Part shown: piece by piece, positions 1 through 64,000 of the stretch
Layout of the letters: each line of letters opens with the position of its first letter
How positions within the stretch are numbered: the first letter of the stretch is position 1
Assembly: GCF_032362555.1 (NCBI RefSeq)
Contig: NC_083531.1
Span: 3,162,001 to 3,226,000, forward strand
Direction of reading: 5' to 3'
Origin: Amyelois transitella
Lineage: Eukaryota > Arthropoda > Insecta > Lepidoptera > Pyralidae
DNA length: 64,000 nt
Notes under the pieces: generated by a model
What the model saw: only the letters and a program-made list of their open reading frames with translations
Told to the model about the DNA's origin: nothing
Databases searched by the model: none
Translations under genes and position numbers: made by a program

Positions 1-2
1 AA

Positions 3-3000
3 ACATTCAATCATAAGTTTTTTGTTTTTCAAAATTTACCAATTAAAGGAAGTGGAATTTTAGGCCGTGATTTTTTAAATAGATGCAAAGCTCAATTAGA
101 CTTCAGTAAAAATACTTTGACATTATTTATTAATTCGAAAATTACTTTACCTTTAATAAATACATGTAATGTTATTTTTGAGATCCCAGCTAGAAGCGAG
201 TCAATACATTTTATACATACGGACATTAATGAAGATTGTGTCATATTATCTCAAGAAATAAAACATGGTATATTTTTAGCAAGTTCCATATGTTCACCAA
301 AAGATGGATTGATTCCTGTTAGAATACTTAATGTTACTGAAAATGATGTTCAACTCACAGAAATAAATCCAAAAATTGATAAAGTTAGTAACTATAATAT
401 TTGTGAATTTGAAAAGTCAACGACCGATTCAAATAGAGTGAAAAAACTTTTCTCATTAATGAAATTGCAACATTTAAATATTGAGGAACAAAAAACTATT
501 GAGAACATTTGCGCTAAATATTCAGATATATTTTACCTCCCTGGTGATAAATTAAGTACTACTGATGTATACACACATACTATTTCTGTCAAACCTAATA
601 CAAATCCAATCTTTTCAAAACAATATCGTTTGCCATACTCTCAAAAGGACGAAATTAAACGCCAAATTGATAAAATGTTAGAGGAAGGGATAATTGAACC
701 TAGCAAGAGCGATTGGTCTAGTCCAATACTGTTAGTACCTAAAAAATCAGATTCAACAGGAGACAAAAAATGGAGGCTTGTCGTAGATTATAGGAAATTT
801 AATAATCAGATTGAAGACGATAAATTCCCACTACCAGATATTACTGAAATTCTGGACTCGTTGTCAGGTAGCATTTATTTCACACATTTAGACTTGCATC
901 AAGGATACTATAATGTTAATTTAGATGAAAACAGTAGAAAATTTACAGCTTTCCATTCAGGACAGTATCAGATGACACGTATGCCAATGGGACTTAAAAC
1001 TAGCCCAAGTTCATTTTCCAGAATGATTACATTGGCAATGGCTGGTCTAAATTATGAAAAATGTCTAATTTATTTAGATGACTTAATTGTTTTTGGCCGT
1101 AATTTAACAATTCATAATAAAAATTTACAAGATGTTTTTGAAAGATTACGTCAGGTCAATTTAAAATTGAACCCAGTAAAATGCGATTTTCTTAAAAAAG
1201 AAATTTTGTATTTAGGTCATGTGATTTCTAATGAAGGTATAATGCCGGATCCTGCAAAAATATCTGCAGTACAAAATTATCCAGTTCCTACAAATTCAGA
1301 CGAAGTAAAAAGATTTGTAGCTTTCACGAATTACTATAGAAAATTCATACCAAAATTTGCAGAAATCGCATATCCTTTAAATAAATTAACTAGAAAAGGC
1401 GTACCATTTGAATGGAATACCGAAAGTCAAAACTCTTTTGAAAAACTAAAAGAACTACTAATAAGCCCACCTGTGTTACAGTATCCCGATTTTTCGGAAC
1501 AAAATAAATTTATAGTACAAACTGATGCTTCAAATAATGCTATAGGAGCAATTTTATCAAACAAAAATGGACGACCAATAGCTTATGCTAGTAGGAGCTT
1601 AAATAAAGGTGAAAAGAATTATCCAGTGATAGAAAAAGAATTGCTAGCAATAGTATGGGCTGTGAAGTATTTTCGTCCATATTTATATGGACGCCCATTT
1701 AAAATACTGACAGACCATAAACCACTAGTATACTTGTTCAATATGAGAGATCCTTCGAGTAGGCTCATGAAATTTAGAATCATATTAGAGGAATATAATT
1801 TTGAAGTAGAATATGTTAAAGGTTCTGAAAATGCAGCTGCAGATGCATTGTCTAGAATCACATTAAATGATTTAAAAGAAATGCACGAAAGTGTTATTAA
1901 TGTTATGACAAGAGCGGGCGCAAGAAAATTAAATAAACTAGATTCATCGGTAGATATGGATGCTTTAGACTTGAGGCCTGATCAACCAAAGGTCGTAAGT
2001 ACCCATATAAGACCGAAAGAATCAGTAGAATTAAAACTTATTGATATTAAGGGACTAAAACAATTTAAAAAAGAGGGAATTATCACAAAAGAAAATAAAA
2101 TATTATGCTATATTGAAAGTAAAAGAACAATTTATGTGAAATTTCTAGATTCTCAATCACAAATGACGCGAGGCGAATTTGTGAGAGATTTAGATAATTT
2201 TTGTAATTTATTAAAGTTAGAAGAAATATACATATTAAAGAGTAAAGATAATGAAATTTTTATAGAAAAATTATTAGATAAAATAAAAAACGATAAGAAT
2301 AGGTCCGGACCGCGTATATGTATTTTAAGTAATGTAAAAAGAATTGAGAATAAACATGATAGAAAAATAATTTTAAATGATTTTCATCTCTTGCCTAGCA
2401 GTGGCCATGCTGGTATGAGAAGAATGTCAAACAACATAAAGAAATATTATTTCTGGCCTGGTATTGATAAAGATGTTAGAGAATTTGTAAAACGTTGCGA
2501 CAGTTGTCAACGTCAAAAACATTCAATACCAAAGAAAGAACCAATGGAAATTACTAGTACAGCGCATACTGCATTTGAAAAAGTATTCTTAGATCTTGTT
2601 GGTCCTTTGGAAAGAGATAATGATAATTATTCTTATATACTAACGTGTCAATGCGAACTGACAAAATATGTAGAAGGTTATCCCTTAATTTCCAAAAAAG
2701 CTGATGAAGTAGCAAGATCGTTTGTTAATAATTTTATTCTCAGGTATGGTGTGCCAAAATGTATAGCTACAGATAGAGGGAAGGAGTTTTTATCAGAAAT
2801 TTTTCAAAAGGTATGTAAATTATTAAATATTAAACAACTCAACAGCCCACCATCACGAGTCCATAGGAGCTCTGGAAGTCACTCACAAACATTTGAATGC
2901 GTTTCTACGTATTCAAACAGAGAATCACCCGGAGATGTGGAGTAAGTGGATTCCTTTTTGGTGTTTCTCTTACAATACAGGAGTTCATACTGAAACAGAT

Positions 3001-3387
3001 TTCACCCCGTACGAGTTGGTGTTTGGTAAGAAATGTTCTCTCCCTAGTAATCTGACAAATGATGTAGAACCTCTTTATAATTATGAGAGCTATCCACATG
3101 AATTGAAATACCGTTTGCAACTTTCTCAAAAAGAGGCTAGAAATAATTTGTTAAGAAGTAAGATAAATAGAAAGTATGTGTATGACAAAAATATTAATCC
3201 TGTAAGCTATAAGGAAAATGATTTAATTTTAGTAAAAAATAATACACCTAGTAATAAATTAGATAATATATATTTAGGCCCTTATAAAGTTATTAAGGAC
3301 ATACCACCAAACGTAGAGATAATAAATAAGTATGGTAAAATAGACATTGTACATAAAAACCGTACAAAACCTTATTATAAAACGTAA
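3..3387 (+). pseudogene. Ty3/gypsy retrotransposon pol (protease end, RT, RNase H, integrase), frameshifted
   Basis: The frame is open from base 3 to 2945, so the gene enters from outside the window. The first residues contain ILGRDFL, the closing motif of the retropepsin domain. The reverse transcriptase carries YLDD (about 1071-1082). RNase H follows with QTDAS (about 1518) and ADALSR (about 1842). The integrase has an H-H-C-C zinc binding region (about 2395-2520, ending CDSCQRQK) and two of the three catalytic acids (FLDLVGP about 2590; ATDRGKEF about 2765). The third, glutamate-bearing block lies in another frame: a one-base-type frameshift between about 2838 and 2890 moves the frame to the one that stays open to the stop at 3387. 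The protein tail has the LGPYKV-type segment of gypsy integrases. No env ORF follows. The copy cannot make a full integrase without frame correction, so I call it a pseudogene. The family is clear; the clade is not. Confidence 0.9.
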
Positions 3388-3466
3388 AAAATAGATTATA
3401 TTTTATCAATTTGACTGTAAAAAAAAATATATTATATAAATTCATTTTTTTTTTCAATAAGTGCGG

Positions 3467-3603
3467 TGATGTGAGGTTAGACTAAGTACCTATTTAATCT
3501 TCTATTATGTTAATCTTTGTACCACCTATATAATTGTGTTATTCCTTCAAATATAGTAGTATTATTCGAGCATTCACTCGTTTCATTTACCTGACTACGT
3601 CAC
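3467..3603 (+). repeat. Candidate 3' LTR of the Ty3/gypsy element
   Basis: Downstream of pol lies an A/T-rich leader and then a segment that begins TGATGTGAGG and ends CTACGTCACA, giving TG...CA borders with short inverted similarity. It includes a TATATAA motif near 3527. At 137 bp it is short for an LTR. The matching 5' LTR would be left of the window, so the call cannot be confirmed here. Confidence 0.4.
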
Positions 3604-5100
3604 ACCCTTATAAAGTAACTAATTATTTTAAAAAGTTATTTTGTGATTTTGTGAAATTATTATTGACTGCAAGTAAGTATTACTTTATTTTTATTAAATC
3701 TTAAGTATTTTGGGGCTGATTTTAGGACGAAATTAATTAATTTTTTATTTTTACAGCTTTCACTATGGGTCGAGGGGTAGATTTGTCTCCAAGAAAAAAA
3801 TCTGAGGTTAAAACCCTTCTTTTGCACACAAGTCATTCTCAGAGGAAGATAGCAGAACTGGCTGGTGTTTCTAAGTCGGTAGTAAATAAAATAAAAATAA
3901 ATCTGGATCAAGATCAGCCACTTTTGCCCAAAAGAAAAGGCAAATGCGGAAGAAAACGGATTACGACACCACGGTCCGATAGGAAAATCAGGGATATGTG
4001 TTTGCAAAACAGGAAGAAAAGTGCTGGATTGTTAACCCAGATGGTACAGGAGTCTGGAATACAAGTTTCGAAGAGAACTGTACAGCGTAGGTTGGCAGAG
4101 GAAGGCCTGACCGGACATCGCCCAGCTAAAAAACCGCGACTGACAGAGGCGATGAAGAAGAAACGACTTGCTTGGGCTCGTGAACACCGTCTGATGAGTG
4201 TTGAAGACTGGAGCAAGGTCAGTTTTAATGTCAATTGATAATTTATATTAATATTATGGTATATTATCTAAAAAGATTTTCATATAAGTTATAAATATTT
4301 TTTTTCAGGTGTGTTTCTCAGACGAATCAACATTTGAGATTCTTGCCGACAAAAGCAACTTTGTCAGGCGGCGCCCAGGCGAGAAATTTCACCCTGACTG
4401 CATTGTGGAACGCGTTAAACACCCTGTTAAAATAATGGTATGGTCTGTCATAAGTGCTAAAGGGGTTGGGCGTCTCTACATTGTCCAGGGAACCATGAGA
4501 CAGGACCAATACAGGCAGGTCCTAGAAACTCGCTTGTTGCCGCAACTCCGGGAATGGTTCTCAGAGGGGGAGGAATTCATGTTCATGCATGACTCAGCAC
4601 CATGCCATAAAGCAAGGAGTGTAACAAAATTTTTAGCAGACCACAATATACCAGTTTTACCTTGGCCTGGCAATTCTCCAGACATGAACCCCATCGAAAA
4701 CTTATGGGAAATTACCAAGGCGGAAATTGCCAAGGAAGTGATAACCACCAAGGTAAAACTGATCGAAAAATTAATAAATGTGTGGCACCACAACCCTAAA
4801 ATAAAGGAAAGTGCCAAACAGTGCATAGAAAGTATGCCGAGGCGGATCGAAGCACTCATTCAGGCTAAAGGAAATGTGACAAAATATTAGCAATATCTCA
4901 TTGCCATTTTCGTAATACCTGCTAATATTTTCTAATTACCCAAAGACTGTTATTTTTTTGTTTAAACTACTTGTAAGATGTGTGTCTAATATTATTAAAT
5001 ATAATTATAACTCAAAACAACGTTTTTAATTAGTTATGGACCAATAAAGTGTAAAAAAACAATATTTTTCGACTGTCCCTATTAATTTGGCAACCCACTG
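3604..5100 (+). mobile_element. Tc1-like DNA transposon (5' end not seen)
   Basis: The 3' end is sharp: the sequence ends GGCAACCCACTG at 5100, followed by the TA at 5101-5102 expected as a Tc1 target site, and then directly by a piggyBac reading frame. The reverse complement of this end, beginning CAGTGGGTTGCC, is not found upstream as far as base 1. If the segment before 3604 is the gypsy LTR, that retrotransposon inserted into the Tc1 5' region, and the missing terminal repeat lies left of the window. A TATAAA box is at about 3608 and a 5' UTR intron is likely (GTAAGT at about 3672, acceptor ending TTTTTACAG at about 3757). Confidence 0.75.
3765..4890 (+). CDS. Tc1-family transposase, DD34E, two coding exons
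   Basis: Exon 1 is 3765-4217 and exon 2 is 4309-4890. The 91-bp intron starts GTCAGT and ends TTTTTTCAG, both exons keep phase 0, and the junction restores the family motif (WSK then VCFSDES). The joined product is 344 residues, the normal size for Tc1 transposases. The N-terminal part is a paired-like helix-turn-helix (QRKIAELAGVSKSVV) followed by a GRKR basic motif. The catalytic acids are in FSDES, MHDSAPCH and NPIENLWE, with 34 residues between the second D and the E. The enzyme would cut and paste its own element at TA sites in the nucleus. I see no stop or frameshift, so this copy may be functional, although its 5' terminal repeat is not in the window. A coding intron is unusual for Tc1 elements. 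Confidence 0.88.
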
Positions 5101-6237
5101 TATAGAGATAGATATTGCTCAATACTGGCAATGCTCTCATTTTCTGAAGTGCCCGTGAATGTAACTAATTTATCAAGATTATATAAAATCCAAATGATGA
5201 TTGACCACGCACGACAAAAATTTCAACACACATTGGTTCCCGGAGGCAAACTATGCATTGATGAAAGCATTGTGCCTTTCAAAGGTCGTCTGGTAATTAA
5301 ACAATATTTGCCAAAAAAGCGAAACAGATTTGGAATAAAACTTTTTGTTTTGTGTGATGTCACATCAGGGTTTATAATTGATTTCATTGTTTACTGTGGT
5401 TCACAAACACAAATAGAGCAGGTACCAAATTTAGGTATTACAGGATCAGTAGTCACTGAACTCGTACAAGGTTATTATGATAGTAATCGAGAGCTATATG
5501 TTGACAATTGGTATTCTAGTCCGCGACTTTTTCTTCATTTGAAACAAAGAGGCATTTGTGCATGCGGTACCGTCAAAAGTAATAGGAAACATATGCCAAA
5601 ATTCAAAAAACTTAAGCGTGGAGAAATAGAAGCATTTTCATCTCCTCCTCTTTTAGCTTTAAAATGGCAGGACAAAAAAGCTGTTACCATGCTGTCTACC
5701 ATGCATGATGACAAAATTGTTCCGTCAGACAATTTGGATCAATTTTCTGGTCTGCCTAAATTAAAACCGCAATGTGTAATAGATTACAGTAAAAATATGG
5801 GTTCGGTGGACACCGCTGACATGATGATGACTACCTTAAGTTGTATAAGGAAAACTAGGAAGTGGTATAAAAAATTAGGCTTCCACATCATCGATTTATT
5901 TATGCTTAATGCTTTTTATGTGTTCAGAGTCTTAAAAAATAACAAAAAACATAGTTTTGCAGATTTTCAATTAAATTTGATACGGCAACTTATTGAAAAA
6001 AATAAAAGATTTATTGCAAGTACTAGTCAAGCATTCACTTCTTCTACTCAGTCCAATCCTCCTCGCAGTCTACATATCGATGCTTTGGCACATTTTCCTG
6101 TTAAAATTCCCAGTGGCAAAAGTCAACGTTGTAAAGTATGCGCGACTAAGAATATAAGGTCACACACGCGGTATATGTGTAAAACGTGTAATGTTAATCT
6201 TTGTGTTGACACATGTGCTGTGGAATTCCATAGATAG
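5101..6237 (+). pseudogene. piggyBac-type transposase, 3' two thirds, cut by the Tc1 insertion
   Basis: The frame is open from the TA at the Tc1 border. The first residues (RDRYCSILAMLSFSE) belong to the piggyBac N-terminal core, so the real gene started further left and the ATG at 5131 is not a true start. All four acidic residues expected in piggyBac enzymes are present: CIDES, YVDNW and the pair in SVDTADM. The C-terminus is a Cys-rich finger (CKVC...CKTCNVNLC...H), which binds terminal repeats in this family. About 377 of roughly 580-600 residues remain and contain no internal stop. The missing N-terminal part is not seen anywhere upstream in this window. Confidence 0.88.
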
Positions 6238-6468
6238 AAGCTGTCGTCGAAATATCGATAGCTAAGTAGGTACATCACCTATCACAATTTTTTTTATTGC
6301 GTTGCTCTATTTAGTCTGTGTTCACTTTGTCCGTGTCAAACACACCGAGCACACCTCTTTTTATACGGTGCAGTGCAAGTGTTATGCGAATTGCAATCTA
6401 ATATTATAAATAGACCTTGAACGTCACACTTTTGTTCAGGATTAAATTAAAATTTGATAGATAACAAA
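6238..6468. other. Spacer with likely promoter of the small two-exon gene
   Basis: Between the piggyBac stop and the next ATG there is a TATAAA-like motif (TATTATAAATAGACC, about 6401-6415) and a T-rich stretch. It may also contain the piggyBac 3' end, but I could not identify a terminal repeat. Confidence 0.35.
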
Positions 6469-6983
6469 ATGACATCGAAAAGTAAGTACCTTTGTGCCAA
6501 ATTGATACCTGTAACCTTTGATTATTCACATCCCGTAGCCATTTTTATATAGATAGGTACTTATTTATATTTTATTGCTTTTAAGGAAAGTACGAGTATG
6601 ACGAGTCTCAATGTAGCCAATCAATTTTGAATGCAACTAACGATAGTCAAGACGAAATGAATGTTGAAGATTTAGGAGATCTAAGTTTGCCTTCGTCGAT
6701 AGCACAATCTCAATTTTGTTTTTATGCACCACATGACAGTGGCTTACGGAGTACAGATAGTACCCCCGATTTATTCGTATCAAGGGGTACACAAACTCTA
6801 ACAAAAACATTAAGTGTAGGCACACAATACGAATCAATCAGCACTGACCTAATTTCAAAAACAGCAAAAATATTAGCCGAAAAACATTTCGGTACTAATG
6901 TGACTCAAACGAACAAATTTATAGAAACGTACACACAGTTTGTGACATCTATAATACGTCGGATAAAAACAGACAACGAATAA
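6469..6983 (+). CDS. Small two-exon gene, unknown product (136 aa)
   Basis: Exon 1 is only 13 bases (6469-6481: ATGACATCGAAAA), followed by a GTAAGT donor. Exon 2 runs 6586-6983 after a TGCTTTTAAG acceptor. The junction is in phase and the joined frame is open for 137 codons including the stop. The product is acidic in its first half, with a Ser/Thr-rich middle (STDSTPDLF, RGTQTLTK) and a C-terminal helix-like segment ending in basic IIRRIK. I recognise no domain. It follows a piggyBac remnant in the same direction but has its own TATA motif. It could be an accessory ORF of a transposon or a young host gene. The exon model rests on splice signals and phase only. Confidence 0.5.
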
Positions 6984-7460
6984 TTATGTACCTACTACTA
7001 CTTGTTACCCTTGCTTGTTACTGATTGTCATTTTTTTTTGTTTTTAGCTTATGACTGCGTAATTTTAATTACAGTTGTTGTAATTCACGAGTGCCTTTGC
7101 GTGTAGGTTTCGTGTATGTACACATCACGTAGGTACCTACAAATTGCGCTACGTGTGTGCCTAACGAAACGAACAGGTTGCGCGCGGACCTCATTCATAG
7201 GTAGGTACAAAACAGTTCAACACACAATCAAATGAAAAGTGCGCTCGTGAATTGCAACTACTATACCTACTTATTATACCTAAATACGTAAATCATTGCA
7301 TTTGATCTAATAGGTAATCAAAATTTATTAGGTATTTTATAGATGCTGAGGAATAAGTGTTAATTAATGTGATGTTAAGAATTAATAATGGTAAGCAAAA
7401 AAAAACAATTGTGATTCAGAGATTTATTATAGTTTGATTTATAAAAGGTAAGGAAAGAGT
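6984..7460. other. Non-coding stretch, nothing recognised
   Basis: AT-rich DNA with short GTAGGTA-type patches. I see no ORF of note, terminal repeat or RNA gene. Confidence 0.5.
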
Positions 7461-7466
7461 CGAAGA

Positions 7467-8205
7467 ATAAGAGATTATTTTGATGTAAGCAATTAGAATT
7501 TAGATACTAAGATTAAACAATTATTGTGATACAAAGATTAGCCATTGCTATTGTAAGTAGATTTATAAGAAAAGAAAAGAAGTACCTGGTAGATTAATAA
7601 GAATTATTGTGACGTAAACAATTTGAATTTAGTAAGGTTAAACAATTAGTAACTTACTTGTTAGCTTAACGATGAACGATTGTGATACATAGAAAGTGAT
7701 TAATAAGAGATTTTTTTTATGTAAACAATTAGAATTTAGATAGTAAGATTTAAACAATTATTGTGATACAAAAATTTTGCCATTGCTTTTGTAGGTAGAT
7801 TTATAAGAAAAGAAAAAGTACCTAGTCGATTAATAAGAGATTATTGTGATGTAAACAATTCGAATTTAGTAAGGTTTAAACAATTGTAATACGTAGAATT
7901 AGTAACTGGTATATGTAAACATTTACTTGTTAGCTTAAGGTGGAAGCTCCGATGTAGCCCGCGAAATTCAAATTTTTATGTGTTTTTTGTAATTTACTTA
8001 TCAGTGACAAGTTGTAACTTGATCAAAATACGATTTGCGACAATAACAAGTATAACTTTAAACATAAGAATTATTAAAACGGTCGCTCCATTCGCTCTCA
8101 CAAAGAATTAGTCAAAATAAGTTAGATTTCGGAAATTTTACTAATTTTCACTTAGAGATAAGCTTTCACCTTAAAGATGAATGATTGTGATACAAGAAGG
8201 CTGAC
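7467..8205. repeat. Diverged direct tandem duplication (~235-bp unit)
   Basis: Unit A (about 7467-7700) and unit B (from about 7701) share ordered blocks: AATTAGAATTTAGATA, ACAATTATTGTGATACAAA, GTAGATTTATAAGAAAAGAA and TTACTTGTTAGCTTAA followed by GATGAA. Within each unit a shorter block (ATTAATAAGA...GTAAACAATT) occurs twice, so the array has a second, smaller period. Unit B is interrupted by the MITE at 7939-8170. Confidence 0.75.
7935..8174. mobile_element. MITE with TTAA target duplication
   Basis: TTAA at 7935-7938 and 8171-8174 flank 232 bp whose ends are inverted repeats: GGTGGAAGCT on the left and AGCTTTCACC on the right (one mismatch). The tandem paralogue at about 7670-7690 has the same flanks joined through one TTAA, which proves the insertion boundaries. 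TTAA points to a piggyBac- or Kolobok-type transposase. It has no coding capacity. Confidence 0.85.
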
Positions 8206-8379
8206 TTTAAATAAAAACATAAAAAACTTTTTGACTTTTTTTTATCGATACAACGATTACTCCTCCTTATTTATTGTAGGTATTATTTTATCGATTTGTA
8301 GCGGCGCGCTAGGGGCACGACAATTGATATTTAGCCAAGCGCTTAAAAGGTTAAGCAATCTTTCAATTCAAATGTTTTG

Positions 8380-8745
8380 AAACAGATGAGGCGTCGAAAA
8401 TCGCGACAAGAAAATGTTGATGAAGAATTAATTTAGTGCCTCAAATCATGAGAAACAAAACCTATCAGCGGCCCTATGCTACAGGAAGTGTCAATTTACT
8501 TGGCGATTCCAGTCTGCGCTTTAAAAGCCAAGTGAATGGAGAAATGGGAGGATTTAAAGCAAGTCTTCCCAGCTTTATATAGACAAATTCGTTTTAATTT
8601 AAACGTTGTACGTACCTCAGTACCTTTGGACTATTTGCCAAAAGTGGTGCAACGATAACTGCATCAAGAAATCGCCTTACTTGATAACATTTAGAAAAGT
8701 AAATTTTATTGGGCAGCAACACAAAAACTGCCTTTTTTTCATAAA
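8380..8745 (+). pseudogene. Degenerate hAT transposase C-terminus
   Basis: A three-frame reading shows pieces of the hAT dimerisation region in the right order, ending in SGATITASRNRLT (about 8648-8690), with stops and frameshifts between them. Only the family can be called. Confidence 0.6.
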
Positions 8746-8925
8746 TAATTAAAAAAAGAAACTTTATGTTTAAATACTATTTCTACTATTAGTACTTCTC
8801 AATAAAGATAACCAATACTTGTTACGGTTTTCACTCAAAATTTTACTAAATCAATACAAGTATCAATACTTGACCAGGTTATATAGTATCGATACCTCCA
8901 TGGTATCGTTTCATCCCTGGGTCTG

Positions 8926-9110
8926 GCGAGAGTTGCACGCAGACCATCAACACCCATACCATTTTAGCCGCACGCAGGAATTAACTCCAGCTGATTTTGG
9001 ACCGCACGTGTCTTTGTGTTACTGGAATCGACGTCAGGTTAAGATCTAATCGAAATTAACCTCTCAAGTGCTGTGGACAGATGAAGCTTCCTTCACAAGA
9101 GCTGGAATTA
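8926..9110 (+). pseudogene. DUF4817-type Tc1/mariner transposase, segment 1 (copy D1)
   Basis: The translation reads VWRELHADHQHPYHFSR and, after a stop, LWTDEASFTRAGI, which carries the first catalytic aspartate. The copy is interrupted at the TA at 9109-9110 by a mariner. It resumes at 11706 and is interrupted again at 12160. A second copy (20465 onward) has the same sequence without the first interruption. Confidence 0.7.
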
Positions 9111-9277
9111 CGAGGGCGACACTAAAAGTTTTTAGAACTGGCTATTTGTTATTTATATAATAAAAAAATGAATTTAAAAAATGGAACTCTTTAGCAATAA
9201 TAATGAGTAAAAATTTCATTCAATTGTCATTATTTTTGCAATTTGGCGGCAAAGTAAAAATAATTCGTGCCAAAAAT

Positions 9278-9714
9278 ATGAATTTAACGCGAGAAAATTT
9301 TCGTGCAATGATTTTTTTACTTTCGAAAAAGTTACAATAGACTTCGATTGGCCTTTCATAATGAAGCCCGATCTCGTGCCACTGTTTACAACTGGTTCAA
9401 TGAATTTAAGCGTGGTCGGTCTAATCTCACTGATGATCTGCGTGAGGAACGGCCTTCTACGACGACGACTGAAGAAAACATCAGAGTTGTGCGGCGTATG
9501 ATAGAGGCTGACAAAAGAGTTACCTATCAGCAGATTCGGACAAGTCTAGGCATTGGTATAAGCCAAATCCATAAAATCCTCCATGAACATTTAGAGGTCA
9601 GGAAGCTTTGTGCCCGGTGGATACCCCATAATTTGACTGAGGCCCAAAAACTCCGTCGTGTTAATTGGTGCCGTGATATGATTGAAAAATTTTACGGAGG
9701 TGACTCAAATGCCG
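9278..9714 (+). pseudogene. Mariner transposase N-terminal half (M1)
   Basis: The start codon at 9278 begins MNLTRENFRAM, a typical mariner opening. A small deletion near 9335 shifts the frame, which then runs through ATVYNWFNEFKRGRS, TEENIRVVRRMI and SRWIPHNLT-like blocks of the paired HTH domain. It stops matching just after GGDSNAV, before the catalytic DE block. It is truncated and frameshifted. M2 at 17838 is the closest relative in the window and shows the deletion: M2 has extra bases (GTGTAAGTTAACTC) at that place. Confidence 0.85.
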
Positions 9715-9940
9715 TATTAGACATACTTAGGCCTCTTCCTGACTTGGCGGTGCAGTTTCGTTTCGGTATACCGCATCGGTACCGAAAGCTTACCGACCGC
9801 CTATATTTGAATGCACGCGTCCTAATTGGCGCGGGCTGCGCGGAAGCGGGGGCGGAAGTTTGCGGCATACCGCGTCGCGGGTCGGACAGCCAGTAAAAGC
9901 CTGCATGCCGAGCGCACACCGCGTGTATTTGGTAAACAAA

Positions 9941-10088
9941 ATGGCGGCGGATAGAACCACGTGTATTACTTTGGTGACCGAAGTGGAAAAATATCCACTT
10001 TTATACAACTATAAGTTACCTGAGTATTGAAGAAAGGATCCGACAGAAAAAGTGTGGGCAGAAATTGCTTATAAAATAAAATTGACTG
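9941..10088 (+). pseudogene. MADF-domain first exon, likely from a PIF/Harbinger accessory gene
   Basis: ATG at 9941 opens a frame with MADF features (ITLVTEVEKYPLLYNYKLPEY then KVWAEIA), ending at a GTGAGT donor (10089). An in-frame TGA sits at codon 30. No matching second exon follows. CpG-rich DNA (9730-9930) upstream resembles the first-exon region of the intact Harbinger at 30.6 kb. This is a 5' fragment. Confidence 0.6.
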
Positions 10089-10271
10089 GTGAGTAGGTAA
10101 TTCATTTATTGTAATTAAATACAATGATTGTACTGCCATGGAAGTGCTACTCTAGGTAAAACAAAGTAGTTAGTCAAATATTTTCGTACAGTTGGTCCTG
10201 TTGATCTGGCGTTGACGGAAATTTCATCACTTTTAATGTTAAAAGATAAATTTTGAGTACTTTCATAATCT

Positions 10272-11516
10272 ATGGACTCAGTGGCAGAATATTGTACTCC
10301 ATCTCGTAATCGTATAAAATTATGGAGTACAGCTACAATGAAAATGAAGATTCAGTTAGGCCCTAAACAAACAGTTTTTTCTTATGATGAAGAGAAAGAG
10401 TTATGCAATTATATATTAGATATGGAGAGCAGGCTTTACGGGCTAACTACAAAAGATCTTAGAGGCTTAGTCTACAGACTAGCAATTAAAAATAATAAAC
10501 CACATCCATTTAATGATTTAAAAAAAGAAGCTGGTAAAGACTGGGTACAAAGCTTTTTAAAGAGGAATCCCGAATTGTCTATAAGACAACCTGAAAGCAC
10601 CTCAGCTGCGCGTGCTGCCGGATTCAACAAACAGGCCGTTGATAAGTTTTTCACTTTCTTAGGAAATGTTTATGATGAACATCAATTGACACCTGACAGA
10701 ATCTATAATTGTGACGAAACAGGAATTTCCGTTGTGCCCATGACGAAGTCAAAAGTAATAGCTAAAAAAGGTCGAAAGCAAGTTGGGGCCATAACTTCCG
10801 CAGACAGAGGTACGACCATCACAGTCGAAATATGTTTTAGTGCCAGTGGCCAATATATGCCACCCATGATGGTATTTCCTAGAAAAAGGATGGATCCGCA
10901 GCTTATACTAAATGCTGCATCTGGAGCTTGAGGAGTTTGCAGTGATTCTGGCTGGATGACAGCAGAGTTATTTCTGGAATGGTTTAAAAAGTTTATCGAG
11001 TTTAGTGGAGCCACAGTCGAACGACCTGTTCTGGTGCTGTTGGATGGGCACAGTACCCATACTCAAAATATTGATCTCATAAATGAAGCTCGATCACACG
11101 GAGTCACCATTTTATGTTTCCCCCCACATACAACTCACCGCCTTCAGGTCGCTGATGTTGCTTACATGAGACCCTTAAGCACATATTATGATCAACAAAT
11201 AACAGTTTGGCTTCGCAGCAATCCAGGAATGGTCGTCACAGTTCAACAAATTGCTGAAATTTTTGGGAAAGCTTTCATACGGGCGTCTTCTATGTCAACG
11301 GCTGTAAATGGGTTTAAAAAATGTGGAATTTGGTCATATGATTCATCAGTTTTCTCAGAAAATGACTTTGCTGCCTCTTTGACGACGAATATTCCGCAGA
11401 TCGAGAGAGAGCCGACTACTGAAGTAACAACTGTAACTACAACGACTGAAACTCCAACATCTAATACCGCATTAACAGCTGCAGCAGCACCGTTATTTAA
11501 TTCCCAGATTAAATAA
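10272..11516 (+). pseudogene. Tigger/jerky-like (pogo group) transposase with one stop codon
   Basis: One frame runs from ATG 10272 to the TAA at 11514 with a single TGA at 10929-10931. Blocks in order: CENP-B-like DNA-binding part (WVQSFLKRNPELSIRQPE), catalytic NCDETG, LLDGHSTH and PPHTTHRLQVADV (the family's final D follows the QPL-like stretch). The C-terminus is Thr-rich. The N-terminal psq-type helix-turn-helix is missing or unrecognisable. The gene lies inside mariner M1. Without the stop the frame would give about 414 residues. Confidence 0.8.
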
Positions 11517-11527
11517 CGGTGCTGCTG
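11482..11527. repeat. Perfect 20-bp hairpin at the end of the Tigger-like ORF
   Basis: Arms 11482-11501 and 11508-11527 are exact reverse complements (CAGCAGCACCGTTATTTAAT) separated by TCCCAG. The right arm contains the stop codon and marks the place where recognisable Tigger sequence ends. Confidence 0.95.
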
Positions 11528-11705
11528 AAGACTGATTACCAAAGATGATTATTGAAATAAAAAAGATAATAAAGACACGAAAAATGTTAGTTTTATTGAG
11601 ATTCAAACGTAAAGGGACACTTTTTTGAAAAGATATAATAAAACTAATATTATAGAAGAATGCTCAGTTTTTGATTTTCTAAAAACTTTCAGTTTAACCC
11701 TCGTA

Positions 11706-12160
11706 CCAACATCCACAACGAACATTATTGGTCGTATACCAATCCACATGTTTTTACGCGGTCATCTTTCCAGCACCAGTGGCGGATAAATGTGTGGGCT
11801 AAAATAGTCGGAGATGTTGTCGTTGGGCTATATTTTCTGCCTTACAGTCTGAACAGCGGAAATTATTTAAATTTCCTAGAAAATGACTTGAATTAGGAAT
11901 TGAAGGTTAATGCCAGTAAGAAACGAGTACGTTGATCTCATGATGGAAAACAACCTAATATTCCAACATGATGGCGCTCCAGCTCACTTATCTCGTTATG
12001 TGCGCAGCCACCTCAATGCCCTGTTCCCGCAATGGATTGGACGAGGAGGACGTATCGCATGGCCTCTGCGTTGCCCAGATCACACACCGCTTGACTTTTT
12101 TTTGTAGGGATACATTAAAAATAAGGTGGCATATATGCGTCGGATTTATTTATTACGCAC
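11706..12160 (+). pseudogene. DUF4817-type transposase, segment 2 (copy D1)
   Basis: Frameshifted reading gives HNEHYWSYTNPHVF, then FQHDGAPAHLSRYVRSHL (second catalytic D) and RCPDHTPLDFFL (third D). The sequence is broken after LDFFL by the 5.2-kb element and continues for a short stretch after 17347. Confidence 0.75.
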
Positions 12161-12537
12161 TAGGGTGGAGCGAAAAAACTTTTTTTTTATATTTGTTTTG
12201 GAATACCTGTAAAAAGTTGATGTTATTGCTCACAAATATACACACAAAATTTTATTTGCCACATGATAAATTTAGAGGTGCCCCCGACGTCCTGAAAACA
12301 CTGGTCAACACTGGTTTTGCCACACGAACTTTGATAGCTAATTTTGTTTTATCAGTCTACCCTCATTATTAAATCACAGCTGTGATATGTCTATTAGCCT
12401 CATATTTGTTGTGATACGGTAATACTCATAACTAGTACTACGGCAGTAAATTAACAAAAACGCTTACAAGTAAATCCTTATAAAAATATTTGTTGTTGAA
12501 TTTGAACCCTTTTTTGTGATTTATTAACCCTGTGAAT
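12161..12537 (+). promoter_or_regulatory. 5' terminal region of the two-ORF element
   Basis: This holds the left terminal repeat, GGTGCCCC (near 12277), a block ACTGGTCAACACTGG...TGCCACACG (12300-12327) that recurs inverted at 14341-14390, and a TATAAAAAT motif near 12479, about 60 bases before the ORF1 start. Confidence 0.5.
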
Positions 12538-14187
12538 ATGTCGAGAAAGTGTAATAATGATCCTAACTCTTTTTGTTATGTCTGCGGAGAACTAACATTC
12601 AAAAAACAACGACGAAATTTTACGAATCTTGTGTTGGAGTGTTATCAACAATGTTTTGGTTTTTCTGTCGCCCATCAAGACAAATCCTGGGCCCCTCATG
12701 TCTGTTGCATAACGTGTGTGAAAAATTTAACTGACTGGAAGAAAGGTGCACGACCTATGCCGTTTGCTGTACCCATGATATGGACTGAACAGCGAGATCA
12801 CGTTTCAGATTGCTATTTTTGTCTCACAGACATAAAAGGTATAAATTACAAGAAAAAAACCACAGTTATTTACCCTAACTTATCTTCGGCTATAAGACCA
12901 GTCTCTCATTGTAAAAAATTGCCAGAACTAATACCAGTTGCAACTACTTCTGTTGAGAACAATTCACAACCGTCCACTTCAAGTGAATGTGTTGACGGGG
13001 ATGATGACTTTGAGTTAAAAGGAATTGTAAACGAGCCACATTTGATAACTCAAGGAGACCTAAATGATTTGGTTCGGGATTTAAATTTGTCAAAAAAGCA
13101 GTCAGAACTATTAGGATCACGTCTAAAAGAATGGAATTTGCTACATCATAATACAAAAGTTAGCTATTTTCGAAACCGTGATCAACACTTCAGAACGTAT
13201 TTTTCTCAGGATGGAGATTTGGTGTTTTGCAATAACGTAAATGAGATTATGAAAATGTTGGACATAAATTTTGATCTCTCTCAGTGGCGTTTATTCATTG
13301 ATTCTTCGAAAGCAAGTCTAAAAGCAGTGTTATTGCATAATGGAAATAAGTTTCCGTCTGTACCTCTGGCCCATGCTGCAAATATGAAAGAAACTTATGA
13401 AAATATGAAACTTTTACTTGAAAAAATAAATTACAGTACATATTCCTTCAAAATCTGCGGTGATCTTAAAGTTGTTGCACTATTACTTGGACTTCAGCTG
13501 GGTTATACAAAGTTTTGCTGCTTTTTATGTGAATGGGATAGCCGAGACAGAACTAATCACTATATAAAAAAAACATGGCCTACGCGTGCATCGTTAATTC
13601 CTGGGCAAAAAAACGTAAAGTATTTACCCCTTGTACAGCCAAATAATGTGCTTCTACCACCATTGCATATCAAATTAGGATTAATAAAAAATTTTGTGAA
13701 GGCAATGGATCGCAATGGGAGTGGATTTTTGTATCTAAAAGAAAAATTCCCTAAAATAAGTGATGCAAAGATAAAAGAGGGTATTTTTGTTGGCCCTCAA
13801 ATTAGGGAGTTAATAAAAGATTCAAGATTTGAAGAAAAATTAAGCGATTTAGAAACATCTGCATGGAAGGCTTTTAAAAATGTTGTTGCAAATTTTTTGG
13901 GTAACCACAAGAGTGACAGCTACAGAGAGTTGGTTAGCGAGCTATTATTGTCATATCAAGCATTGGGTTGCAACATGTCACTTAAGATCCATTTCTTAGA
14001 CTCGCACCTGGATTTTTTTCCTGACAATTTAGGGGCTGTCAGCGACGAGCACGGTGAGAGGTTCCATCAGGACATTTCTAATATGGAAAAGCGGTACCAG
14101 GGCAAATGGAGCCCAAATATGTTAGCAGATTACTGCTGGACAATTAAAAGGGACCAACCAGAAGCTAAATATTCAAGAAAATCTTAG
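12538..14187 (+). CDS. ORF1 of the two-ORF element: uncharacterised zinc-binding protein (549 aa)
   Basis: I chose ATG 12538 because upstream there is only a GTG. The frame is intact. The N-terminus has CxxC pairs (CYVCGE about residue 13; CCITC about 57; CYFC about 96) suggesting a zinc-binding fold. The middle has FIDSSKASLKAVLLHN (about 253), then CGDLK (about 306) and a CCFLCEWDSRD block (about 323). Near the end is DEHGERFHQDI (about 503). The order D, D, Cys block, E resembles an RNase H fold with an inserted zinc motif, as in several cut-and-paste transposases, but this is my inference. From memory, proteins of this type are widespread and unnamed in arthropods and other animals. It may be the transposase or a partner of ORF2. 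Confidence 0.75.
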   Translation: MSRKCNNDPNSFCYVCGELTFKKQRRNFTNLVLECYQQCFGFSVAHQDKSWAPHVCCITCVKNLTDWKKGARPMPFAVPMIWTEQRDHVSDCYFCLTDIKGINYKKKTTVIYPNLSSAIRPVSHCKKLPELIPVATTSVENNSQPSTSSECVDGDDDFELKGIVNEPHLITQGDLNDLVRDLNLSKKQSELLGSRLKEWNLLHHNTKVSYFRNRDQHFRTYFSQDGDLVFCNNVNEIMKMLDINFDLSQWRLFIDSSKASLKAVLLHNGNKFPSVPLAHAANMKETYENMKLLLEKINYSTYSFKICGDLKVVALLLGLQLGYTKFCCFLCEWDSRDRTNHYIKKTWPTRASLIPGQKNVKYLPLVQPNNVLLPPLHIKLGLIKNFVKAMDRNGSGFLYLKEKFPKISDAKIKEGIFVGPQIRELIKDSRFEEKLSDLETSAWKAFKNVVANFLGNHKSDSYRELVSELLLSYQALGCNMSLKIHFLDSHLDFFPDNLGAVSDEHGERFHQDISNMEKRYQGKWSPNMLADYCWTIKRDQPEAKYSRKS

Positions 14188-14776
14188 ATTATTAAGTCAT
14201 TTATAAAAAAAAATAACTTTTGATTTACGAGATCTGTGTTTTTCCTTAATATTTTAAATTACTCAATAGAATAAAATCCTTGTCTAGCAAATTTTTTTAA
14301 ATGTTTATTTTTTCTTACAATCACCAATTAAAGTAAAAATTATCAAAAAAGTCCGTGTGGCACGACAAAGTTAAAATTTTGTTGACCAGTGAAATTAGAG
14401 AAAATCACAAAATTTTGTCTATAGACACCAAAGCCCAATATTGTCAAATTAACGCTTAAATATAATCTGTGTGTCTTCCCGTTAGCAACAGTTTAACCTT
14501 GAATAGTGCGCGAATAGTTGAGGGCGTGGGGAAGCGGGAGGGGTAATTTCACCGCACTTGTCTGTCGTTGTTTGGACGCCATTAAGTGTGCGCGACAGTG
14601 CGCGTGTTATTGTATTCTACTTGTTAGAAAAATTGATTTCAAACACTGCCGGCAAGAAAATAAGACACATGTAAGTTATATTTTTAATTACTCGTTTACA
14701 GATTAACACTTTAAGTCGTATAATTAAATATTTTCAATGTAATTTATACCTATTATTTTCTTTTTATTACAGTAAA
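14188..14776 (+). promoter_or_regulatory. Inter-ORF region with promoter and 5' UTR intron for ORF2
   Basis: After ORF1 comes AT-rich DNA, then an inverted copy (14341-14390) of a block near the left end. A GC-richer segment (14510-14610) follows, then a GTAAGT donor at 14671 and an acceptor ending TTTTTATTACAG at 14772, just before TAAAATG. This suggests ORF2 has its own promoter and a ~102-bp leader intron. Confidence 0.5.
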
Positions 14777-16996
14777 ATGTCGCAAGTCAAAACGCGAAAT
14801 ACGACATGTTGTCCTGTGTTTGGTTTACCGGAGAAGTTACCATTGTCTCAATTACCGACTTATAATGCTGTAATGAAGAATTACTTATTTATTAAATATG
14901 AATTAAAGCCTGACAAAACAACAAAAGAACCGACAGTTCATGATATATCCGAAAGATTGACTACGGAAATTTTAGATATATGGCGTAAAGCATCGCTTCC
15001 TACTGTCAGCTTTAAGAGAGTTCTTAAACTTATTCGAACTTACCATGACAAATATAGAGGATTACTAAAACCTTATCAAGGCCGTAAAATGAATAAGAAA
15101 TATCAACAGAAGATAGCTGAATTTGTAACTGAGTCCCAAAGGTTATTTGATGTTTGCAGTTGCAAATGTAAACTTATCTCAGAGTGTACTTGCTCAAAAG
15201 ATAACCGTGTTCCCAGGGAAGAAGTGTCTTTTTTACTTGATCAAAGAACAACAAGAAAAATGATGATAGGCGGTGTAGATTTGGTTGCGACTGAAAAAAA
15301 TATAAAAAAATTCAAAAGACATGAAAAAGAATTACTACGTAAGAAAGAAATAGTGGATACTAACCAACCGTCTTGTTCTCGTTCTTTACCTGATAACTTA
15401 ACGATCGAAAGCGCCAGTTCAAGCAATAATAGCGTAGCTTCTAGTCCTTATCAATCGCCTAAACAAACAGCTGCTCCGCCAACAAAGAAAAAGAGATTAA
15501 ATTTACCATCATTAGCCCTCGCCTGCGATCGTACGGGGGTCTCTGATAGAGCAGCTGCTATTATAGCTTCTTCAGTGTTAAAAGATGTTGGAATTATTAC
15601 ATCAAAGGATCCAAGTGCTGTTATTGATCGTTCAAAGTTACGACGTGAAAGAACGAAAGTCAGATCAGCTTTATACGATGCAGATCGCAATAAAAGTATA
15701 CGCGGTATTTATTTTGATGGCAGAAAAGATAAGACTTTGGTTAATATTCAGAAGGAAGGCAAATTTTATAGAAAAAGAGTAATAGAAGATCATTATGTGA
15801 TTTTATCAGAACCAGGAAGTGATTATTTCGGGCATGTTACGTGTGAGTTGGGAACTGCTAGAGGTATTGAAAGTAGCATAATAAACCATTTAAGAACAAA
15901 ATCGGTGGAATTGGATAAAATAATTGTTGTTGGTTGCGATGGTACAGTCGTGAATACAGGTTTCAAAGGAGGTGTTGTTCGTTTTATGGAAGAAGAGCTT
16001 AACAAACCATTACAATGGTTTGTCTGCCAGTTACATTCAAATGAGTTACCATTGCGACATCTTTTATTACATTTGGATGGAAAAACTACAGGGCCTAAAT
16101 GCTTTTCAGGTCCTATTGGATCCGAATTACAAAAATGTGAATCAATGCCAATTGTTCAATTTACCACCATTCCCTCCATATTACCCGAAGTCACTAGAAA
16201 TGAGTTGAGCACTGACCAAAAATATCTATACGATGTGATGACAGCTATCAGTACTGGCAGTTTTTCCCTTAATTTAGCTAATATTGCACCTGGACCTCTT
16301 AACCATTCTAGATGGCTTACAACAGCAAATAGAATCTTAAGATTATATGCTACCAAAACAGACCCCGAAGAAAACTTAGTGATATTAGCCACGTTCGTAA
16401 TGAGAGTTTATGGTCCAATGTGGTTCACAATAAAATGTAATCCCTCATGTACAAACGGAGCTAAGCATCTGTGGCAAACTATTGCCCTTTCTCGGTATTT
16501 GAATGCACCTTTGAAGAAAATCCTAGATAAGGTAATCCAACGAAATGGATATTTTGGTCATCCAGAAAACATTCTTATTGCTATGCTTGGAGACAACAGA
16601 GAAATTATACGTAAACTAGCATATCAACGAATTTTAAAAGCAAGAGCAGAGAAAACTCTAAGGCTTCGAACATTTAAAGTGCCTTCTTTAAATTTCGATG
16701 CTAAAGATTACACCGACCTAATTACGTGGCAAGACTGTAAGATAACTGAGCCACCTCTGACTTCCAATTTATCTGATGAAGCCTTGAAAGAGATTGTTAA
16801 AAGCGGTTTGACTACATGTCAGGATATAAAAGATTTTCCATGCCACACCCAAGCCGTAGAGCGCTGTATCAAATTGGTGACAGAAGCTTCAAGTGCAGTT
16901 TGTGGAGAAAATAAACGAGACGGTTTCATAAGAGCAAGACTATTATCACGTCGGCAAATGCCTAATTTTGAAACAAAAAACCAATTTAATAATTGA
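14777..16996 (+). CDS. ORF2 of the two-ORF element: hAT-like candidate transposase (739 aa)
   Basis: The frame is intact from ATG 14777. The N-terminal third contains a helix-rich region with a Cys cluster (CSCKCKLISECTC, about residues 127-140) and DQRTTRKMMIGG. A Ser-rich linker and a KKKR basic motif (about 236) follow. The C-terminal half has IYFDGRKD (D about 313), VVGCDGTVVN (D about 388), FVCQLHSNELPLRHL (C-x2-H about 416) and HTQAVERC (E about 693). A D, D, CxxH, distant E order is the signature of hAT enzymes, which fits the 8-bp target duplication. The rest of the protein does not match the classic hAT dimerisation region that I know. I propose it as the transposase; ORF1 remains unexplained. 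Confidence 0.72.
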   Translation: MSQVKTRNTTCCPVFGLPEKLPLSQLPTYNAVMKNYLFIKYELKPDKTTKEPTVHDISERLTTEILDIWRKASLPTVSFKRVLKLIRTYHDKYRGLLKPYQGRKMNKKYQQKIAEFVTESQRLFDVCSCKCKLISECTCSKDNRVPREEVSFLLDQRTTRKMMIGGVDLVATEKNIKKFKRHEKELLRKKEIVDTNQPSCSRSLPDNLTIESASSSNNSVASSPYQSPKQTAAPPTKKKRLNLPSLALACDRTGVSDRAAAIIASSVLKDVGIITSKDPSAVIDRSKLRRERTKVRSALYDADRNKSIRGIYFDGRKDKTLVNIQKEGKFYRKRVIEDHYVILSEPGSDYFGHVTCELGTARGIESSIINHLRTKSVELDKIIVVGCDGTVVNTGFKGGVVRFMEEELNKPLQWFVCQLHSNELPLRHLLLHLDGKTTGPKCFSGPIGSELQKCESMPIVQFTTIPSILPEVTRNELSTDQKYLYDVMTAISTGSFSLNLANIAPGPLNHSRWLTTANRILRLYATKTDPEENLVILATFVMRVYGPMWFTIKCNPSCTNGAKHLWQTIALSRYLNAPLKKILDKVIQRNGYFGHPENILIAMLGDNREIIRKLAYQRILKARAEKTLRLRTFKVPSLNFDAKDYTDLITWQDCKITEPPLTSNLSDEALKEIVKSGLTTCQDIKDFPCHTQAVERCIKLVTEASSAVCGENKRDGFIRARLLSRRQMPNFETKNQFNN

Positions 16997-17339
16997 CTTC
17001 TTTCTGATTTTTTCATTGTTTTCTAGTATATATTTTTTAATTTTTCTTGATAAATAAACATAAAAATAACTAATCAGGCTTTTATTTAACTCATTACTAT
17101 GTAGTTTGTTTTATAATAGATAAGAAATTTAGAGAAATACTATAATTAGAAATTAAAACAAAAATATTAAAAATTTTGAATTTTTCTTATTTTCAATTGG
17201 GTTGGGGCACCTCAAAACATCAAGACAAGTAAACAATATTTTGTATGCTTAATTAACAGTTTAAAAGGCAACTTTTTATCGCTATTCCATTTAAAAAAAA
17301 TAAAATTTTTTTTTTTTCATACATTATCACTCCACCCTA
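16997..17339 (+). other. 3' terminal region of the two-ORF element
   Basis: AT-rich 3' end with polyadenylation-like AATAAA (near 17053), then GGGGCACCTC (about 17206) as the counterpart of the left GGTGCCCC, a poly-T run, and the right terminal repeat ending CTCCACCCTA at 17339. Confidence 0.6.
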
Positions 17340-17347
17340 TTACGCAC

Positions 17348-17675
17348 ACCAAACAGATTAAAATTAAAAATGTGTACACAGATAGATAAAATGAGCATGG
17401 CATTAACGTAAAATGAGTTTGAGACCGAGCTGAGGAATAATTTCGTCCGGAAAAAGATGCTTACGTTATATACCCAAAAATAGTTGAAATAAAACAAGAT
17501 TCTCAAATATCTACGGCATCATTCGTGGCAAGCAAAAGAGCCCACCTACTGCCTCCAGGTCATACGAACGAACAGCCAATGGATCTTTTCCTTGATTAAA
17601 TCAGATTTTAAATCAGAGAAAAGATCATAAGTGTAGTCCTTTAACAAAAGCTACAGGAAATTAAATATACTCGTA
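17348..17675 (+). other. 3' end of DUF4817 copy D1 and short spacer
   Basis: The first bases read as the continuation of the D1 transposase (TPNRLKLKMCTQI) after the target duplication. Coding similarity fades by about 17460. The rest is unrecognised up to the TA before mariner M2. Confidence 0.5.
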
Positions 17676-18230
17676 CGAGGCGACACTGAAAGAACTGGCC
17701 ATTTGCTATTTATATAATAAAAAAATGAATTCGGATTTAAAAAATGGAACTCTTGAGCAATAATAATAAGTAAAAATTTTATTCAATTGTCATTATTTTT
17801 GCAATTTGGCGGCAAATTGAAAATTCGTGCCAAAAATATGAATTTAACGCGAGAAAATTTTCGTGCAATGATTTTTTGACTTTCGGTGTAAGTTAACTCA
17901 ACAAGAAAGTTACAATAGACTTCGATTGGCCTTTCATAATGAAGCCTCATCTCGTGCCACTGTTTACAACTGGTTCAATGAATTTAAGCGTGGTCGGTCT
18001 AATCTCACTGATGATCTGCGTGAGGAACGGCCTTCTACGGCGACGACTGAAGAAAACATCAGAGTTGTGTGGCGTATGATAGAGGCTGACAAAAGAGTTA
18101 CCTATCAGCAGATTCGGACAAGTCTAGGCATTGGTATAAGCCAAATCCATAAAATCCTCCATGAACATTTAGAGGTCAGGAAGCTTTGTGCCCGGTGGAT
18201 ACCCCATAATTTGACTGAGGCCCAAAAACG
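17676..18230 (+). pseudogene. Mariner M2, 5' fragment with transposase N-terminus
   Basis: It starts CGAGGCGACACTGAAAG after TA (17674-17675) and parallels M1 closely. The gene starts at 17838 (MNLTRENF) and has a frame break near 17880. The frame from 17926 covers the paired-type DNA-binding domain and ends within EAQK at about 18230, where the sequence switches to the piggyBac copy. There is no catalytic domain and no right end. Confidence 0.82.
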
Positions 18231-18232
18231 CG

Positions 18233-20430
18233 ATTGTAGTCTGTGAGGCTACATGTCCCTAGTTGTCATACAAATATTTCTTCGAACAATTTTTTTGTTT
18301 TTAGTGCAAAATGGCAGAAAACTCTAGGAAGCGTCAACTTCGGCCGTCGACTTCATCAAAAAGAAAAGTATTTCGAGTGGAAAGTCCATCATTTGAAGAG
18401 GAAGTCAATGCCCTATTGCTAGCTTTAGACCAATCAGACAGTGAAGGTGATATTAAAGAGTTCTTGGTTTTCGACCGCGAACTTTTGCAGTTACGTGAAA
18501 GTTACCAAGATGAAGATCTAGAGGAGAACATTCCAGAAGTGGATAGCAGCAATGTGGAGTGCCAGATCACTAGAGGAGATAGCACCGATAGTTCTGATGA
18601 TGCCTTGCCTCTTTCGGAATTACGAAAATCGAATTTTTACTACGGTAAAAATTGTTATAAATGGTCGAAGACGCCTCCTAATACTAGGGTTCGCACACTG
18701 CAACATAATATAATTACGCATGCTTGTGGATTGAAATTGACAGGTGAAAATGCGAAAGACCCTTTGAGCATTTGGCATAAATTGATTGACGATGAAATGC
18801 TCCAACAAGTTTTGACTAGGACTAACAAAAAAATTGCCAGTTACAGGATGAAGTTCGCTCGGCAGAATAAACCTGAACTGAAAGACATTGATATTACTGA
18901 ACTGAAGGCTTTTGTGGGGCTTTTACTATATTCACCTGTTTTGAAATCTAACCACGAACGTACTGGTTACTTATTTGCAAGAGATGCTACAGGCTGTGAA
19001 ATATTTAGATGCGGCATGTCAGAAAATAGATTTCTCATATTGTTACTGTGTTTGATTCGATAATCCAGATGATCGCGCAGAAAGGCAAAACGATGATAAG
19101 TTGGCAGCGATATCTTTTATTTTCAACAAGTTTGTCAACAATTCTCAACAACTTGAGTGAATGCGTAACCATAGATGAGATGATAGTTAAGTTTCGAGGA
19201 AGAAGTCACATATGCCGAAGAAACCAGGTAAATACGGACTAGTCATACAATCCTTATGGGATGCAAAAAATGCTTATTTCTACGGATATGTTTATACTGG
19301 AAAAGGCTCTCACGGTGTCGGTTTGACCACACAAGATCAAAAACATCTCGTGCCCACTGTGTGTGTCCTACTGTTGATACAACCAATTGAAGGAAGTAAT
19401 CGAAATGTGACTGCTGAAAACGTAAACTTACTTATGAGGGTACAATTAAAAAAAACAAACGTGAAATACCAAGCCAATTTCAGCCGCAAAAAGGTCGAGA
19501 TGTCCAGTCAACTTTGTTTGGTTTTACAAAACAAAATACTGTGTGCTCATATGTATAACAATAGATCGGTGATACTTGTGTCCTCAATGCATCACGATGT
19601 TGTAGTTGACGAAGATACTAAAGGCCTGATATTAAACTATATTACAACATGACAAAAGGAGGCGTAGATGAAGCAGATTAAAAATGCTCCATTTATTCCA
19701 GCAGTCGCCGAACAAGAAGGTGGCCAATGGTGGTATTATATAATATGCATCAGTCCAAAAATACAGATAGAGGAGATTTTCTAAAGTCATTAGCCCGTTC
19801 ACTAGTGCTACCCCACTTGCAAAGACGTGTTGTGTGCAGGCAATTACCAAGGGAGTTAAGCCTAATGATAAAACGAGTTCTGGCTGACGATATGGTTGAA
19901 AAAGATGTCCAAAGTCCTGAAACTAGTCAAGGCAAACGAAGGGCATGCAGTATTTGTCCGCCGAAACTTCACAGAATGACTGTGTCCACATGTGTCGGGT
20001 GTTGCAATCCCGTATGTTTGCAATGATCTCGACCCTTGTGTAAAAATTGCCAATGATTTATGCCAAACAGAGTATGTGTCAGAATTTTTATGTTTTGTTT
20101 TCAGAAGTAGCTTTTATGTTTTTTTTTATCTGTGTATTGTTTAAGTTTTCATAAAAAGAGTTACATTTGTCATATCATTTATGTAAGGTATATTAAAATG
20201 TTAAAATAAGGATCTCATGTCAATTAAGGCTGAAAAGTACAAGTAAGTGTTAATTATCATTTGTGTTTAAAGTGATTATAAAAACTGATTGAATTAATTT
20301 ATATTTGTTTTATTACATTCCAACAAATAAATATCAACGCATTTTAAATCATTATAATGCAATTTTATGACAAAATTTAAATTTAAAAGTAGTAGCCTGT
20401 TAGACTACATGTCCCTTATAGTGTTCTCAA
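18233..20430 (+). mobile_element. piggyBac-like element PB2 (degenerate)
   Basis: Both borders carry a related motif: GTAGTCTGTGAGGCTACATG at about 18236 and GTAGCCTGTTAGACTACATG at about 20391; each is itself an imperfect palindrome. I could not find a clean TTAA pair, so the exact ends are uncertain. The gene inside is broken. Confidence 0.55.
18311..20026 (+). pseudogene. piggyBac-type transposase PB2, multiple frameshifts
   Basis: The first 250 codons are open (18311-19063): an acidic N-terminus, then the DDE_Tnp_1_7-type core (IDITELKAFVGLLLYSPV). The frame shifts near 19060, 19160, 19215 and again after 19640. Downstream pieces keep the order of the family: TIDEMIVKFRGR (first D), ILVSSMHHD, the KGGVDEAD pair in another frame at about 19655, and a C-terminal Cys-rich finger (CSICPPKLH...CVGCCNPVC). 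It cannot encode a working enzyme. It differs clearly from PB1 and PB3. Confidence 0.85.
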
Positions 20431-20464
20431 TTTGTATAATTAAATTCAGCTATCAGCTGAATTT
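20027..20464. other. 3' flank of PB2, non-coding
   Basis: AT-rich, with an AATAAA near 20325 and the PB2 border motif near 20391. A short palindrome (TTCAGCTATCAGCTGAA) occurs at about 20446-20462. Confidence 0.4.
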
Positions 20465-20876
20465 GAACCTCGCGTGACTTTGTGTGACTGGTATCGACGT
20501 CAGGTTAAGACCTAATCGAAATTTGCCTCTAAATGCTGTGGACAGATGAAGCTTCCTTCACAAGAGCTGGAATTAGCAACATCCACAACGAACATTATTG
20601 GTCGCATACCAATCCACATGTTTTTACGCAATCATATTCTAGCACCAGTGGCGGATAAATGTGTGGGCTGAAATAGTCGGAGATGTTGTCGTTGGGCCAT
20701 ATTTTCTGCCTTACAGTCTGAACGGCGAAAATTATTTAAATTTCTTAGAAAATGACTTGAATTAGGAATTGAAGGTAATGCCAGTGACACACAAGTAGGT
20801 TGATCTCGTCATGGAAAACAACCTAATATTCCAACATGATGGCGCTCCAGCTCACTTCTTTCGTGATGCGCAGTAC
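20465..20876 (+). pseudogene. DUF4817-type transposase fragment, copy D2
   Basis: Collinear with the 9000-9110 and 11706-11995 pieces of D1 but without mariner M1, so it supplies the empty target site. It contains the DEASFTRAGI and FQHDGAPAH blocks in shifted frames and ends at about 20876. Confidence 0.75.
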
Positions 20877-20922
20877 ATATATGTCCAATAATTGATGTTG
20901 CAGATAAATCTTGAAAACTAAG

Positions 20923-21300
20923 ATGCCTAAAGGTAAAAAGAAAGATTACGATACAAATAATTTGAGTTTAGCTCTTCAGGAGTTACAAAAATCTGATAAA
21001 CCAAAGATACGTGAAATAGCCAGAAAATACGGTGTGCCAAAGTCTACTCTTCACTACAAATTATAAAAACCGGATCACAAAATATCTTTTGGACCACGAC
21101 CTGTTTTAACGGAATACGAGGAGTCTATTTTGGAATTGTGGATTAAACGGTTGATGCGGAAAGGGTTTCCATTGAAAATAGAAGACTTTCAACAAAGCGT
21201 ACACAAAATCCTTATAGAAAACCCCCGACCAAATCCATTTAAGGACAACTATCCAAGGGATTGATGGGTAGAAACATTTTTAAAAAGAGGCGCGGATTAA
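20923..21300 (+). pseudogene. Pogo/Tigger-like transposase N-terminus (relic)
   Basis: ATG 20923 opens MPKGKKKDYDTNNLS, then a psq-type helix-turn-helix (KIREIARKYGVPKSTLHYKL) that ends in a TAA, followed in frame by LTEYEESILELWIKRLMRKGFP and KDNYPRD with another stop. The catalytic part is absent. Confidence 0.7.
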
Positions 21301-21779
21301 AGACATGGCCGAATTCCTCAAAGGGACCCAAGGCTCAGTCCAGAAAATCTAGAGCTGGCTCGATTTCGAGATGGACGGAGTGGTCACCAAATCCGTGAAG
21401 TCCGCTCATCTTGAAATGAGTTAATTAACAACAGCCGAACCGTCGAAGAAGTCGGCAAAGAGCGCCATGACACTAAGACCCATGAGGAGGACCCGGGCTG
21501 GACCTGCAAAATCAGCGAGAGAATGTCAGACCTATTTAAATAAGACTCCTTCTTAGAAAGAATCCGACGACAGGAGGTTAATCATTTACAAAAAATGGAT
21601 AGCTGAAAAAGCAGAATTCTTTGACCCAAAATCTAAAAACACTCGCCGAGTTACCAAATACACTAAGAAGTCCCTTGATGTAAATGCTCGCCACCTCATC
21701 ACAGAATTGCATGAAGATCTGCAGACATTTTTCCGCCACGAAAGAAATATTTTACATCAGTTTAATTCAATAAAGCAAC
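21301..21779 (+). pseudogene. Unrecognised stretch ending in a fragment related to element U
   Basis: 21301-21560 has no recognised content. From about 21600 one frame reads KSRILx...TRRVTKYTKKSLDVNARHLITELHEDLQ, then TFFRHERNILHQFNSIKQL, which resembles the FRHSFNILHQYNSIKQLK block of element U at 40.3 and 46.4 kb. It stops at the TTAA of piggyBac PB3; the expected continuation (VDFSENYASKY) lies beyond the other PB3 end at about 36893. Confidence 0.6.
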
Positions 21780-21888
21780 TTAACCCGGCGTCATGGGGGT
21801 TGGGTCTGTGCGACCCACCACATTTTATTTCGCTTGTAGTTCGGTTCGGTCAGAACAGCACAAACCTGAAATAAATACGTATTAAAAT

Positions 21889-22303
21889 ATGACAAAATGC
21901 GGTGTGGATGTAGCCGACGAGCTATGTGCTACGTATGACGTAAGTCGTAATTCTAATAGGTGGCCACTGACAATTTTTTATGCCTCGTTGAACATAGCTG
22001 CCATTAATGGCCTAAATAAACAAAAAAAAAATAATTGCCCAAGACTAAAACGAAGGCGATTTATAAAACAATTAGATCTTAGTCTTGTAATGGAACACCT
22101 AAACCTTCGTCAAAACATATCAGTACTTCCACGTGAGTTGCGGCATAAAATTGGTACTTTTGTTGGTGAACCTTCAGAGGAACCTCCAGCAAAAAAGCCT
22201 AACGTTCGCAAAAAGTGCCAAGTGTGTTCAGCCAAGAAAGACCGTAAAACTAATTACACCTGCGAGAGTTGCAACAAATATATCTGCGTAGAACATATAG
22301 TAG
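21889..22303 (+). pseudogene. piggyBac PB3 transposase, C-terminal part
   Basis: It begins at TKCGVDVADELC, the block with the last pair of catalytic aspartates, directly after about 100 bases of terminal sequence, so the N-terminal and most catalytic sequence is deleted. It continues through NSNRWPLTIFY and the Cys-rich finger (CQVCSAKK...CESCNKYIC). The last Cys pair, CADC, is found at 36481-36492 after the inserted cluster. Confidence 0.85.
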
Positions 22304-22867
22304 AGTGACGCGCCCCACCTTCGTATTTACGCACACAAGCAAATATCAAATATGGACGCAATACACCTAAACATCAATCGTTCATTTGCCGGTTAGGCTC
22401 AAACGTAGCAGCACGCATCGTTCGATCTCAAAAGTACCGTCAGCATGTCGACAAAAAAACATCTTCGAAGCCAGGTAAATAAAATATAAAAAAACTTATT
22501 TGATTTTTAACATGTAAAGTTACGTCAGACTTTTTTATTTATTTTACCAAATTATATGAGACTGAATGTTTTTTTTGCTATATACTGAATTGAAAAATAA
22601 ATGCTATTGATTTTTTTACAGGCAAAAGAAATTATTGCTAAAGTATACCACCGAATGAAATTTGAAGCGGAAAATGGAGTGGAAAAACTTACTGATGCTA
22701 GGTGGCGAACTGCCCAAGCCGTTGGTGTTAGTGAATCCACGATTACGCGAATTTTAAAAGAAGAAAAACAAGCTGGAACATCAAAGGATGTATCGCCGAA
22801 AATTTTTAAATCTCCCTCAAAACCAAAAAGAGCGCGTCCTAAGTCAAAGCTTGATGATTTTGATATA
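22304..22867 (+). mobile_element. DD82E Tc1/mariner-like element S1, 5' fragment
   Basis: Practically identical to the first 560 bases of S2 (29075 onward), including the short first exon (ATG near 22447, donor GTAAAT) and the start of exon 2. It lacks the outer six bases of the terminal repeat. It is cut at the TA at 22866-22867 by mariner R1; its remainder is not adjacent to the other side of the cluster. Confidence 0.85.
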
Positions 22868-23682
22868 CGAGGGGCGTTCAATGTATTCTCGGTATTGAGG
22901 TGATATACTAATGTTAAGGGTAATTAAATTATCTCACTAAGTAATAATACTCTTTGAGAGTATACATAAAAAAAAATATTTAATTGTCACCGTTAGTATT
23001 CAAGATATCATTGCGAGAAGACAATTTAGATGACTGATTCGACAACGATGAAAAAAATCGAGCATCGCGCTGTGATAAAATTCCTCACAAAACAAGGAAA
23101 AACTCAAAAAGTAATTCACGAAGAAATGGTGGCTGTTTACCAAGATTCTGCGCCTTCATTATCTACAATTCAGAAGTGGTCAAGTGAATTTAAACGGGGT
23201 AGAGAGAGCATTGAAGACGATCCCCGTGCCGGTGGGCCGGTTAGTGCCGCTACTGAAGAAAACGTCAAATTAGTCGAGAAACTTGTACTCGAAGATGCCC
23301 GTGTAAGAGTGAAAATATTATCAGAAAGGACTAAGCTATCCGTAGGTACTATTCACACTATCCTTCATGAGCGTCTGAATTTGTCAAAGGTCAGTGCAAG
23401 ATGGGTGCCGCGAATGCTCACAGCGCTTCAGAAACAAGTGCGAGTTGACTGTTGCAAGGAGTTTTTGGAGCTTTGTGGTGAAAATCCACAAAGTATTTTC
23501 GATCGGATTGTTACTGGTGATGAAACGTGGGTTCATCACTATGACCCTGAGAGCAAGCAAGAGTCTATGCAGTGGCATAGAAAAGGAACAGACCCACCGA
23601 AGAAGTTCAAAGTCACCCCGTCCGCAGGAAAGCTCATGGCCACAGTGTTTTGGGATTCCAAGGGAATCTTGCTAATCGAGTA
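22868..23682 (+). pseudogene. Mariner R1, truncated transposase
   Basis: It begins with the terminal repeat CGAGGGGCGTTCAATGTATT after TA. The transposase frame starts at 23030 and matches the intact copy R2 (36269-35202, opposite strand) up to GILLIEY, where the pogo element P enters at 23683. The DNA-binding domain and the first catalytic block (VTGDETWVHHYD) are kept; the second and third aspartates are lost. Confidence 0.9.
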
Positions 23683-23691
23683 CCGTAGAAT

Positions 23692-24117
23692 GGGGTTACT
23701 TTGATTCACAGGGAGACTTTGATAAAATCTTTAATTTTTTTTAAAATTGAAATTGCGTGCTTTCTGAACGCACCCGCGTGAAACTTTTTTTTGTGTTGGC
23801 AGCACTGTTTGTCACTCTTTTCATTGCCCAAGTGCCACACGGTGCACACGGTTCGAAGTCGGAGATTTTTATTAAAAACCGTAAGTTTTGCATTTGAACT
23901 ATTTTATAAGTTTAAATAACTTTCAAGGTCCCAAAATAAATATAAATATAGCATAAAGAAATATTAGTTTATGTTATTTTGTGTTAAATCAACTTGAGAA
24001 ATAAGTTTTGATTCGCAGCCTAACCTTGAAATCTTTATTCAAATGGCGACATTTTTAAAGCGGGGTGTCATTGATCACCACCATGGGGCTACTTTGATCA
24101 CTGATCAATCTCACCCC
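23692..24117. repeat. Left subterminal motif array of element P
   Basis: Copies of GGGGT(K)(W)C(W)TTGATCA at 23692-23707 and 24062-24077 and of GGGGCTACTTTGATCA at 24085-24100, plus the inverted TGATCAATCTCACCCC at 24102-24117. These are candidate transposase binding sites. A GTAAGT donor near 23881 and an acceptor TTTTTTCTTATAG just before 24200 suggest a leader intron. Confidence 0.65.
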
Positions 24118-24200
24118 AAGACCTAGCGATTTTCCTTTTTTTGGTGATTTGCTGACGGTGCAACGTCGGTGGTTGCATTATAAGTTTTTTTTCTTATAGG

Positions 24201-26072
24201 ATGATGCCGAGAACCTATCAGAAACGTTTAGGCGCTCGAGGCTATAAAAATTATACAGAAGAATTACTTGATCGAGCTATAACAGCTGTCACAGAAGGTC
24301 GTATGACCTTGCGGGCGGCTTCTGAAAAGTTTAATATACCGTATGGCACGATTTTTAATAAATATCATGGAAAGTATATAAAGAAACCAGGAGCACAGCC
24401 AGTATTTTCTAAAACTGAAGAGGAAACTATTCTGAAATCGTGTGCTAAATGCGCTGATTGGGGATATCCGCTTACAACTTTAGATTTGCGCATGTTTGCT
24501 AAAATTCTATTAGATTCACAAGGCAGAACAGTCTCCAAATTTCGAAATAATATGCCTGGACAAGACTGGGCATACTCACTGCTCAACCCGCACAAAAACC
24601 AGTATTCTCAACGGGTGTCTACTAATATCAAACGAGCTAGAGCGGCAGTATCCCGTGAAAGTATTGAGGAATATTTCAAAAACCTTGAAAATACTTTGAA
24701 AGAAGTACCTGACTCAAATATTTTCAATTATGATGAGTCGAATCTTAGTGACGATCCAGGTAAAAAGATAGGGATATTTCGCAGAGGTGTCAAGTATCCA
24801 GAAAAGGCGATGAACTTTTCCAAAAGTGCCACATCTATAATGGTTTGTGGTTCTGCTGATGGTGTGCTATTACCACCCTACATAATTTACAAAAGCTTAC
24901 ACCTTTACGATACCTGGAAGGAGAGGGCACCGCGTGGCCCGCCATGCTGCAATCAGCCTTGTTGCTCAGGTGGATCACGATTTAACCGCACAGTTAGTGG
25001 TTGGTTCGACGCACCATCATTCCGGGACTGGTTTGTAAGTTGCTTTATGCCTCATGCAAAAAGGCTGCCTGGTCGTAAAGTTCTTATTGGAGACAATCTT
25101 TCGTCTCATTTAGATGAGCAAGTCATAAAACTTTGCAGCGAAAATGACATTGATTTTGTGTGTTTGGTGCCACATTCGACGCACCTAGGTCAACCTCTTG
25201 ATGTGGCGTTTTTCCGCCCAATGAAGACAGCATGGCGGCAAGTTTTGACCAATTGGAAGATGCAAAATGCTAAGTTGTCATCTGTTCCAAAAGATACATT
25301 CCCTCATCTGCTGACAAAAGCTCTCAACAAAATGGATGAAGTCCAACCAAAACCAAATTCAGAATATAAAGACATAACTTCTGGGATTAAAAGGAACATG
25401 ATGAGCGGATTTCGTGCTGCTGGTATTTATCCTTTTAATAAACAAAAAGTTCTTGATCGTCTACCAAAAGAAGATATTGGAGGGCAGGAAATTGAAAGTG
25501 CTTTAACCAATTTTTTAAAGGAATCAAGATATGGAAGTTCTTCGAATCAATCTACAAGGAAAAAAAGGCGTTTAGATGTAGCTCCCGGCAAAAGTATTGC
25601 AACCCGAGAGGAAACTATACAATCTACTGATCCCGAACAAAATGAGATTGCAGCATCTGATATTCAAGAAACAGAAATTCAAGCATTGGTTGGTCCTAGT
25701 ACATCTCAAGGCGAAGCTCCACGTTTAGACGACGAAGAAATCCCGGATAGACAAATATATGAAAGTGACCCTGATGAGGATGTAGTAGAAGCAGAAGATG
25801 AGAAGACAGAGTGCAGTTTAGGAAGATTCGTATTAGCGAAATTCTACACGAGACGTGGCAAAAAGACCTACAAATATGTTTGTCAAATTGTAGAAACTGA
25901 ACCTTTGCTTGTCGAGGGTTTCAAATCGGTTGGAACTAAAAGAAAGTTTAAAAGAGTTCCAGATGATATATCTGAAATTGATTACACCGATATTATATCT
26001 TATTTACCAAAGCCTGTTAAAAAAGACGACCTTATAATTTTTCCTTTTGATATTAATATTCAAGAATTGTAG
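24201..26072 (+). CDS. Pogo/Tigger-like transposase (623 aa), intact
   Basis: Two in-frame ATGs start the ORF, directly after a likely 3' splice site. Residues 10-55 form a psq-type helix-turn-helix (LRAASEKFNIPYGTIFNKYHG). Residues 100-150 resemble the CENP-B-like second DNA-binding part (WAYSLLNPHKNQYSQRV). The catalytic domain has FNYDESNL (about 175), LIGDNLSSH (about 294) and VPHSTHLGQPLDVAFF (about 325), the DDD pattern of pogo enzymes. A Cys cluster (PPCCNQPCCSGG, about 248) is inserted between the first two aspartates. The last 150 residues are acidic (DPDEDVVEAEDE) and then basic, and are longer than in most Tigger proteins. The frame has no defects. Expected role: cut-and-paste transposition of element P at TA sites. 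Confidence 0.88.
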   Translation: MMPRTYQKRLGARGYKNYTEELLDRAITAVTEGRMTLRAASEKFNIPYGTIFNKYHGKYIKKPGAQPVFSKTEEETILKSCAKCADWGYPLTTLDLRMFAKILLDSQGRTVSKFRNNMPGQDWAYSLLNPHKNQYSQRVSTNIKRARAAVSRESIEEYFKNLENTLKEVPDSNIFNYDESNLSDDPGKKIGIFRRGVKYPEKAMNFSKSATSIMVCGSADGVLLPPYIIYKSLHLYDTWKERAPRGPPCCNQPCCSGGSRFNRTVSGWFDAPSFRDWFVSCFMPHAKRLPGRKVLIGDNLSSHLDEQVIKLCSENDIDFVCLVPHSTHLGQPLDVAFFRPMKTAWRQVLTNWKMQNAKLSSVPKDTFPHLLTKALNKMDEVQPKPNSEYKDITSGIKRNMMSGFRAAGIYPFNKQKVLDRLPKEDIGGQEIESALTNFLKESRYGSSSNQSTRKKRRLDVAPGKSIATREETIQSTDPEQNEIAASDIQETEIQALVGPSTSQGEAPRLDDEEIPDRQIYESDPDEDVVEAEDEKTECSLGRFVLAKFYTRRGKKTYKYVCQIVETEPLLVEGFKSVGTKRKFKRVPDDISEIDYTDIISYLPKPVKKDDLIIFPFDINIQEL

Positions 26073-26724
26073 AATAAGTAAAGATAATGACTGATATTGT
26101 TTTCTAATGAAAATGTTACATCTCAAAAACTGATTATTGTTGTGTATTTTTAAAAGCTTAGCTGTTTTGTAAGTGAAAAAGCGTTATAATTTTACCTTTT
26201 GATATTAATACTATATTAGTAGAATTAAGTTAGATAATGAAAGACTGATATACTGTTTCCTAATGAAAATGTCAGATCTCAAAAATTGTGATTGTTGTAT
26301 TGTATTTTTCAAAGCTTTAAGCTGTTTTGTAAGTGACATAATAAATAAAAAAGTTGATTTTTAATAAAGTATTTATTTTACTTTGATCAATGTCACCCCA
26401 AAAATACTTAAAATGTAATATCTTTTCTTGTACTTGACAGTTTTTTTTTCGTTCTTTCGGATAAGTATTTCTTACAAGGGTTACTTTCGATTTCCGTAAC
26501 AAAAATAGGGGGTATCAAAGTAACCCCACTCACGGTATATCATTGATCATTTACTTACATTTTTTTTCCCGGGTCATTTTGCATCCAAATTAAATTCAAA
26601 TGTAATATATCGATTCATCAGTAAAAACCGATATTCTCATTTTTTTTTCGTTTGTGTTACGTTAAAATTTAAAAAAAATAGGGTATATTGATTTTCTAAA
26701 TTGATCAATGACACCCCATTCTAG
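26073..26724. repeat. 3' region and right subterminal motif array of element P
   Basis: It contains an imperfect internal duplication (26085-26165 against 26230-26335; GATAATGA...ACTGATAT...CTAATGAAAATGT), an AATAAA near 26340, and motif copies TTTGATCAATGTCACCCC (26382-26399), GGTATCAAAGTAACCCC (26511-26527) and TTGATCAATGACACCCC (26701-26717), oriented inverted to those at the left end. Confidence 0.65.
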
Positions 26725-27285
26725 GTCTTAATAAATGTGTGTGTAAACCAAATCCCTCGTCGCCAATAATTACGTAAGGAACTTGAACTTCTGATTCTGT
26801 AAATAAAGGCCTTGGTTCGGGTATATTCAAACGGCCTTCTGTCAACATTTTCCAAAAACTTGACTCTTTAAATATTGATGAGTCGCATTCTTTTCCATAG
26901 GAACCTACACTGACGTAAACGAATCGATAATCTGAATCTACGACTGCTAATAACACTATTGAAAAGAAATCTTTGTAGTTCATATATACTGAACCACTAT
27001 TTGACGGCTTTCGAAGCCTAATATGCTTCCCGTCAACTGCTCCAAGGCAGTGAGGGAAATTGGCCTTTTCATTAAATCCACTTGCTATCTTTAACCACTC
27101 TTCTTCCTTATTAGGAAGTGGCATAAATTCTTCATATAAATTATTCCATATACTTTGCGTCACTTCTACTACGATGGTGGAAATGGTTGATTTGCCAATT
27201 CGATAACTAAAATGAAGATCTTCATAGGAAAGTCCTGACGCCAAATACCTAAAAAAATATTTCATTAAAACCAAATTAGTGGGAT

Positions 27286-27401
27286 GAAGAAGTCGTATTT
27301 TCATTCAGAATAAGCGTTCCCACTAGGCACCCAAACGATTTCATATGTTTGACTGGCTGCCTAGTGGGATAGATTAGTCTAAATGAAAATACAACTTCTT
27401 C
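27286..27401. mobile_element. Short palindromic MITE in the H2 transposase intron
   Basis: Arms 27286-27305 (GAAGAAGTCGTATTTTCATT) and 27382-27401 are inverted repeats with one mismatch. A second inverted pair (CCCACTAGGCA / TGCCTAGTGGG) lies inside. Total length is 116 bp. Confidence 0.7.
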
Positions 27402-27773
27402 AAGCGCTTCTTCAATTATACAAATTCAGCTTACTAAGCATCCTCTTTTTACGAAAGCAAAAACCGTTATAAAACGTATGGGGCGTAGCCCGTACAAAAC
27501 AACCACAGATCAGGTCCCTGTATATTTTATTTATGTATAATAATTCATAAATACACAGACGGACAGCGAACGGCGTTTGTGAATAGATATTCGCCCGACA
27601 ACAGACCGCTCGTCTTGTCGTGACGTGTTTCGAAACCGTGTCCTTATTATTACAGTTGTTTTCTAGTATATATATATTCATCTGTGGTTGTTTTGTAATA
27701 TTGGGAATAATGCGATGTAAATAAAAATCTTCTTATAAAACCGTTCATACAGTTTTATGAATTATTGTTTTAG

Positions 27774-28525
27774 GAAGTTCAGTGATGAAAAGGTGGACAC
27801 AATTGAGAGACACTTGGAGGAAATCATTAGATGAAAACAAAGAAACAAAAAAATCTGGGTCTGGTACAAAATCTAAGCCCTACAAATATAATCAAGAGAT
27901 GAGCTTTTTGAAGCCAATTATTAAGCCAGGTGAAACATATGACAATAATCCAAATACAAGAGATGAAGCCCAAAGAGAAAATGCAGATCAACAAGAAAAT
28001 CAGAAAGAGAAACACTTAGAATCATCATCAAAAAAGAAAAGAATGGATAGTGGCAGCGTATTGGATGATAAAATGATGAAACTTGTTGATCATCAATTAA
28101 ACACAATTGGAAGTGATGACCGTAACATGAATTTTTTTAAGGGGGTTCTGCCATCCCTTCAGCATTTTGATGATGATCAAATACTGGAATTCCAATCTGG
28201 GGTCATTAACCTAATACAGAGTATTAAAACTGGACGAAACTATTCGAATTGGCATCAAAATTATTACAATTCACATCATCACAACTATAATAGTGGTGGT
28301 TATTATACTAAGCCTCAAGAATCACCGGGAGGAACGTCTAATAATAATAATACTCGGCCTCTTCCTGAAAGTTCATCGATAGTAAATGCAGAAGTGTCTG
28401 CAGAAACGCCCACCCCTCTACAACCTGGAACATCGCTGATCCATCGCGATGATCCAAGTGCATCACCGGCACTATCTACAGCTCTAAGTCAATTAAGTGA
28501 TTATCTGGATCTATCAAATTTCTAA
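27774..28525 (+). CDS. MADF-BESS accessory protein of Harbinger H2, second exon
   Basis: A 3' splice site (TTGTTTTAG, ending 27773) opens a frame reading KRWTQLRDTWR, the C-terminal half of a MADF domain; the first half would be on an upstream exon that is lost. A Ser/Lys-rich linker follows. A BESS-like motif (FFKGVLPSLQHFDDDQILEFQ, about 28132-28192) is then followed by a low-complexity His/Asn/Tyr tail and the stop at 28525. In PIF/Harbinger elements the MADF/Myb-like partner brings the transposase to the nucleus and to the DNA ends. The gene lies within the intron of the transposase gene on the other strand. Confidence 0.78.
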
Positions 28526-28887
28526 AAACATGTTCTAAATTATCATAAATATAACCAATAAATAAGAATAATAAATAATATAATTAGTTTTTCTTGCCTT
28601 ATAGTTATCGCCAACTTTTCTTCAGGGCTAATGGCCTTTCTCATACATGTATCCTGTTTTCTCAAATCCGTATCCAACCTTTGGAGAAGGAAGTCAAAGG
28701 TATCTTTAGACATTCTAAAATAAGTGTAAAATTTGGTATCATCTTCTCGTAACGAGCTCATCAAAGTATAAAAATCCCCAACACTTTGTCTTTGCCTTAA
28801 AATTGGATGCACCCAGTGTATTCTTCTTGTTTTTCTTTTTTTAGATCGACGATAATACCAGTACAAAATTAAAGTATTCACGTCCAT

Positions 28888-29066
28888 TGTCTTTGGTAGT
28901 TTACTCTCAACTGAACACAATCACGAAACAACATGTGAACATCAATTCGGATATTTTGACGAATCGTGAAAAAACACGATTCCGTATTCAATGTGAACAT
29001 CTATCCGTCAAGGCGAATCGTGTTTTATACCGAATCGTCAAAGACGTATCCCGTGTGAATGCGCCC
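28888..29066. other. Right terminal region of H2
   Basis: Contains internal repeats of a CGAATCGTG / AAAACACGATTC kind and ends GTGAATGCGCCC. Promoter for the minus-strand transposase gene is expected here. Confidence 0.45.
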
Positions 29067-30751
29067 TAAGCTGAAGTGACGCGCCCCACCTTCGTATTTA
29101 CGCACACAAGCAAATATCAAATATGGACGCAATACACCTAAACATCAATCGTTCATTTGCCGGTTAGGCTCAAACGTAGCAGCACGCATCGTTCGATCTC
29201 AAAAGTACCGTCAGCATGTCGACAAAAAAACATCTTCGAAGCCAGGTAAATAAAATATAAAAAAACTTATTTGATTTTTAACATGTAAAGTTACGTCAGA
29301 CTTTTTTATTTATTTTACCAAATTATATGAGACTGAATGTTTTTTTTGCTATATACTGAATTGAAAAATAAATGCTATTGATTTTTTTACAGGCAAAAGA
29401 AATTATTGCTAAAGTATACCACCGAATGAAATTTGAAGCGGAAAATGGAGTGGAAAAACTTACTGATGCTAGGTGGCGAACTGCCCAAGCCGTTGGTGTT
29501 AGTGAATCCACGATTACGCGAATTTTAAAAGAAGAAAAACAAGCTGGAACATCAAAGGATGTATCGCCGAAAATTTTTAAATCTCCCTCAAAACCAAAAA
29601 GAGCGCGTCCTAAGTCAAAGCTTGATGATTTTGATATACTCGTAGGTGTGCTTCGAAGAACAATAGCTTCATTCCATACAGAATTTAATGAAGTACCAAC
29701 ATTAAGAAAGCTTAAACAGATATTAATAGAAAGAATTGGCTTTACTGGGTGTATAGAAACACTGCGCACTATTTTGAAGGAATCAGGCTACGAGTGGTCA
29801 AAAATAGATGACAACCGTAAAGCTCTAGTCGAAAAGCACGACATACAAATGCTGCGGTTCCAATATTTAAGGCGATTAAAAAATTACCGTGATGATGGCC
29901 GATATGTCGTTTTCACGGATGAAAGTTACGTTCACACAACACATATTCAGAACATGTGCTGGAAACTAGCGAAAGGAGTGTCACCAGTACAAAAAAAAAT
30001 ATCTAAAGGTTTGCGGGTCATTATTGTCCACGCTGGTAGGTGTGAAGGATTTGTCCCAAATGCTAGCTTAGTGTATAAAGCAAATTCAACAAGTGGAAAT
30101 TATCACGACAACATGAACCTGAATAATTATAAAAAGTGGCTTAGCACACAATTGCTGCCCAATCTCCCAGAAAACTCTGTCATCGTTGTGGATAACGCTT
30201 CTTACCACAATGCTTTACTAGAAAAAGCACCTAACTCGAACTCAAACAAGAATGAAATGCAAACATGGCTTGCCGAAAAAAATATTCCGTTTGACGAAAC
30301 GATGAAAAAAATACAACTTTACGATTTAATTTTGAAAAACAAAGATAAATTCAAAAGATTTGTTATCGATGAACTAGTTGAATCGAAAGGGTTTGAAATT
30401 CTACGATTACCCCCTTACCAACCGGAACTTAATCCCATAGAAAAAATATGGGGGATATTAAAAAACTACGTCGCTAGTAAAAATGTTGCTCAAAATTTAA
30501 CATCCATTATGGGCGCTTTTAGTGTCACGCGGATTTGCTCACGCACGCGGGATTGGCCCGCATGCGTAGCATCCGCAAAGAACAATTTCATATAGGTATC
30601 TATTGTAAAGCGTGATAAACGCACGCGGGACGCGGGGCGCTGTGCGGGGCGTCACCCCGGTGCGGGGTATCCGCATGCGTAAGCGCTGCCTACAACTTCA
30701 GTGCCCATTTTAGAGTCGAGCGGGGCGCACGCGCCGTATTGTACTACCGAA

Positions 30752-33277
30752 ATGAAAATCGATACAGAACGAGTAATCATTGAAGTTCATCTGCGGCCCG
30801 TTTTGTGGGATAAACGCAATGAATTATACAAAAACAGGGACGCGAGGGAGGCTGCATGGAGAGATATTTTGAAGGAATTGGCACCTAACTACGAAAATTT
30901 GAGCGAAGAGGAAAGAAAAGTGGCGGGTATGTGTTTGGTTCATTATTTTATTTATACAAGCATCATTACTTTATTAATATAAGCATAATTATTTAATTCA
31001 CAAATAACATCAAAAACCTAAAACCTTTTGAGTTTAGTTAATTAATTATATATCGGTGTTGCCAGGAGACTTTTCCTTCATTGATAAAGTAATCTGCAAA
31101 TATATCTCTGATATTACTTGCCGACGTATTACTACTTTCAGTCTGCTGCCTGGGTAGTGGTCCCGTAAAACCATTTGTGACAAATGTATGGCTGACCATG
31201 TAGCCATCCCGTTTCCTTATGAAATTGTGAAGTACACATGCCGTCTTGACTATTAATTGTGCTAGATCTAACTTGACAGTCATGGATCTGTGAAATATTC
31301 TAAATTTATTTGACATAATTCCAAAAGTGCATTCTATGTACCTTCTAGCTCTGGACAGACGGTAATTAAATATTTTCTTTTTGTAAGGTAAATTATCACG
31401 AGCATAAGGCCGCATCACATGTGATGATAAACCAAATGCCTCATCTCCCACTATCACGAACGGCAACTTTGCTCTTACACTAGATGGATAAGCTACTTCG
31501 GGGCAAATAATAGGCAACTCTTGCGGGTCAGGGATACCCAACGTGTTACTTTCCAGTTTCGTATACAATTGACTCCTTCTAAAGATGGTTGAATCGGCGT
31601 TGCTTCCACTGGTACCGACATTAATATATGTAAAATTATAATCAGCATCACACATTGCGAGGAGCACTACAGAATAATATTTCTTATAATTAAAATATAG
31701 TGATCCACTGTGCGGCGGCCGAATCACTCTTATATGTTTTCCATCAATAGCACCCAAGCAATTAGGAAAATTTGTATATGTGAGAAATCCCTCTGCGATT
31801 TCTTTCCATTTGATCCCATTAAGCTGTGGAATACATTCAGACTTTAGTTCAATCCATATTATGTAACAAACTTGTCTTACTATTTCGCTAATTGTTGCAA
31901 TTCCAATCATATAGGAATAGTGTAGATCAGTGAATGTATTACCAGTTGCCAAATATCTGAAAACAAAAACAATATATTAATAATATGATAACATAATATA
32001 TTAATAATGCTGACATCAGACATAAGACAGCAGCATTTCCCGATTCAATCCGGTGTTTTTCCAAAAATCCTTAAATGAAGTTCTAATTATTTTTGTAAAA
32101 AATGAATTATTTCCATTCAGTAAAATTTGCCATCATCAATATTATGGGTACTTTTCCTTCAACTGCGGCCTTATTTTTCCACTCTGTATAGGTATATATA
32201 TATTGCTTGATTTATCTAATTCTTCATGAGACAGTGTAAAGTTGACAACATGTGTGAATTAAGGAGGGCCTTTAATCGAATGCAGTTAATTTTCCAACTA
32301 ATATCAGATTTGTACACACGGCCACAGATCAAGCTTCCCAAAACCAGTATAAATAGGACTCATGCGTTGTTTATTATCGTAGACGACTCGCCGCCCGGCG
32401 AGGCCCTAGCAAGTTCCGTTTATTGGTACTGGTTTTGGGTAACTTGATCTGAAACTGTGTGTACTTTTGCCACTTACTTATTATATTTTGTCATTTCAGA
32501 CAAGAAAATACAACAACGCTGGCGAACAGCAAGGGACACTTACCAGAAAGACAAGATATCTGAAAAAAATCAGCCATCCGGCTCTGGGAGTAAGAAGAAG
32601 AAGAAATATTCTTACTATGACATTTTGACTTTCTTAGACAGTACAACGGAAACTGTTGGAGAAGAGTCACTCTGCGAAGAAATGTCTGAACAAAGTAATT
32701 TAGAAACACCTAATGAGTCCACGCAACCAGGTACTTCACGTCAAGAAAGTTCTCAACTAACATCAAAACAAAAACAAGTAAAATCTAAAAAGCAAGCACC
32801 ATCTGAATTTGAGGCACAGTTATTAGAATGCTTAAAGTCTAATCAACTGGAGCTAGAAAGTGAGGATTTGGCTTTCTTTCAGTCTCTGCAGCCTTCATTA
32901 AAAAGATTCACTAGATATCAAAAACTAATGTTCAGAACAAAAGTGTTAATATAGTTATGGAAATGGAAAGTCAAACACAACCTGCATACTACAGTCCCAT
33001 ACCTACAACAAGTTCTAGTGCTTTTACTGAGCTTGACAGTTTCTCACCGATAAATCAAGATTACCAAACCAATAATAGTATAATCCAGGATACTTCGAGT
33101 CTTAACGACAATGCTATTAGTTCTGCTGCAGTGAATGACAATGAAACTCTTATTTCTACTGAAAGCGGCTTGTTTAATATCACATCTTATGACGTAATTT
33201 ATACCCCAGCAACAACATCATCTACAGGCGAAAGAAATGTCAACGCTCAGGATACAAATTTACAAAGAAATGAATGA
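30752..33277 (+). CDS. MADF-BESS accessory protein of Harbinger H1 (frameshift near its end)
   Basis: Exon 1 is 30752-30926: MADF first half (VIIEVHLRPVLWDKRN, REAAWRDILKELA) with donor GTATGT. Exon 2 starts at 32500 after TCATTTCAG; the join in phase gives VAD-KKIQQRWRTARDTY, completing MADF. A Lys/Ser-rich linker and a BESS-like motif (DLAFFQSLQPSLKRFTRYQK, near 32868) follow. The frame stops at 32954 just after the BESS motif, but a neighbouring frame runs from 32957 to 33277 with a Ser/Thr/Asn-rich tail like that of the H2 protein, so a one-base loss near 32948 probably removed the tail. The role by analogy is nuclear import and end binding for the transposase. The CpG-rich 30600-30740 is the likely promoter. 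Confidence 0.8.
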
Positions 33278-34374
33278 TGTAAAATTTGATTTTTTAATTT
33301 ATGAATAAAACTCTTTTTATTAAAATGAGTACGATTAACTTTTTTTCTCCAGTTTCTCTCTAATTGTTTGTTTAGTCATATGAGTGCGGTTGTACACACG
33401 GCACAGATCAAGTTACTCAAATCCAGTATAAGCGGGACTCCGACGGGTTACCTAAGTATGATAATACGCAAGGCGCGAGTTCCATTTATGCTGGTTTTGG
33501 GTAACTTGATCTGTGGCCATGTGTACTTTATCAGATAAAAAAAAGGATTGTGTATGTAGGTTGAACGTACCAATCCCAAACCAATTAAGGACTTTTTTTG
33601 ACTTTAAATTACTGTCATGTGCAAACCTATAACTTTTATCTATATTATAATAAGTAGCGTGTGATGAAAGGTGGGAATGATTCCACTTTAATGGTGACAT
33701 TTTATGAGTGAAATAATCTTATTTTATGAAATTTCAACAATTAATAACCAATGACGCGTTACTTTACGATATTTCAAACAAAAAATCATTATTATACCGT
33801 TTATTTAGACTGGATAATTACTTAGAACATGTGTTGTATGATGTCTCAATAGTTGACCACGATGGTCAACTACCGAAAAAAATCATTGATTTGATTTTTG
33901 TTTAACATTTTTGCAGTTGACCAGAGTACATGACAAATTTTTTTTTTGCACATGTAAATTTACACATGACAGTAATTTGAAGTCAAAAAAGTCCTTTACT
34001 GGTTTGGGATTGGTACGTTTATCCTACCTGTTCAAATCCCTTTCCACTAAATCATAGCAGGAAATTAAATATTTAAAATTTTAAACTTACCTTAATGTAA
34101 TAGCGAGCCTCTCAATCGGTTGTATTGTAATCCTTCGTAAACTGCTTTTTTGTAGCTTATTCTCAATTTTACACAACAGTTCATCAAAAGAACGAATGGA
34201 CATTCGAAAGTAATTTTTAAATTTACGTTCATTATTTTGTAGTTTTCCAAAGTGTGTAACAAACGCCCCAGCAAGAAGCCTATTTTCAAGAAAGGGATCA
34301 ACATGTACTCTTGTCTTCTTGTTTCGTCGTTTGTAAAGTATGTAAGCGACAGATATTCTTCTGACATTGATCAT
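31038..34374 (-). CDS. Harbinger transposase H1, two exons
   Basis: Exon 1 is 34374-34091 (ATG 34374, MINVRRISVAYILYKRR; donor GTAAGT). Exon 2 is 31956-31038 (acceptor TTTTCAG). The join gives AITLR-YLATGNTF in phase, total about 400 residues, normal for PIF/Harbinger enzymes. Catalytic blocks: CLGAIDGKHIRV (plus-strand about 31735-31770), PFVIVGDEAFGL (about 31430-31465) and ARRYIECTFG (about 31320-31350) give the DDE triad. The typical C-terminal TACVLHNFIR is present. No stop or frameshift is visible. The 2.1-kb intron contains exon 2 of the MADF gene on the opposite strand. Confidence 0.88.
32312..32464. mobile_element. MITE, copy 1, inside Harbinger H1
   Basis: 153 bp with inverted ends (GTACACACGGCCACAGATCA... 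and ...TGATCTGAAACTGTGTGTAC). A second inverted pair (CCCAAAACCAGTA / TACTGGTTTTGGG) is inside. It ends 35 bases before the splice acceptor of MADF exon 2. Confidence 0.8.
33392..33526. mobile_element. MITE, copy 2, inside Harbinger H1
   Basis: 135 bp, same family and orientation as the copy at 32312: GTACACACGGCACAGATCAA at the left, CTTGATCTGTGGCCATGTGTAC-type right end. It lies just after the MADF tail region. Confidence 0.8.
33556..34027. mobile_element. Fold-back MITE with ~65-bp inverted ends in the H1 transposase intron
   Basis: 33556-33625 and 33957-34027 are inverted repeats (GTAGG, then AACGTACCAATCCCAAACCA, then AAATTACTGTCATGTG) with few mismatches. The interior has a small palindrome (AGTTGACC...GGTCAACT, about 33852-33870). 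No coding capacity. Confidence 0.75.
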
Positions 34375-34691
34375 TTTTGAACACGTCTATACCGTTACGC
34401 AGCCCGTAGAAAACTGAAACTCATGCTGCGTATGATCCGCAGCGTGAAATTTTACGCATGCGGTCCAATCCCGCGTGCGTGAGCAAATCCGCGTGACACT
34501 AAAAGCGCCCTATGGCACTAATAAATAAACGACTTGAAATGATTGATCGTACAATGTGGGCAAACACGTGTCGGCATGTTGAAGACACAGAAAAACAATA
34601 TTCGCAATACTTTGATATGGATAATGAATTTATTATTAATGTTAATGACTCTGATTCAGACGAAAGCGACTCTGTTGAGATGAGTGAATAG

Positions 34692-35134
34692 TGACACTTT
34701 TAAAACCATAAACATATATTTTAACTTCTATCATAACTGTAATTATATATAATTGTAAAGTAAATAAATAATTCACAAATTATTATTTTAATATGCCTGT
34801 ACTGAAACCTATGAAAATAAAACATTACGTAAACAAATTATTTCGCTTAAGTTTTAGAATTTCTTTGTAGACCGTACTTGCTAAGAACCGTTTTTCTCAA
34901 ATTTGTTGAATTTTGTTGCCCAACTAGTTTAGTTGAACTTAAACGTTCGAGAGGAGAGGACGTTTTGTTTCATACAATATGACGGCGCTGCTCCATAGAG
35001 CGAGCGTGGTCGGATTTATCGCCCGACAAGTCGACCGTATTGTTCACGTGCAGATCGTAGTTCACTGAACAATCGACGCTACCACACAGATGAAGTGTCG
35101 TCATTAATATTTGCACTCACACATCTAAATAAAC
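34692..35134. other. 3' untranslated part of S2
   Basis: Follows the S2 stop codon: AT-rich DNA with AATAAA motifs (near 34768 and 34818), then a GC-richer segment (34955-35090) ending at the TA where mariner R2 inserted. No ORF. Confidence 0.5.
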
Positions 35135-35136
35135 TA

Positions 35137-36431
35137 CGAGGGGAGTTCAATGTATTCTCGGTATAGGCATGAAATAATCAGCAGAAAATTCTAAATAAAA
35201 TTTATTTTTCAATATAGTCCCCTACCATCTCAAGACACTTATTTGTTCGGGAAAATAACTTTGCGATACCCTCTAAAAAATATTTTTCTTCGTGGCCTGA
35301 AAAATGTTCGTTTATCGCTGCCTTCAACTCTTCATCGTCGGAAAAATGCTTTCCACGAAGATCTTTTTTAAGATTTGGGAATAGAAAATAATCACTAGGA
35401 GCTAGGTCCGGGCTGTAGGGTGGATGATTGATTTCTTCAAACCCACACTCCTGCACAGCAGCCTTGGCGATACGCGCCTTGTGGACCGGAGCGTTGTCGT
35501 GAAGCAGCAAGACACCTGCGGTCAATTTTCCACGTCTTTTTTCTTTAATTGCCTCCTTTAAATTACGCAGGGTGTTTGCGTAAGATGCAGCAGTAATACT
35601 TTGACCTTTTTTTGTGTACTCGATTAGCAAGATTCCCTTGGAATCCCAAAACACTGTGGCCATGAGCTTTCCTGCGGACGGGGTGACTTTGAACTTCTTC
35701 GGTGGGTCTGTTCCTTTTCTATGCCACTGCATAGACTCTTGCTTGCTCTCAGGGTCATAGTGATGAACCCACGTTTCATCACCAGTAACAATCCGATCGA
35801 AAATACTTTGTGGATTTTCACCACAAAGCTCCAAAAACTCCTTGCAACAGTCAACTCGCACTTGTTTCTGAAGCGCTGTGAGCATTCGCGGCACCCATCT
35901 TGCACTGACCTTTGACAAATTCAGACGCTCATGAAGGATAGTGTGAATAGTACCTACGGATAGCTTAGTCCTTTCTGATAATATTTTCACTCTTACACGG
36001 GCATCTTCGAGTACAAGTTTCTCGACTAATTTGACGTTTTCTTCAGTAGCGGCACTAACCGGCCCACCGGCACGGGGATCGTCTTCAATGCTCTCTCTAC
36101 CCCGTTTAAATTCACTTGACCACTTCTGAATTGTAGATAATGAAGGCGCAGAATCTTGGTAAACAGCCACCATTTCTTCGTGAATTACTTTTTGAGTTTT
36201 TCCTTGTTTTGTGAGGAATTTTATCACAGCGCGATGCTCGATTTTTTTCATCGTTGTCGAATCAGTCATCTAAATTGTCTTCTCGCAATGATATCTTGAA
36301 TACTAACGGTGACAATTAAATAATTTTTTTTATGTATACTCTCAAAGAGTATTATTACTTAGTGAGATAATTTAATTACCCTTAACATTAGTATATCACC
36401 TCAATACCGAGAATACATTGAACGCCCCTCG
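35137..36431 (-). mobile_element. Mariner R2, complete (1295 bp)
   Basis: Terminal repeats CGAGGGGAGTTCAATGTATT (left) and the inverse of CGAGGGGCGTTCAATGTATT (right), flanked by TA at 35135-35136 and 36432-36433. Contains one intact gene. R1 at 22868 is a truncated copy of it in the opposite orientation. Confidence 0.92.
35202..36269 (-). CDS. Mariner transposase (355 aa), intact, DD34D
   Basis: ATG at 36269. The N-terminus is the two-part helix-turn-helix of mariners, with the linker GRESIEDDPRAGGP. Catalytic blocks: VTGDETWVHHYDPESK, LLHDNAPVHKA and PPYSPDLAPSDYFLFPNLK, with 34 residues between the second and third aspartates. The signature WVPRMLT is present. Length and all motifs are normal, with no defect, so this enzyme may be active. 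It moves its own element at TA sites. Confidence 0.93.
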   Translation of the reverse strand: MTDSTTMKKIEHRAVIKFLTKQGKTQKVIHEEMVAVYQDSAPSLSTIQKWSSEFKRGRESIEDDPRAGGPVSAATEENVKLVEKLVLEDARVRVKILSERTKLSVGTIHTILHERLNLSKVSARWVPRMLTALQKQVRVDCCKEFLELCGENPQSIFDRIVTGDETWVHHYDPESKQESMQWHRKGTDPPKKFKVTPSAGKLMATVFWDSKGILLIEYTKKGQSITAASYANTLRNLKEAIKEKRRGKLTAGVLLLHDNAPVHKARIAKAAVQECGFEEINHPPYSPDLAPSDYFLFPNLKKDLRGKHFSDDEELKAAINEHFSGHEEKYFLEGIAKLFSRTNKCLEMVGDYIEK

Positions 36432-36462
36432 TAATTAAGTAGTGGGGCGCGTCACTTCAGCT

Positions 36463-36854
36463 TAGACAATCCTACCTTTCTGTGCTGACTGTACTAAAGA
36501 TAATGATTCCAAATGATTAATTGTTTATTTTTTAAATTTACTTAGTTACCTACAAAAAAGTGCCATTTAATGTTAAGACTGATTGTTAATTAATAATCAT
36601 ATAATTACATTTAAGTAGAAGAGAAAAATTTTGTTGACAGTTTAAGTACTTTTTTTTAAATTTTATTATATATAATTAAAACATAATATTTGTGTTTTAT
36701 TTAATCACAAAAATACCCAAAAATATAAACACGAATAAATATGTATGGTCTTTGTTATTTATAAATTTATTGAAATAATTTCGACATTCACCAGGTCAGA
36801 GGTCAGACCCACCCCAACGTCCGTGTAACACTTTTCCACCCCCAGGACGCCGGG
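36463..36854 (+). other. PB3 right part: last transposase codons and 3' terminal region
   Basis: The segment 36466-36516 reads TILPFCADCTKDNDSK and stop, the final Cys pair of the piggyBac finger that is missing at 22303. AT-rich 3' sequence follows, then GGTCAGACCCACCCCAACG and the terminal repeat ending GACGCCGGG at 36854. Confidence 0.7.
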
Positions 36855-36858
36855 TTAA

Positions 36859-36975
36859 AAATCACTGACAGAAGAAGATGTACTAATCATGTAGATTTCT
36901 CAGAAAATTATGCATCAAAATACGCTCAAAAAATTCAGCTGTAGCGGCCAATACGATGTGTCAGCACGACCCAGT
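36859..36975 (+). pseudogene. Continuation of the U-related fragment beyond PB3
   Basis: Frames read VDFSENYASKYAQKIQ, the same block as MDFSENFCTKYLHPTT in element U, confirming that PB3 interrupted a U-type sequence. Confidence 0.55.
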
Positions 36976-36984
36976 TTATATTTA

Positions 36985-37612
36985 GGGTGGACCAAAAGTC
37001 CGTTAACATTTGAATCGGTTGCCGCGTCTAGAAGCGGCGGCGGAGGGGGTAGGAGGGCATTGCAAGACCGACCAATGGGAATTTAGTACAATAGCGTCGT
37101 TCAGCGGTAGTCAACGTGCATGTTGTGTACGCGAGTACTATCGAAACAACGATTCTGCGATCTTAGCTCAACGAAAGTTTTGCAATTATTACAAGATACG
37201 ACACAAAAATCACGCTCCATCTGATGTGTTAATTAAAAAATGGGTGCTCAAGTTTGAGACGACGGGTTCAACAATGGATTTACCTCGATCTGGCCGGCCT
37301 AGAACCTCGAGGGACCCAGAAAACGGGGAGCGAGTAAAATCGTCTGTTCGTGATCAACCTGGACTTTCATCTCGAAAGCGGTCTGCTGTCCTTAACGTGC
37401 CAAGAACATCATTAAACCGTATTCTCAAGAAAGGTTTACGTCTACATCCCTATAAAATCCAAATGGTGCAGGAGTTAAGACCTCCAGACCATGCCTCCAG
37501 GTTTGCAGTTTGCAAACGAAATGATAGAGCGGTTCACCAGCTTTACAAATATTTTTTTCTCAGACGAGGCACATTTCCACCTAAATGGGCATGTGAATAG
37601 ACATAATTATCG
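36985..37612 (+). pseudogene. DUF4817-type Tc1/mariner element, 5' fragment (D3)
   Basis: The start GGGTGGACCAAAAGTCCGTT looks like a terminal repeat. The frame 37010-37600 contains the helix-turn-helix (SSRKRSAVLNVPRTSLNRILKK) and ends, after a frameshift near 37545, at FFLRRGTF (family equivalent FFSDEAHF). The catalytic domain is missing beyond about 37612. Confidence 0.75.
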
Positions 37613-37629
37613 TTATTAGTAAAAACGTC

Positions 37630-38103
37630 ATCACAGTTGTGCATCTCATACTTCAAACTTGGTGGTTCATCAAAGACAATGAACTATTAATTGGATTGAT
37701 TGAAAAGTGCCGAGCAATAGTAGCCTATTTCAAAACAAGCAATAATGCTGCATATAAATTAAAACAGGTTCAAGAACAAATGCAGCTGGAACCCTTAAAA
37801 CTAAAACAAGATGTCCAGACGAGATGGAATTCAGATTATTATATGCTCGAACGTCTCGATAAGGTCAAGATACCTCTTTCTGCTGCAATCTCTTCATTAC
37901 TTGGCTGTCCACCTTATATTAATGCTGACGAATGGATCGAGGTGCACGAGTGCCTTTGCGTTTTAAAACCTGTGGAACAAATGACGGGTATTATATCTGG
38001 CGAGCAATATCCAACGTTATCCTGCATCGTACCTCTTATTCGAGGCGTACAAACGGCATTAAAAAGTTGCAGTTCTAATTCCGAAGGTTTAGAAGGTTCT
38101 TAA
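37630..38103 (+). pseudogene. hAT (ZBED-type) transposase, middle fragment
   Basis: One frame of 154 codons reads EKCRAIVAYFKTSNNAAYKLKQ, QDVQTRWNSDYYMLERL and VLKPVEQMTGIISGEQYPTLS, the central part of ZBED-like hAT enzymes after the CxxH motif. It lacks both ends. A 50-bp piece shared with element U (38108-38157) follows directly. Confidence 0.8.
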
Positions 38104-38159
38104 AAAAGGTTGTTTAAAAGAGAGACTGTGATAATTAGTGCAAAAATACAGTGATTTTC

Positions 38160-38686
38160 TTCGCCACAAGTACCAGTTTCATTTTTTTCCATTTCAAACA
38201 TTTCAGTATCAAACATTTTCGCAAAATTTCCAGTGTAGCTCTCCCGGCTTTTCGGTCCTCCATGTACAGTGTTGAAGATCTTTTTAAAAAAACCAACCGG
38301 AATCTCTCTTTCTGCAATATCACGTATGCACTGGAGGCCAGGAATGCCTGGTCTGTTTTACTTCCAAATTCGAAATTCCCTTTACACCTATCTTCGCAAA
38401 GGCAATGGGATGAGCCCCTCTGTAGAATTGCACAAGATAATTTACTAGAAACGTCTAGCAATTCTGTGGAACGCGCTCGACTATTGGCCGTAGCGGAGTG
38501 GGAATCTGGTCTTTGGTTGCAGGCATTACCATCGGCCAACCTGGGCACGTTGCTTCATGGGGACTCTCCGTCTGGCAACAGCATTGCGTTTAGGTGCGTA
38601 TTGTACGGTCCCGCATAGTTGTCCTTGCGGGGATACTGTTGACGACTATGGACACCACGGCCTATCATGCCCTAGGAGTGCCGGCC
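38160..38686 (+). pseudogene. Non-LTR retrotransposon C-terminal fragment (and unclassified leader)
   Basis: 38160-38300 reads better on the minus strand (NTVHGGPKSRESYTGNFAK) and is not classified. From 38385 the plus strand gives RQWDEPLCRIAQDNLL, ERARLLAVAEWESGLWLQALP and, after a frameshift near 38585, CGDTVDDYGHHGLSC, a Cys/His block found after the reverse transcriptase in some animal non-LTR elements. It ends at a palindrome. Confidence 0.6.
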
Positions 38687-38720
38687 GTTTCCCTAAATGG
38701 CCGGCACTCCTAGGGCATGA
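38665..38720. repeat. Near-perfect 22-bp hairpin at the end of the non-LTR fragment
   Basis: Arms 38665-38686 and 38699-38720 are exact inverted repeats (core CCCTAGGAGTGCCGGCC), separated by 12 bases. Recognisable retrotransposon coding sequence ends inside it. Confidence 0.95.
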
Positions 38721-38956
38721 GAGTGAGATGTGAATTAAGTGATGTAAGGTTTTGGTGCAGTTATAAGGTACCATTTACTCTACAAAGTACGTATTTTATG
38801 AAATGATAGTATAGTTAATTATCAAAATGTAGTATCCCCATTTCCATATTAACATGTTATAGTGTATTCAACGATCTTAGAATTTTTATTTTTTTGTTTT
38901 ATGATTAACAAAACTTGATTTCGAGAAGATTTTGTTGTATTTTGTAACTTGTTAAA
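38721..38956. other. Spacer, nothing recognised
   Basis: AT-rich DNA between the hairpin and element U copy 1; no ORF or repeat identified. Confidence 0.4.
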
Positions 38957-40850
38957 TACGGGCCCGACGATTAAAAAAGAAAAGAGAAGCTGAAAAAGCT
39001 CGCTTAGCGAGAATTAAAAGCGACCCCATCAAATTAGCTGAATACAAAGAAAAACAGAGATTGCAATACTTAAAAAAAAGGAGAAAGGGCAAAGAAAAAA
39101 TATTAAAGAAATGACAGCTCGAGAGCAACGGTCAACAAGAAAAAACTGGAAAAAATATTCATCAAACTATAGGCGAAAGAAACATAATTTTATACGCGAG
39201 AATACTCCATCTACTGAGGATGAAATGCAACTAATTGTTCCTGAAATACCTATTGTTAACGAAGACCGAAGAGAACAAGAAGCAAAAAGAAGAAGCGAAA
39301 GACAGAGAAAGCTTCGAAATAAGCAATTAAAAAAGATGGAAGCTACAGTTTTTAAACTCAGAATCAAATTAAATACTCAGCGTCAAAAATATAACATACA
39401 TACATACATACATAAAAATAAAAAAACAAGCAACTTATATTTTAAGTTTGTGATGTGTCATAAATGATTGTAATAGTACATAGTCTACTTTTTAAAAATA
39501 TAACGTTTTGATTACAGTTTTGTTTAAAAGAGAGATTGTCATAATTAGTGCAAAAATACAGTGATTTTGAAATCTAATAATATATCTGGAAAGGTAGTAG
39601 ATAAGTACAAATTATGGAGATTACAAAACAAAGCACTGACATATAAGAAAACTGGACATAACCAAACGAAAAAATGAAAGCCAAAATTAAAGTACAAGAA
39701 TTGGTTCAGGAATTTTTACAAGATGATGCTAACAGTCGACAAGCATCAGGAAAAAAAGAATTTGTGTCATATACATAGCAAACGAAAAAGAGATATTTAA
39801 ATGATACACTGAAAAATCTTCATGAGAAGTTTTTGAAAACCGTTCCATTTACTATCAGTTATTCTCTATTTACCAAACTCCGACCGTTTTGGGTGGTGGC
39901 CCCTACATTGTCAAACCACGATAATTGTGCTTACACAGTTCACGAAAATATGGACCTTCAACTTATTGCTCTGAAAAAGGCAAATATTTTGACGACAGTG
40001 AGCAATTATCAAAGTATGTTAAAAATGCTGAGTTGCAACCGATATTCTGAGAGATGTCTAATAGAGAACATGTGATGAGTGTGAAAACTTTACCTTATGC
40101 GGTATTCGATAACACAAAACCGATCTTACTGCAACAGTAAGTAAGAAACATTCCATAATTGACTCAAAAACGAAGAAAGAACGATTTGTAACAAAATTTT
40201 TAAAAGAAACACAGGAAATTTTACCCAGAAATCTCATTAAAAAATTTGAAAACGATATGGATAATTCTTTCCGCCATTCTTTTAATATACTACACCAGTA
40301 CAATAGCATTAAACAATTAAAAGAAACAATTTGTCGGAGAACGATACCATAGTTCACATGGATTTCTCAGAAAATTTTTGCACTAAATACCTACATCCTA
40401 CAACCAGGAAATCCAGTCCTTTCATTACGGAAGTTCGCGCACCTATGTCATCTAACTTGTTTCATAATGCCGGTGCAATTTGGGCTCATCTAAAACCTGT
40501 GAATAGAATAGAATAGAATAGATTTATTTTCAAAATTGGATACAAGGTATCACTTATTGACGTCACATAACTTAAATCTAATTATAACTACTACCGCTTC
40601 CAAAGCGCATGTGTAGAAGAAGCGGCGGAACAAACTACACTGCAGCATTTTCATAGGACGTCAATTTACAAATATAGATCTCTTAAATCAAAATCGTGGA
40701 CGAATGCACATTGTCTACTTTAAAAAACATGTATGAATGTAGAACTGATTATGTCAATACGAATATTTCGTCAAATAATGTGCTGGCATCACTACCATCA
40801 AATATCGAAAACATTCACTTTCTCAGCGATGGGCCTGTAACACAATATAT
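38957..40850 (+). mobile_element. Uncharacterised element U, copy 1 (broken)
   Basis: Starts ACGGGCCCGACGATT and ends GGGCCTGTAACACAATATAT, the same limits as copy 2 (44930-46953). Reading across frameshifts gives a Lys/Arg-rich N-terminus (REAEKARLARIKSDP; REQEAKRRSERQRKLR), then TKLRPFWVVAPTLSNHDNCAYTVHENM, CNRYSERC, FRHSFNILHQYNSIKQLK, MDFSENFCTKY, FHNAGAIWAHL and [12 protein letters not shown]. The DFSEN and SDGPTTQY-like blocks each hold an aspartate and might be part of a DDE fold, but I do not recognise the family. About 170 bp present in copy 2 (45370-45530) are replaced here by (CATA)n at 39394-39416. Confidence 0.65.
40503..40690. repeat. (GAATA)n-started interspersed repeat inside U copy 1
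   Basis: GAATAGAATAGAATAGATTT, then CAAAATTGGATACAAGGTATCACTTATTGACGTCA in pieces. The same sequence occurs at 46606 and 49246. It looks like the inverted 3' tail of a non-LTR element with a TATTC-type tail, inserted in the U gene before the two U copies arose. Confidence 0.6.
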
Positions 40851-40855
40851 ATATA

Positions 40856-41053
40856 TATCTATATTAATAATTTCGTCAAGGGGTACGGTAGACTCGATCG
40901 AAACCTTATATGAATAACAAAACATAAAAAAATATTGATTTCGAGTCGACAACACATATCCGCAAAATTCGGATTATGGAGTATTTCGTTAAATTCTAAT
41001 GGCACTGATAAACAAACCATAAACCACAGTCGCCATCTTGGGTAGTTAATAAA
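40856..41053. other. Spacer after U copy 1
   Basis: Short TA repeat then AT-rich DNA without recognised content. Confidence 0.4.
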
Positions 41054-41275
41054 CGTTCCGTTTCATACGCCTCGCCTTCAACACATCACGTGCGTCGTCG
41101 CGCCAAGGAAGTAACCTACACAAAGAACTGTTACTCATGGGACAGTGTAAAACGAAACGTCATGCGTTCCGTTTCATACGCCTCGCCTTCAACACATCGC
41201 GTGCATCGTCGCGCCAAAGAAGTATACAAAGAACTGTTACTACTCATGGGACAGTGTAAAACGAAACGTCATGCC
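41054..41275. repeat. Direct tandem duplication, ~111-bp unit
   Basis: Two units, each starting CGTTCCGTTTCATACGCCTC and containing CAACACATC-CGTGC-TCGTCGCGCCAA, GAACTGTTACT and GGGACAGTGTAAAACGAAAC. They differ by a few substitutions and small indels. They lie about 210 bp upstream of the orphan ORF. Confidence 0.85.
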
Positions 41276-41482
41276 GGAAACATTGAGTGAATGAAGCTAG
41301 GAATGGAGTGAATCTTATCAAAATATAGTTTTCTTCAGTCGTTGACGTTTCGCGAAAATATTGTTTTTGACACATTTTTATGATATAAACACAAGACATA
41401 AACACTACCTCCCCAACCGGTCCCAAAAAAGCAAACGGAACAACTCCCACTCCTCTAGACCGATATCTCTCCAATTCAAATC
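41276..41482 (+). promoter_or_regulatory. Leader of the orphan ORF
   Basis: It becomes C-rich and purine-poor towards the ATG (CACTACCTCCCCAACCGGTC). No TATA box is obvious. Confidence 0.3.
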
Positions 41483-42577
41483 ATGAGGAAGTCTAGGGCA
41501 ACTACCAGTCTAGAAAAGATCCGGCTAGGGGTGGAGCAGAGCAGAACGGAACTGATACGGGAATACTCTGCAGAAGACCCTCTTATGGTGGTAATGGACG
41601 GGATAAATTTTGTAGATATCATTTTAAAAGATCAAGAAGCGGTAAAACAATTCAACAGGTGTAAAGCTAGTGTCCTCACAGAGGCGATAAGAAGTTACAT
41701 GAAGACATATCTTGAAGAGAAAGTAAAAGGAGCCACAAAATCAGGAGCTACTGACCAGAATCTGTTCTCCCGTCTCCAGAGAGAGAATACAGGTGAGTCC
41801 GTACCTGGTTCCGTTTCCAAAGGGGTTGACTTTTGTGTAGCTCCCGCGGCTACTCAAGAAGTCGACATAGACATGCGACCAGATAAACTATCGGATGAGA
41901 TGGACTGCCAAGAAGAGTATCAGGATCCCGAGAATAACGATGAGGGCCTTGTCGGCGACCCCTATTTAAGATTTATACAAGACGAAGATGAGGAGACGGA
42001 ATTTCATCGAAAGTTTCCCAACCTTCCTAGGGTGCATTGTCCCAGGAGGTTGTTCGTCTGGACGTTGAGGCCCCTTTACATCAACAGCCTGTATGAAACA
42101 AACCCAGAAGCATTTCCTGCTAGCTGGGATTCCTTAAAAATCTCGGACCCCATACAGGCGTGGAACTCATTCAATCAAACCTATATTAAATATGCTAATG
42201 CCCACTGGGCACAACAGGGCCTTAATATACATTCATCTGAAACGGCCGTTGATTTTTATAACGTTCAAGCCCTTAAAAGTGAGATCATTCAAGCCATCAA
42301 AGAGAACTTGCCAGCTCGGACCATGCCTTCCACAAGCACCCAACCCGTTACTGAGGACCTAGTAGGTATTATCAATAAGAGCACCCAGAAAATCGAGGAA
42401 GTTCATCGTTGTCTTGTCTCAGAGCTTACTAAAATTAAGAGACGGGACGTCTGCCCTCCGCTACCACCCAGCACAATGCAACCATCCTTATCCCTTCAAC
42501 CTGCCTCAAGACCCCGGTCTCCTATCATCAGAAGCCATAGTCCCCAGCATAATCTTCACGAGGAGTGGGACCTGTAA
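41483..42577 (+). CDS. Orphan intact ORF, 364 aa, possibly of viral origin
   Basis: A single uninterrupted frame with ATG 41483. The composition differs from the surrounding TEs: it is visibly richer in G/C and uses C/G third positions often. The N-terminus is charged (MRKSRATTSLEKIRLGVEQ), residues 120-175 are strongly acidic (EVDIDMRPDKLSDEMDCQEE), a folded-looking part follows (FPNLPRVHCPRRLFVWTLRP), and the C-terminus is Pro/Ser-rich. Such an acidic, partly disordered layout is seen in phosphoproteins of negative-strand RNA viruses and in some gag-like proteins, but I recognise no domain and the viral idea is inference. There are no terminal repeats, and no intron signal is needed. Confidence 0.5.
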   Translation: MRKSRATTSLEKIRLGVEQSRTELIREYSAEDPLMVVMDGINFVDIILKDQEAVKQFNRCKASVLTEAIRSYMKTYLEEKVKGATKSGATDQNLFSRLQRENTGESVPGSVSKGVDFCVAPAATQEVDIDMRPDKLSDEMDCQEEYQDPENNDEGLVGDPYLRFIQDEDEETEFHRKFPNLPRVHCPRRLFVWTLRPLYINSLYETNPEAFPASWDSLKISDPIQAWNSFNQTYIKYANAHWAQQGLNIHSSETAVDFYNVQALKSEIIQAIKENLPARTMPSTSTQPVTEDLVGIINKSTQKIEEVHRCLVSELTKIKRRDVCPPLPPSTMQPSLSLQPASRPRSPIIRSHSPQHNLHEEWDL

Positions 42578-42748
42578 TATCAAGGATAAAAACATCAATT
42601 TACTCAACACAACCACAGCTAAAATCACAGTTTTTATGATAGGTAGGTACTCTTTGTAATGTATATATTTTTGCTGTTGCATTGCCAAAGAAATTAAAGT
42701 AATTTGAACTGCATTTCATAGTGATTTACTTTGTTTGAATTATACATC

Positions 42749-43986
42749 ATGCCGAAAATCGTAAGTATTTCATAAAATCTGTCATTGGTCGTGTCTTTTG
42801 ACTTCGTTTAGTCTTTTGTTTTTGTTGATACCTATATCATTTTGTTAACAGCCGAATCTCCTTGCATTTGGTAAACATTGTCACAATTGTGGAAAGTGGA
42901 TGCAGCGAAGGGCTCTTCGTAAAGATGGTGAGTAGTATTTTAGTAGGTATGTAGGCAGGTTGTGTTTTTAAGTGAATTTTGTTATGTTTTCTTTCTGAGG
43001 TGTGAATTGTAAGATTTTCTGCCTTCAAATAAAATAAGTACCTAACTATACTTATTTACTTCCAGTGACATGCAATTTTTGTAATGACAAAATATTTGCA
43101 AGAAACTGCAAGCAAATGCAAATGTGCAGTCGATGTGTGGAATGCGACAACATTATACTCGGTAAGCTGCTCAATATTTTTCTCTATAACCCGACAAATA
43201 ATAATAAATGATCACATGCATAGCCTGTGTTGAGTTGTCATGAACACATACAGAAACACACAACTTTCTTTCCGTTTTTCTTGATAATGGAATGGACCCC
43301 TTCATGCACAAGTTCAACTTGAACTTGGCTGGTTCTTATTATACAAGCCCAACAGTAGGATAAAAAGTAAGTCCTGAAGGTCTATTCTATCTTTGTACCA
43401 AATTTCATCAAAATCGGTCCAGTAGTTTTTGAGTTTATTTGTTACAAACATACAAAAATACAAATCTTTTCTCTTTATAATAGGTATGGATGGATTAATT
43501 ATATAATATATTTTTGCAGATAATTTCAATTATTGTGAGTGTTGTGGCCTAGAAACAATTAGGCAGTTAAGAAGAACCAAGGCTCGGGCACTTTCAAACC
43601 TATTTCCAAAACAAACAAATACAATACAACCTGGAATTTGTAAATCCCAAGACTTATTTGATGACTTTCAGGTAAGTTACTGGTGCAGATCACAGTACAG
43701 TAAAATGAAAAATAATACTTATTACTAGATAGAGGTGTGAGGATATACCTACATAAATACACAATACTTATTGTTAATTGAATATTTATTTAATATAAGT
43801 ATTTTCTCCTTTAAGGTCGATAACGAAGAGTTGACGCTAATCGAACAGTCACTGACTGATGATGTTTCTTCGGACAACGAGAAAAAACAAGAATCAATGC
43901 TGTCAGCCAGCAGTGATTTTATTTCTTTAGAAGAAGAGGAGAAAGAAAACATATCAAATGGCGGGCAGACCACCGAAGAAACGTAA
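42749..43986 (+). CDS. Five-exon Cys-rich gene carried in a Helitron, 168 aa
   Basis: Exons 42749-42760, 42852-42927, 43066-43161, 43520-43671 and 43816-43986. Every junction has GT and AG and all phases agree, giving an open frame to TAA. The product has three CxxC-type pairs: CHNCGKW, CNFCNDK...CSRCVECD and CECCG, suggesting two zinc knuckles or ribbons, then an acidic C-terminus (LTLIEQSLTDD, EEEEKEN). No known family is recognised. Such small multi-exon genes next to a helicase fragment are typical of gene capture by Helitrons. Intron 3 contains a segment (about 43370-43460) resembling the mini-Helitrons elsewhere in the window. The last coding exon was duplicated (see next entries). Confidence 0.6.
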
Positions 43987-44398
43987 ATATTCAAGTAGGT
44001 GTAGTACAGAACATCAGCCCCCCAGGACTAACTATGTACACCTATTTCCAAAACAAACAAATACAATACAACCTGGAATTTGTAAATCCCAAGACTTATT
44101 TGATGACTTTCAGGTAAGTTACTGGTGCAGATCACAGTACAGTAAAATGAAAAATAATACTTATTACTAGATAGAGGTGTGAGGATATACCTACATAAAT
44201 ACACAATACTTATTGTTAATTGAATATTTATTTAATATTAGTATTTTCTCCTTTAAGGTCGATAACGAAGATTTGACGCTAATCGAACAGTCACTGACTG
44301 ATGATGTTTCTTCGGACAACGAGAAAAAACAAGAATCAATGCTGTCAGCCAGCAGTGATTTTATTTCTTTAGAAGAAGAGGAGAAAGAAAACATATCA
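43599..44398 (+). repeat. Tandem duplication of exon 4 end, intron 4 and exon 5
   Basis: 43599-43956 and 44041-44398 are nearly identical (I noted two substitutions), offset 442 bp. Copy 1 continues into GGCGGGCAGACCACC and a stop; copy 2 continues into the helicase fragment. Confidence 0.9.
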
Positions 44399-44725
44399 AA
44401 AAAAAACGATGATTGTTTTCAATTGAACGACCAAGTTGTCGAAAAAATCCCCGGCCTGCTTAAAATTTATGAGAGTTCTGACGCTGTGGTTGAGGACGAT
44501 CATAATGATGTTTTAAACTATCCTGTAGAATACCTAAATTCTATAACGCCTGCAGGACTACCACCACACATTCTAAAATTAAAAGTTGGTTGTATAGTAA
44601 TGCTTTTGAGAAATTTAAACCCGACTATTGGGTTGTGCAACGGAACCCGCCTTATTGTTAGAGCGTTAGCTTCACGTGTCATTGATGCCGAAATTATTTG
44701 TGGTAGCCATGTGGGAACCAGATAG
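44258..44725 (+). pseudogene. Helitron Rep/helicase C-terminal fragment fused to the duplicated exon
   Basis: After the duplicated exon sequence the frame reads NYPVEYLNSITPAGLPPHILKL, KVGCIVMLLRNLNP and GLCNGTRLIVRAL, the last conserved helicase blocks of animal Helitron proteins, then IDAEIICGSHVGTR and a stop. Rep and the upstream helicase motifs are absent, so the copy is not autonomous. Confidence 0.85.
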
Positions 44726-44894
44726 GTATTCATTGTGTTTACACAATGAACGAAGCTATACGAATCTATACCCTGCTTATACCTTTGATATTACTTGAGA
44801 ACCTATGACTACAGAAATATCTACCTACATTTTGCACCTAATTAGTATTATTATGAGTCACATTTCACCCGAGCGAAGCCGGGTTTTCATCTAG
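44726..44894 (+). mobile_element. Helitron 3' terminus
   Basis: A hairpin ACCCG-AGCGAAGC-CGGGT (about 44867-44884) followed by TTTTCAT and CTAG at 44891-44894, then T: the classical Helitron 3' end (insertion between A and T). The 5' end (TC) could not be fixed; it lies before 42749. Confidence 0.8.
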
Positions 44895-44929
44895 TATATA
44901 TATATATTTTCACATTATATATATATATA

Positions 44930-46944
44930 TACGGGCCCGACGATTAAAAAAGAAAAGAGAAGCTGAAAAAGCTCGCTTAGCGAGAATTAAAAGCGACCCC
45001 ATCAAATTAGCTGAATACAAAGAAAAACAGAGATTGCAATACTTAAAAAAAAGGAGAAAGGGCAAAGAAAAAATATTAAAGAAATGACAGCTCGAGAGCA
45101 ACGGTCAACAAGAAAAAACTGGAAAAAATATTCATCAAACTATAGGCGAAAGAAACATAATTTTATACGCGAGAATACTCCATCTACTGAGGATGAAATG
45201 CAACTAATTGTTCCTGAAATACCTATTGTTAACGAAGACCGAAGAGAACAAGAAGCAAAAAGAAGAAGCGAAAGACAGAGAAAGCTTCGAAATAAGCAAT
45301 TAAAAAAGATGGAAGCTACAGTTTTTAAACTCAGAATCAAATTAAATACTCAGCGTCAAAAATATAAACGAGTGAAAAAACGCCAAAAACCAGAATTTAC
45401 GAAATGAATGAAGATATAACTAAAAAGAAGGAATTAGCGAAGAAAGCTCTTTTCGGAGAAGTTATTTTAATTCAATTAGAAGAAAATTACAGTAACATAA
45501 AAAGTCATAAAGAAAAAACAAAGTTTAAACAAGCAACTTATATTTTAAGTTTGTGATGTGTCATAAATGATTGTAATAGTACATAGTCTACTTTTTAAAA
45601 ATATAACGTTTTGATTACAGTTTTGTTTAAAAGAGAGATTGTCATAATTAGTGCAAAAATACAGTGATTTTGAAATCTAATAATATATCTGGAAAGGTAG
45701 TAGATAAGTACAAATTATGGAGATTACAAAACAAAGCACTGACATATAAGAAAACTGGACATAACCAAACGAAAAAATGAAAGCCAAAATTAAAGTACAA
45801 GAATTGGTTCAGGAATTTTTACAAGATGATGCTAACAGTCGACAAGCATCAGGAAAAAAAGAATTTGTGTCATATACATAGCAAACGAAAAAGAGATATT
45901 TAAATGATACACTGAAAAATCTTCATGAGAAGTTTTTGAAAACCGTTCCATTTACTATCAGTTATTCTCTATTTACCAAACTCCGACCGTTTTGGGTGGT
46001 GGCCCCTACATTGTCAAACCACGATAATTGTGCTTACACAGTTCACGAAAATATGGACCTTCAACTTATTGCTCTGAAAAAGGCAAATATTTTGACGACA
46101 GTGAGCAATTATCAAAGTATGTTAAAAATGCTGAGTTGCAACCGATATTCTGAGAGATGTCTAATAGAGAACATGTGATGAGTGTGAAAACTTTACCTTA
46201 TGCGGTATTCGATAACACAAAACCGATCTTACTGCAACAGTAAGTAAGAAACATTCCATAATTGACTCAAAAACGAAGAAAGAACGATATGTAACAAAAT
46301 TTTTAAAAGAAACACAGGAAATTTTACCCAGAAATCTCATTAAAAAATTTGAAAACGATATGGATAATTCTTTCCGCCATTCTTTTAATATACTACACCA
46401 GTACAATAGCATTAAACAATTAAAAGAAACAATTTGTCGGAGAACGATACCATAGTTCACATGGATTTCTCAGAAAATTTTTGCACTAAATACCTACATC
46501 CTACAACCAGGAAATCCAGTCCTTTCATTACGGAAGTTCGCCCACCTATGTCATCTAACTTGTTTCATAATGCCGGTGCAATTTGGGCTCATCTAAAACC
46601 TGTGAATAGAATAGAATAGAATAGATTTATTTTCAAAATTGGATACAAGGTATCACTTATTGACGTCACATAACTTAAATCTAATTATAACTACTACCGC
46701 TTCCAAAGCGCATGTGTAGAAGAAGCGGCGGAACAAACTACACTGCAGCATTTTCATAGGACGTCAATTTACAAATATAGATCTCTTAAATCAAAATCGT
46801 GGACGAATGCACATTGTCTACTTTAAAAAACATGTATGAATGTAGAACTGATTATGTCAATACGAATATTTCGTCAAATAATGTGCTGGCATCACTACCA
46901 TCAAATATCGAAAACATTCACTTTCTCAGCGATGGGCCTGTAAC

Positions 46945-46953
<9 letters not shown>
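44930..46953 (+). mobile_element. Uncharacterised element U, copy 2 (broken, longer)
   Basis: Nearly identical to copy 1, with an additional segment at 45370-45530 that continues the N-terminal basic frame (KRVKKRQKPEFTK). The same frameshifts and stops are shared by both copies, so the gene was already broken before duplication. It is bounded by AT repeats on the left (44896-44929) and a long (TA)n on the right. Confidence 0.65.

Positions 46954-47039
<86 letters not shown>
46946..47039. repeat. (TA)n microsatellite, about 93 bp
   Basis: Uninterrupted TA dinucleotides. The corresponding site in copy 1 (40845) has only a short TA run. Confidence 0.97.
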
Positions 47040-47042
<3 letters not shown>

Positions 47043-47407
47043 CATACAACCACTGGGTATAAAGATACCTTGTAAATTCTTTGTGTTCTTGTAGGATTTT
47101 AGGTCATATAGGATTATACTATAATCTGTTCGACAAACTACATATATGATTATTTTAGAAATCAAAATTATCTTTAATCATTATAGAATAATAATTCTGA
47201 TATCTAATTTTATCACATATTTTGTCGAAAAAAGCGACCAGCGAGATGGCAAGTGACAGATACAATTAAAAAAAAAATAACATACTGTGCCCATCCCACG
47301 TGTGGGAAATGGGAAAGACAAAGAAGATAACATATTGTCATTTAACAATAAACATTAACGCTATTCAACTCGATAGTAAAACGTACAAGTCAAAAAACAA
47401 TTGATTA

Positions 47408-47460
47408 AACTTACTGTAGCGAAATGAAGGCACTTTCATTCATTCCTGCTACAGTAAGTT
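47408..47460. repeat. Hairpin, 13-bp perfect arms
   Basis: AACTTACTGTAGC (47408-47420) pairs with GCTACAGTAAGTT (47448-47460); the loop contains a further short inverted pair (GAAATGAA/TTTCATTC). Confidence 0.85.
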
Positions 47461-47498
47461 GAAGAATATGTTTTTTGACAAATAATTATAAGCGTATT

Positions 47499-47562
47499 TT
47501 CATTATTGATTCATAGAATTTGACAAATAAAGATTTGTTAAATTCTATGAACCAATAATGAA
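47499..47562. repeat. Hairpin, 30-bp arms, 4-base loop
   Basis: 47499-47528 and 47533-47562 match as inverted repeats at 28 of 30 positions around AAAG. No ORF. It could be a MITE core or a small-RNA precursor. Confidence 0.85.
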
Positions 47563-47729
47563 TTTTTAATGAGTTTTTTGAATCCTCGGATGAAAACTGA
47601 CGAAAAAAGAAATCCATAATAAATATGAATAAAACAAAACCAGCTCACACAAGACCGATACATACAGATTCACGACCACAAAAATTACAGTAAACATACG
47701 TGTTACATAATACTAATTCAACTATAAAC

Positions 47730-47925
47730 ATCAATACCCAAGCAAATCAGAAAAAGTTCGATTTGAACCCGTGACCTTCTGTGTCACAGACAAGGGCAAT
47801 AACTGTTACGAGATATTAAGTCAACTATAAACATCTAAGATTCAAGCAAATCAAAAAAAGTTCGATTTGAAGCCGGGGCCTTTTGTGTCACAGACAAACG
47901 CACTACCGCAACGCCCACAAATAGT
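47730..47925 (-). repeat. Two tandem SINE-like units (tRNA-derived, antisense)
   Basis: Each ~103-bp unit contains AAAGTTCGATTTGAA-CC and CTGTGTCACAGACAA, the inverted B box and downstream sequence of the tRNA-derived SINE seen forward at 60952. Confidence 0.6.
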
Positions 47926-48486
47926 ACCAAGGGAATAGTTTTTAGTATACCGTACCTAAAAGCTAAAAAAGGGACCCTATTACTAACCCTCCGCTGTCTG
48001 TGTGTCCGTCTGTTTGTCACTAGGTTGTATCTCATAAACCGTGATAACCTAGAAAGCTGAAATTATCACATATTATTTATATATTAACAAAAAATCCAAA
48101 AAATTTAAAATATTATGAGTTCCCTATTTTTTCGCTCAATATAAATAACGGTAATAGGTAGACGCTTGAAATTTTCACATACTATATTGACATATAATAT
48201 TACTTTTCAAAATAAATAATTAAATAACAATAAAGCACTTTTAAAAGGGGGTCTTCCATACAACAAACGTAACGAAATAAAAGACATTCCTTAAAATAGA
48301 AGTGACATTTCTTAAGTTATATTTTTATTGTATAGGACTCAACAAATATCCTTCAAATGCCTAGTAGGTAGGTAACCAAATTTTAAAAGCTGACCACGCG
48401 ACTTAATTCAAGTAGAAGAGTTCTTTATACCGTTGTATTTTTTATATAATTACAGTATTACCTACCCACTTTTGTAAAATTTACAT

Positions 48487-48640
48487 CGTGCTTCCCGGCA
48501 CCGATACAAAAAAGAATGGGACCACTCCATCTCTTTCCCATGGATGTCGTAAAAGGCGACTAAGGGATGGGCTTACAAACTTGGGTTTCTTCTTTTAAGG
48601 CGATGGGCTAGCAACCTACATATATCTCATCCGCTGGTGT
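48487..48640 (+). repeat. Lepidopteran interspersed repeat (partial)
   Basis: GTGCTTCCCGGCACCGATAC, ATGGATGTCGTAAAAGGCGA and GGGCTAGCAACCT. The first part of a repeat that occurs at least ten times in 48.4-62 kb; this copy overlaps the 3' flank of gene A. Confidence 0.75.
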
Positions 48641-48664
48641 CACGTGACTTCAATATACGAATCT

Positions 48665-51600
48665 TTACTCCTCTTCCTCTGTATGCATACTTTCCAATTG
48701 ACGGATTTTCTTTGCCTGTAAGAAAAAAAAATACATGTGAAATACGACTATCCGTTCTTACGTATTTAAATACATACATACATATAATCACGTCTATATC
48801 CATTCCGAGGTAGACAGAGCCAACAGTCTTGTTAATACTGATAGGCCACGTTCAGCTATTTGGCTTTAAGATAGAATTGAGATTCAAATAGAGACAGGTT
48901 GCTAGCCCATCGCCTAAAAGAAGAATCCCAAGTTTATAAGACTACCTCTTAGTCGCCTTTTACGACATCCATGGGAAAGAGAGTGGTCCTATTCTTTTTT
49001 TGTATTGGTTCCGGGAACCACACGGCACACGTATTTAAACCCTCCGTGGAACAAGTTAGTGTACAGTGAGTGTGTGACTGAATAAGTAGCTGGCTGACGA
49101 CGGGCAAGACACAGCTTTAACCACTGGGCTTAGAGAATTAAAATTTGGCTTCTAAGTTCCTTATACAGTCTACGAATGAAAAAAGGAAGGATTTCCTGAA
49201 ATTCCAGCGGGAACGGTAACTAACGGGATTTTTCGTTTTATAATTAATAGAAAAGAATAGAATAGCTTTTTTTTTTCAAAATTGTATACAAGGTATCACT
49301 TATTGACGTCACATCACTGAAATGTAATTATAACTACTACTGCTAAGTAATATTTTGACAATGAATATTTTCTCTTTAAAATATAAGAATAAAAAGAGAT
49401 CAATTTCATCCAAATAACAACGAATACTTATCAACCCGATAAAAACTATAGTTTCCGTGAGATTTGCGAAAAAACCCGTTTTCTATTGTAGGTAGCGCTA
49501 TGATTGCGCCTGTCGGTGGCGCTAAATTCGCGCGAGTAGGTGCCGCTAAATCCGCGCCGGCTAAGCTGCGGGTAAAATAAAACTTCAACAACATAATGGA
49601 TAAGACGTGTGGTTCCCGGCACCAATACAAAAAAGAATAGGACCACTCCATCTCTTTCCCATGGATGTCGTAAAAGGCGATAAAGGGATAGGCATAGAAA
49701 CATGGAATTTTACTATTAGGCGATGGTCTAACAACCTGCCACTATTTGAATCTCAATTCTATCTTAAAGCCAAATAGCTGAACGCGGCCTAACAGTCTTT
49801 TCATGACTGTTGGCTCTGTCTACCCCGCAATGGAAATAGACTTAATAATATATGAATGTATGAAGCTATAAAACTCACCGTAAAGTCGTGCACGTTCTTC
49901 AAATGATGTTGGAAACTCTTCTTGTTCATAAAGCTCTTCTTACAAATATCACATTGGATGCCTTTGTGCAATCTGAAATGAAAAAAACTATTTGACAAAC
50001 GCCAAAACCGCAATAAAAAAAAGAAAACATTCAATTTTTTATTTATTACTAGCTGTCCCGGCAAACGTTGTTTCGCCATATAAATAATTATTAAGTTATT
50101 TCTAGTTAAAAAAAATGTTAAAGGTCTATATCCCTTACGGGGTAGACAGAGCCAACAGTCTTAGAGACTGAAAGGCCACATTCAGCTGTTTGGCTTAATG
50201 ATAGAATTAAGATTCAAATAGTGACAGGTTGCTTGTCCATCTACATCTACAAGAAGAATCCCAAGTTTATAAGCCTATCCCTTGGTCACCTTTTACGACA
50301 TCCATGGGAAATGAGATTGAGTGATCCTATTGTATTTTATATTGGTGCCGGGAACCTAACGGCACCTATGTATGTATGTATGCATGTATGTATGTATGTA
50401 TGTATGTATGTATGTATGTATGTATGTATGTATGTGTGTTTTAAATACTTACTGCTCGTGCAACTTCCTGTTGCTGTCTTTAGCGAAAGTCTTCGTGCAA
50501 TATTTACAAGTATACTTCACTTGATGTATAGTCTTCTTGTGGTGGCCAAGGAGGCTTTCTAAGCTGCAATAAAAAAAAATTATAACCTTAAATAAATTTG
50601 TATATAGGGGACAAATCCTGGTAAATGTCCAGATAGATGATTCCGGATTCACGCGTCGCATCAGACTATTGATATCCATTCATGTATTCTTTTAACACGG
50701 GTTCTTCCAAAAATCAACGAAATGGCGGGAAACGCACACAAGTGTCAATGTCAAATCGAAATGACAGCCACTCAAGTGACGGAAAGCCGGTAAAAATAAT
50801 TAGGCGAGTGGACATTGTATTAGAGATCTAACTAGCTCAACGATACTATCCTACTAATATTATAAATGCGAAAGTTTGTGAGTATGTCAAGATGTCAGTA
50901 TGGATGTTTCTTACTCTTTCACGCAAAAACTACTGAACCGATTACGATGAGATTTGGTATGTAGGTAGTAAGACCCAGAATAACATATAGGCTACTTTTT
51001 ATCTCGGAGTTCCCGCGGGATTGATAGGGTTTCTATGCGGACATAGTCGCGGGCGGCCTCTAGTATTTTATAATAAACACTTATATAGATGAACATCCAA
51101 GACCCACGACAATCTGAGAAAGCTGTCTTCAATTCGAACCCGGGACCTCCAGTGGCACAGACAATTAATAAATATAATATAATGTTGCCTATGTTTGCTA
51201 TATATATATTATATAATGTCATAAAAAAAAAAACAAATTAACATTTAAATTAAATTAATATATAACTTACGCAAACTTTTGATCGCATTCGTCGCAAAAG
51301 AACCAAATTGGATACTTCTTGGACCGGCACTCGTTCTTATCCTGATGCGCTTTGAGGAACCGCAGAAATCTGCTGGTGTAACCGCAGACGGTGCAGTGGA
51401 ACGCCCTGGCAATACAAAAGAAACGATGGTCAAGGTCTTAATAAGATATACTAGTTACTGACATGAGTCTTCTTCTGACATGAGAGAGTGCCATGTGGTT
51501 CCCGGCACCAATACAAAAACGAATAGGACCACTTCAATCTCTATCAAATGGATGTCGTAAAGGCGACTAAGGGATAGGCTTACAAACTTGAGATTCTTTT

Positions 51601-54600
51601 TTAAGGTAATGGGTTAGCAACCTGCCGCTATTTGAATCTCAATTCTATCATTAAGCCAAATAGCTGAACGTGGCTTATCAGTCTTTTCAAGACTGTTGGC
51701 TCTGTCTACCCCGCAAGGGATATAGACGTGACCATATGTGTGTATGTAGAGTCCTCTTCCTCTTGGCTTTAGTCCCGGTTGCATCCCCACCTGGAGCCCT
51801 GTTAATGCCTTTGACCATGGATACTAGATTGTGTGAGTCAGGTTTTTACACGAAGCGACTCACATCTGACCTCCGCAACCTTTGCAGGTAAACCTTACCC
51901 GTATTAAATCCATGGTTATACATCCAGTTGCCTGAATGTGCAGGGTTTAACGATGTTTTCCCTCACCGTAAGAGCATCGGTTAGTTATCAAACTAATGTA
52001 CATAACTTCGAGAATAGTCATTGGTGCATGGCCGCGGTAGGATTCGAATTCTCCCTTAATTCGAACGGTCCCTTACGGAATAGACCACTGACGCGCTTAA
52101 CCCAGACCTTCCAGAACTTATGTAGTAAGTGTGAAGGGATAGTGGTAAATGGCAAGATGTCTCTGCCTACTCCTCCGGGAAAGTGGCGTAATTTTATTTA
52201 TATGTATTATGGAAAGGTAACATCTGTTTTAATATTATAAAGCTGAAATGTTTGTTTGTTTGTTTATTTGAACGTACTAATCTCAGGAACTACTGGTTCG
52301 AATTGAAAAATTATTTTTGTGTTGAATAGACCATTTATAGAGGAAGGCTTTAGGCTATATAACATCACGCTGCAACTTAAAGGAGCGAAGAAATAATGGA
52401 AAACGTAAAAAACCGGGGAAAATTATTCACCCTTGAGGGCTTCAATGATGTCTAAAATAACTATTCCACGCGGATGAAGTCGCGGGCATAGCTACTACAT
52501 AAATAAAAACACGCCTCTTTTTCGGAGCGATAGGAAGACTACTACTGGAATACTCCTTACATGAAATGGTGTTGATAATGTTCCATAGCTGTTTTCCTAT
52601 CAGCAAATCTCTGTTCACATATAGTGCAACATTCCAGTCCCTGTTTCTGCAAAATAAAAAGGATTTTAAGAAAACAATTGAAATATCCTATCACTTGTCC
52701 AGCTAAACTATAATAAACATAGAAATAAAGAGGAAAGTAATAAATTTACATTAATTTCCCCAGTATTTAGGAGGTCAAGAGTACCCGAAACCGCCGAGCT
52801 TGCATGAAGAGAGTTATGAATGTGGATGAAGCGAAGGAAGTATGCACAGATCGTGGCAAGTGGAAAGATGTTGTCTCTGCCTGTCCCTCTGGGAAAAAGG
52901 CGTGATTTTATGTATCAATGTATTTAGAAAATACAAAGAAAGCGACAAAACTGTGTCAGAGGCGGCGATAATAAAATCGGCACATAAAGTATTGCCATGT
53001 TATTAACATTTGGTAATACCAACATTTCTAAGAGGTGATAGCTGAAAATTAGCATTTCAGTGCAGAAAGATAACAAAATTTTGACTATTTCGACTAGTTA
53101 CCTACCACACATGCGTTAGTTAAGGATTTGTTTTTGTCTAATTTATTTTATGTCTGGAGCACTGTTAAATAAATGTTTAACAATCTAAATAAACAATTTA
53201 ACAAGTCATTTTTTTTATTATTCTCTAGAAAGTAACCGATAAATGGAACATACAAAAGCTTCCCAACATTACTTACAAGTCAATAGAATGCATTAAACTA
53301 AGGAAAAACATACCTCATCATGTTTCTCCAAGTGATCAGTATATTGATTTACATTATCATAACCGTACACACATTTCTCGCATTTGAAATAGGCGTTCTT
53401 GTAACAATTGTTCTCTCTCTCCCTATCCAACATCTCTTCCATCTCTTCCCTACTTATCTTCTTCCTGGAAACATTCTTATACGGGTTCAAGATCTTGCCC
53501 CTTGGTACATCAAATACTTTGTGGTTAGATTGTAAAGCAATAAACGAATCTTCATTTTCATTAACCCCGTGATCTGACTCGCTCACTTCAGCTGTTGCGA
53601 CTAAATTGTTCTCCTTCTTAACCTTGAGATCTTGCAGAAACGCTTCTAACGTGTTCTCTATGATTTTATTTGTTTCTTCATCATCAATCTCAAAGTTCAC
53701 TGGTAATTTCTGTAATATATCATCATCATTTTCGTCTTGATACTCCATTGGGTCGTCTTCACACTGTGAACTCAGTTCTGTTTGACTGTTTAGACGATTC
53801 CTAATAGACCCGCCATCTGTTGAATAATTATCATCGTCTATAACATCTTTGTATTGTACCTCCTCATATAATGTGTTGTTGATGTAATTATTTTCAAAAT
53901 CTTCAGTTTCTTTCATCAATTCGTCATTTTCGTCACTCTGAATCTGAATTCGGCTGGACTGGTCCTCCATAACTATTTTCACACCATCAACCATTTGTTC
54001 CCATTTTAGATTGGAGAATGATTTGATTGAAGTCTGTGGAATATTAACTTAATTTAAAACTACAACAGCTTATTGACAAAAAGTGTAACCCTTACAGATT
54101 TGTCATGTCTGTCTGTTAGTCGTATGTTTAAGGTTAAAATTAAAAAAGAGGATGTTTTTAATTTTGCAATACAATTTTAAAACAAAATTGCTTAGGCAAT
54201 GTGCACTCCAGTGCATCTCTTTGCCTAAGCAATTTTCACAATAATTTTTTTTTTTTTTTTTAATCTGTATAATAGAATTCAAATTGAAAATTGATTTAAA
54301 CAAAATTGTTTGTGATACAGAATGATTAAGATGAAAATATTGTTTCTTTTTTTCTATTTAAAATTATTTATGTAGGTATGTTTTAAAATATATGTAATTT
54401 GATATCATCAAAAAGTAAAAATTTGCCTAATGAGGCTGAAGGCTTTTTCCTCAAGAATATGTTTTGTACAGTGGTGTCCACCTCTCTAACACCAGTGTTA
54501 TGAAATTACTAAAAATTTAAACTCCTGGGCCCACACTGCTTTCACCAAAAATACTCACCAACTGCCCTTCCAGAAATTTTGTGAACATCTTCTGGGCCTC

Positions 54601-55838
54601 CGACGCCTTTTGCCTGAATTTGACAAACTTCCTCATAGTCGTGCTGCATTCCCAACATATTCTATTTTCGTTGATATCCAACTAGAAAATTTATAACATT
54701 TTTAATATAGTCATCATATCTATAATGCTTGATTCAGTTTTGTCCCCACCCTGGGATGTAGCCTGGAGTCCTAATGCCCAGTTGCAACAATAATACTTTG
54801 GGGCCTGGGACCTGCTTTCCTACATTGTGTCATGAAGCAAGGTAAAAAAGGAAAAATATTTTACTGATTTTAAACTGTGGCATTGCATTATATATATTTT
54901 TAAATAATACAGGTATTACATTATATAATATATGGCATTTAATACTTTAGTATTATTTATAAACAAAAATACTTGACTGGAATAGCAAAAACCGAATCAC
55001 CAAAAAAAAGCATGTAAATAAATATACAGTATAAAAGGCAGCATTATTGAAAATGCATCCTCTCATAGGCTATCTCTCTCTCTTTCTATCAGGCTATCTC
55101 TCTCTCTTTCTATCATCACTTGAGTTATGGTGAGTGGCTTAAAATTTAAAAAAAAATTATAAGTGGTAAGGCACACTTAAAATATTGTACAATATAATTT
55201 TAAGTGGCAACTTATGATTCCAAATTGTATGCATTATTTTAGTCTACAGTGATGTAAGATGTAACTGAAAATCTTTTATTATGATGGACCTACAAAATTT
55301 CCCCTTGGAGACTTCTTCCTCCTGGCTTTAGTCCTGGTTGCATCCTTACTTCTTTAAAGAGAAGCCCAAGGTATGCCTTTGATCTTTGACCTTTGGGGAT
55401 TGGGAGTCAGGTTTTTACACGTAGCAACTCCCATCTGAACGCCGCAAACTTTGCAACATCACAATAAACCATTGTGATGAAATCTGCACATCTTACCACA
55501 TTTATAATATTAAAACTGTCAGTAGCTTTAACATGGTACCTATTTAGTTTGGATATACTGGATACATGAGCCAAAGGCAGGCGTAATTGATTTGCTTATT
55601 ATAAGATAGGGTAGCTCTACATAACCTATAATTGTCCGGATTAAAAAAGAATAAATACATTGTTTATAATATACCTACCATATTTTTAAAAAATCCTATA
55701 ATTTCAGAGTGTACTTACTTGTAAATCAGGTAATAATTCTTGAATTTGTTGAATGTCTTTTAAGTGTTGTAATTCACGATCACTTGCGAGGCAAGTAACG
55801 CAGACGATGTCATTAAGATATAGTTTCAATTCTTCCAT
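48665..55838 (-). CDS. Gene A: ZAD-C2H2 zinc-finger protein, 8 exons, 479 aa
   Basis: Exons: 55838-55719, 54681-54559, 54033-53314, 52646-52561, 51405-51271, 50563-50453, 49972-49879 and 48715-48665. All junctions are GT-AG and all phases agree; the total is 1440 bases including the stop. Residues 1-80 form a ZAD dimerisation domain with CVTC (13-16) and CWEC (49-52). Residues 82-290 are acidic and poorly structured (EDDPMEYQDENDDD). Six fingers follow between about 297 and 462: CEKC...H-H, CTIC...H-H, CTVC (C2HC form), CDEC, CKYC and CDIC, several split by introns. The last exon encodes a short acidic tail (TEEEE). Proteins of this group are nuclear, sequence-specific DNA-binding factors that dimerise through the ZAD. 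This is a normal host gene; its introns hold SINEs, mini-Helitrons and a (TATG)n tract. The start was chosen as the first ATG before the ZAD. Confidence 0.9.
48785..49025 (-). repeat. Lepidopteran interspersed repeat, inverse orientation, intron of gene A
   Basis: Begins ACGTCTATATCCATTCCG, contains GTAGACAGAGCCAACAGTCT, TTGAGATTCAAATAG, GGTTGCTAGCCCATCGCC and ends TTGGTTCCGGGAACCACAC. Confidence 0.8.
49246..49345. repeat. (GAATA)n-started interspersed repeat
   Basis: AAAAGAATAGAATAGC, a T run, CAAAATTGTATACAAGGTAT and CACTTATTGACGTCACATCA; third copy of the repeat at 40503 and 46606. Confidence 0.65.
49607..49850 (+). repeat. Lepidopteran interspersed repeat, intron of gene A
   Basis: Full-length copy from GTGTGGTTCCCGGCACCAAT to TGTTGGCTCTGTCTACCCCG and AATAGACTTAAT; lies 30 bases from exon 7 of gene A. 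Confidence 0.8.
50122..50434 (-). repeat. Interspersed repeat (inverse) followed by (TATG)n
   Basis: ATATCCCTTACGGGGTAGAC to GTGCCGGGAACCTAACGGCA, followed by a TATG/CATG microsatellite at 50368-50434 adjacent to exon 6 of gene A. Confidence 0.8.
50849..51063 (+). mobile_element. Non-autonomous Helitron (215 bp) in an intron of gene A
   Basis: Starts TCCTACTAATATTATAAATG after A, contains CTACTGAACCGATTACGATG, and ends with GTCGCGGGCGGCCTCTAG before T. This is a miniature Helitron type. Confidence 0.8.
51065..51170 (-). repeat. tRNA-derived SINE fragment, antisense
   Basis: GATGAACATCCAAGACCCAC, CAATTCGAACCCGGGACCTC and GTGGCACAGACAA are the inverse of the SINE at 60952-61085. Confidence 0.65.
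51494..51750 (+). repeat. Lepidopteran interspersed repeat, full copy
   Basis: GTGGTTCCCGGCACCAATAC at the left, CGTAAAGGCGACTAAGGGAT in the middle, CCCGCAAGGGATATAGACGT at the right. The clearest copy of the family in the window. Confidence 0.85.
52225..52494 (+). mobile_element. Non-autonomous Helitron-like element
   Basis: Starts near TTTTAATATTATAAAGCTG, contains CAGGAACTACTGGTTCGAAT and ends GCGGATGAAGTCGCGGGCAT then AGCTAC. Same family as 58955-59210 (inverse) and 61280-61544. Confidence 0.65.
52755..52905 (+). repeat. Non-LTR retrotransposon 3'-end fragment
   Basis: Encodes the same tail as 60702-60911 (RACMKRVMNVDEAKEVC, KDVVSACPSGKKA), ending GCGTGATTTTATGTAT. Confidence 0.7.
54184..54236. 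repeat. Intron hairpin, 16-bp perfect arms
   Basis: AAAATTGCTTAGGCAA (54184-54199) and its reverse complement (54221-54236) enclose an inner inverted pair TGCACT/AGTGCA. It lies in the intron between exons 2 and 3 of gene A. Confidence 0.9.
55062..55112. repeat. 25-bp tandem duplication in an intron of gene A
   Basis: Two copies of AGGCTATCTCTCTCTCTTTC plus TATC in a row. Confidence 0.9.
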
Positions 55839-57298
55839 ATTAAAATGTTTGGACTACAAAAAATTACCAAATTTATATTACAGATAAAACGAAGCTCAAC
55901 AATTTGAATTAAAATAAAAGTAAGTAGGACGCTACGCCATTCGCTTTTACTGACAGTGTTGCCTTCTTGATCAGTCAGGTGAATTTGCGATAAAAGTTTT
56001 ATTGCAACGCAATACATAGGTAATATCTACATTTGTCTTTTAAGCAAATAGGATTTTAACCATTTTAGGTAGTACATTCTTTTTAGGCATTGACATTCAT
56101 TAATTGATTGTTTTCAGCATGGAAAATTTATTGATAAGTTATCAATTTTTTTTTTAATTCTTGAATAATTTCAATTTTCTTAAAAAAAAATAAACATTAG
56201 ACGAAAGTTTTGGAATTACAATGAAAATAATAAATAATACGTGGTACAACGAAATCCCCTGAAAATTTGAATTAAAATAAAAGTAAGTAGGACGCTACGC
56301 CATTCGCTTTTACTGACGGTGTTGCCTTCTTGATCAGTCAGGTGAATTTGCGATAAAAGTTTTATTGCAACGCAATACATAGGTATTATCTACATTTGTC
56401 TTTTAAGCAAATAGGATTTTAACCATTTTAGGTAGTACATTGTTTTAAGGCATTGACATTCATTAATTGATTATTTTCAGCATGGAAAATTTATTGATAA
56501 GTTATCAATTTTTCTTTAAATTCTTGAATAATTTCAATTTTCTTAAAAAAAAAAATAAACATTAGACGAAAGTTTTGGAATTACAATGAAAATAATAAAT
56601 AATACGTGGTACAACGAAATCCCCTGAAAATTTAAGAATTATTCCGTTTTTTACATTAATTATACTGCTAAATATTCTTATTATTATCACTTGAGAGTCA
56701 GACTCTATCAAAGTTTAAATTCGCGGTTTTATTGTGTTGTAGCGGGTATTATAAAATTTGTACTATAGTTAATATTTAAAGATTTTTAATATTTGTTAAT
56801 TATTTTGTATTTTAGTTTCTGCTGAGTCCGGCCCCTAGATACGGTCCTGTCCTTAATGGAATATCTAGCGCCCGGCATTTTGAAATCGCGGATTCGATGA
56901 ATTTCGTTGCGTTTTTGTTTCTTGTCACATTTTTTCATTCAATACCTATATTTTAAGTTAGTTTTTTTGTTAAAAATAGCAACCAATATATGTTTATTTT
57001 AATTAAATGCTTCTCTAAAATACGGCAAATAAGACAAAGCTCTACTCTATCAATCGGTTCAAATGAAGGCAAGGTTTATAATTACATGATAAACACTCAT
57101 GATAGTTAAAAAAATTAATCATGAATCGACTTTTTCATTAATCGATAGTTTTACAGCCCTAAATTTTATATTTGTTTTGGTTTTATTGTGTTGATATTTG
57201 TCAATGTGATGTTTGTTATGGCTTTTAAATTTTGTATTGTGAAATTTATTGTAAAAACTGGGAAAACTATTTATTAAGTAAATATTTAAAATAATATA
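55839..57298. promoter_or_regulatory. Divergent intergenic region between genes A and B
   Basis: The 1.46-kb region separates the two start codons, so it must contain both promoters. Its left half is a ~363-bp direct duplication (next entry). The right half is AT-rich; a GC-richer patch (GAGTCCGGCCCCTAGATACG, 56824-56843) is the only composition change. No TATA box is clear at either side. Confidence 0.6.
55901..56634. repeat. Direct tandem duplication, ~363-bp unit
   Basis: Unit 1 starts at 55901 (AATTTGAATTAAAATAAAAG) and unit 2 at 56264. They are almost identical, including CGCTACGCCATTCGCTTTTA and ACGTGGTACAACGAAATCCC, with a few substitutions and poly-A/T length changes. Confidence 0.95.
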
Positions 57299-60200
57299 AT
57301 GGAAGTTTGTTACACTTGTTTAAGCACGGATCGCATGCTTTTTCCCTTGAGTAAATTCGAAGAATTCATTAGAGAAACCTCAATGGTAAAAGTTTATGTC
57401 ACTATTTATTAAAAGGCACAAGAATCTTATTTAATTACACGTCCCAACCCGACTGCAATCTCACAGAGACTGATGCCATGTTTAGCTGTATGGCATAAGG
57501 ATGGAATTGATATTTAAATAGTGACAGGTTACTAGCCCATCGCCTAAAAGAACCCCAAGTGTTATTAGCTTATTTCTTTCCTTTTACGACATCCATGGTA
57601 TTCATTCAAATTAATAAACACATGTCACATCTTTATCCTTAGGGGGTAGACAGAATCAACAGTCCCAAATAGACTGAAATTGAAAACGATACAGTTGTGA
57701 TTGTATGTATATATGGTTTGATAAATGTTACTAGCCCATCGCTTAATAAAAGAATCCCAAGATTATATACTGACGAACCAGTATGGAATCAAATATGAAT
57801 TCTGTAAAATTTTTATATTTCAGATGCCATGTTATACATTTACGAAAGGCTCCGTTTGTTGGGAATGTTGCCGCATCATTGAAAAATTTACAAAATTTAA
57901 AAAGCAAATTTTAAAAGCTCAGAACTTATTGCACACTGTGGATAAGGTATTTAACAATCAAGAAATCTTGAATTGCTAGCTAAAAACTTAGTTCATACAT
58001 ACATACACACCATCACGTCTTTATCCCTTGGGGTGTAGACAGAGCCAACAGTCCTGAAAAGACATTCAGCTTTTTGGCTTGATGATAGAGTTGAGATTCA
58101 AATAGTGACAGGTTGCTAGCCCATCACCTGAAAGAAGAATCCCAAGTTTATAAGCCTATCCCTTAGTCGCCTTTTACGACATCCATGGGAACGAGATGGA
58201 GTGGTCCTATTCTTTTTTTTATTGGTCCCAAGAACCACACGAGAACTTAGTTCAGTTGTTTTCAGTTTAATTCTTGGATATGTATATATAACTGACCAAT
58301 GTCTGTACTTGTAAGATGTAGGTGAGAAATCAATATGACAAGGACTGAGGAGATTTTCTATAAAAGAACAGCCATTGTGTTTGGACTTTTAGAACTATTG
58401 AATCAATTTGAATGTGGTTTTGTCAAATATGTTAGGCTTGGCCCCACTTAAAAACTAGTATATAAAAACATCCCCCCACCCCTCTTAAGGGGGGGGGTCT
58501 TAAGCTTTATTAATAAACTTACAGTGAATAAAGTTGCAGATAATATACTAGTAGTAAACTATGGCATTGTTGGCTTGATTGGATTAGTCATTATACCTAA
58601 TATAATTGAGTTTTTTTTTTCAAATTTTACTTCTCAAAATACAGGTCGGCTGGAAGAGATCCCACTTAGGGATACACCTGCTTTTGTAATGTACTGCTGT
58701 TTTATATTTGTAAATTTGAAATAATGTACTCCTTGAGTGAACAATAGCATTTACCTACTTATTTACTTGTTTTATTGCACAAAAAATTGTATAAAGGGCA
58801 GACTTATTCTCTACCAGTCTACCACTGATTCTGATCTGACCAAACTACATATATATAGTAATAAATTGCCTATGCATACTGCAAAATACATTTATAACAA
58901 ACAAAATGCATAAGAACATACAAGATATGTACATAAAATATATACAAAACTTTCTGTGCCCGCGACTCCATCCGCGTGGAATAGTTATTTTGGGCATCAC
59001 TGAAGCTATCAAGGGCTAATAATTTTCCCCGCTTTTGTTTTTTACATTTACCATTATTTCTTCACTCCTAATAGTTGAAGCGTGATTTTATATAGCCTTC
59101 CTTGATAAATGGTCTATTCAACACAAAAATATTTTTTTTCAAATCAAACCAGTAGTTCCTGAGGTTAGCGCTTTCAAACAAACAAACTCTTCAGCTTTAC
59201 AATATAAATACACATACATAAAATATCAAATTAGGATGAGTATTATTGATCCATTCACAGCATTGCTTACTTGCTTTTGTAAATATTTTCAGCTGGATTT
59301 AACGTGTTTAAGTTCTTTAGTTGTACATACAAAATCAGATTTTGATGCGGAATATTATTACACACCTGACCCTCTCGTGATATCAGAGGACTATACGAAA
59401 TCCAAACTTGAAGTTAAAAAAGAAGATGTTTCTGTAAACATTGATGACAATATTGATTCTGATGATATAGATTACAAATTTGATGTAAAAATCGAAGATG
59501 ATAAACCGATACTCGAAGATATAAACACGGAAACAGTAAAAAAGAGAGGAAATAAATTGAATAAAAAGAAAAAAAATAAATCTTCTAAAGATATAAAAGA
59601 CTTGGTCGATAAGTTTACAACAGTTGTATACAATGAAGAGGAGATGTTGAAGAGAAGACAGGAGAAGAGAGAACGGCCGAATTTTAAGAAGATACCGTTT
59701 AAATGTGATATGTGTGTTCTCGGGTTTACAAAGAAAGACACTCGCGATCAACATATACGGAAGAAACATGATGAGGTAATATACTCTCTCAATGATCCTG
59801 CTTTATACATACATGTTATCACGTCTATACCTCTTGCGGGGTAGACAGAGCGCCAACAGTCTCGAAAAGACCGAAAAGCCGCGTTCAGCTGCATGGCTTT
59901 ATAACGGAATTGAGATTCAAATAGTGACAGGTTGCTAAGCCAATCGCCTACAAGAAGAATTCCAAGTTTTAGGCTATCCCTTAGGCGCCTTTTACGACAT
60001 AGGAAAGAGATGGAGTGGTCCTAGTCTTTAGTGCCGAGAGCTACATGGCACCTATCTTTAATATTAATAACACAAATATTCAAAACTTACAAATGTTGAT
60101 GTTAATTCACGTCTATATCTCTTGCGGGTAGACAGAGTCAACACTTAATGTATATTTAATGAGATATAATGTGCATTTACTTACATATATATATTTATTT

Positions 60201-61894
60201 TGCTTACATATTGGTAGGCAGGCCTACAATGAAGCTTATAAACCTGGGATTCTTCTTTTAAGCTGAACGTGGCCCTTCAGTCTTTTCAAGATTGTCGGCT
60301 CTGTCTACCCCGCAAGGCATTTAGACGCAATTATGTATGTGTCACAGTGTATGTGTATTTGCATTATTTTTCAATGATTATATCAAAAGGTTAACCATTG
60401 ATTCCCCCCCTCCCCCCCTTTTTTTTCAGAACATAGGCCCTTACGAATGCGATGTGTGTCATATCCGTTCACCTACAGAGAGCTCTATGACACGTCATCG
60501 CAGGCGTCACTATATTAGCTACAGTTGCAAGTTCTGTCGTTATGTTACCTCGCAGATGTGGTGTATGTTGAATCATTGTCGAGTGAAGCACGGTGCGGAT
60601 ACTAGTGGCAGGCTGCATTGTACGCAGTGCGGCGCGGTCAGAGGGTATATATATCATATTAATTAATTATTAATAAGACTAAGCAGATATACAAGGAGAG
60701 TGTGGAGCGAAAGGTCGGAGTGGGAAGACCTAGACGAACGTATCTTGATCAAATTAAGGACGTCCTGGTAAAGGGTCAGGTCAAAAGTACCCGAAACCAC
60801 CGAGCTTGCATGAAGAGAGTTATGAATGTGGATGAAGCGAAGGAAATATGCAAAGATCGTGGAAAGTGGAAAGAGGTAGTCTCTGCCTACCCCTCCGGGA
60901 AAGAGGCGTGATTTTATGTATGAATGTATGTGATTAATTATTATAAATTTGACGGCCTCTGTGGCCCAGCGGTAATACGCTTGTTTGTGACACCGGAGGT
61001 CCTGGGTCCGAATTCCGGTCAGGGAATGATGAGAAAAGAGCTTTTTCTGATTGGCCCGGGTCTTGGATGTTTATCTATATAAGTATTTATTATACATACA
61101 TACATAAAATCACGCCTCTTTCCCGGAGGGGTAGGCAGAGACTACATCTTTCCACTTGCCACGATCTCTGCATACTTCCTTCGCTTCATCCACATTCATA
61201 ACTCTCTTCATGCAAGCTCGGCGGTTTCGGGTACTTTTGACCTGACCTTTTACCAGGATAGGGTATATACTATATTAATTAATTGTTATAAATGCGTTGT
61301 CTATGTATAATGTCTGTTTGTCTGTTCTGCTTTTACAGCTGAACCGCTGGACCGATTTGAATTAAACTCGCGTTTTAATATAGGATGAAGGAAGTATATA
61401 AGACGAAATATCGAGGAAGAACTATGAGTATAAGGAGCAAAGAAATAATGCAATATGTGAAATGACGGGGAAAATTATTCATCCTTGAGGGCTTCAGTGA
61501 TGCCCAAAATAATTCCACGCGGACGAAGTCGCGGGCATAGCTAGTACATACATAAAATCACGCCTCTTTCCTGTCACTATTTGAATCTCAATTCTATAAT
61601 TAAGCTATACAGCTAATTGAAACCCTTCAGCTTTTTGAGACTGTTGACTCTGTCTAACCCGCAAGGGATATAGACGTGACTATATGTATGTATAGAAGGC
61701 ACGTGTGTGCGTATGTGTGTTTTACAAAATCCCATATACTATTAGAAAACGGAAAATAAAATTTATTTGTAAATTTATTTTTGCTTCAGGAGTTCAGAAG
61801 AACTGGACAAGCATATAAGGGCGGAACACACATTGAAATGTGATGAATGTGGGGAAAAATTTAAGGGGAAGAACACACTGCGTACTCACAAGAT
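57299..61894 (+). CDS. Gene B: ZAD-C2H2 zinc-finger protein, 5' part (five exons)
   Basis: Exons 57299-57385, 57824-57946, 59293-59775, 60430-60644 and 61790-61894, all GT-AG and phase-consistent. The frame does not end; the last visible donor (GTAAGT at 61895) leads into an intron with a LINE, so the 3' exons lie outside. The ZAD has CYTC (4-7) and CWEC (41-44); its second exon is 123 bases, exactly as in gene A. An acidic and lysine-rich linker follows, then fingers CDMC...H-H, CDVC...H-H, CKFC...H-H, CTQC...H-H (split by an intron) and CDEC... Like gene A it should be a nuclear DNA-binding protein. Gene A and gene B look like diverged duplicates arranged head to head. The last-but-one donor is GTATAT, a weaker site chosen because it restores finger 4 spacing. 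Confidence 0.87.
57430..57600 (-). repeat. Degenerate interspersed repeat in intron 1 of gene B
   Basis: AGACTGATGCCATGTTTAGC, GTGACAGGTTACTAGCCCAT and CCTTTTACGACATCCATGG pieces in the inverse order of the 51494 copy. Confidence 0.6.
58005..58245 (-). repeat. Lepidopteran interspersed repeat, inverse, intron 2 of gene B
   Basis: CACGTCTTTATCCCTTGGGG to TTGGTCCCAAGAACCACACG; full-length inverse copy. Confidence 0.8.
58955..59215 (-). mobile_element. Non-autonomous Helitron-like element, inverse, intron 2 of gene B
   Basis: GTGCCCGCGACTCCATCCGC at the left (the 3' end inverted) and CAGCTTTACAATATAAAT at the right; same family as 52225 and 61280. Confidence 0.65.
59815..60060 (-). repeat. Lepidopteran interspersed repeat, inverse, intron 3 of gene B
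   Basis: ATCACGTCTATACCTCTTGC to GTGCCGAGAGCTACATGGCA, starting only 40 bases after exon 3 of gene B. A further short piece is at 60110-60140, and a plus-oriented partial copy at 60240-60340. Confidence 0.75.
60702..60911 (+). pseudogene. Non-LTR retrotransposon 3'-end ORF fragment
   Basis: RKVGVGRPRRTYLDQIKDVL, then RACMKRVMNVDEAKEIC and VVSAYPSGKEA with stop, followed by GCGTGATTTTATGTATG. I recall this as the very end of reverse-transcriptase proteins of a lepidopteran LINE. An inverse copy is at 61105-61262. Confidence 0.7.
60952..61085 (+). repeat. tRNA-derived SINE
   Basis: Starts GGCCTCTGTGGCCCAGCGGT (A-box-like) and has GGTCCGAATTCCGGTC (B-box-like, tRNA GGTTCGAATCC), then a body GGCCCGGGTCTTGGATGTTT. 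Not a functional tRNA because the cloverleaf cannot be completed. Confidence 0.75.
61280..61544 (+). mobile_element. Non-autonomous Helitron in intron 4 of gene B
   Basis: TTGTTATAAATGCGTTGTCT at the 5' side, CGCGGACGAAGTCGCGGGCA and CTAG at 61541-61544 followed by T. Orientation same as gene B. Confidence 0.7.
61565..61690 (+). repeat. Lepidopteran interspersed repeat, 3' half
   Basis: CTGTCACTATTTGAATCTCA to CCCGCAAGGGATATAGACGT; lacks the left half. Confidence 0.75.
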
Positions 61895-62007
61895 GTAAGT
61901 TGTATTTTATTTTTTTTATTTATCAATCAAATGCCGTGTGGTTCCCGGCACCAATGCAAAAAAAGATACACTATATATATATATATATATATGACACACA
62001 CATGGGT

Positions 62008-62096
62008 ATAGTCTATGTTTAAAAGGATATATATATGTATATATACATATACAGGATGACATTTAAAACAACTGCATCCTTTTAAACATGGACTAT
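62008..62096. repeat. Inverted repeat at the 5' junction of the LINE
   Basis: 62008-62028 and 62076-62096 are inverted copies (20 of 21), separated by 47 bases with a TATATA core. The right arm lies directly before the LINE ORF. Confidence 0.9.
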
Positions 62097-64000
62097 ATAT
62101 GTTATAAGGTTTATACAGCGGAAAAATTTCACAATAGGACTTTTGAACCCTGGTTCACTCGGAAATCGACGTAAGCATGACGAGTTACGGGTCGCTATAC
62201 AGCGACATGCAGTCGACGTACTGGCCATAAATGAAACGTGGATTTATGAAGGCGAAGATGCACGCGCTCCCAATGTACCTGGGTACAGACTACGACACGT
62301 GCCGCGCTCTGTGTTTGCCCCAAAAGACAAAGGAGGCGGAGTCGGCTTTTATCTTCGGCGTGGAATAAATGCGCGTGTGTTGGATCATCCTTATTGTCAA
62401 AATGTAGAACAGATGTGGATTAGTCTGAAACTAAATGGTTATAGAATCGCTATTGGTACCGCTTATCGTCCCCAGTGGATGAAAGTTGATATGTTTATAA
62501 ATGCTATGACCGAGTCATTAAGTTCATTTTCACAATTCGACCATATAGTTTTAATTGGAGATTTTAACATAAACTTACTAATATCTACTGAATGGGACTC
62601 TAAAATACTCCTCAATTTTGTTGATTGTATGAATCTTCGGCAATACGTGGAGGAGGCGACGCATTTCACTGATCATTCGGCCAAACTATTGGATGTTGTG
62701 TGTAGCAGTGCTAAAGTCTTCAATGTTGTAGTGGACTATATACCAGAGTTAAGTCACCATGCTTTCATCTCATTCGAATTAAATATAAAAAAGCCTAAAG
62801 TAAAGCCTCGCTGGATAACTTATCGCCCTCTCAAAGATATTAACATTGAGGACTTTAATGCTGATGTGGGCACTATACAATGGGAAAAATTATTGTGTGA
62901 CAATGTCAATGATTCGGTTACCGCCTTTACTGATCAAATCAATGCTTTGTTTGACCTTCATGCTCCCGTAAAAACCTCTTATATTAAAGAACAAAGTTAC
63001 CCTTGGATAACTCAAACTATAAAGGACATGATGTGGCTTAGAGATGAGGCACATTCCAAAAGCAGGAAAACTAAATCGGATCAAGATAAATCAGCATATA
63101 AAGAGTTGAAAAAAGTTGTAAATGAAGCCTTACAGAGTGAAAAAACTGCTTATTTTCGATACAAAATAGATCAGAATTTGGGAAATTCTCGTACCTTATG
63201 GAAAAATATTAAACGCCATATTGAGTTTAATAAACAGCATACAGATTTACCTAGAAGTATTAGTAATCCAGATCTCATCAACAAGCATTTTCTTGATGTC
63301 CCTGGTAGTAATCATCCCATAAATATCGAAAAATTAACTCATTTGTGGTTCCATAGATTTGGTTCCACGGTTTTTAGTCTGAAAACCGTTGACGAGGAGA
63401 CTGTATTTAAGATCATTAAACAGATTGATACCAACGCTCAGGGCGTTGATGGTATTTCGCTGAACATGATAATATTAACCTTGCCGCGCACATTAGTTAC
63501 AATAACCGCTATTATAAATAAGTCCATTACAAGTGGGGTTTTTCCAGATCTATGGAAAAATGCCATAATCGGGTCACTTCCAAAAGTCAGTAATCCTAAG
63601 GACTTTAATGATCTTCGTGCAATTAGTATTTTGCCATTTTTGTCTAAGATATTAGAAAAAGTCGTCTGCAAGCAAATGGTGGAATATCTGGTCAACAATA
63701 ATATTTTACCATCTAAGCAATCGGGTTTTCGTTCTGGCAGAAGCACAGGCACGGCACTATTTGATGTGGTGGATGACATATTGACTGGAAGGGATGAGGG
63801 TAAGGGCTCGATTCTGGTGTTGCTAGATTATTCACGTGCTTTTGACACAATCAATCACACACTACTCATGGCTAAACTGGTGTACTATGGTTTTGATTCT
63901 CTTGCAATAAAATGGTTTTCTAATTATTTAACTGGTCGATTTCAGCGGGTACAAATTAACAATAGTGATGGTACTAAACTACTTTCGAATAATGTGTCTG
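62086..64000 (+). CDS. Non-LTR retrotransposon ORF2-like protein (endonuclease and reverse transcriptase), 5'-truncated, runs off the window
   Basis: One frame is open from 62086 (after a stop at 62083) to the window end, about 638 codons, without a clear start codon. The first part is an APE-type endonuclease: LLNPGSLGNRRKHDELR, AINETWI, GGGVGFYLR, GTAYRP and IGDFNINLL (about 62557). A linker follows with PWITQTIKDMMWLRD and LWKNIKRHI. The reverse transcriptase starts at about 63365: DGISLNMI, FPDLWKNAIIGSLPKV, LRAISILPFLSKILEK, KQSGFRSGRSTGTAL and LLDYSRAFDTINH (about 63820). The FADD-type motif lies beyond 64000. The protein resembles the Jockey/CR1/L2 side of non-LTR elements. The element entered an intron of gene B in sense orientation. 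Confidence 0.88.

Follow-up and report, generated by a model that had tools for sequence, protein, structure and literature searches.

A 5.2-kb unit in the genome of Amyelois transitella consists of a probable Chapaev3-type transposon nested within a hAT-like transposon

Three described groups of DNA transposons come closest to the sequences considered here; one of them, KDZ, is taken up below with the outer element. The first is Chapaev3, with the elements Merrow, Garfield and Conan, which belongs to the CMC/CMCT group. The description of Chapaev3 in PMC4079192 gives CAC..GTG ends, TWA duplications lying between A and T, and a protein with C(2)C, LH and H(4)H motifs; according to the same source, one such element, Garfield_BM, is 2,289 bp long and encodes 556 aa. 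The second group is hAT, for whose member Hermes an 8-bp target preference of nTnnnnAn is described (PMC10368747).

The stretch of DNA analysed here (the window) comprises 64,000 nucleotides (G000:C27:3162001-3226000) of a genome of 327 Mb. In the first-pass annotation, a 5.2-kb unit within it was taken for a single transposon whose two intact large ORFs, ORF1 and ORF2, go together as partners within a superfamily branch. The exact 8-bp duplications, the matching outer ends and the two open frames on which this was based are all present (Table 1). The unit nevertheless combines two distinct transposons, each of a known kind, of which one recently inserted into the other. Recognising this prevents a spurious two-protein transposon from entering annotation. 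It also offers likely homes for two families that Pfam does not recognise (no match at E <= 1 for either ORF1 or ORF2), the former as a putative Chapaev3-type and the latter as a putative hAT-like transposase.

Table 1. Features of the outer and nested elements, in window positions.
Feature	Position	Strand	Remark
Left 8-bp target-site duplication TTACGCAC, outer element	12153..12160	.	exact match to 17340-17347
Outer hAT-like element	12161..17339	+	5,179 bp; TAGGGTGGAG ends; five ~99.8% copies (L009-L013)
Left terminal inverted repeat TAGGGTGGAG, outer element	12161..12170	+	
Left 3-bp duplication AAA, nested element	12296..12298	.	empty site in 5/5 copies
Nested Chapaev3-type element	12299..14391	+	2,093 bp; CACTGGTCAAC ends; empty site; holds ORF1
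Left terminal inverted repeat CACTGGTCAACA, nested element	12299..12310	+	
ORF1, putative Chapaev3-type (CMC) transposase of nested element	12538..14187	+	549 aa from ATG
Right terminal inverted repeat TGTTGACCAGTG, nested element	14380..14391	+	
Right 3-bp duplication AAA, nested element	14392..14394	.	
ORF2, putative hAT-like transposase of outer element	14777..16996	+	739 aa; conserved residues in alignment A1; hAT profile match
Right terminal inverted repeat CTCCACCCTA, outer element	17330..17339	+	reverse complement of TAGGGTGGAG
Right 8-bp target-site duplication TTACGCAC, outer element	17340..17347	.	

The empty site and the proposed order of insertion

Five other copies of the outer element (L009-L013) are about 99.8% identical to that of the window, and all five are without its positions 147-2239, numbered from 12153. 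At this point each of them reads uninterrupted GTCCTGAAAATTAGAG. In the window the sequence runs from GTCCTGAAAA into CACTGGTCAAC...GTTGACCAGTG and on to AAATTAGAG, with AAA on both sides. The two arrangements are the empty and the occupied state of one site, with a 3-bp duplication of AAA. Around ORF1 there is a second pair of ends, CACTGGTCAAC and GTTGACCAGTG, with its own AAA duplication, which the first-pass annotation had overlooked. Because all five of the ~3.1-kb copies lack ORF1 and have an empty site, ORF1 is assigned to a separate element of 2,093 bp, and its partnership with ORF2 in one transposon is refuted.

Once the nested piece and one AAA are subtracted, the outer element of the window is 3,083 bp long, the same as L010 and L011; the remaining copies measure 3,084 (L009), 3,082 (L012) and 3,055 bp (L013). 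The window copy differs by 2, 6, 6 and 5 substitutions from L009, L010, L011 and L012, respectively; against L013 there are 10 substitutions as well as 30 gap positions. In L009-L011 the ORF2 frame runs uninterrupted for 739 aa, and it is broken in both L012 and L013.

With a probability of roughly 0.93, the locus holds a hAT-like and a Chapaev3-type element that were nested as follows, with each protein serving its own ends. First, a hAT-like cut-and-paste transposon of 3.1 kb, carrying ORF2 as its one large gene, would have landed here and given rise to the 8-bp duplication. A 2,093-bp Chapaev3-type cut-and-paste transposon with a single gene, ORF1, would then have entered the non-coding 5' region of the first, creating the 3-bp duplication and leaving ORF2 intact. 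ORF1 would be expected to act only on CACTGGTCAAC ends and ORF2 only on TAGGGTGGAG ends. The nesting itself, the empty site, the two sets of ends with their duplications and the independent spread of the two elements are directly shown by the sequences. We infer the restriction of each protein to its own ends, as well as the activity of both proteins as working DDE transposases and the choice of their catalytic residues.

The outer element and its relation to hAT

Searching the genome with ORF2 gave at least 63 matches, and 20 loci (L009-L028) were taken from the longer ones, which together with the window make 21 ORF2-type copies. All 21 have TAGGGTG ends, and exact 8-bp duplications flank 20 of them, so chance can be excluded as the source of the outer ends. 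The exception is L009, which has a 9-bp repeat ACAAGATAC (4029-4037 and 7122-7130 of that locus) and no exact 8-bp one, and which was left out of the duplication tally. This repeat and the broken ORF2 frames of L012 and L013 count against the preferred reading. Among the 20 exact duplications, position 2 is always T and position 7 always A, as in the nTnnnnAn described for Hermes (PMC10368747); moreover, 18 have a purine (A or G) at position 3, and all 20 have a pyrimidine (C or T) at position 6. As a control, the T..A frame was moved along the 21 joined sites at offsets of 1 to 30 bases, and it then fitted at most 6 of them. The 35-bp left end of the outer element is found at six genomic places (control, 0), namely the window and the five copies without ORF1, and no second composite of both elements was seen among these six.

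Five of the 21 copies (the window, L014, L015, L016 and L022) represent the ORF2 family in an alignment (A1), in which D314, D388, C417xxH420 and E695 are invariant, as is the pair E695-R696. For comparison with hAT, ten proteins with long open frames were taken from 150 scored matches to PF05699 in the same genome. Aligned against these with hhalign, the ORF2 family gave a probability of 94%, an E-value of 1.5e-7 (which covers a single comparison, the shuffles being the better guide) and a score of 69.8 over ORF2 residues 291-429. By comparison, 100 column shuffles scored at most 22.2, the reversed alignment 23.5 and the ORF2 profile against the ORF1 family 17.2. The second D and the CxxH are paired between the two profiles, and the first D lies within the aligned stretch, facing a conserved D. 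The hAT-like D, D, CxxH order read from the sequence in the first-pass annotation is upheld, being invariant in A1 and matched to hAT by profile.

The ORF2 profile was also compared with four subsets of five hAT proteins, with probabilities of 4.9, 95.5, 90.4 and 89.1%, the lowest being that of L069-L073. In a global profile alignment the probability was 42%, and E695 was left unpaired with the ER motif of hAT; by eye, E695-R696 resembles what we take to be the C-terminal ER motif of hAT. The Pfam hAT dimerisation domain (PF05699), which has many matches in other proteins of the same genome, was found neither in ORF2 (E <= 1) nor in four relatives (E <= 10), and the Pfam BED zinc finger was likewise absent from ORF2 and these four relatives. 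The missing Pfam domains, the one weak subset and the global alignment also count against the preferred reading. Like hAT, then, the outer element has short inverted ends, Hermes-like target sites and a D-D-CxxH core that can be aligned by profile; unlike hAT, it encodes a protein in which Pfam recognises neither a dimerisation domain nor a BED finger, and whose C-terminal E does not align. From its sequence, ORF2 represents a divergent hAT-like family, and since the core matches by profile but the hAT dimerisation domain and BED finger were not found, we label it hAT-like rather than file it as a member of hAT. More tentatively, it is possible, if doubtful, that ORF2 stands for a deep and undescribed sister lineage of hAT, with TAGGGTG ends, sites leaning towards nTRnnYAn, the hAT-like D-D-CxxH core, and N- and C-terminal domains of its own. 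The ORF2 family might be of use as an outgroup in studies of hAT evolution.

The lack of recognisable hAT end domains could also point away from hAT, to P or KDZ as the group of the outer element. P elements make 8-bp duplications too. So do Zisupton and Dileera of the KDZ (Kyakuja-Dileera-Zisupton) group, as described in PMC12730594. An origin in either group is nonetheless unlikely, since the D-D-CxxH core aligns by profile with hAT proteins and all 20 exact duplications fit nTnnnnAn. Additionally, ORF2 had no match at E <= 1 in a Pfam library that includes KDZ and P models. A genome search with the KDZ domain, PF18758, returned 0 matches, but its controls were equally silent.

The ORF2 type occurs in several families in the genome, one of which, of 749 aa, has at least nine matching places. 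These nine have near-equal search scores, and the family is about 24-26% identical to ORF2. Seven of its loci (L022-L028, on contigs C2, C3, C7, C14, C20, C16 and C17 of G000) all carry TAGGGTGCTTCAAA ends and 8-bp duplications, and the whole 749-aa frame is present in six of them, with 600 aa in L026. Judged by these sequences, the family is perhaps young and active. Six further ORF2-type fragments all cover residues 500-737 (C4:716142, C20:4178055, C32:8515641, C16:5510813, C32:8216343 and C25:3018475 of G000). Four of the six have an identical tally of stops (3 TGA, 2 TAG, 1 TAA), and a single truncated derivative, dispersed in several copies, may account for all six.

The nested element as a probable Chapaev3-type transposon

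In a genome search with ORF1, 79 matches were listed, of which 17, the window included, are full-length at ~100% and three near-full; a second family follows at ~58% and others at ~50%. Both ends of the other 16 full-length copies were retrieved and checked. Every one of them has the CACTGGTCAAC ends of the nested element with a 3-bp duplication, and the CAC..GTG form of the ends is common to these 16 and the window copy. The duplicated triplets are TAA (seven copies), TTA (four), and TAG, ATA, CTA, TCA and TAT (one each), such that TWA accounts for 11 of 16. In 15 copies the duplication is flanked by A and T, and in one by A and G. At the window the duplication is AAA, likewise between A and T but not TWA, and together with the five other copies that depart from TWA this is a further point against the preferred reading. 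The 35-bp left end of the nested element was found at 21 genomic places (control, 0). Six whole copies were compared with the window over 2,093 bp; four are identical to it, and the other two show 1 and 2 differences, respectively. With five of the seven compared copies (the window included) identical over this length, the element has been mobile until very recently and may be active even now.

Seven relatives from related families (L062-L068) were also retrieved, at 48-58% identity. Four of them (L063, L064, L065 and L067) have ends beginning CACTA or CACAGG and TAA between A and T, and in L062 the triplet is ATA, again with A and T outside. L066 yielded no ends. For L068 none were detected by script; inspected by eye, its right end departs from GTG by one base, with TAAT following.

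When ORF1 was aligned with four relatives that have long open frames (alignment A2), D255, D309, C328xxC331, L376-H377, H485x4H490 and E504/E507 were invariant in all five proteins. This bears out the order of D, D, Cys block and E that had been pointed out for ORF1. The C(2)C, LH and H(4)H motifs are located between D309 and E504/E507, and the order of conserved residues matches that described for the CMC group (PMC12730594). The nested element thus resembles the Chapaev3 elements of PMC4079192 in its CAC..GTG ends, its mostly TWA duplications between A and T, the three motifs of ORF1, and a length of ~2.1-2.3 kb with a transposase of ~550 aa. It differs from them in the AAA of the window copy and the non-TWA duplications of five others. 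By this signature match the nested element is classed as Chapaev3-type, with Merrow, Garfield and Conan compared by description.

Membership of the CMC group outside Chapaev3, for example as an EnSpm-type transposon, is very unlikely. CAC..GTG ends, 3-bp duplications, and C(2)C and H(3-4)H motifs are possible there too, as described in PMC12730594, and the five duplications that are not TWA would fit. However, TWA in 11 of 16 copies, flanking A and T in 15 of 16 and the LH motif of ORF1 argue for Chapaev3, as does the similarity in size to Garfield_BM (PMC4079192).

The N terminus of this group may hold a DNA-binding finger. Sub-threshold matches to zf-AD were obtained at the N terminus of all three relatives scanned (L065, L062 and L068; E 0.0012, 0.0028 and 0.19), with none in ORF1 itself at E <= 1, which hints at an N-terminal zinc-finger region.

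Separate dispersal and the surroundings of the unit

Co-occurrence of the two genes within a few kb, which the first-pass annotation had proposed to look for, proved to be rare among the matches listed for this genome. Clustering of the two match tables with gaps of up to 5 kb gave at least 73 ORF1 loci and at least 50 ORF2 loci. Among these loci, two pairs, the window (593 bp) and one on C19 (685 bp), have the genes within 1 kb; of the other pairs listed, one on C20 is 6.7 kb apart and the remainder at least 14 kb. The C19 locus (L061) was considered as a second example of the pairing and rejected, as the two pieces there are distinct and other sequence intervenes. An ORF1-type element (~1935-3966), 99.4% identical to L068, is followed after a spacer of ~450 bp by a truncated ORF2-type piece (4415-5599), 91% identical to L015. 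The translation of the spacer was read by eye as a piggyBac relic, and a clean 3-bp duplication around the ORF1 copy was not seen.

The first-pass annotation had itself named separate elements with their own ends as the contrary case, and this is what the 16 other full-length ORF1 copies display. A genuine two-gene transposon of 5.2 kb, from which the 3.1-kb copies derive by deletion of ORF1, is hardly credible. In its favour, both ORFs are intact, in the same direction and between one pair of ends, and decayed ORF1-type and truncated ORF2-type pieces do neighbour each other on C19. Against it, these pieces are separate, none of the 20 ORF2-bearing loci (L009-L028) contains ORF1, and what all five copies lack coincides exactly with the CACTGGTCAAC-ended unit and a single 3-bp repeat, a unit that stands with its own duplications at 16 other full-length sites.

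The suggestion that one element may encode two nuclease-fold proteins holds for the proteins and fails for the element. Given the D, D, CxxH order of ORF2 and the D, D, Cys block, E order of ORF1, both are probably RNase H-fold (DDE) transposases, of different transposons. Single-sequence structure models of the two had mean pLDDT values of 36.2 and 34.3, too low for use. No relatives of the ORFs were confirmed in viral contigs or, for ORF2, in phages and (by profile) in genome contigs, and nothing meaningful came from sequence comparison with the PDB or from PHROGs.

To the left of the unit, an older transposon had been claimed as the site of insertion. By eye the flank does have the look of a mariner-type DDE relic, but a 62-aa piece of it has no Pfam match at E <= 1.

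Elsewhere in the window there are two more long ORFs, of 364 aa (41483-42577, +) and 233 aa (53293-53994, -), with no Pfam match at E <= 0.001. The window is also crowded with mobile-element proteins recognised by Pfam (117-2945, 5131-6237, 10272-11516, 23030-26072, 29372-31952 and 35202-36269). Their kinds include reverse transcriptase with integrase, piggyBac-like DDE_Tnp_1_7, Tc5-like DNA-binding and DDE_1, Mos1-type HTH with Transposase_1, DDE_3 and DDE_Tnp_4.
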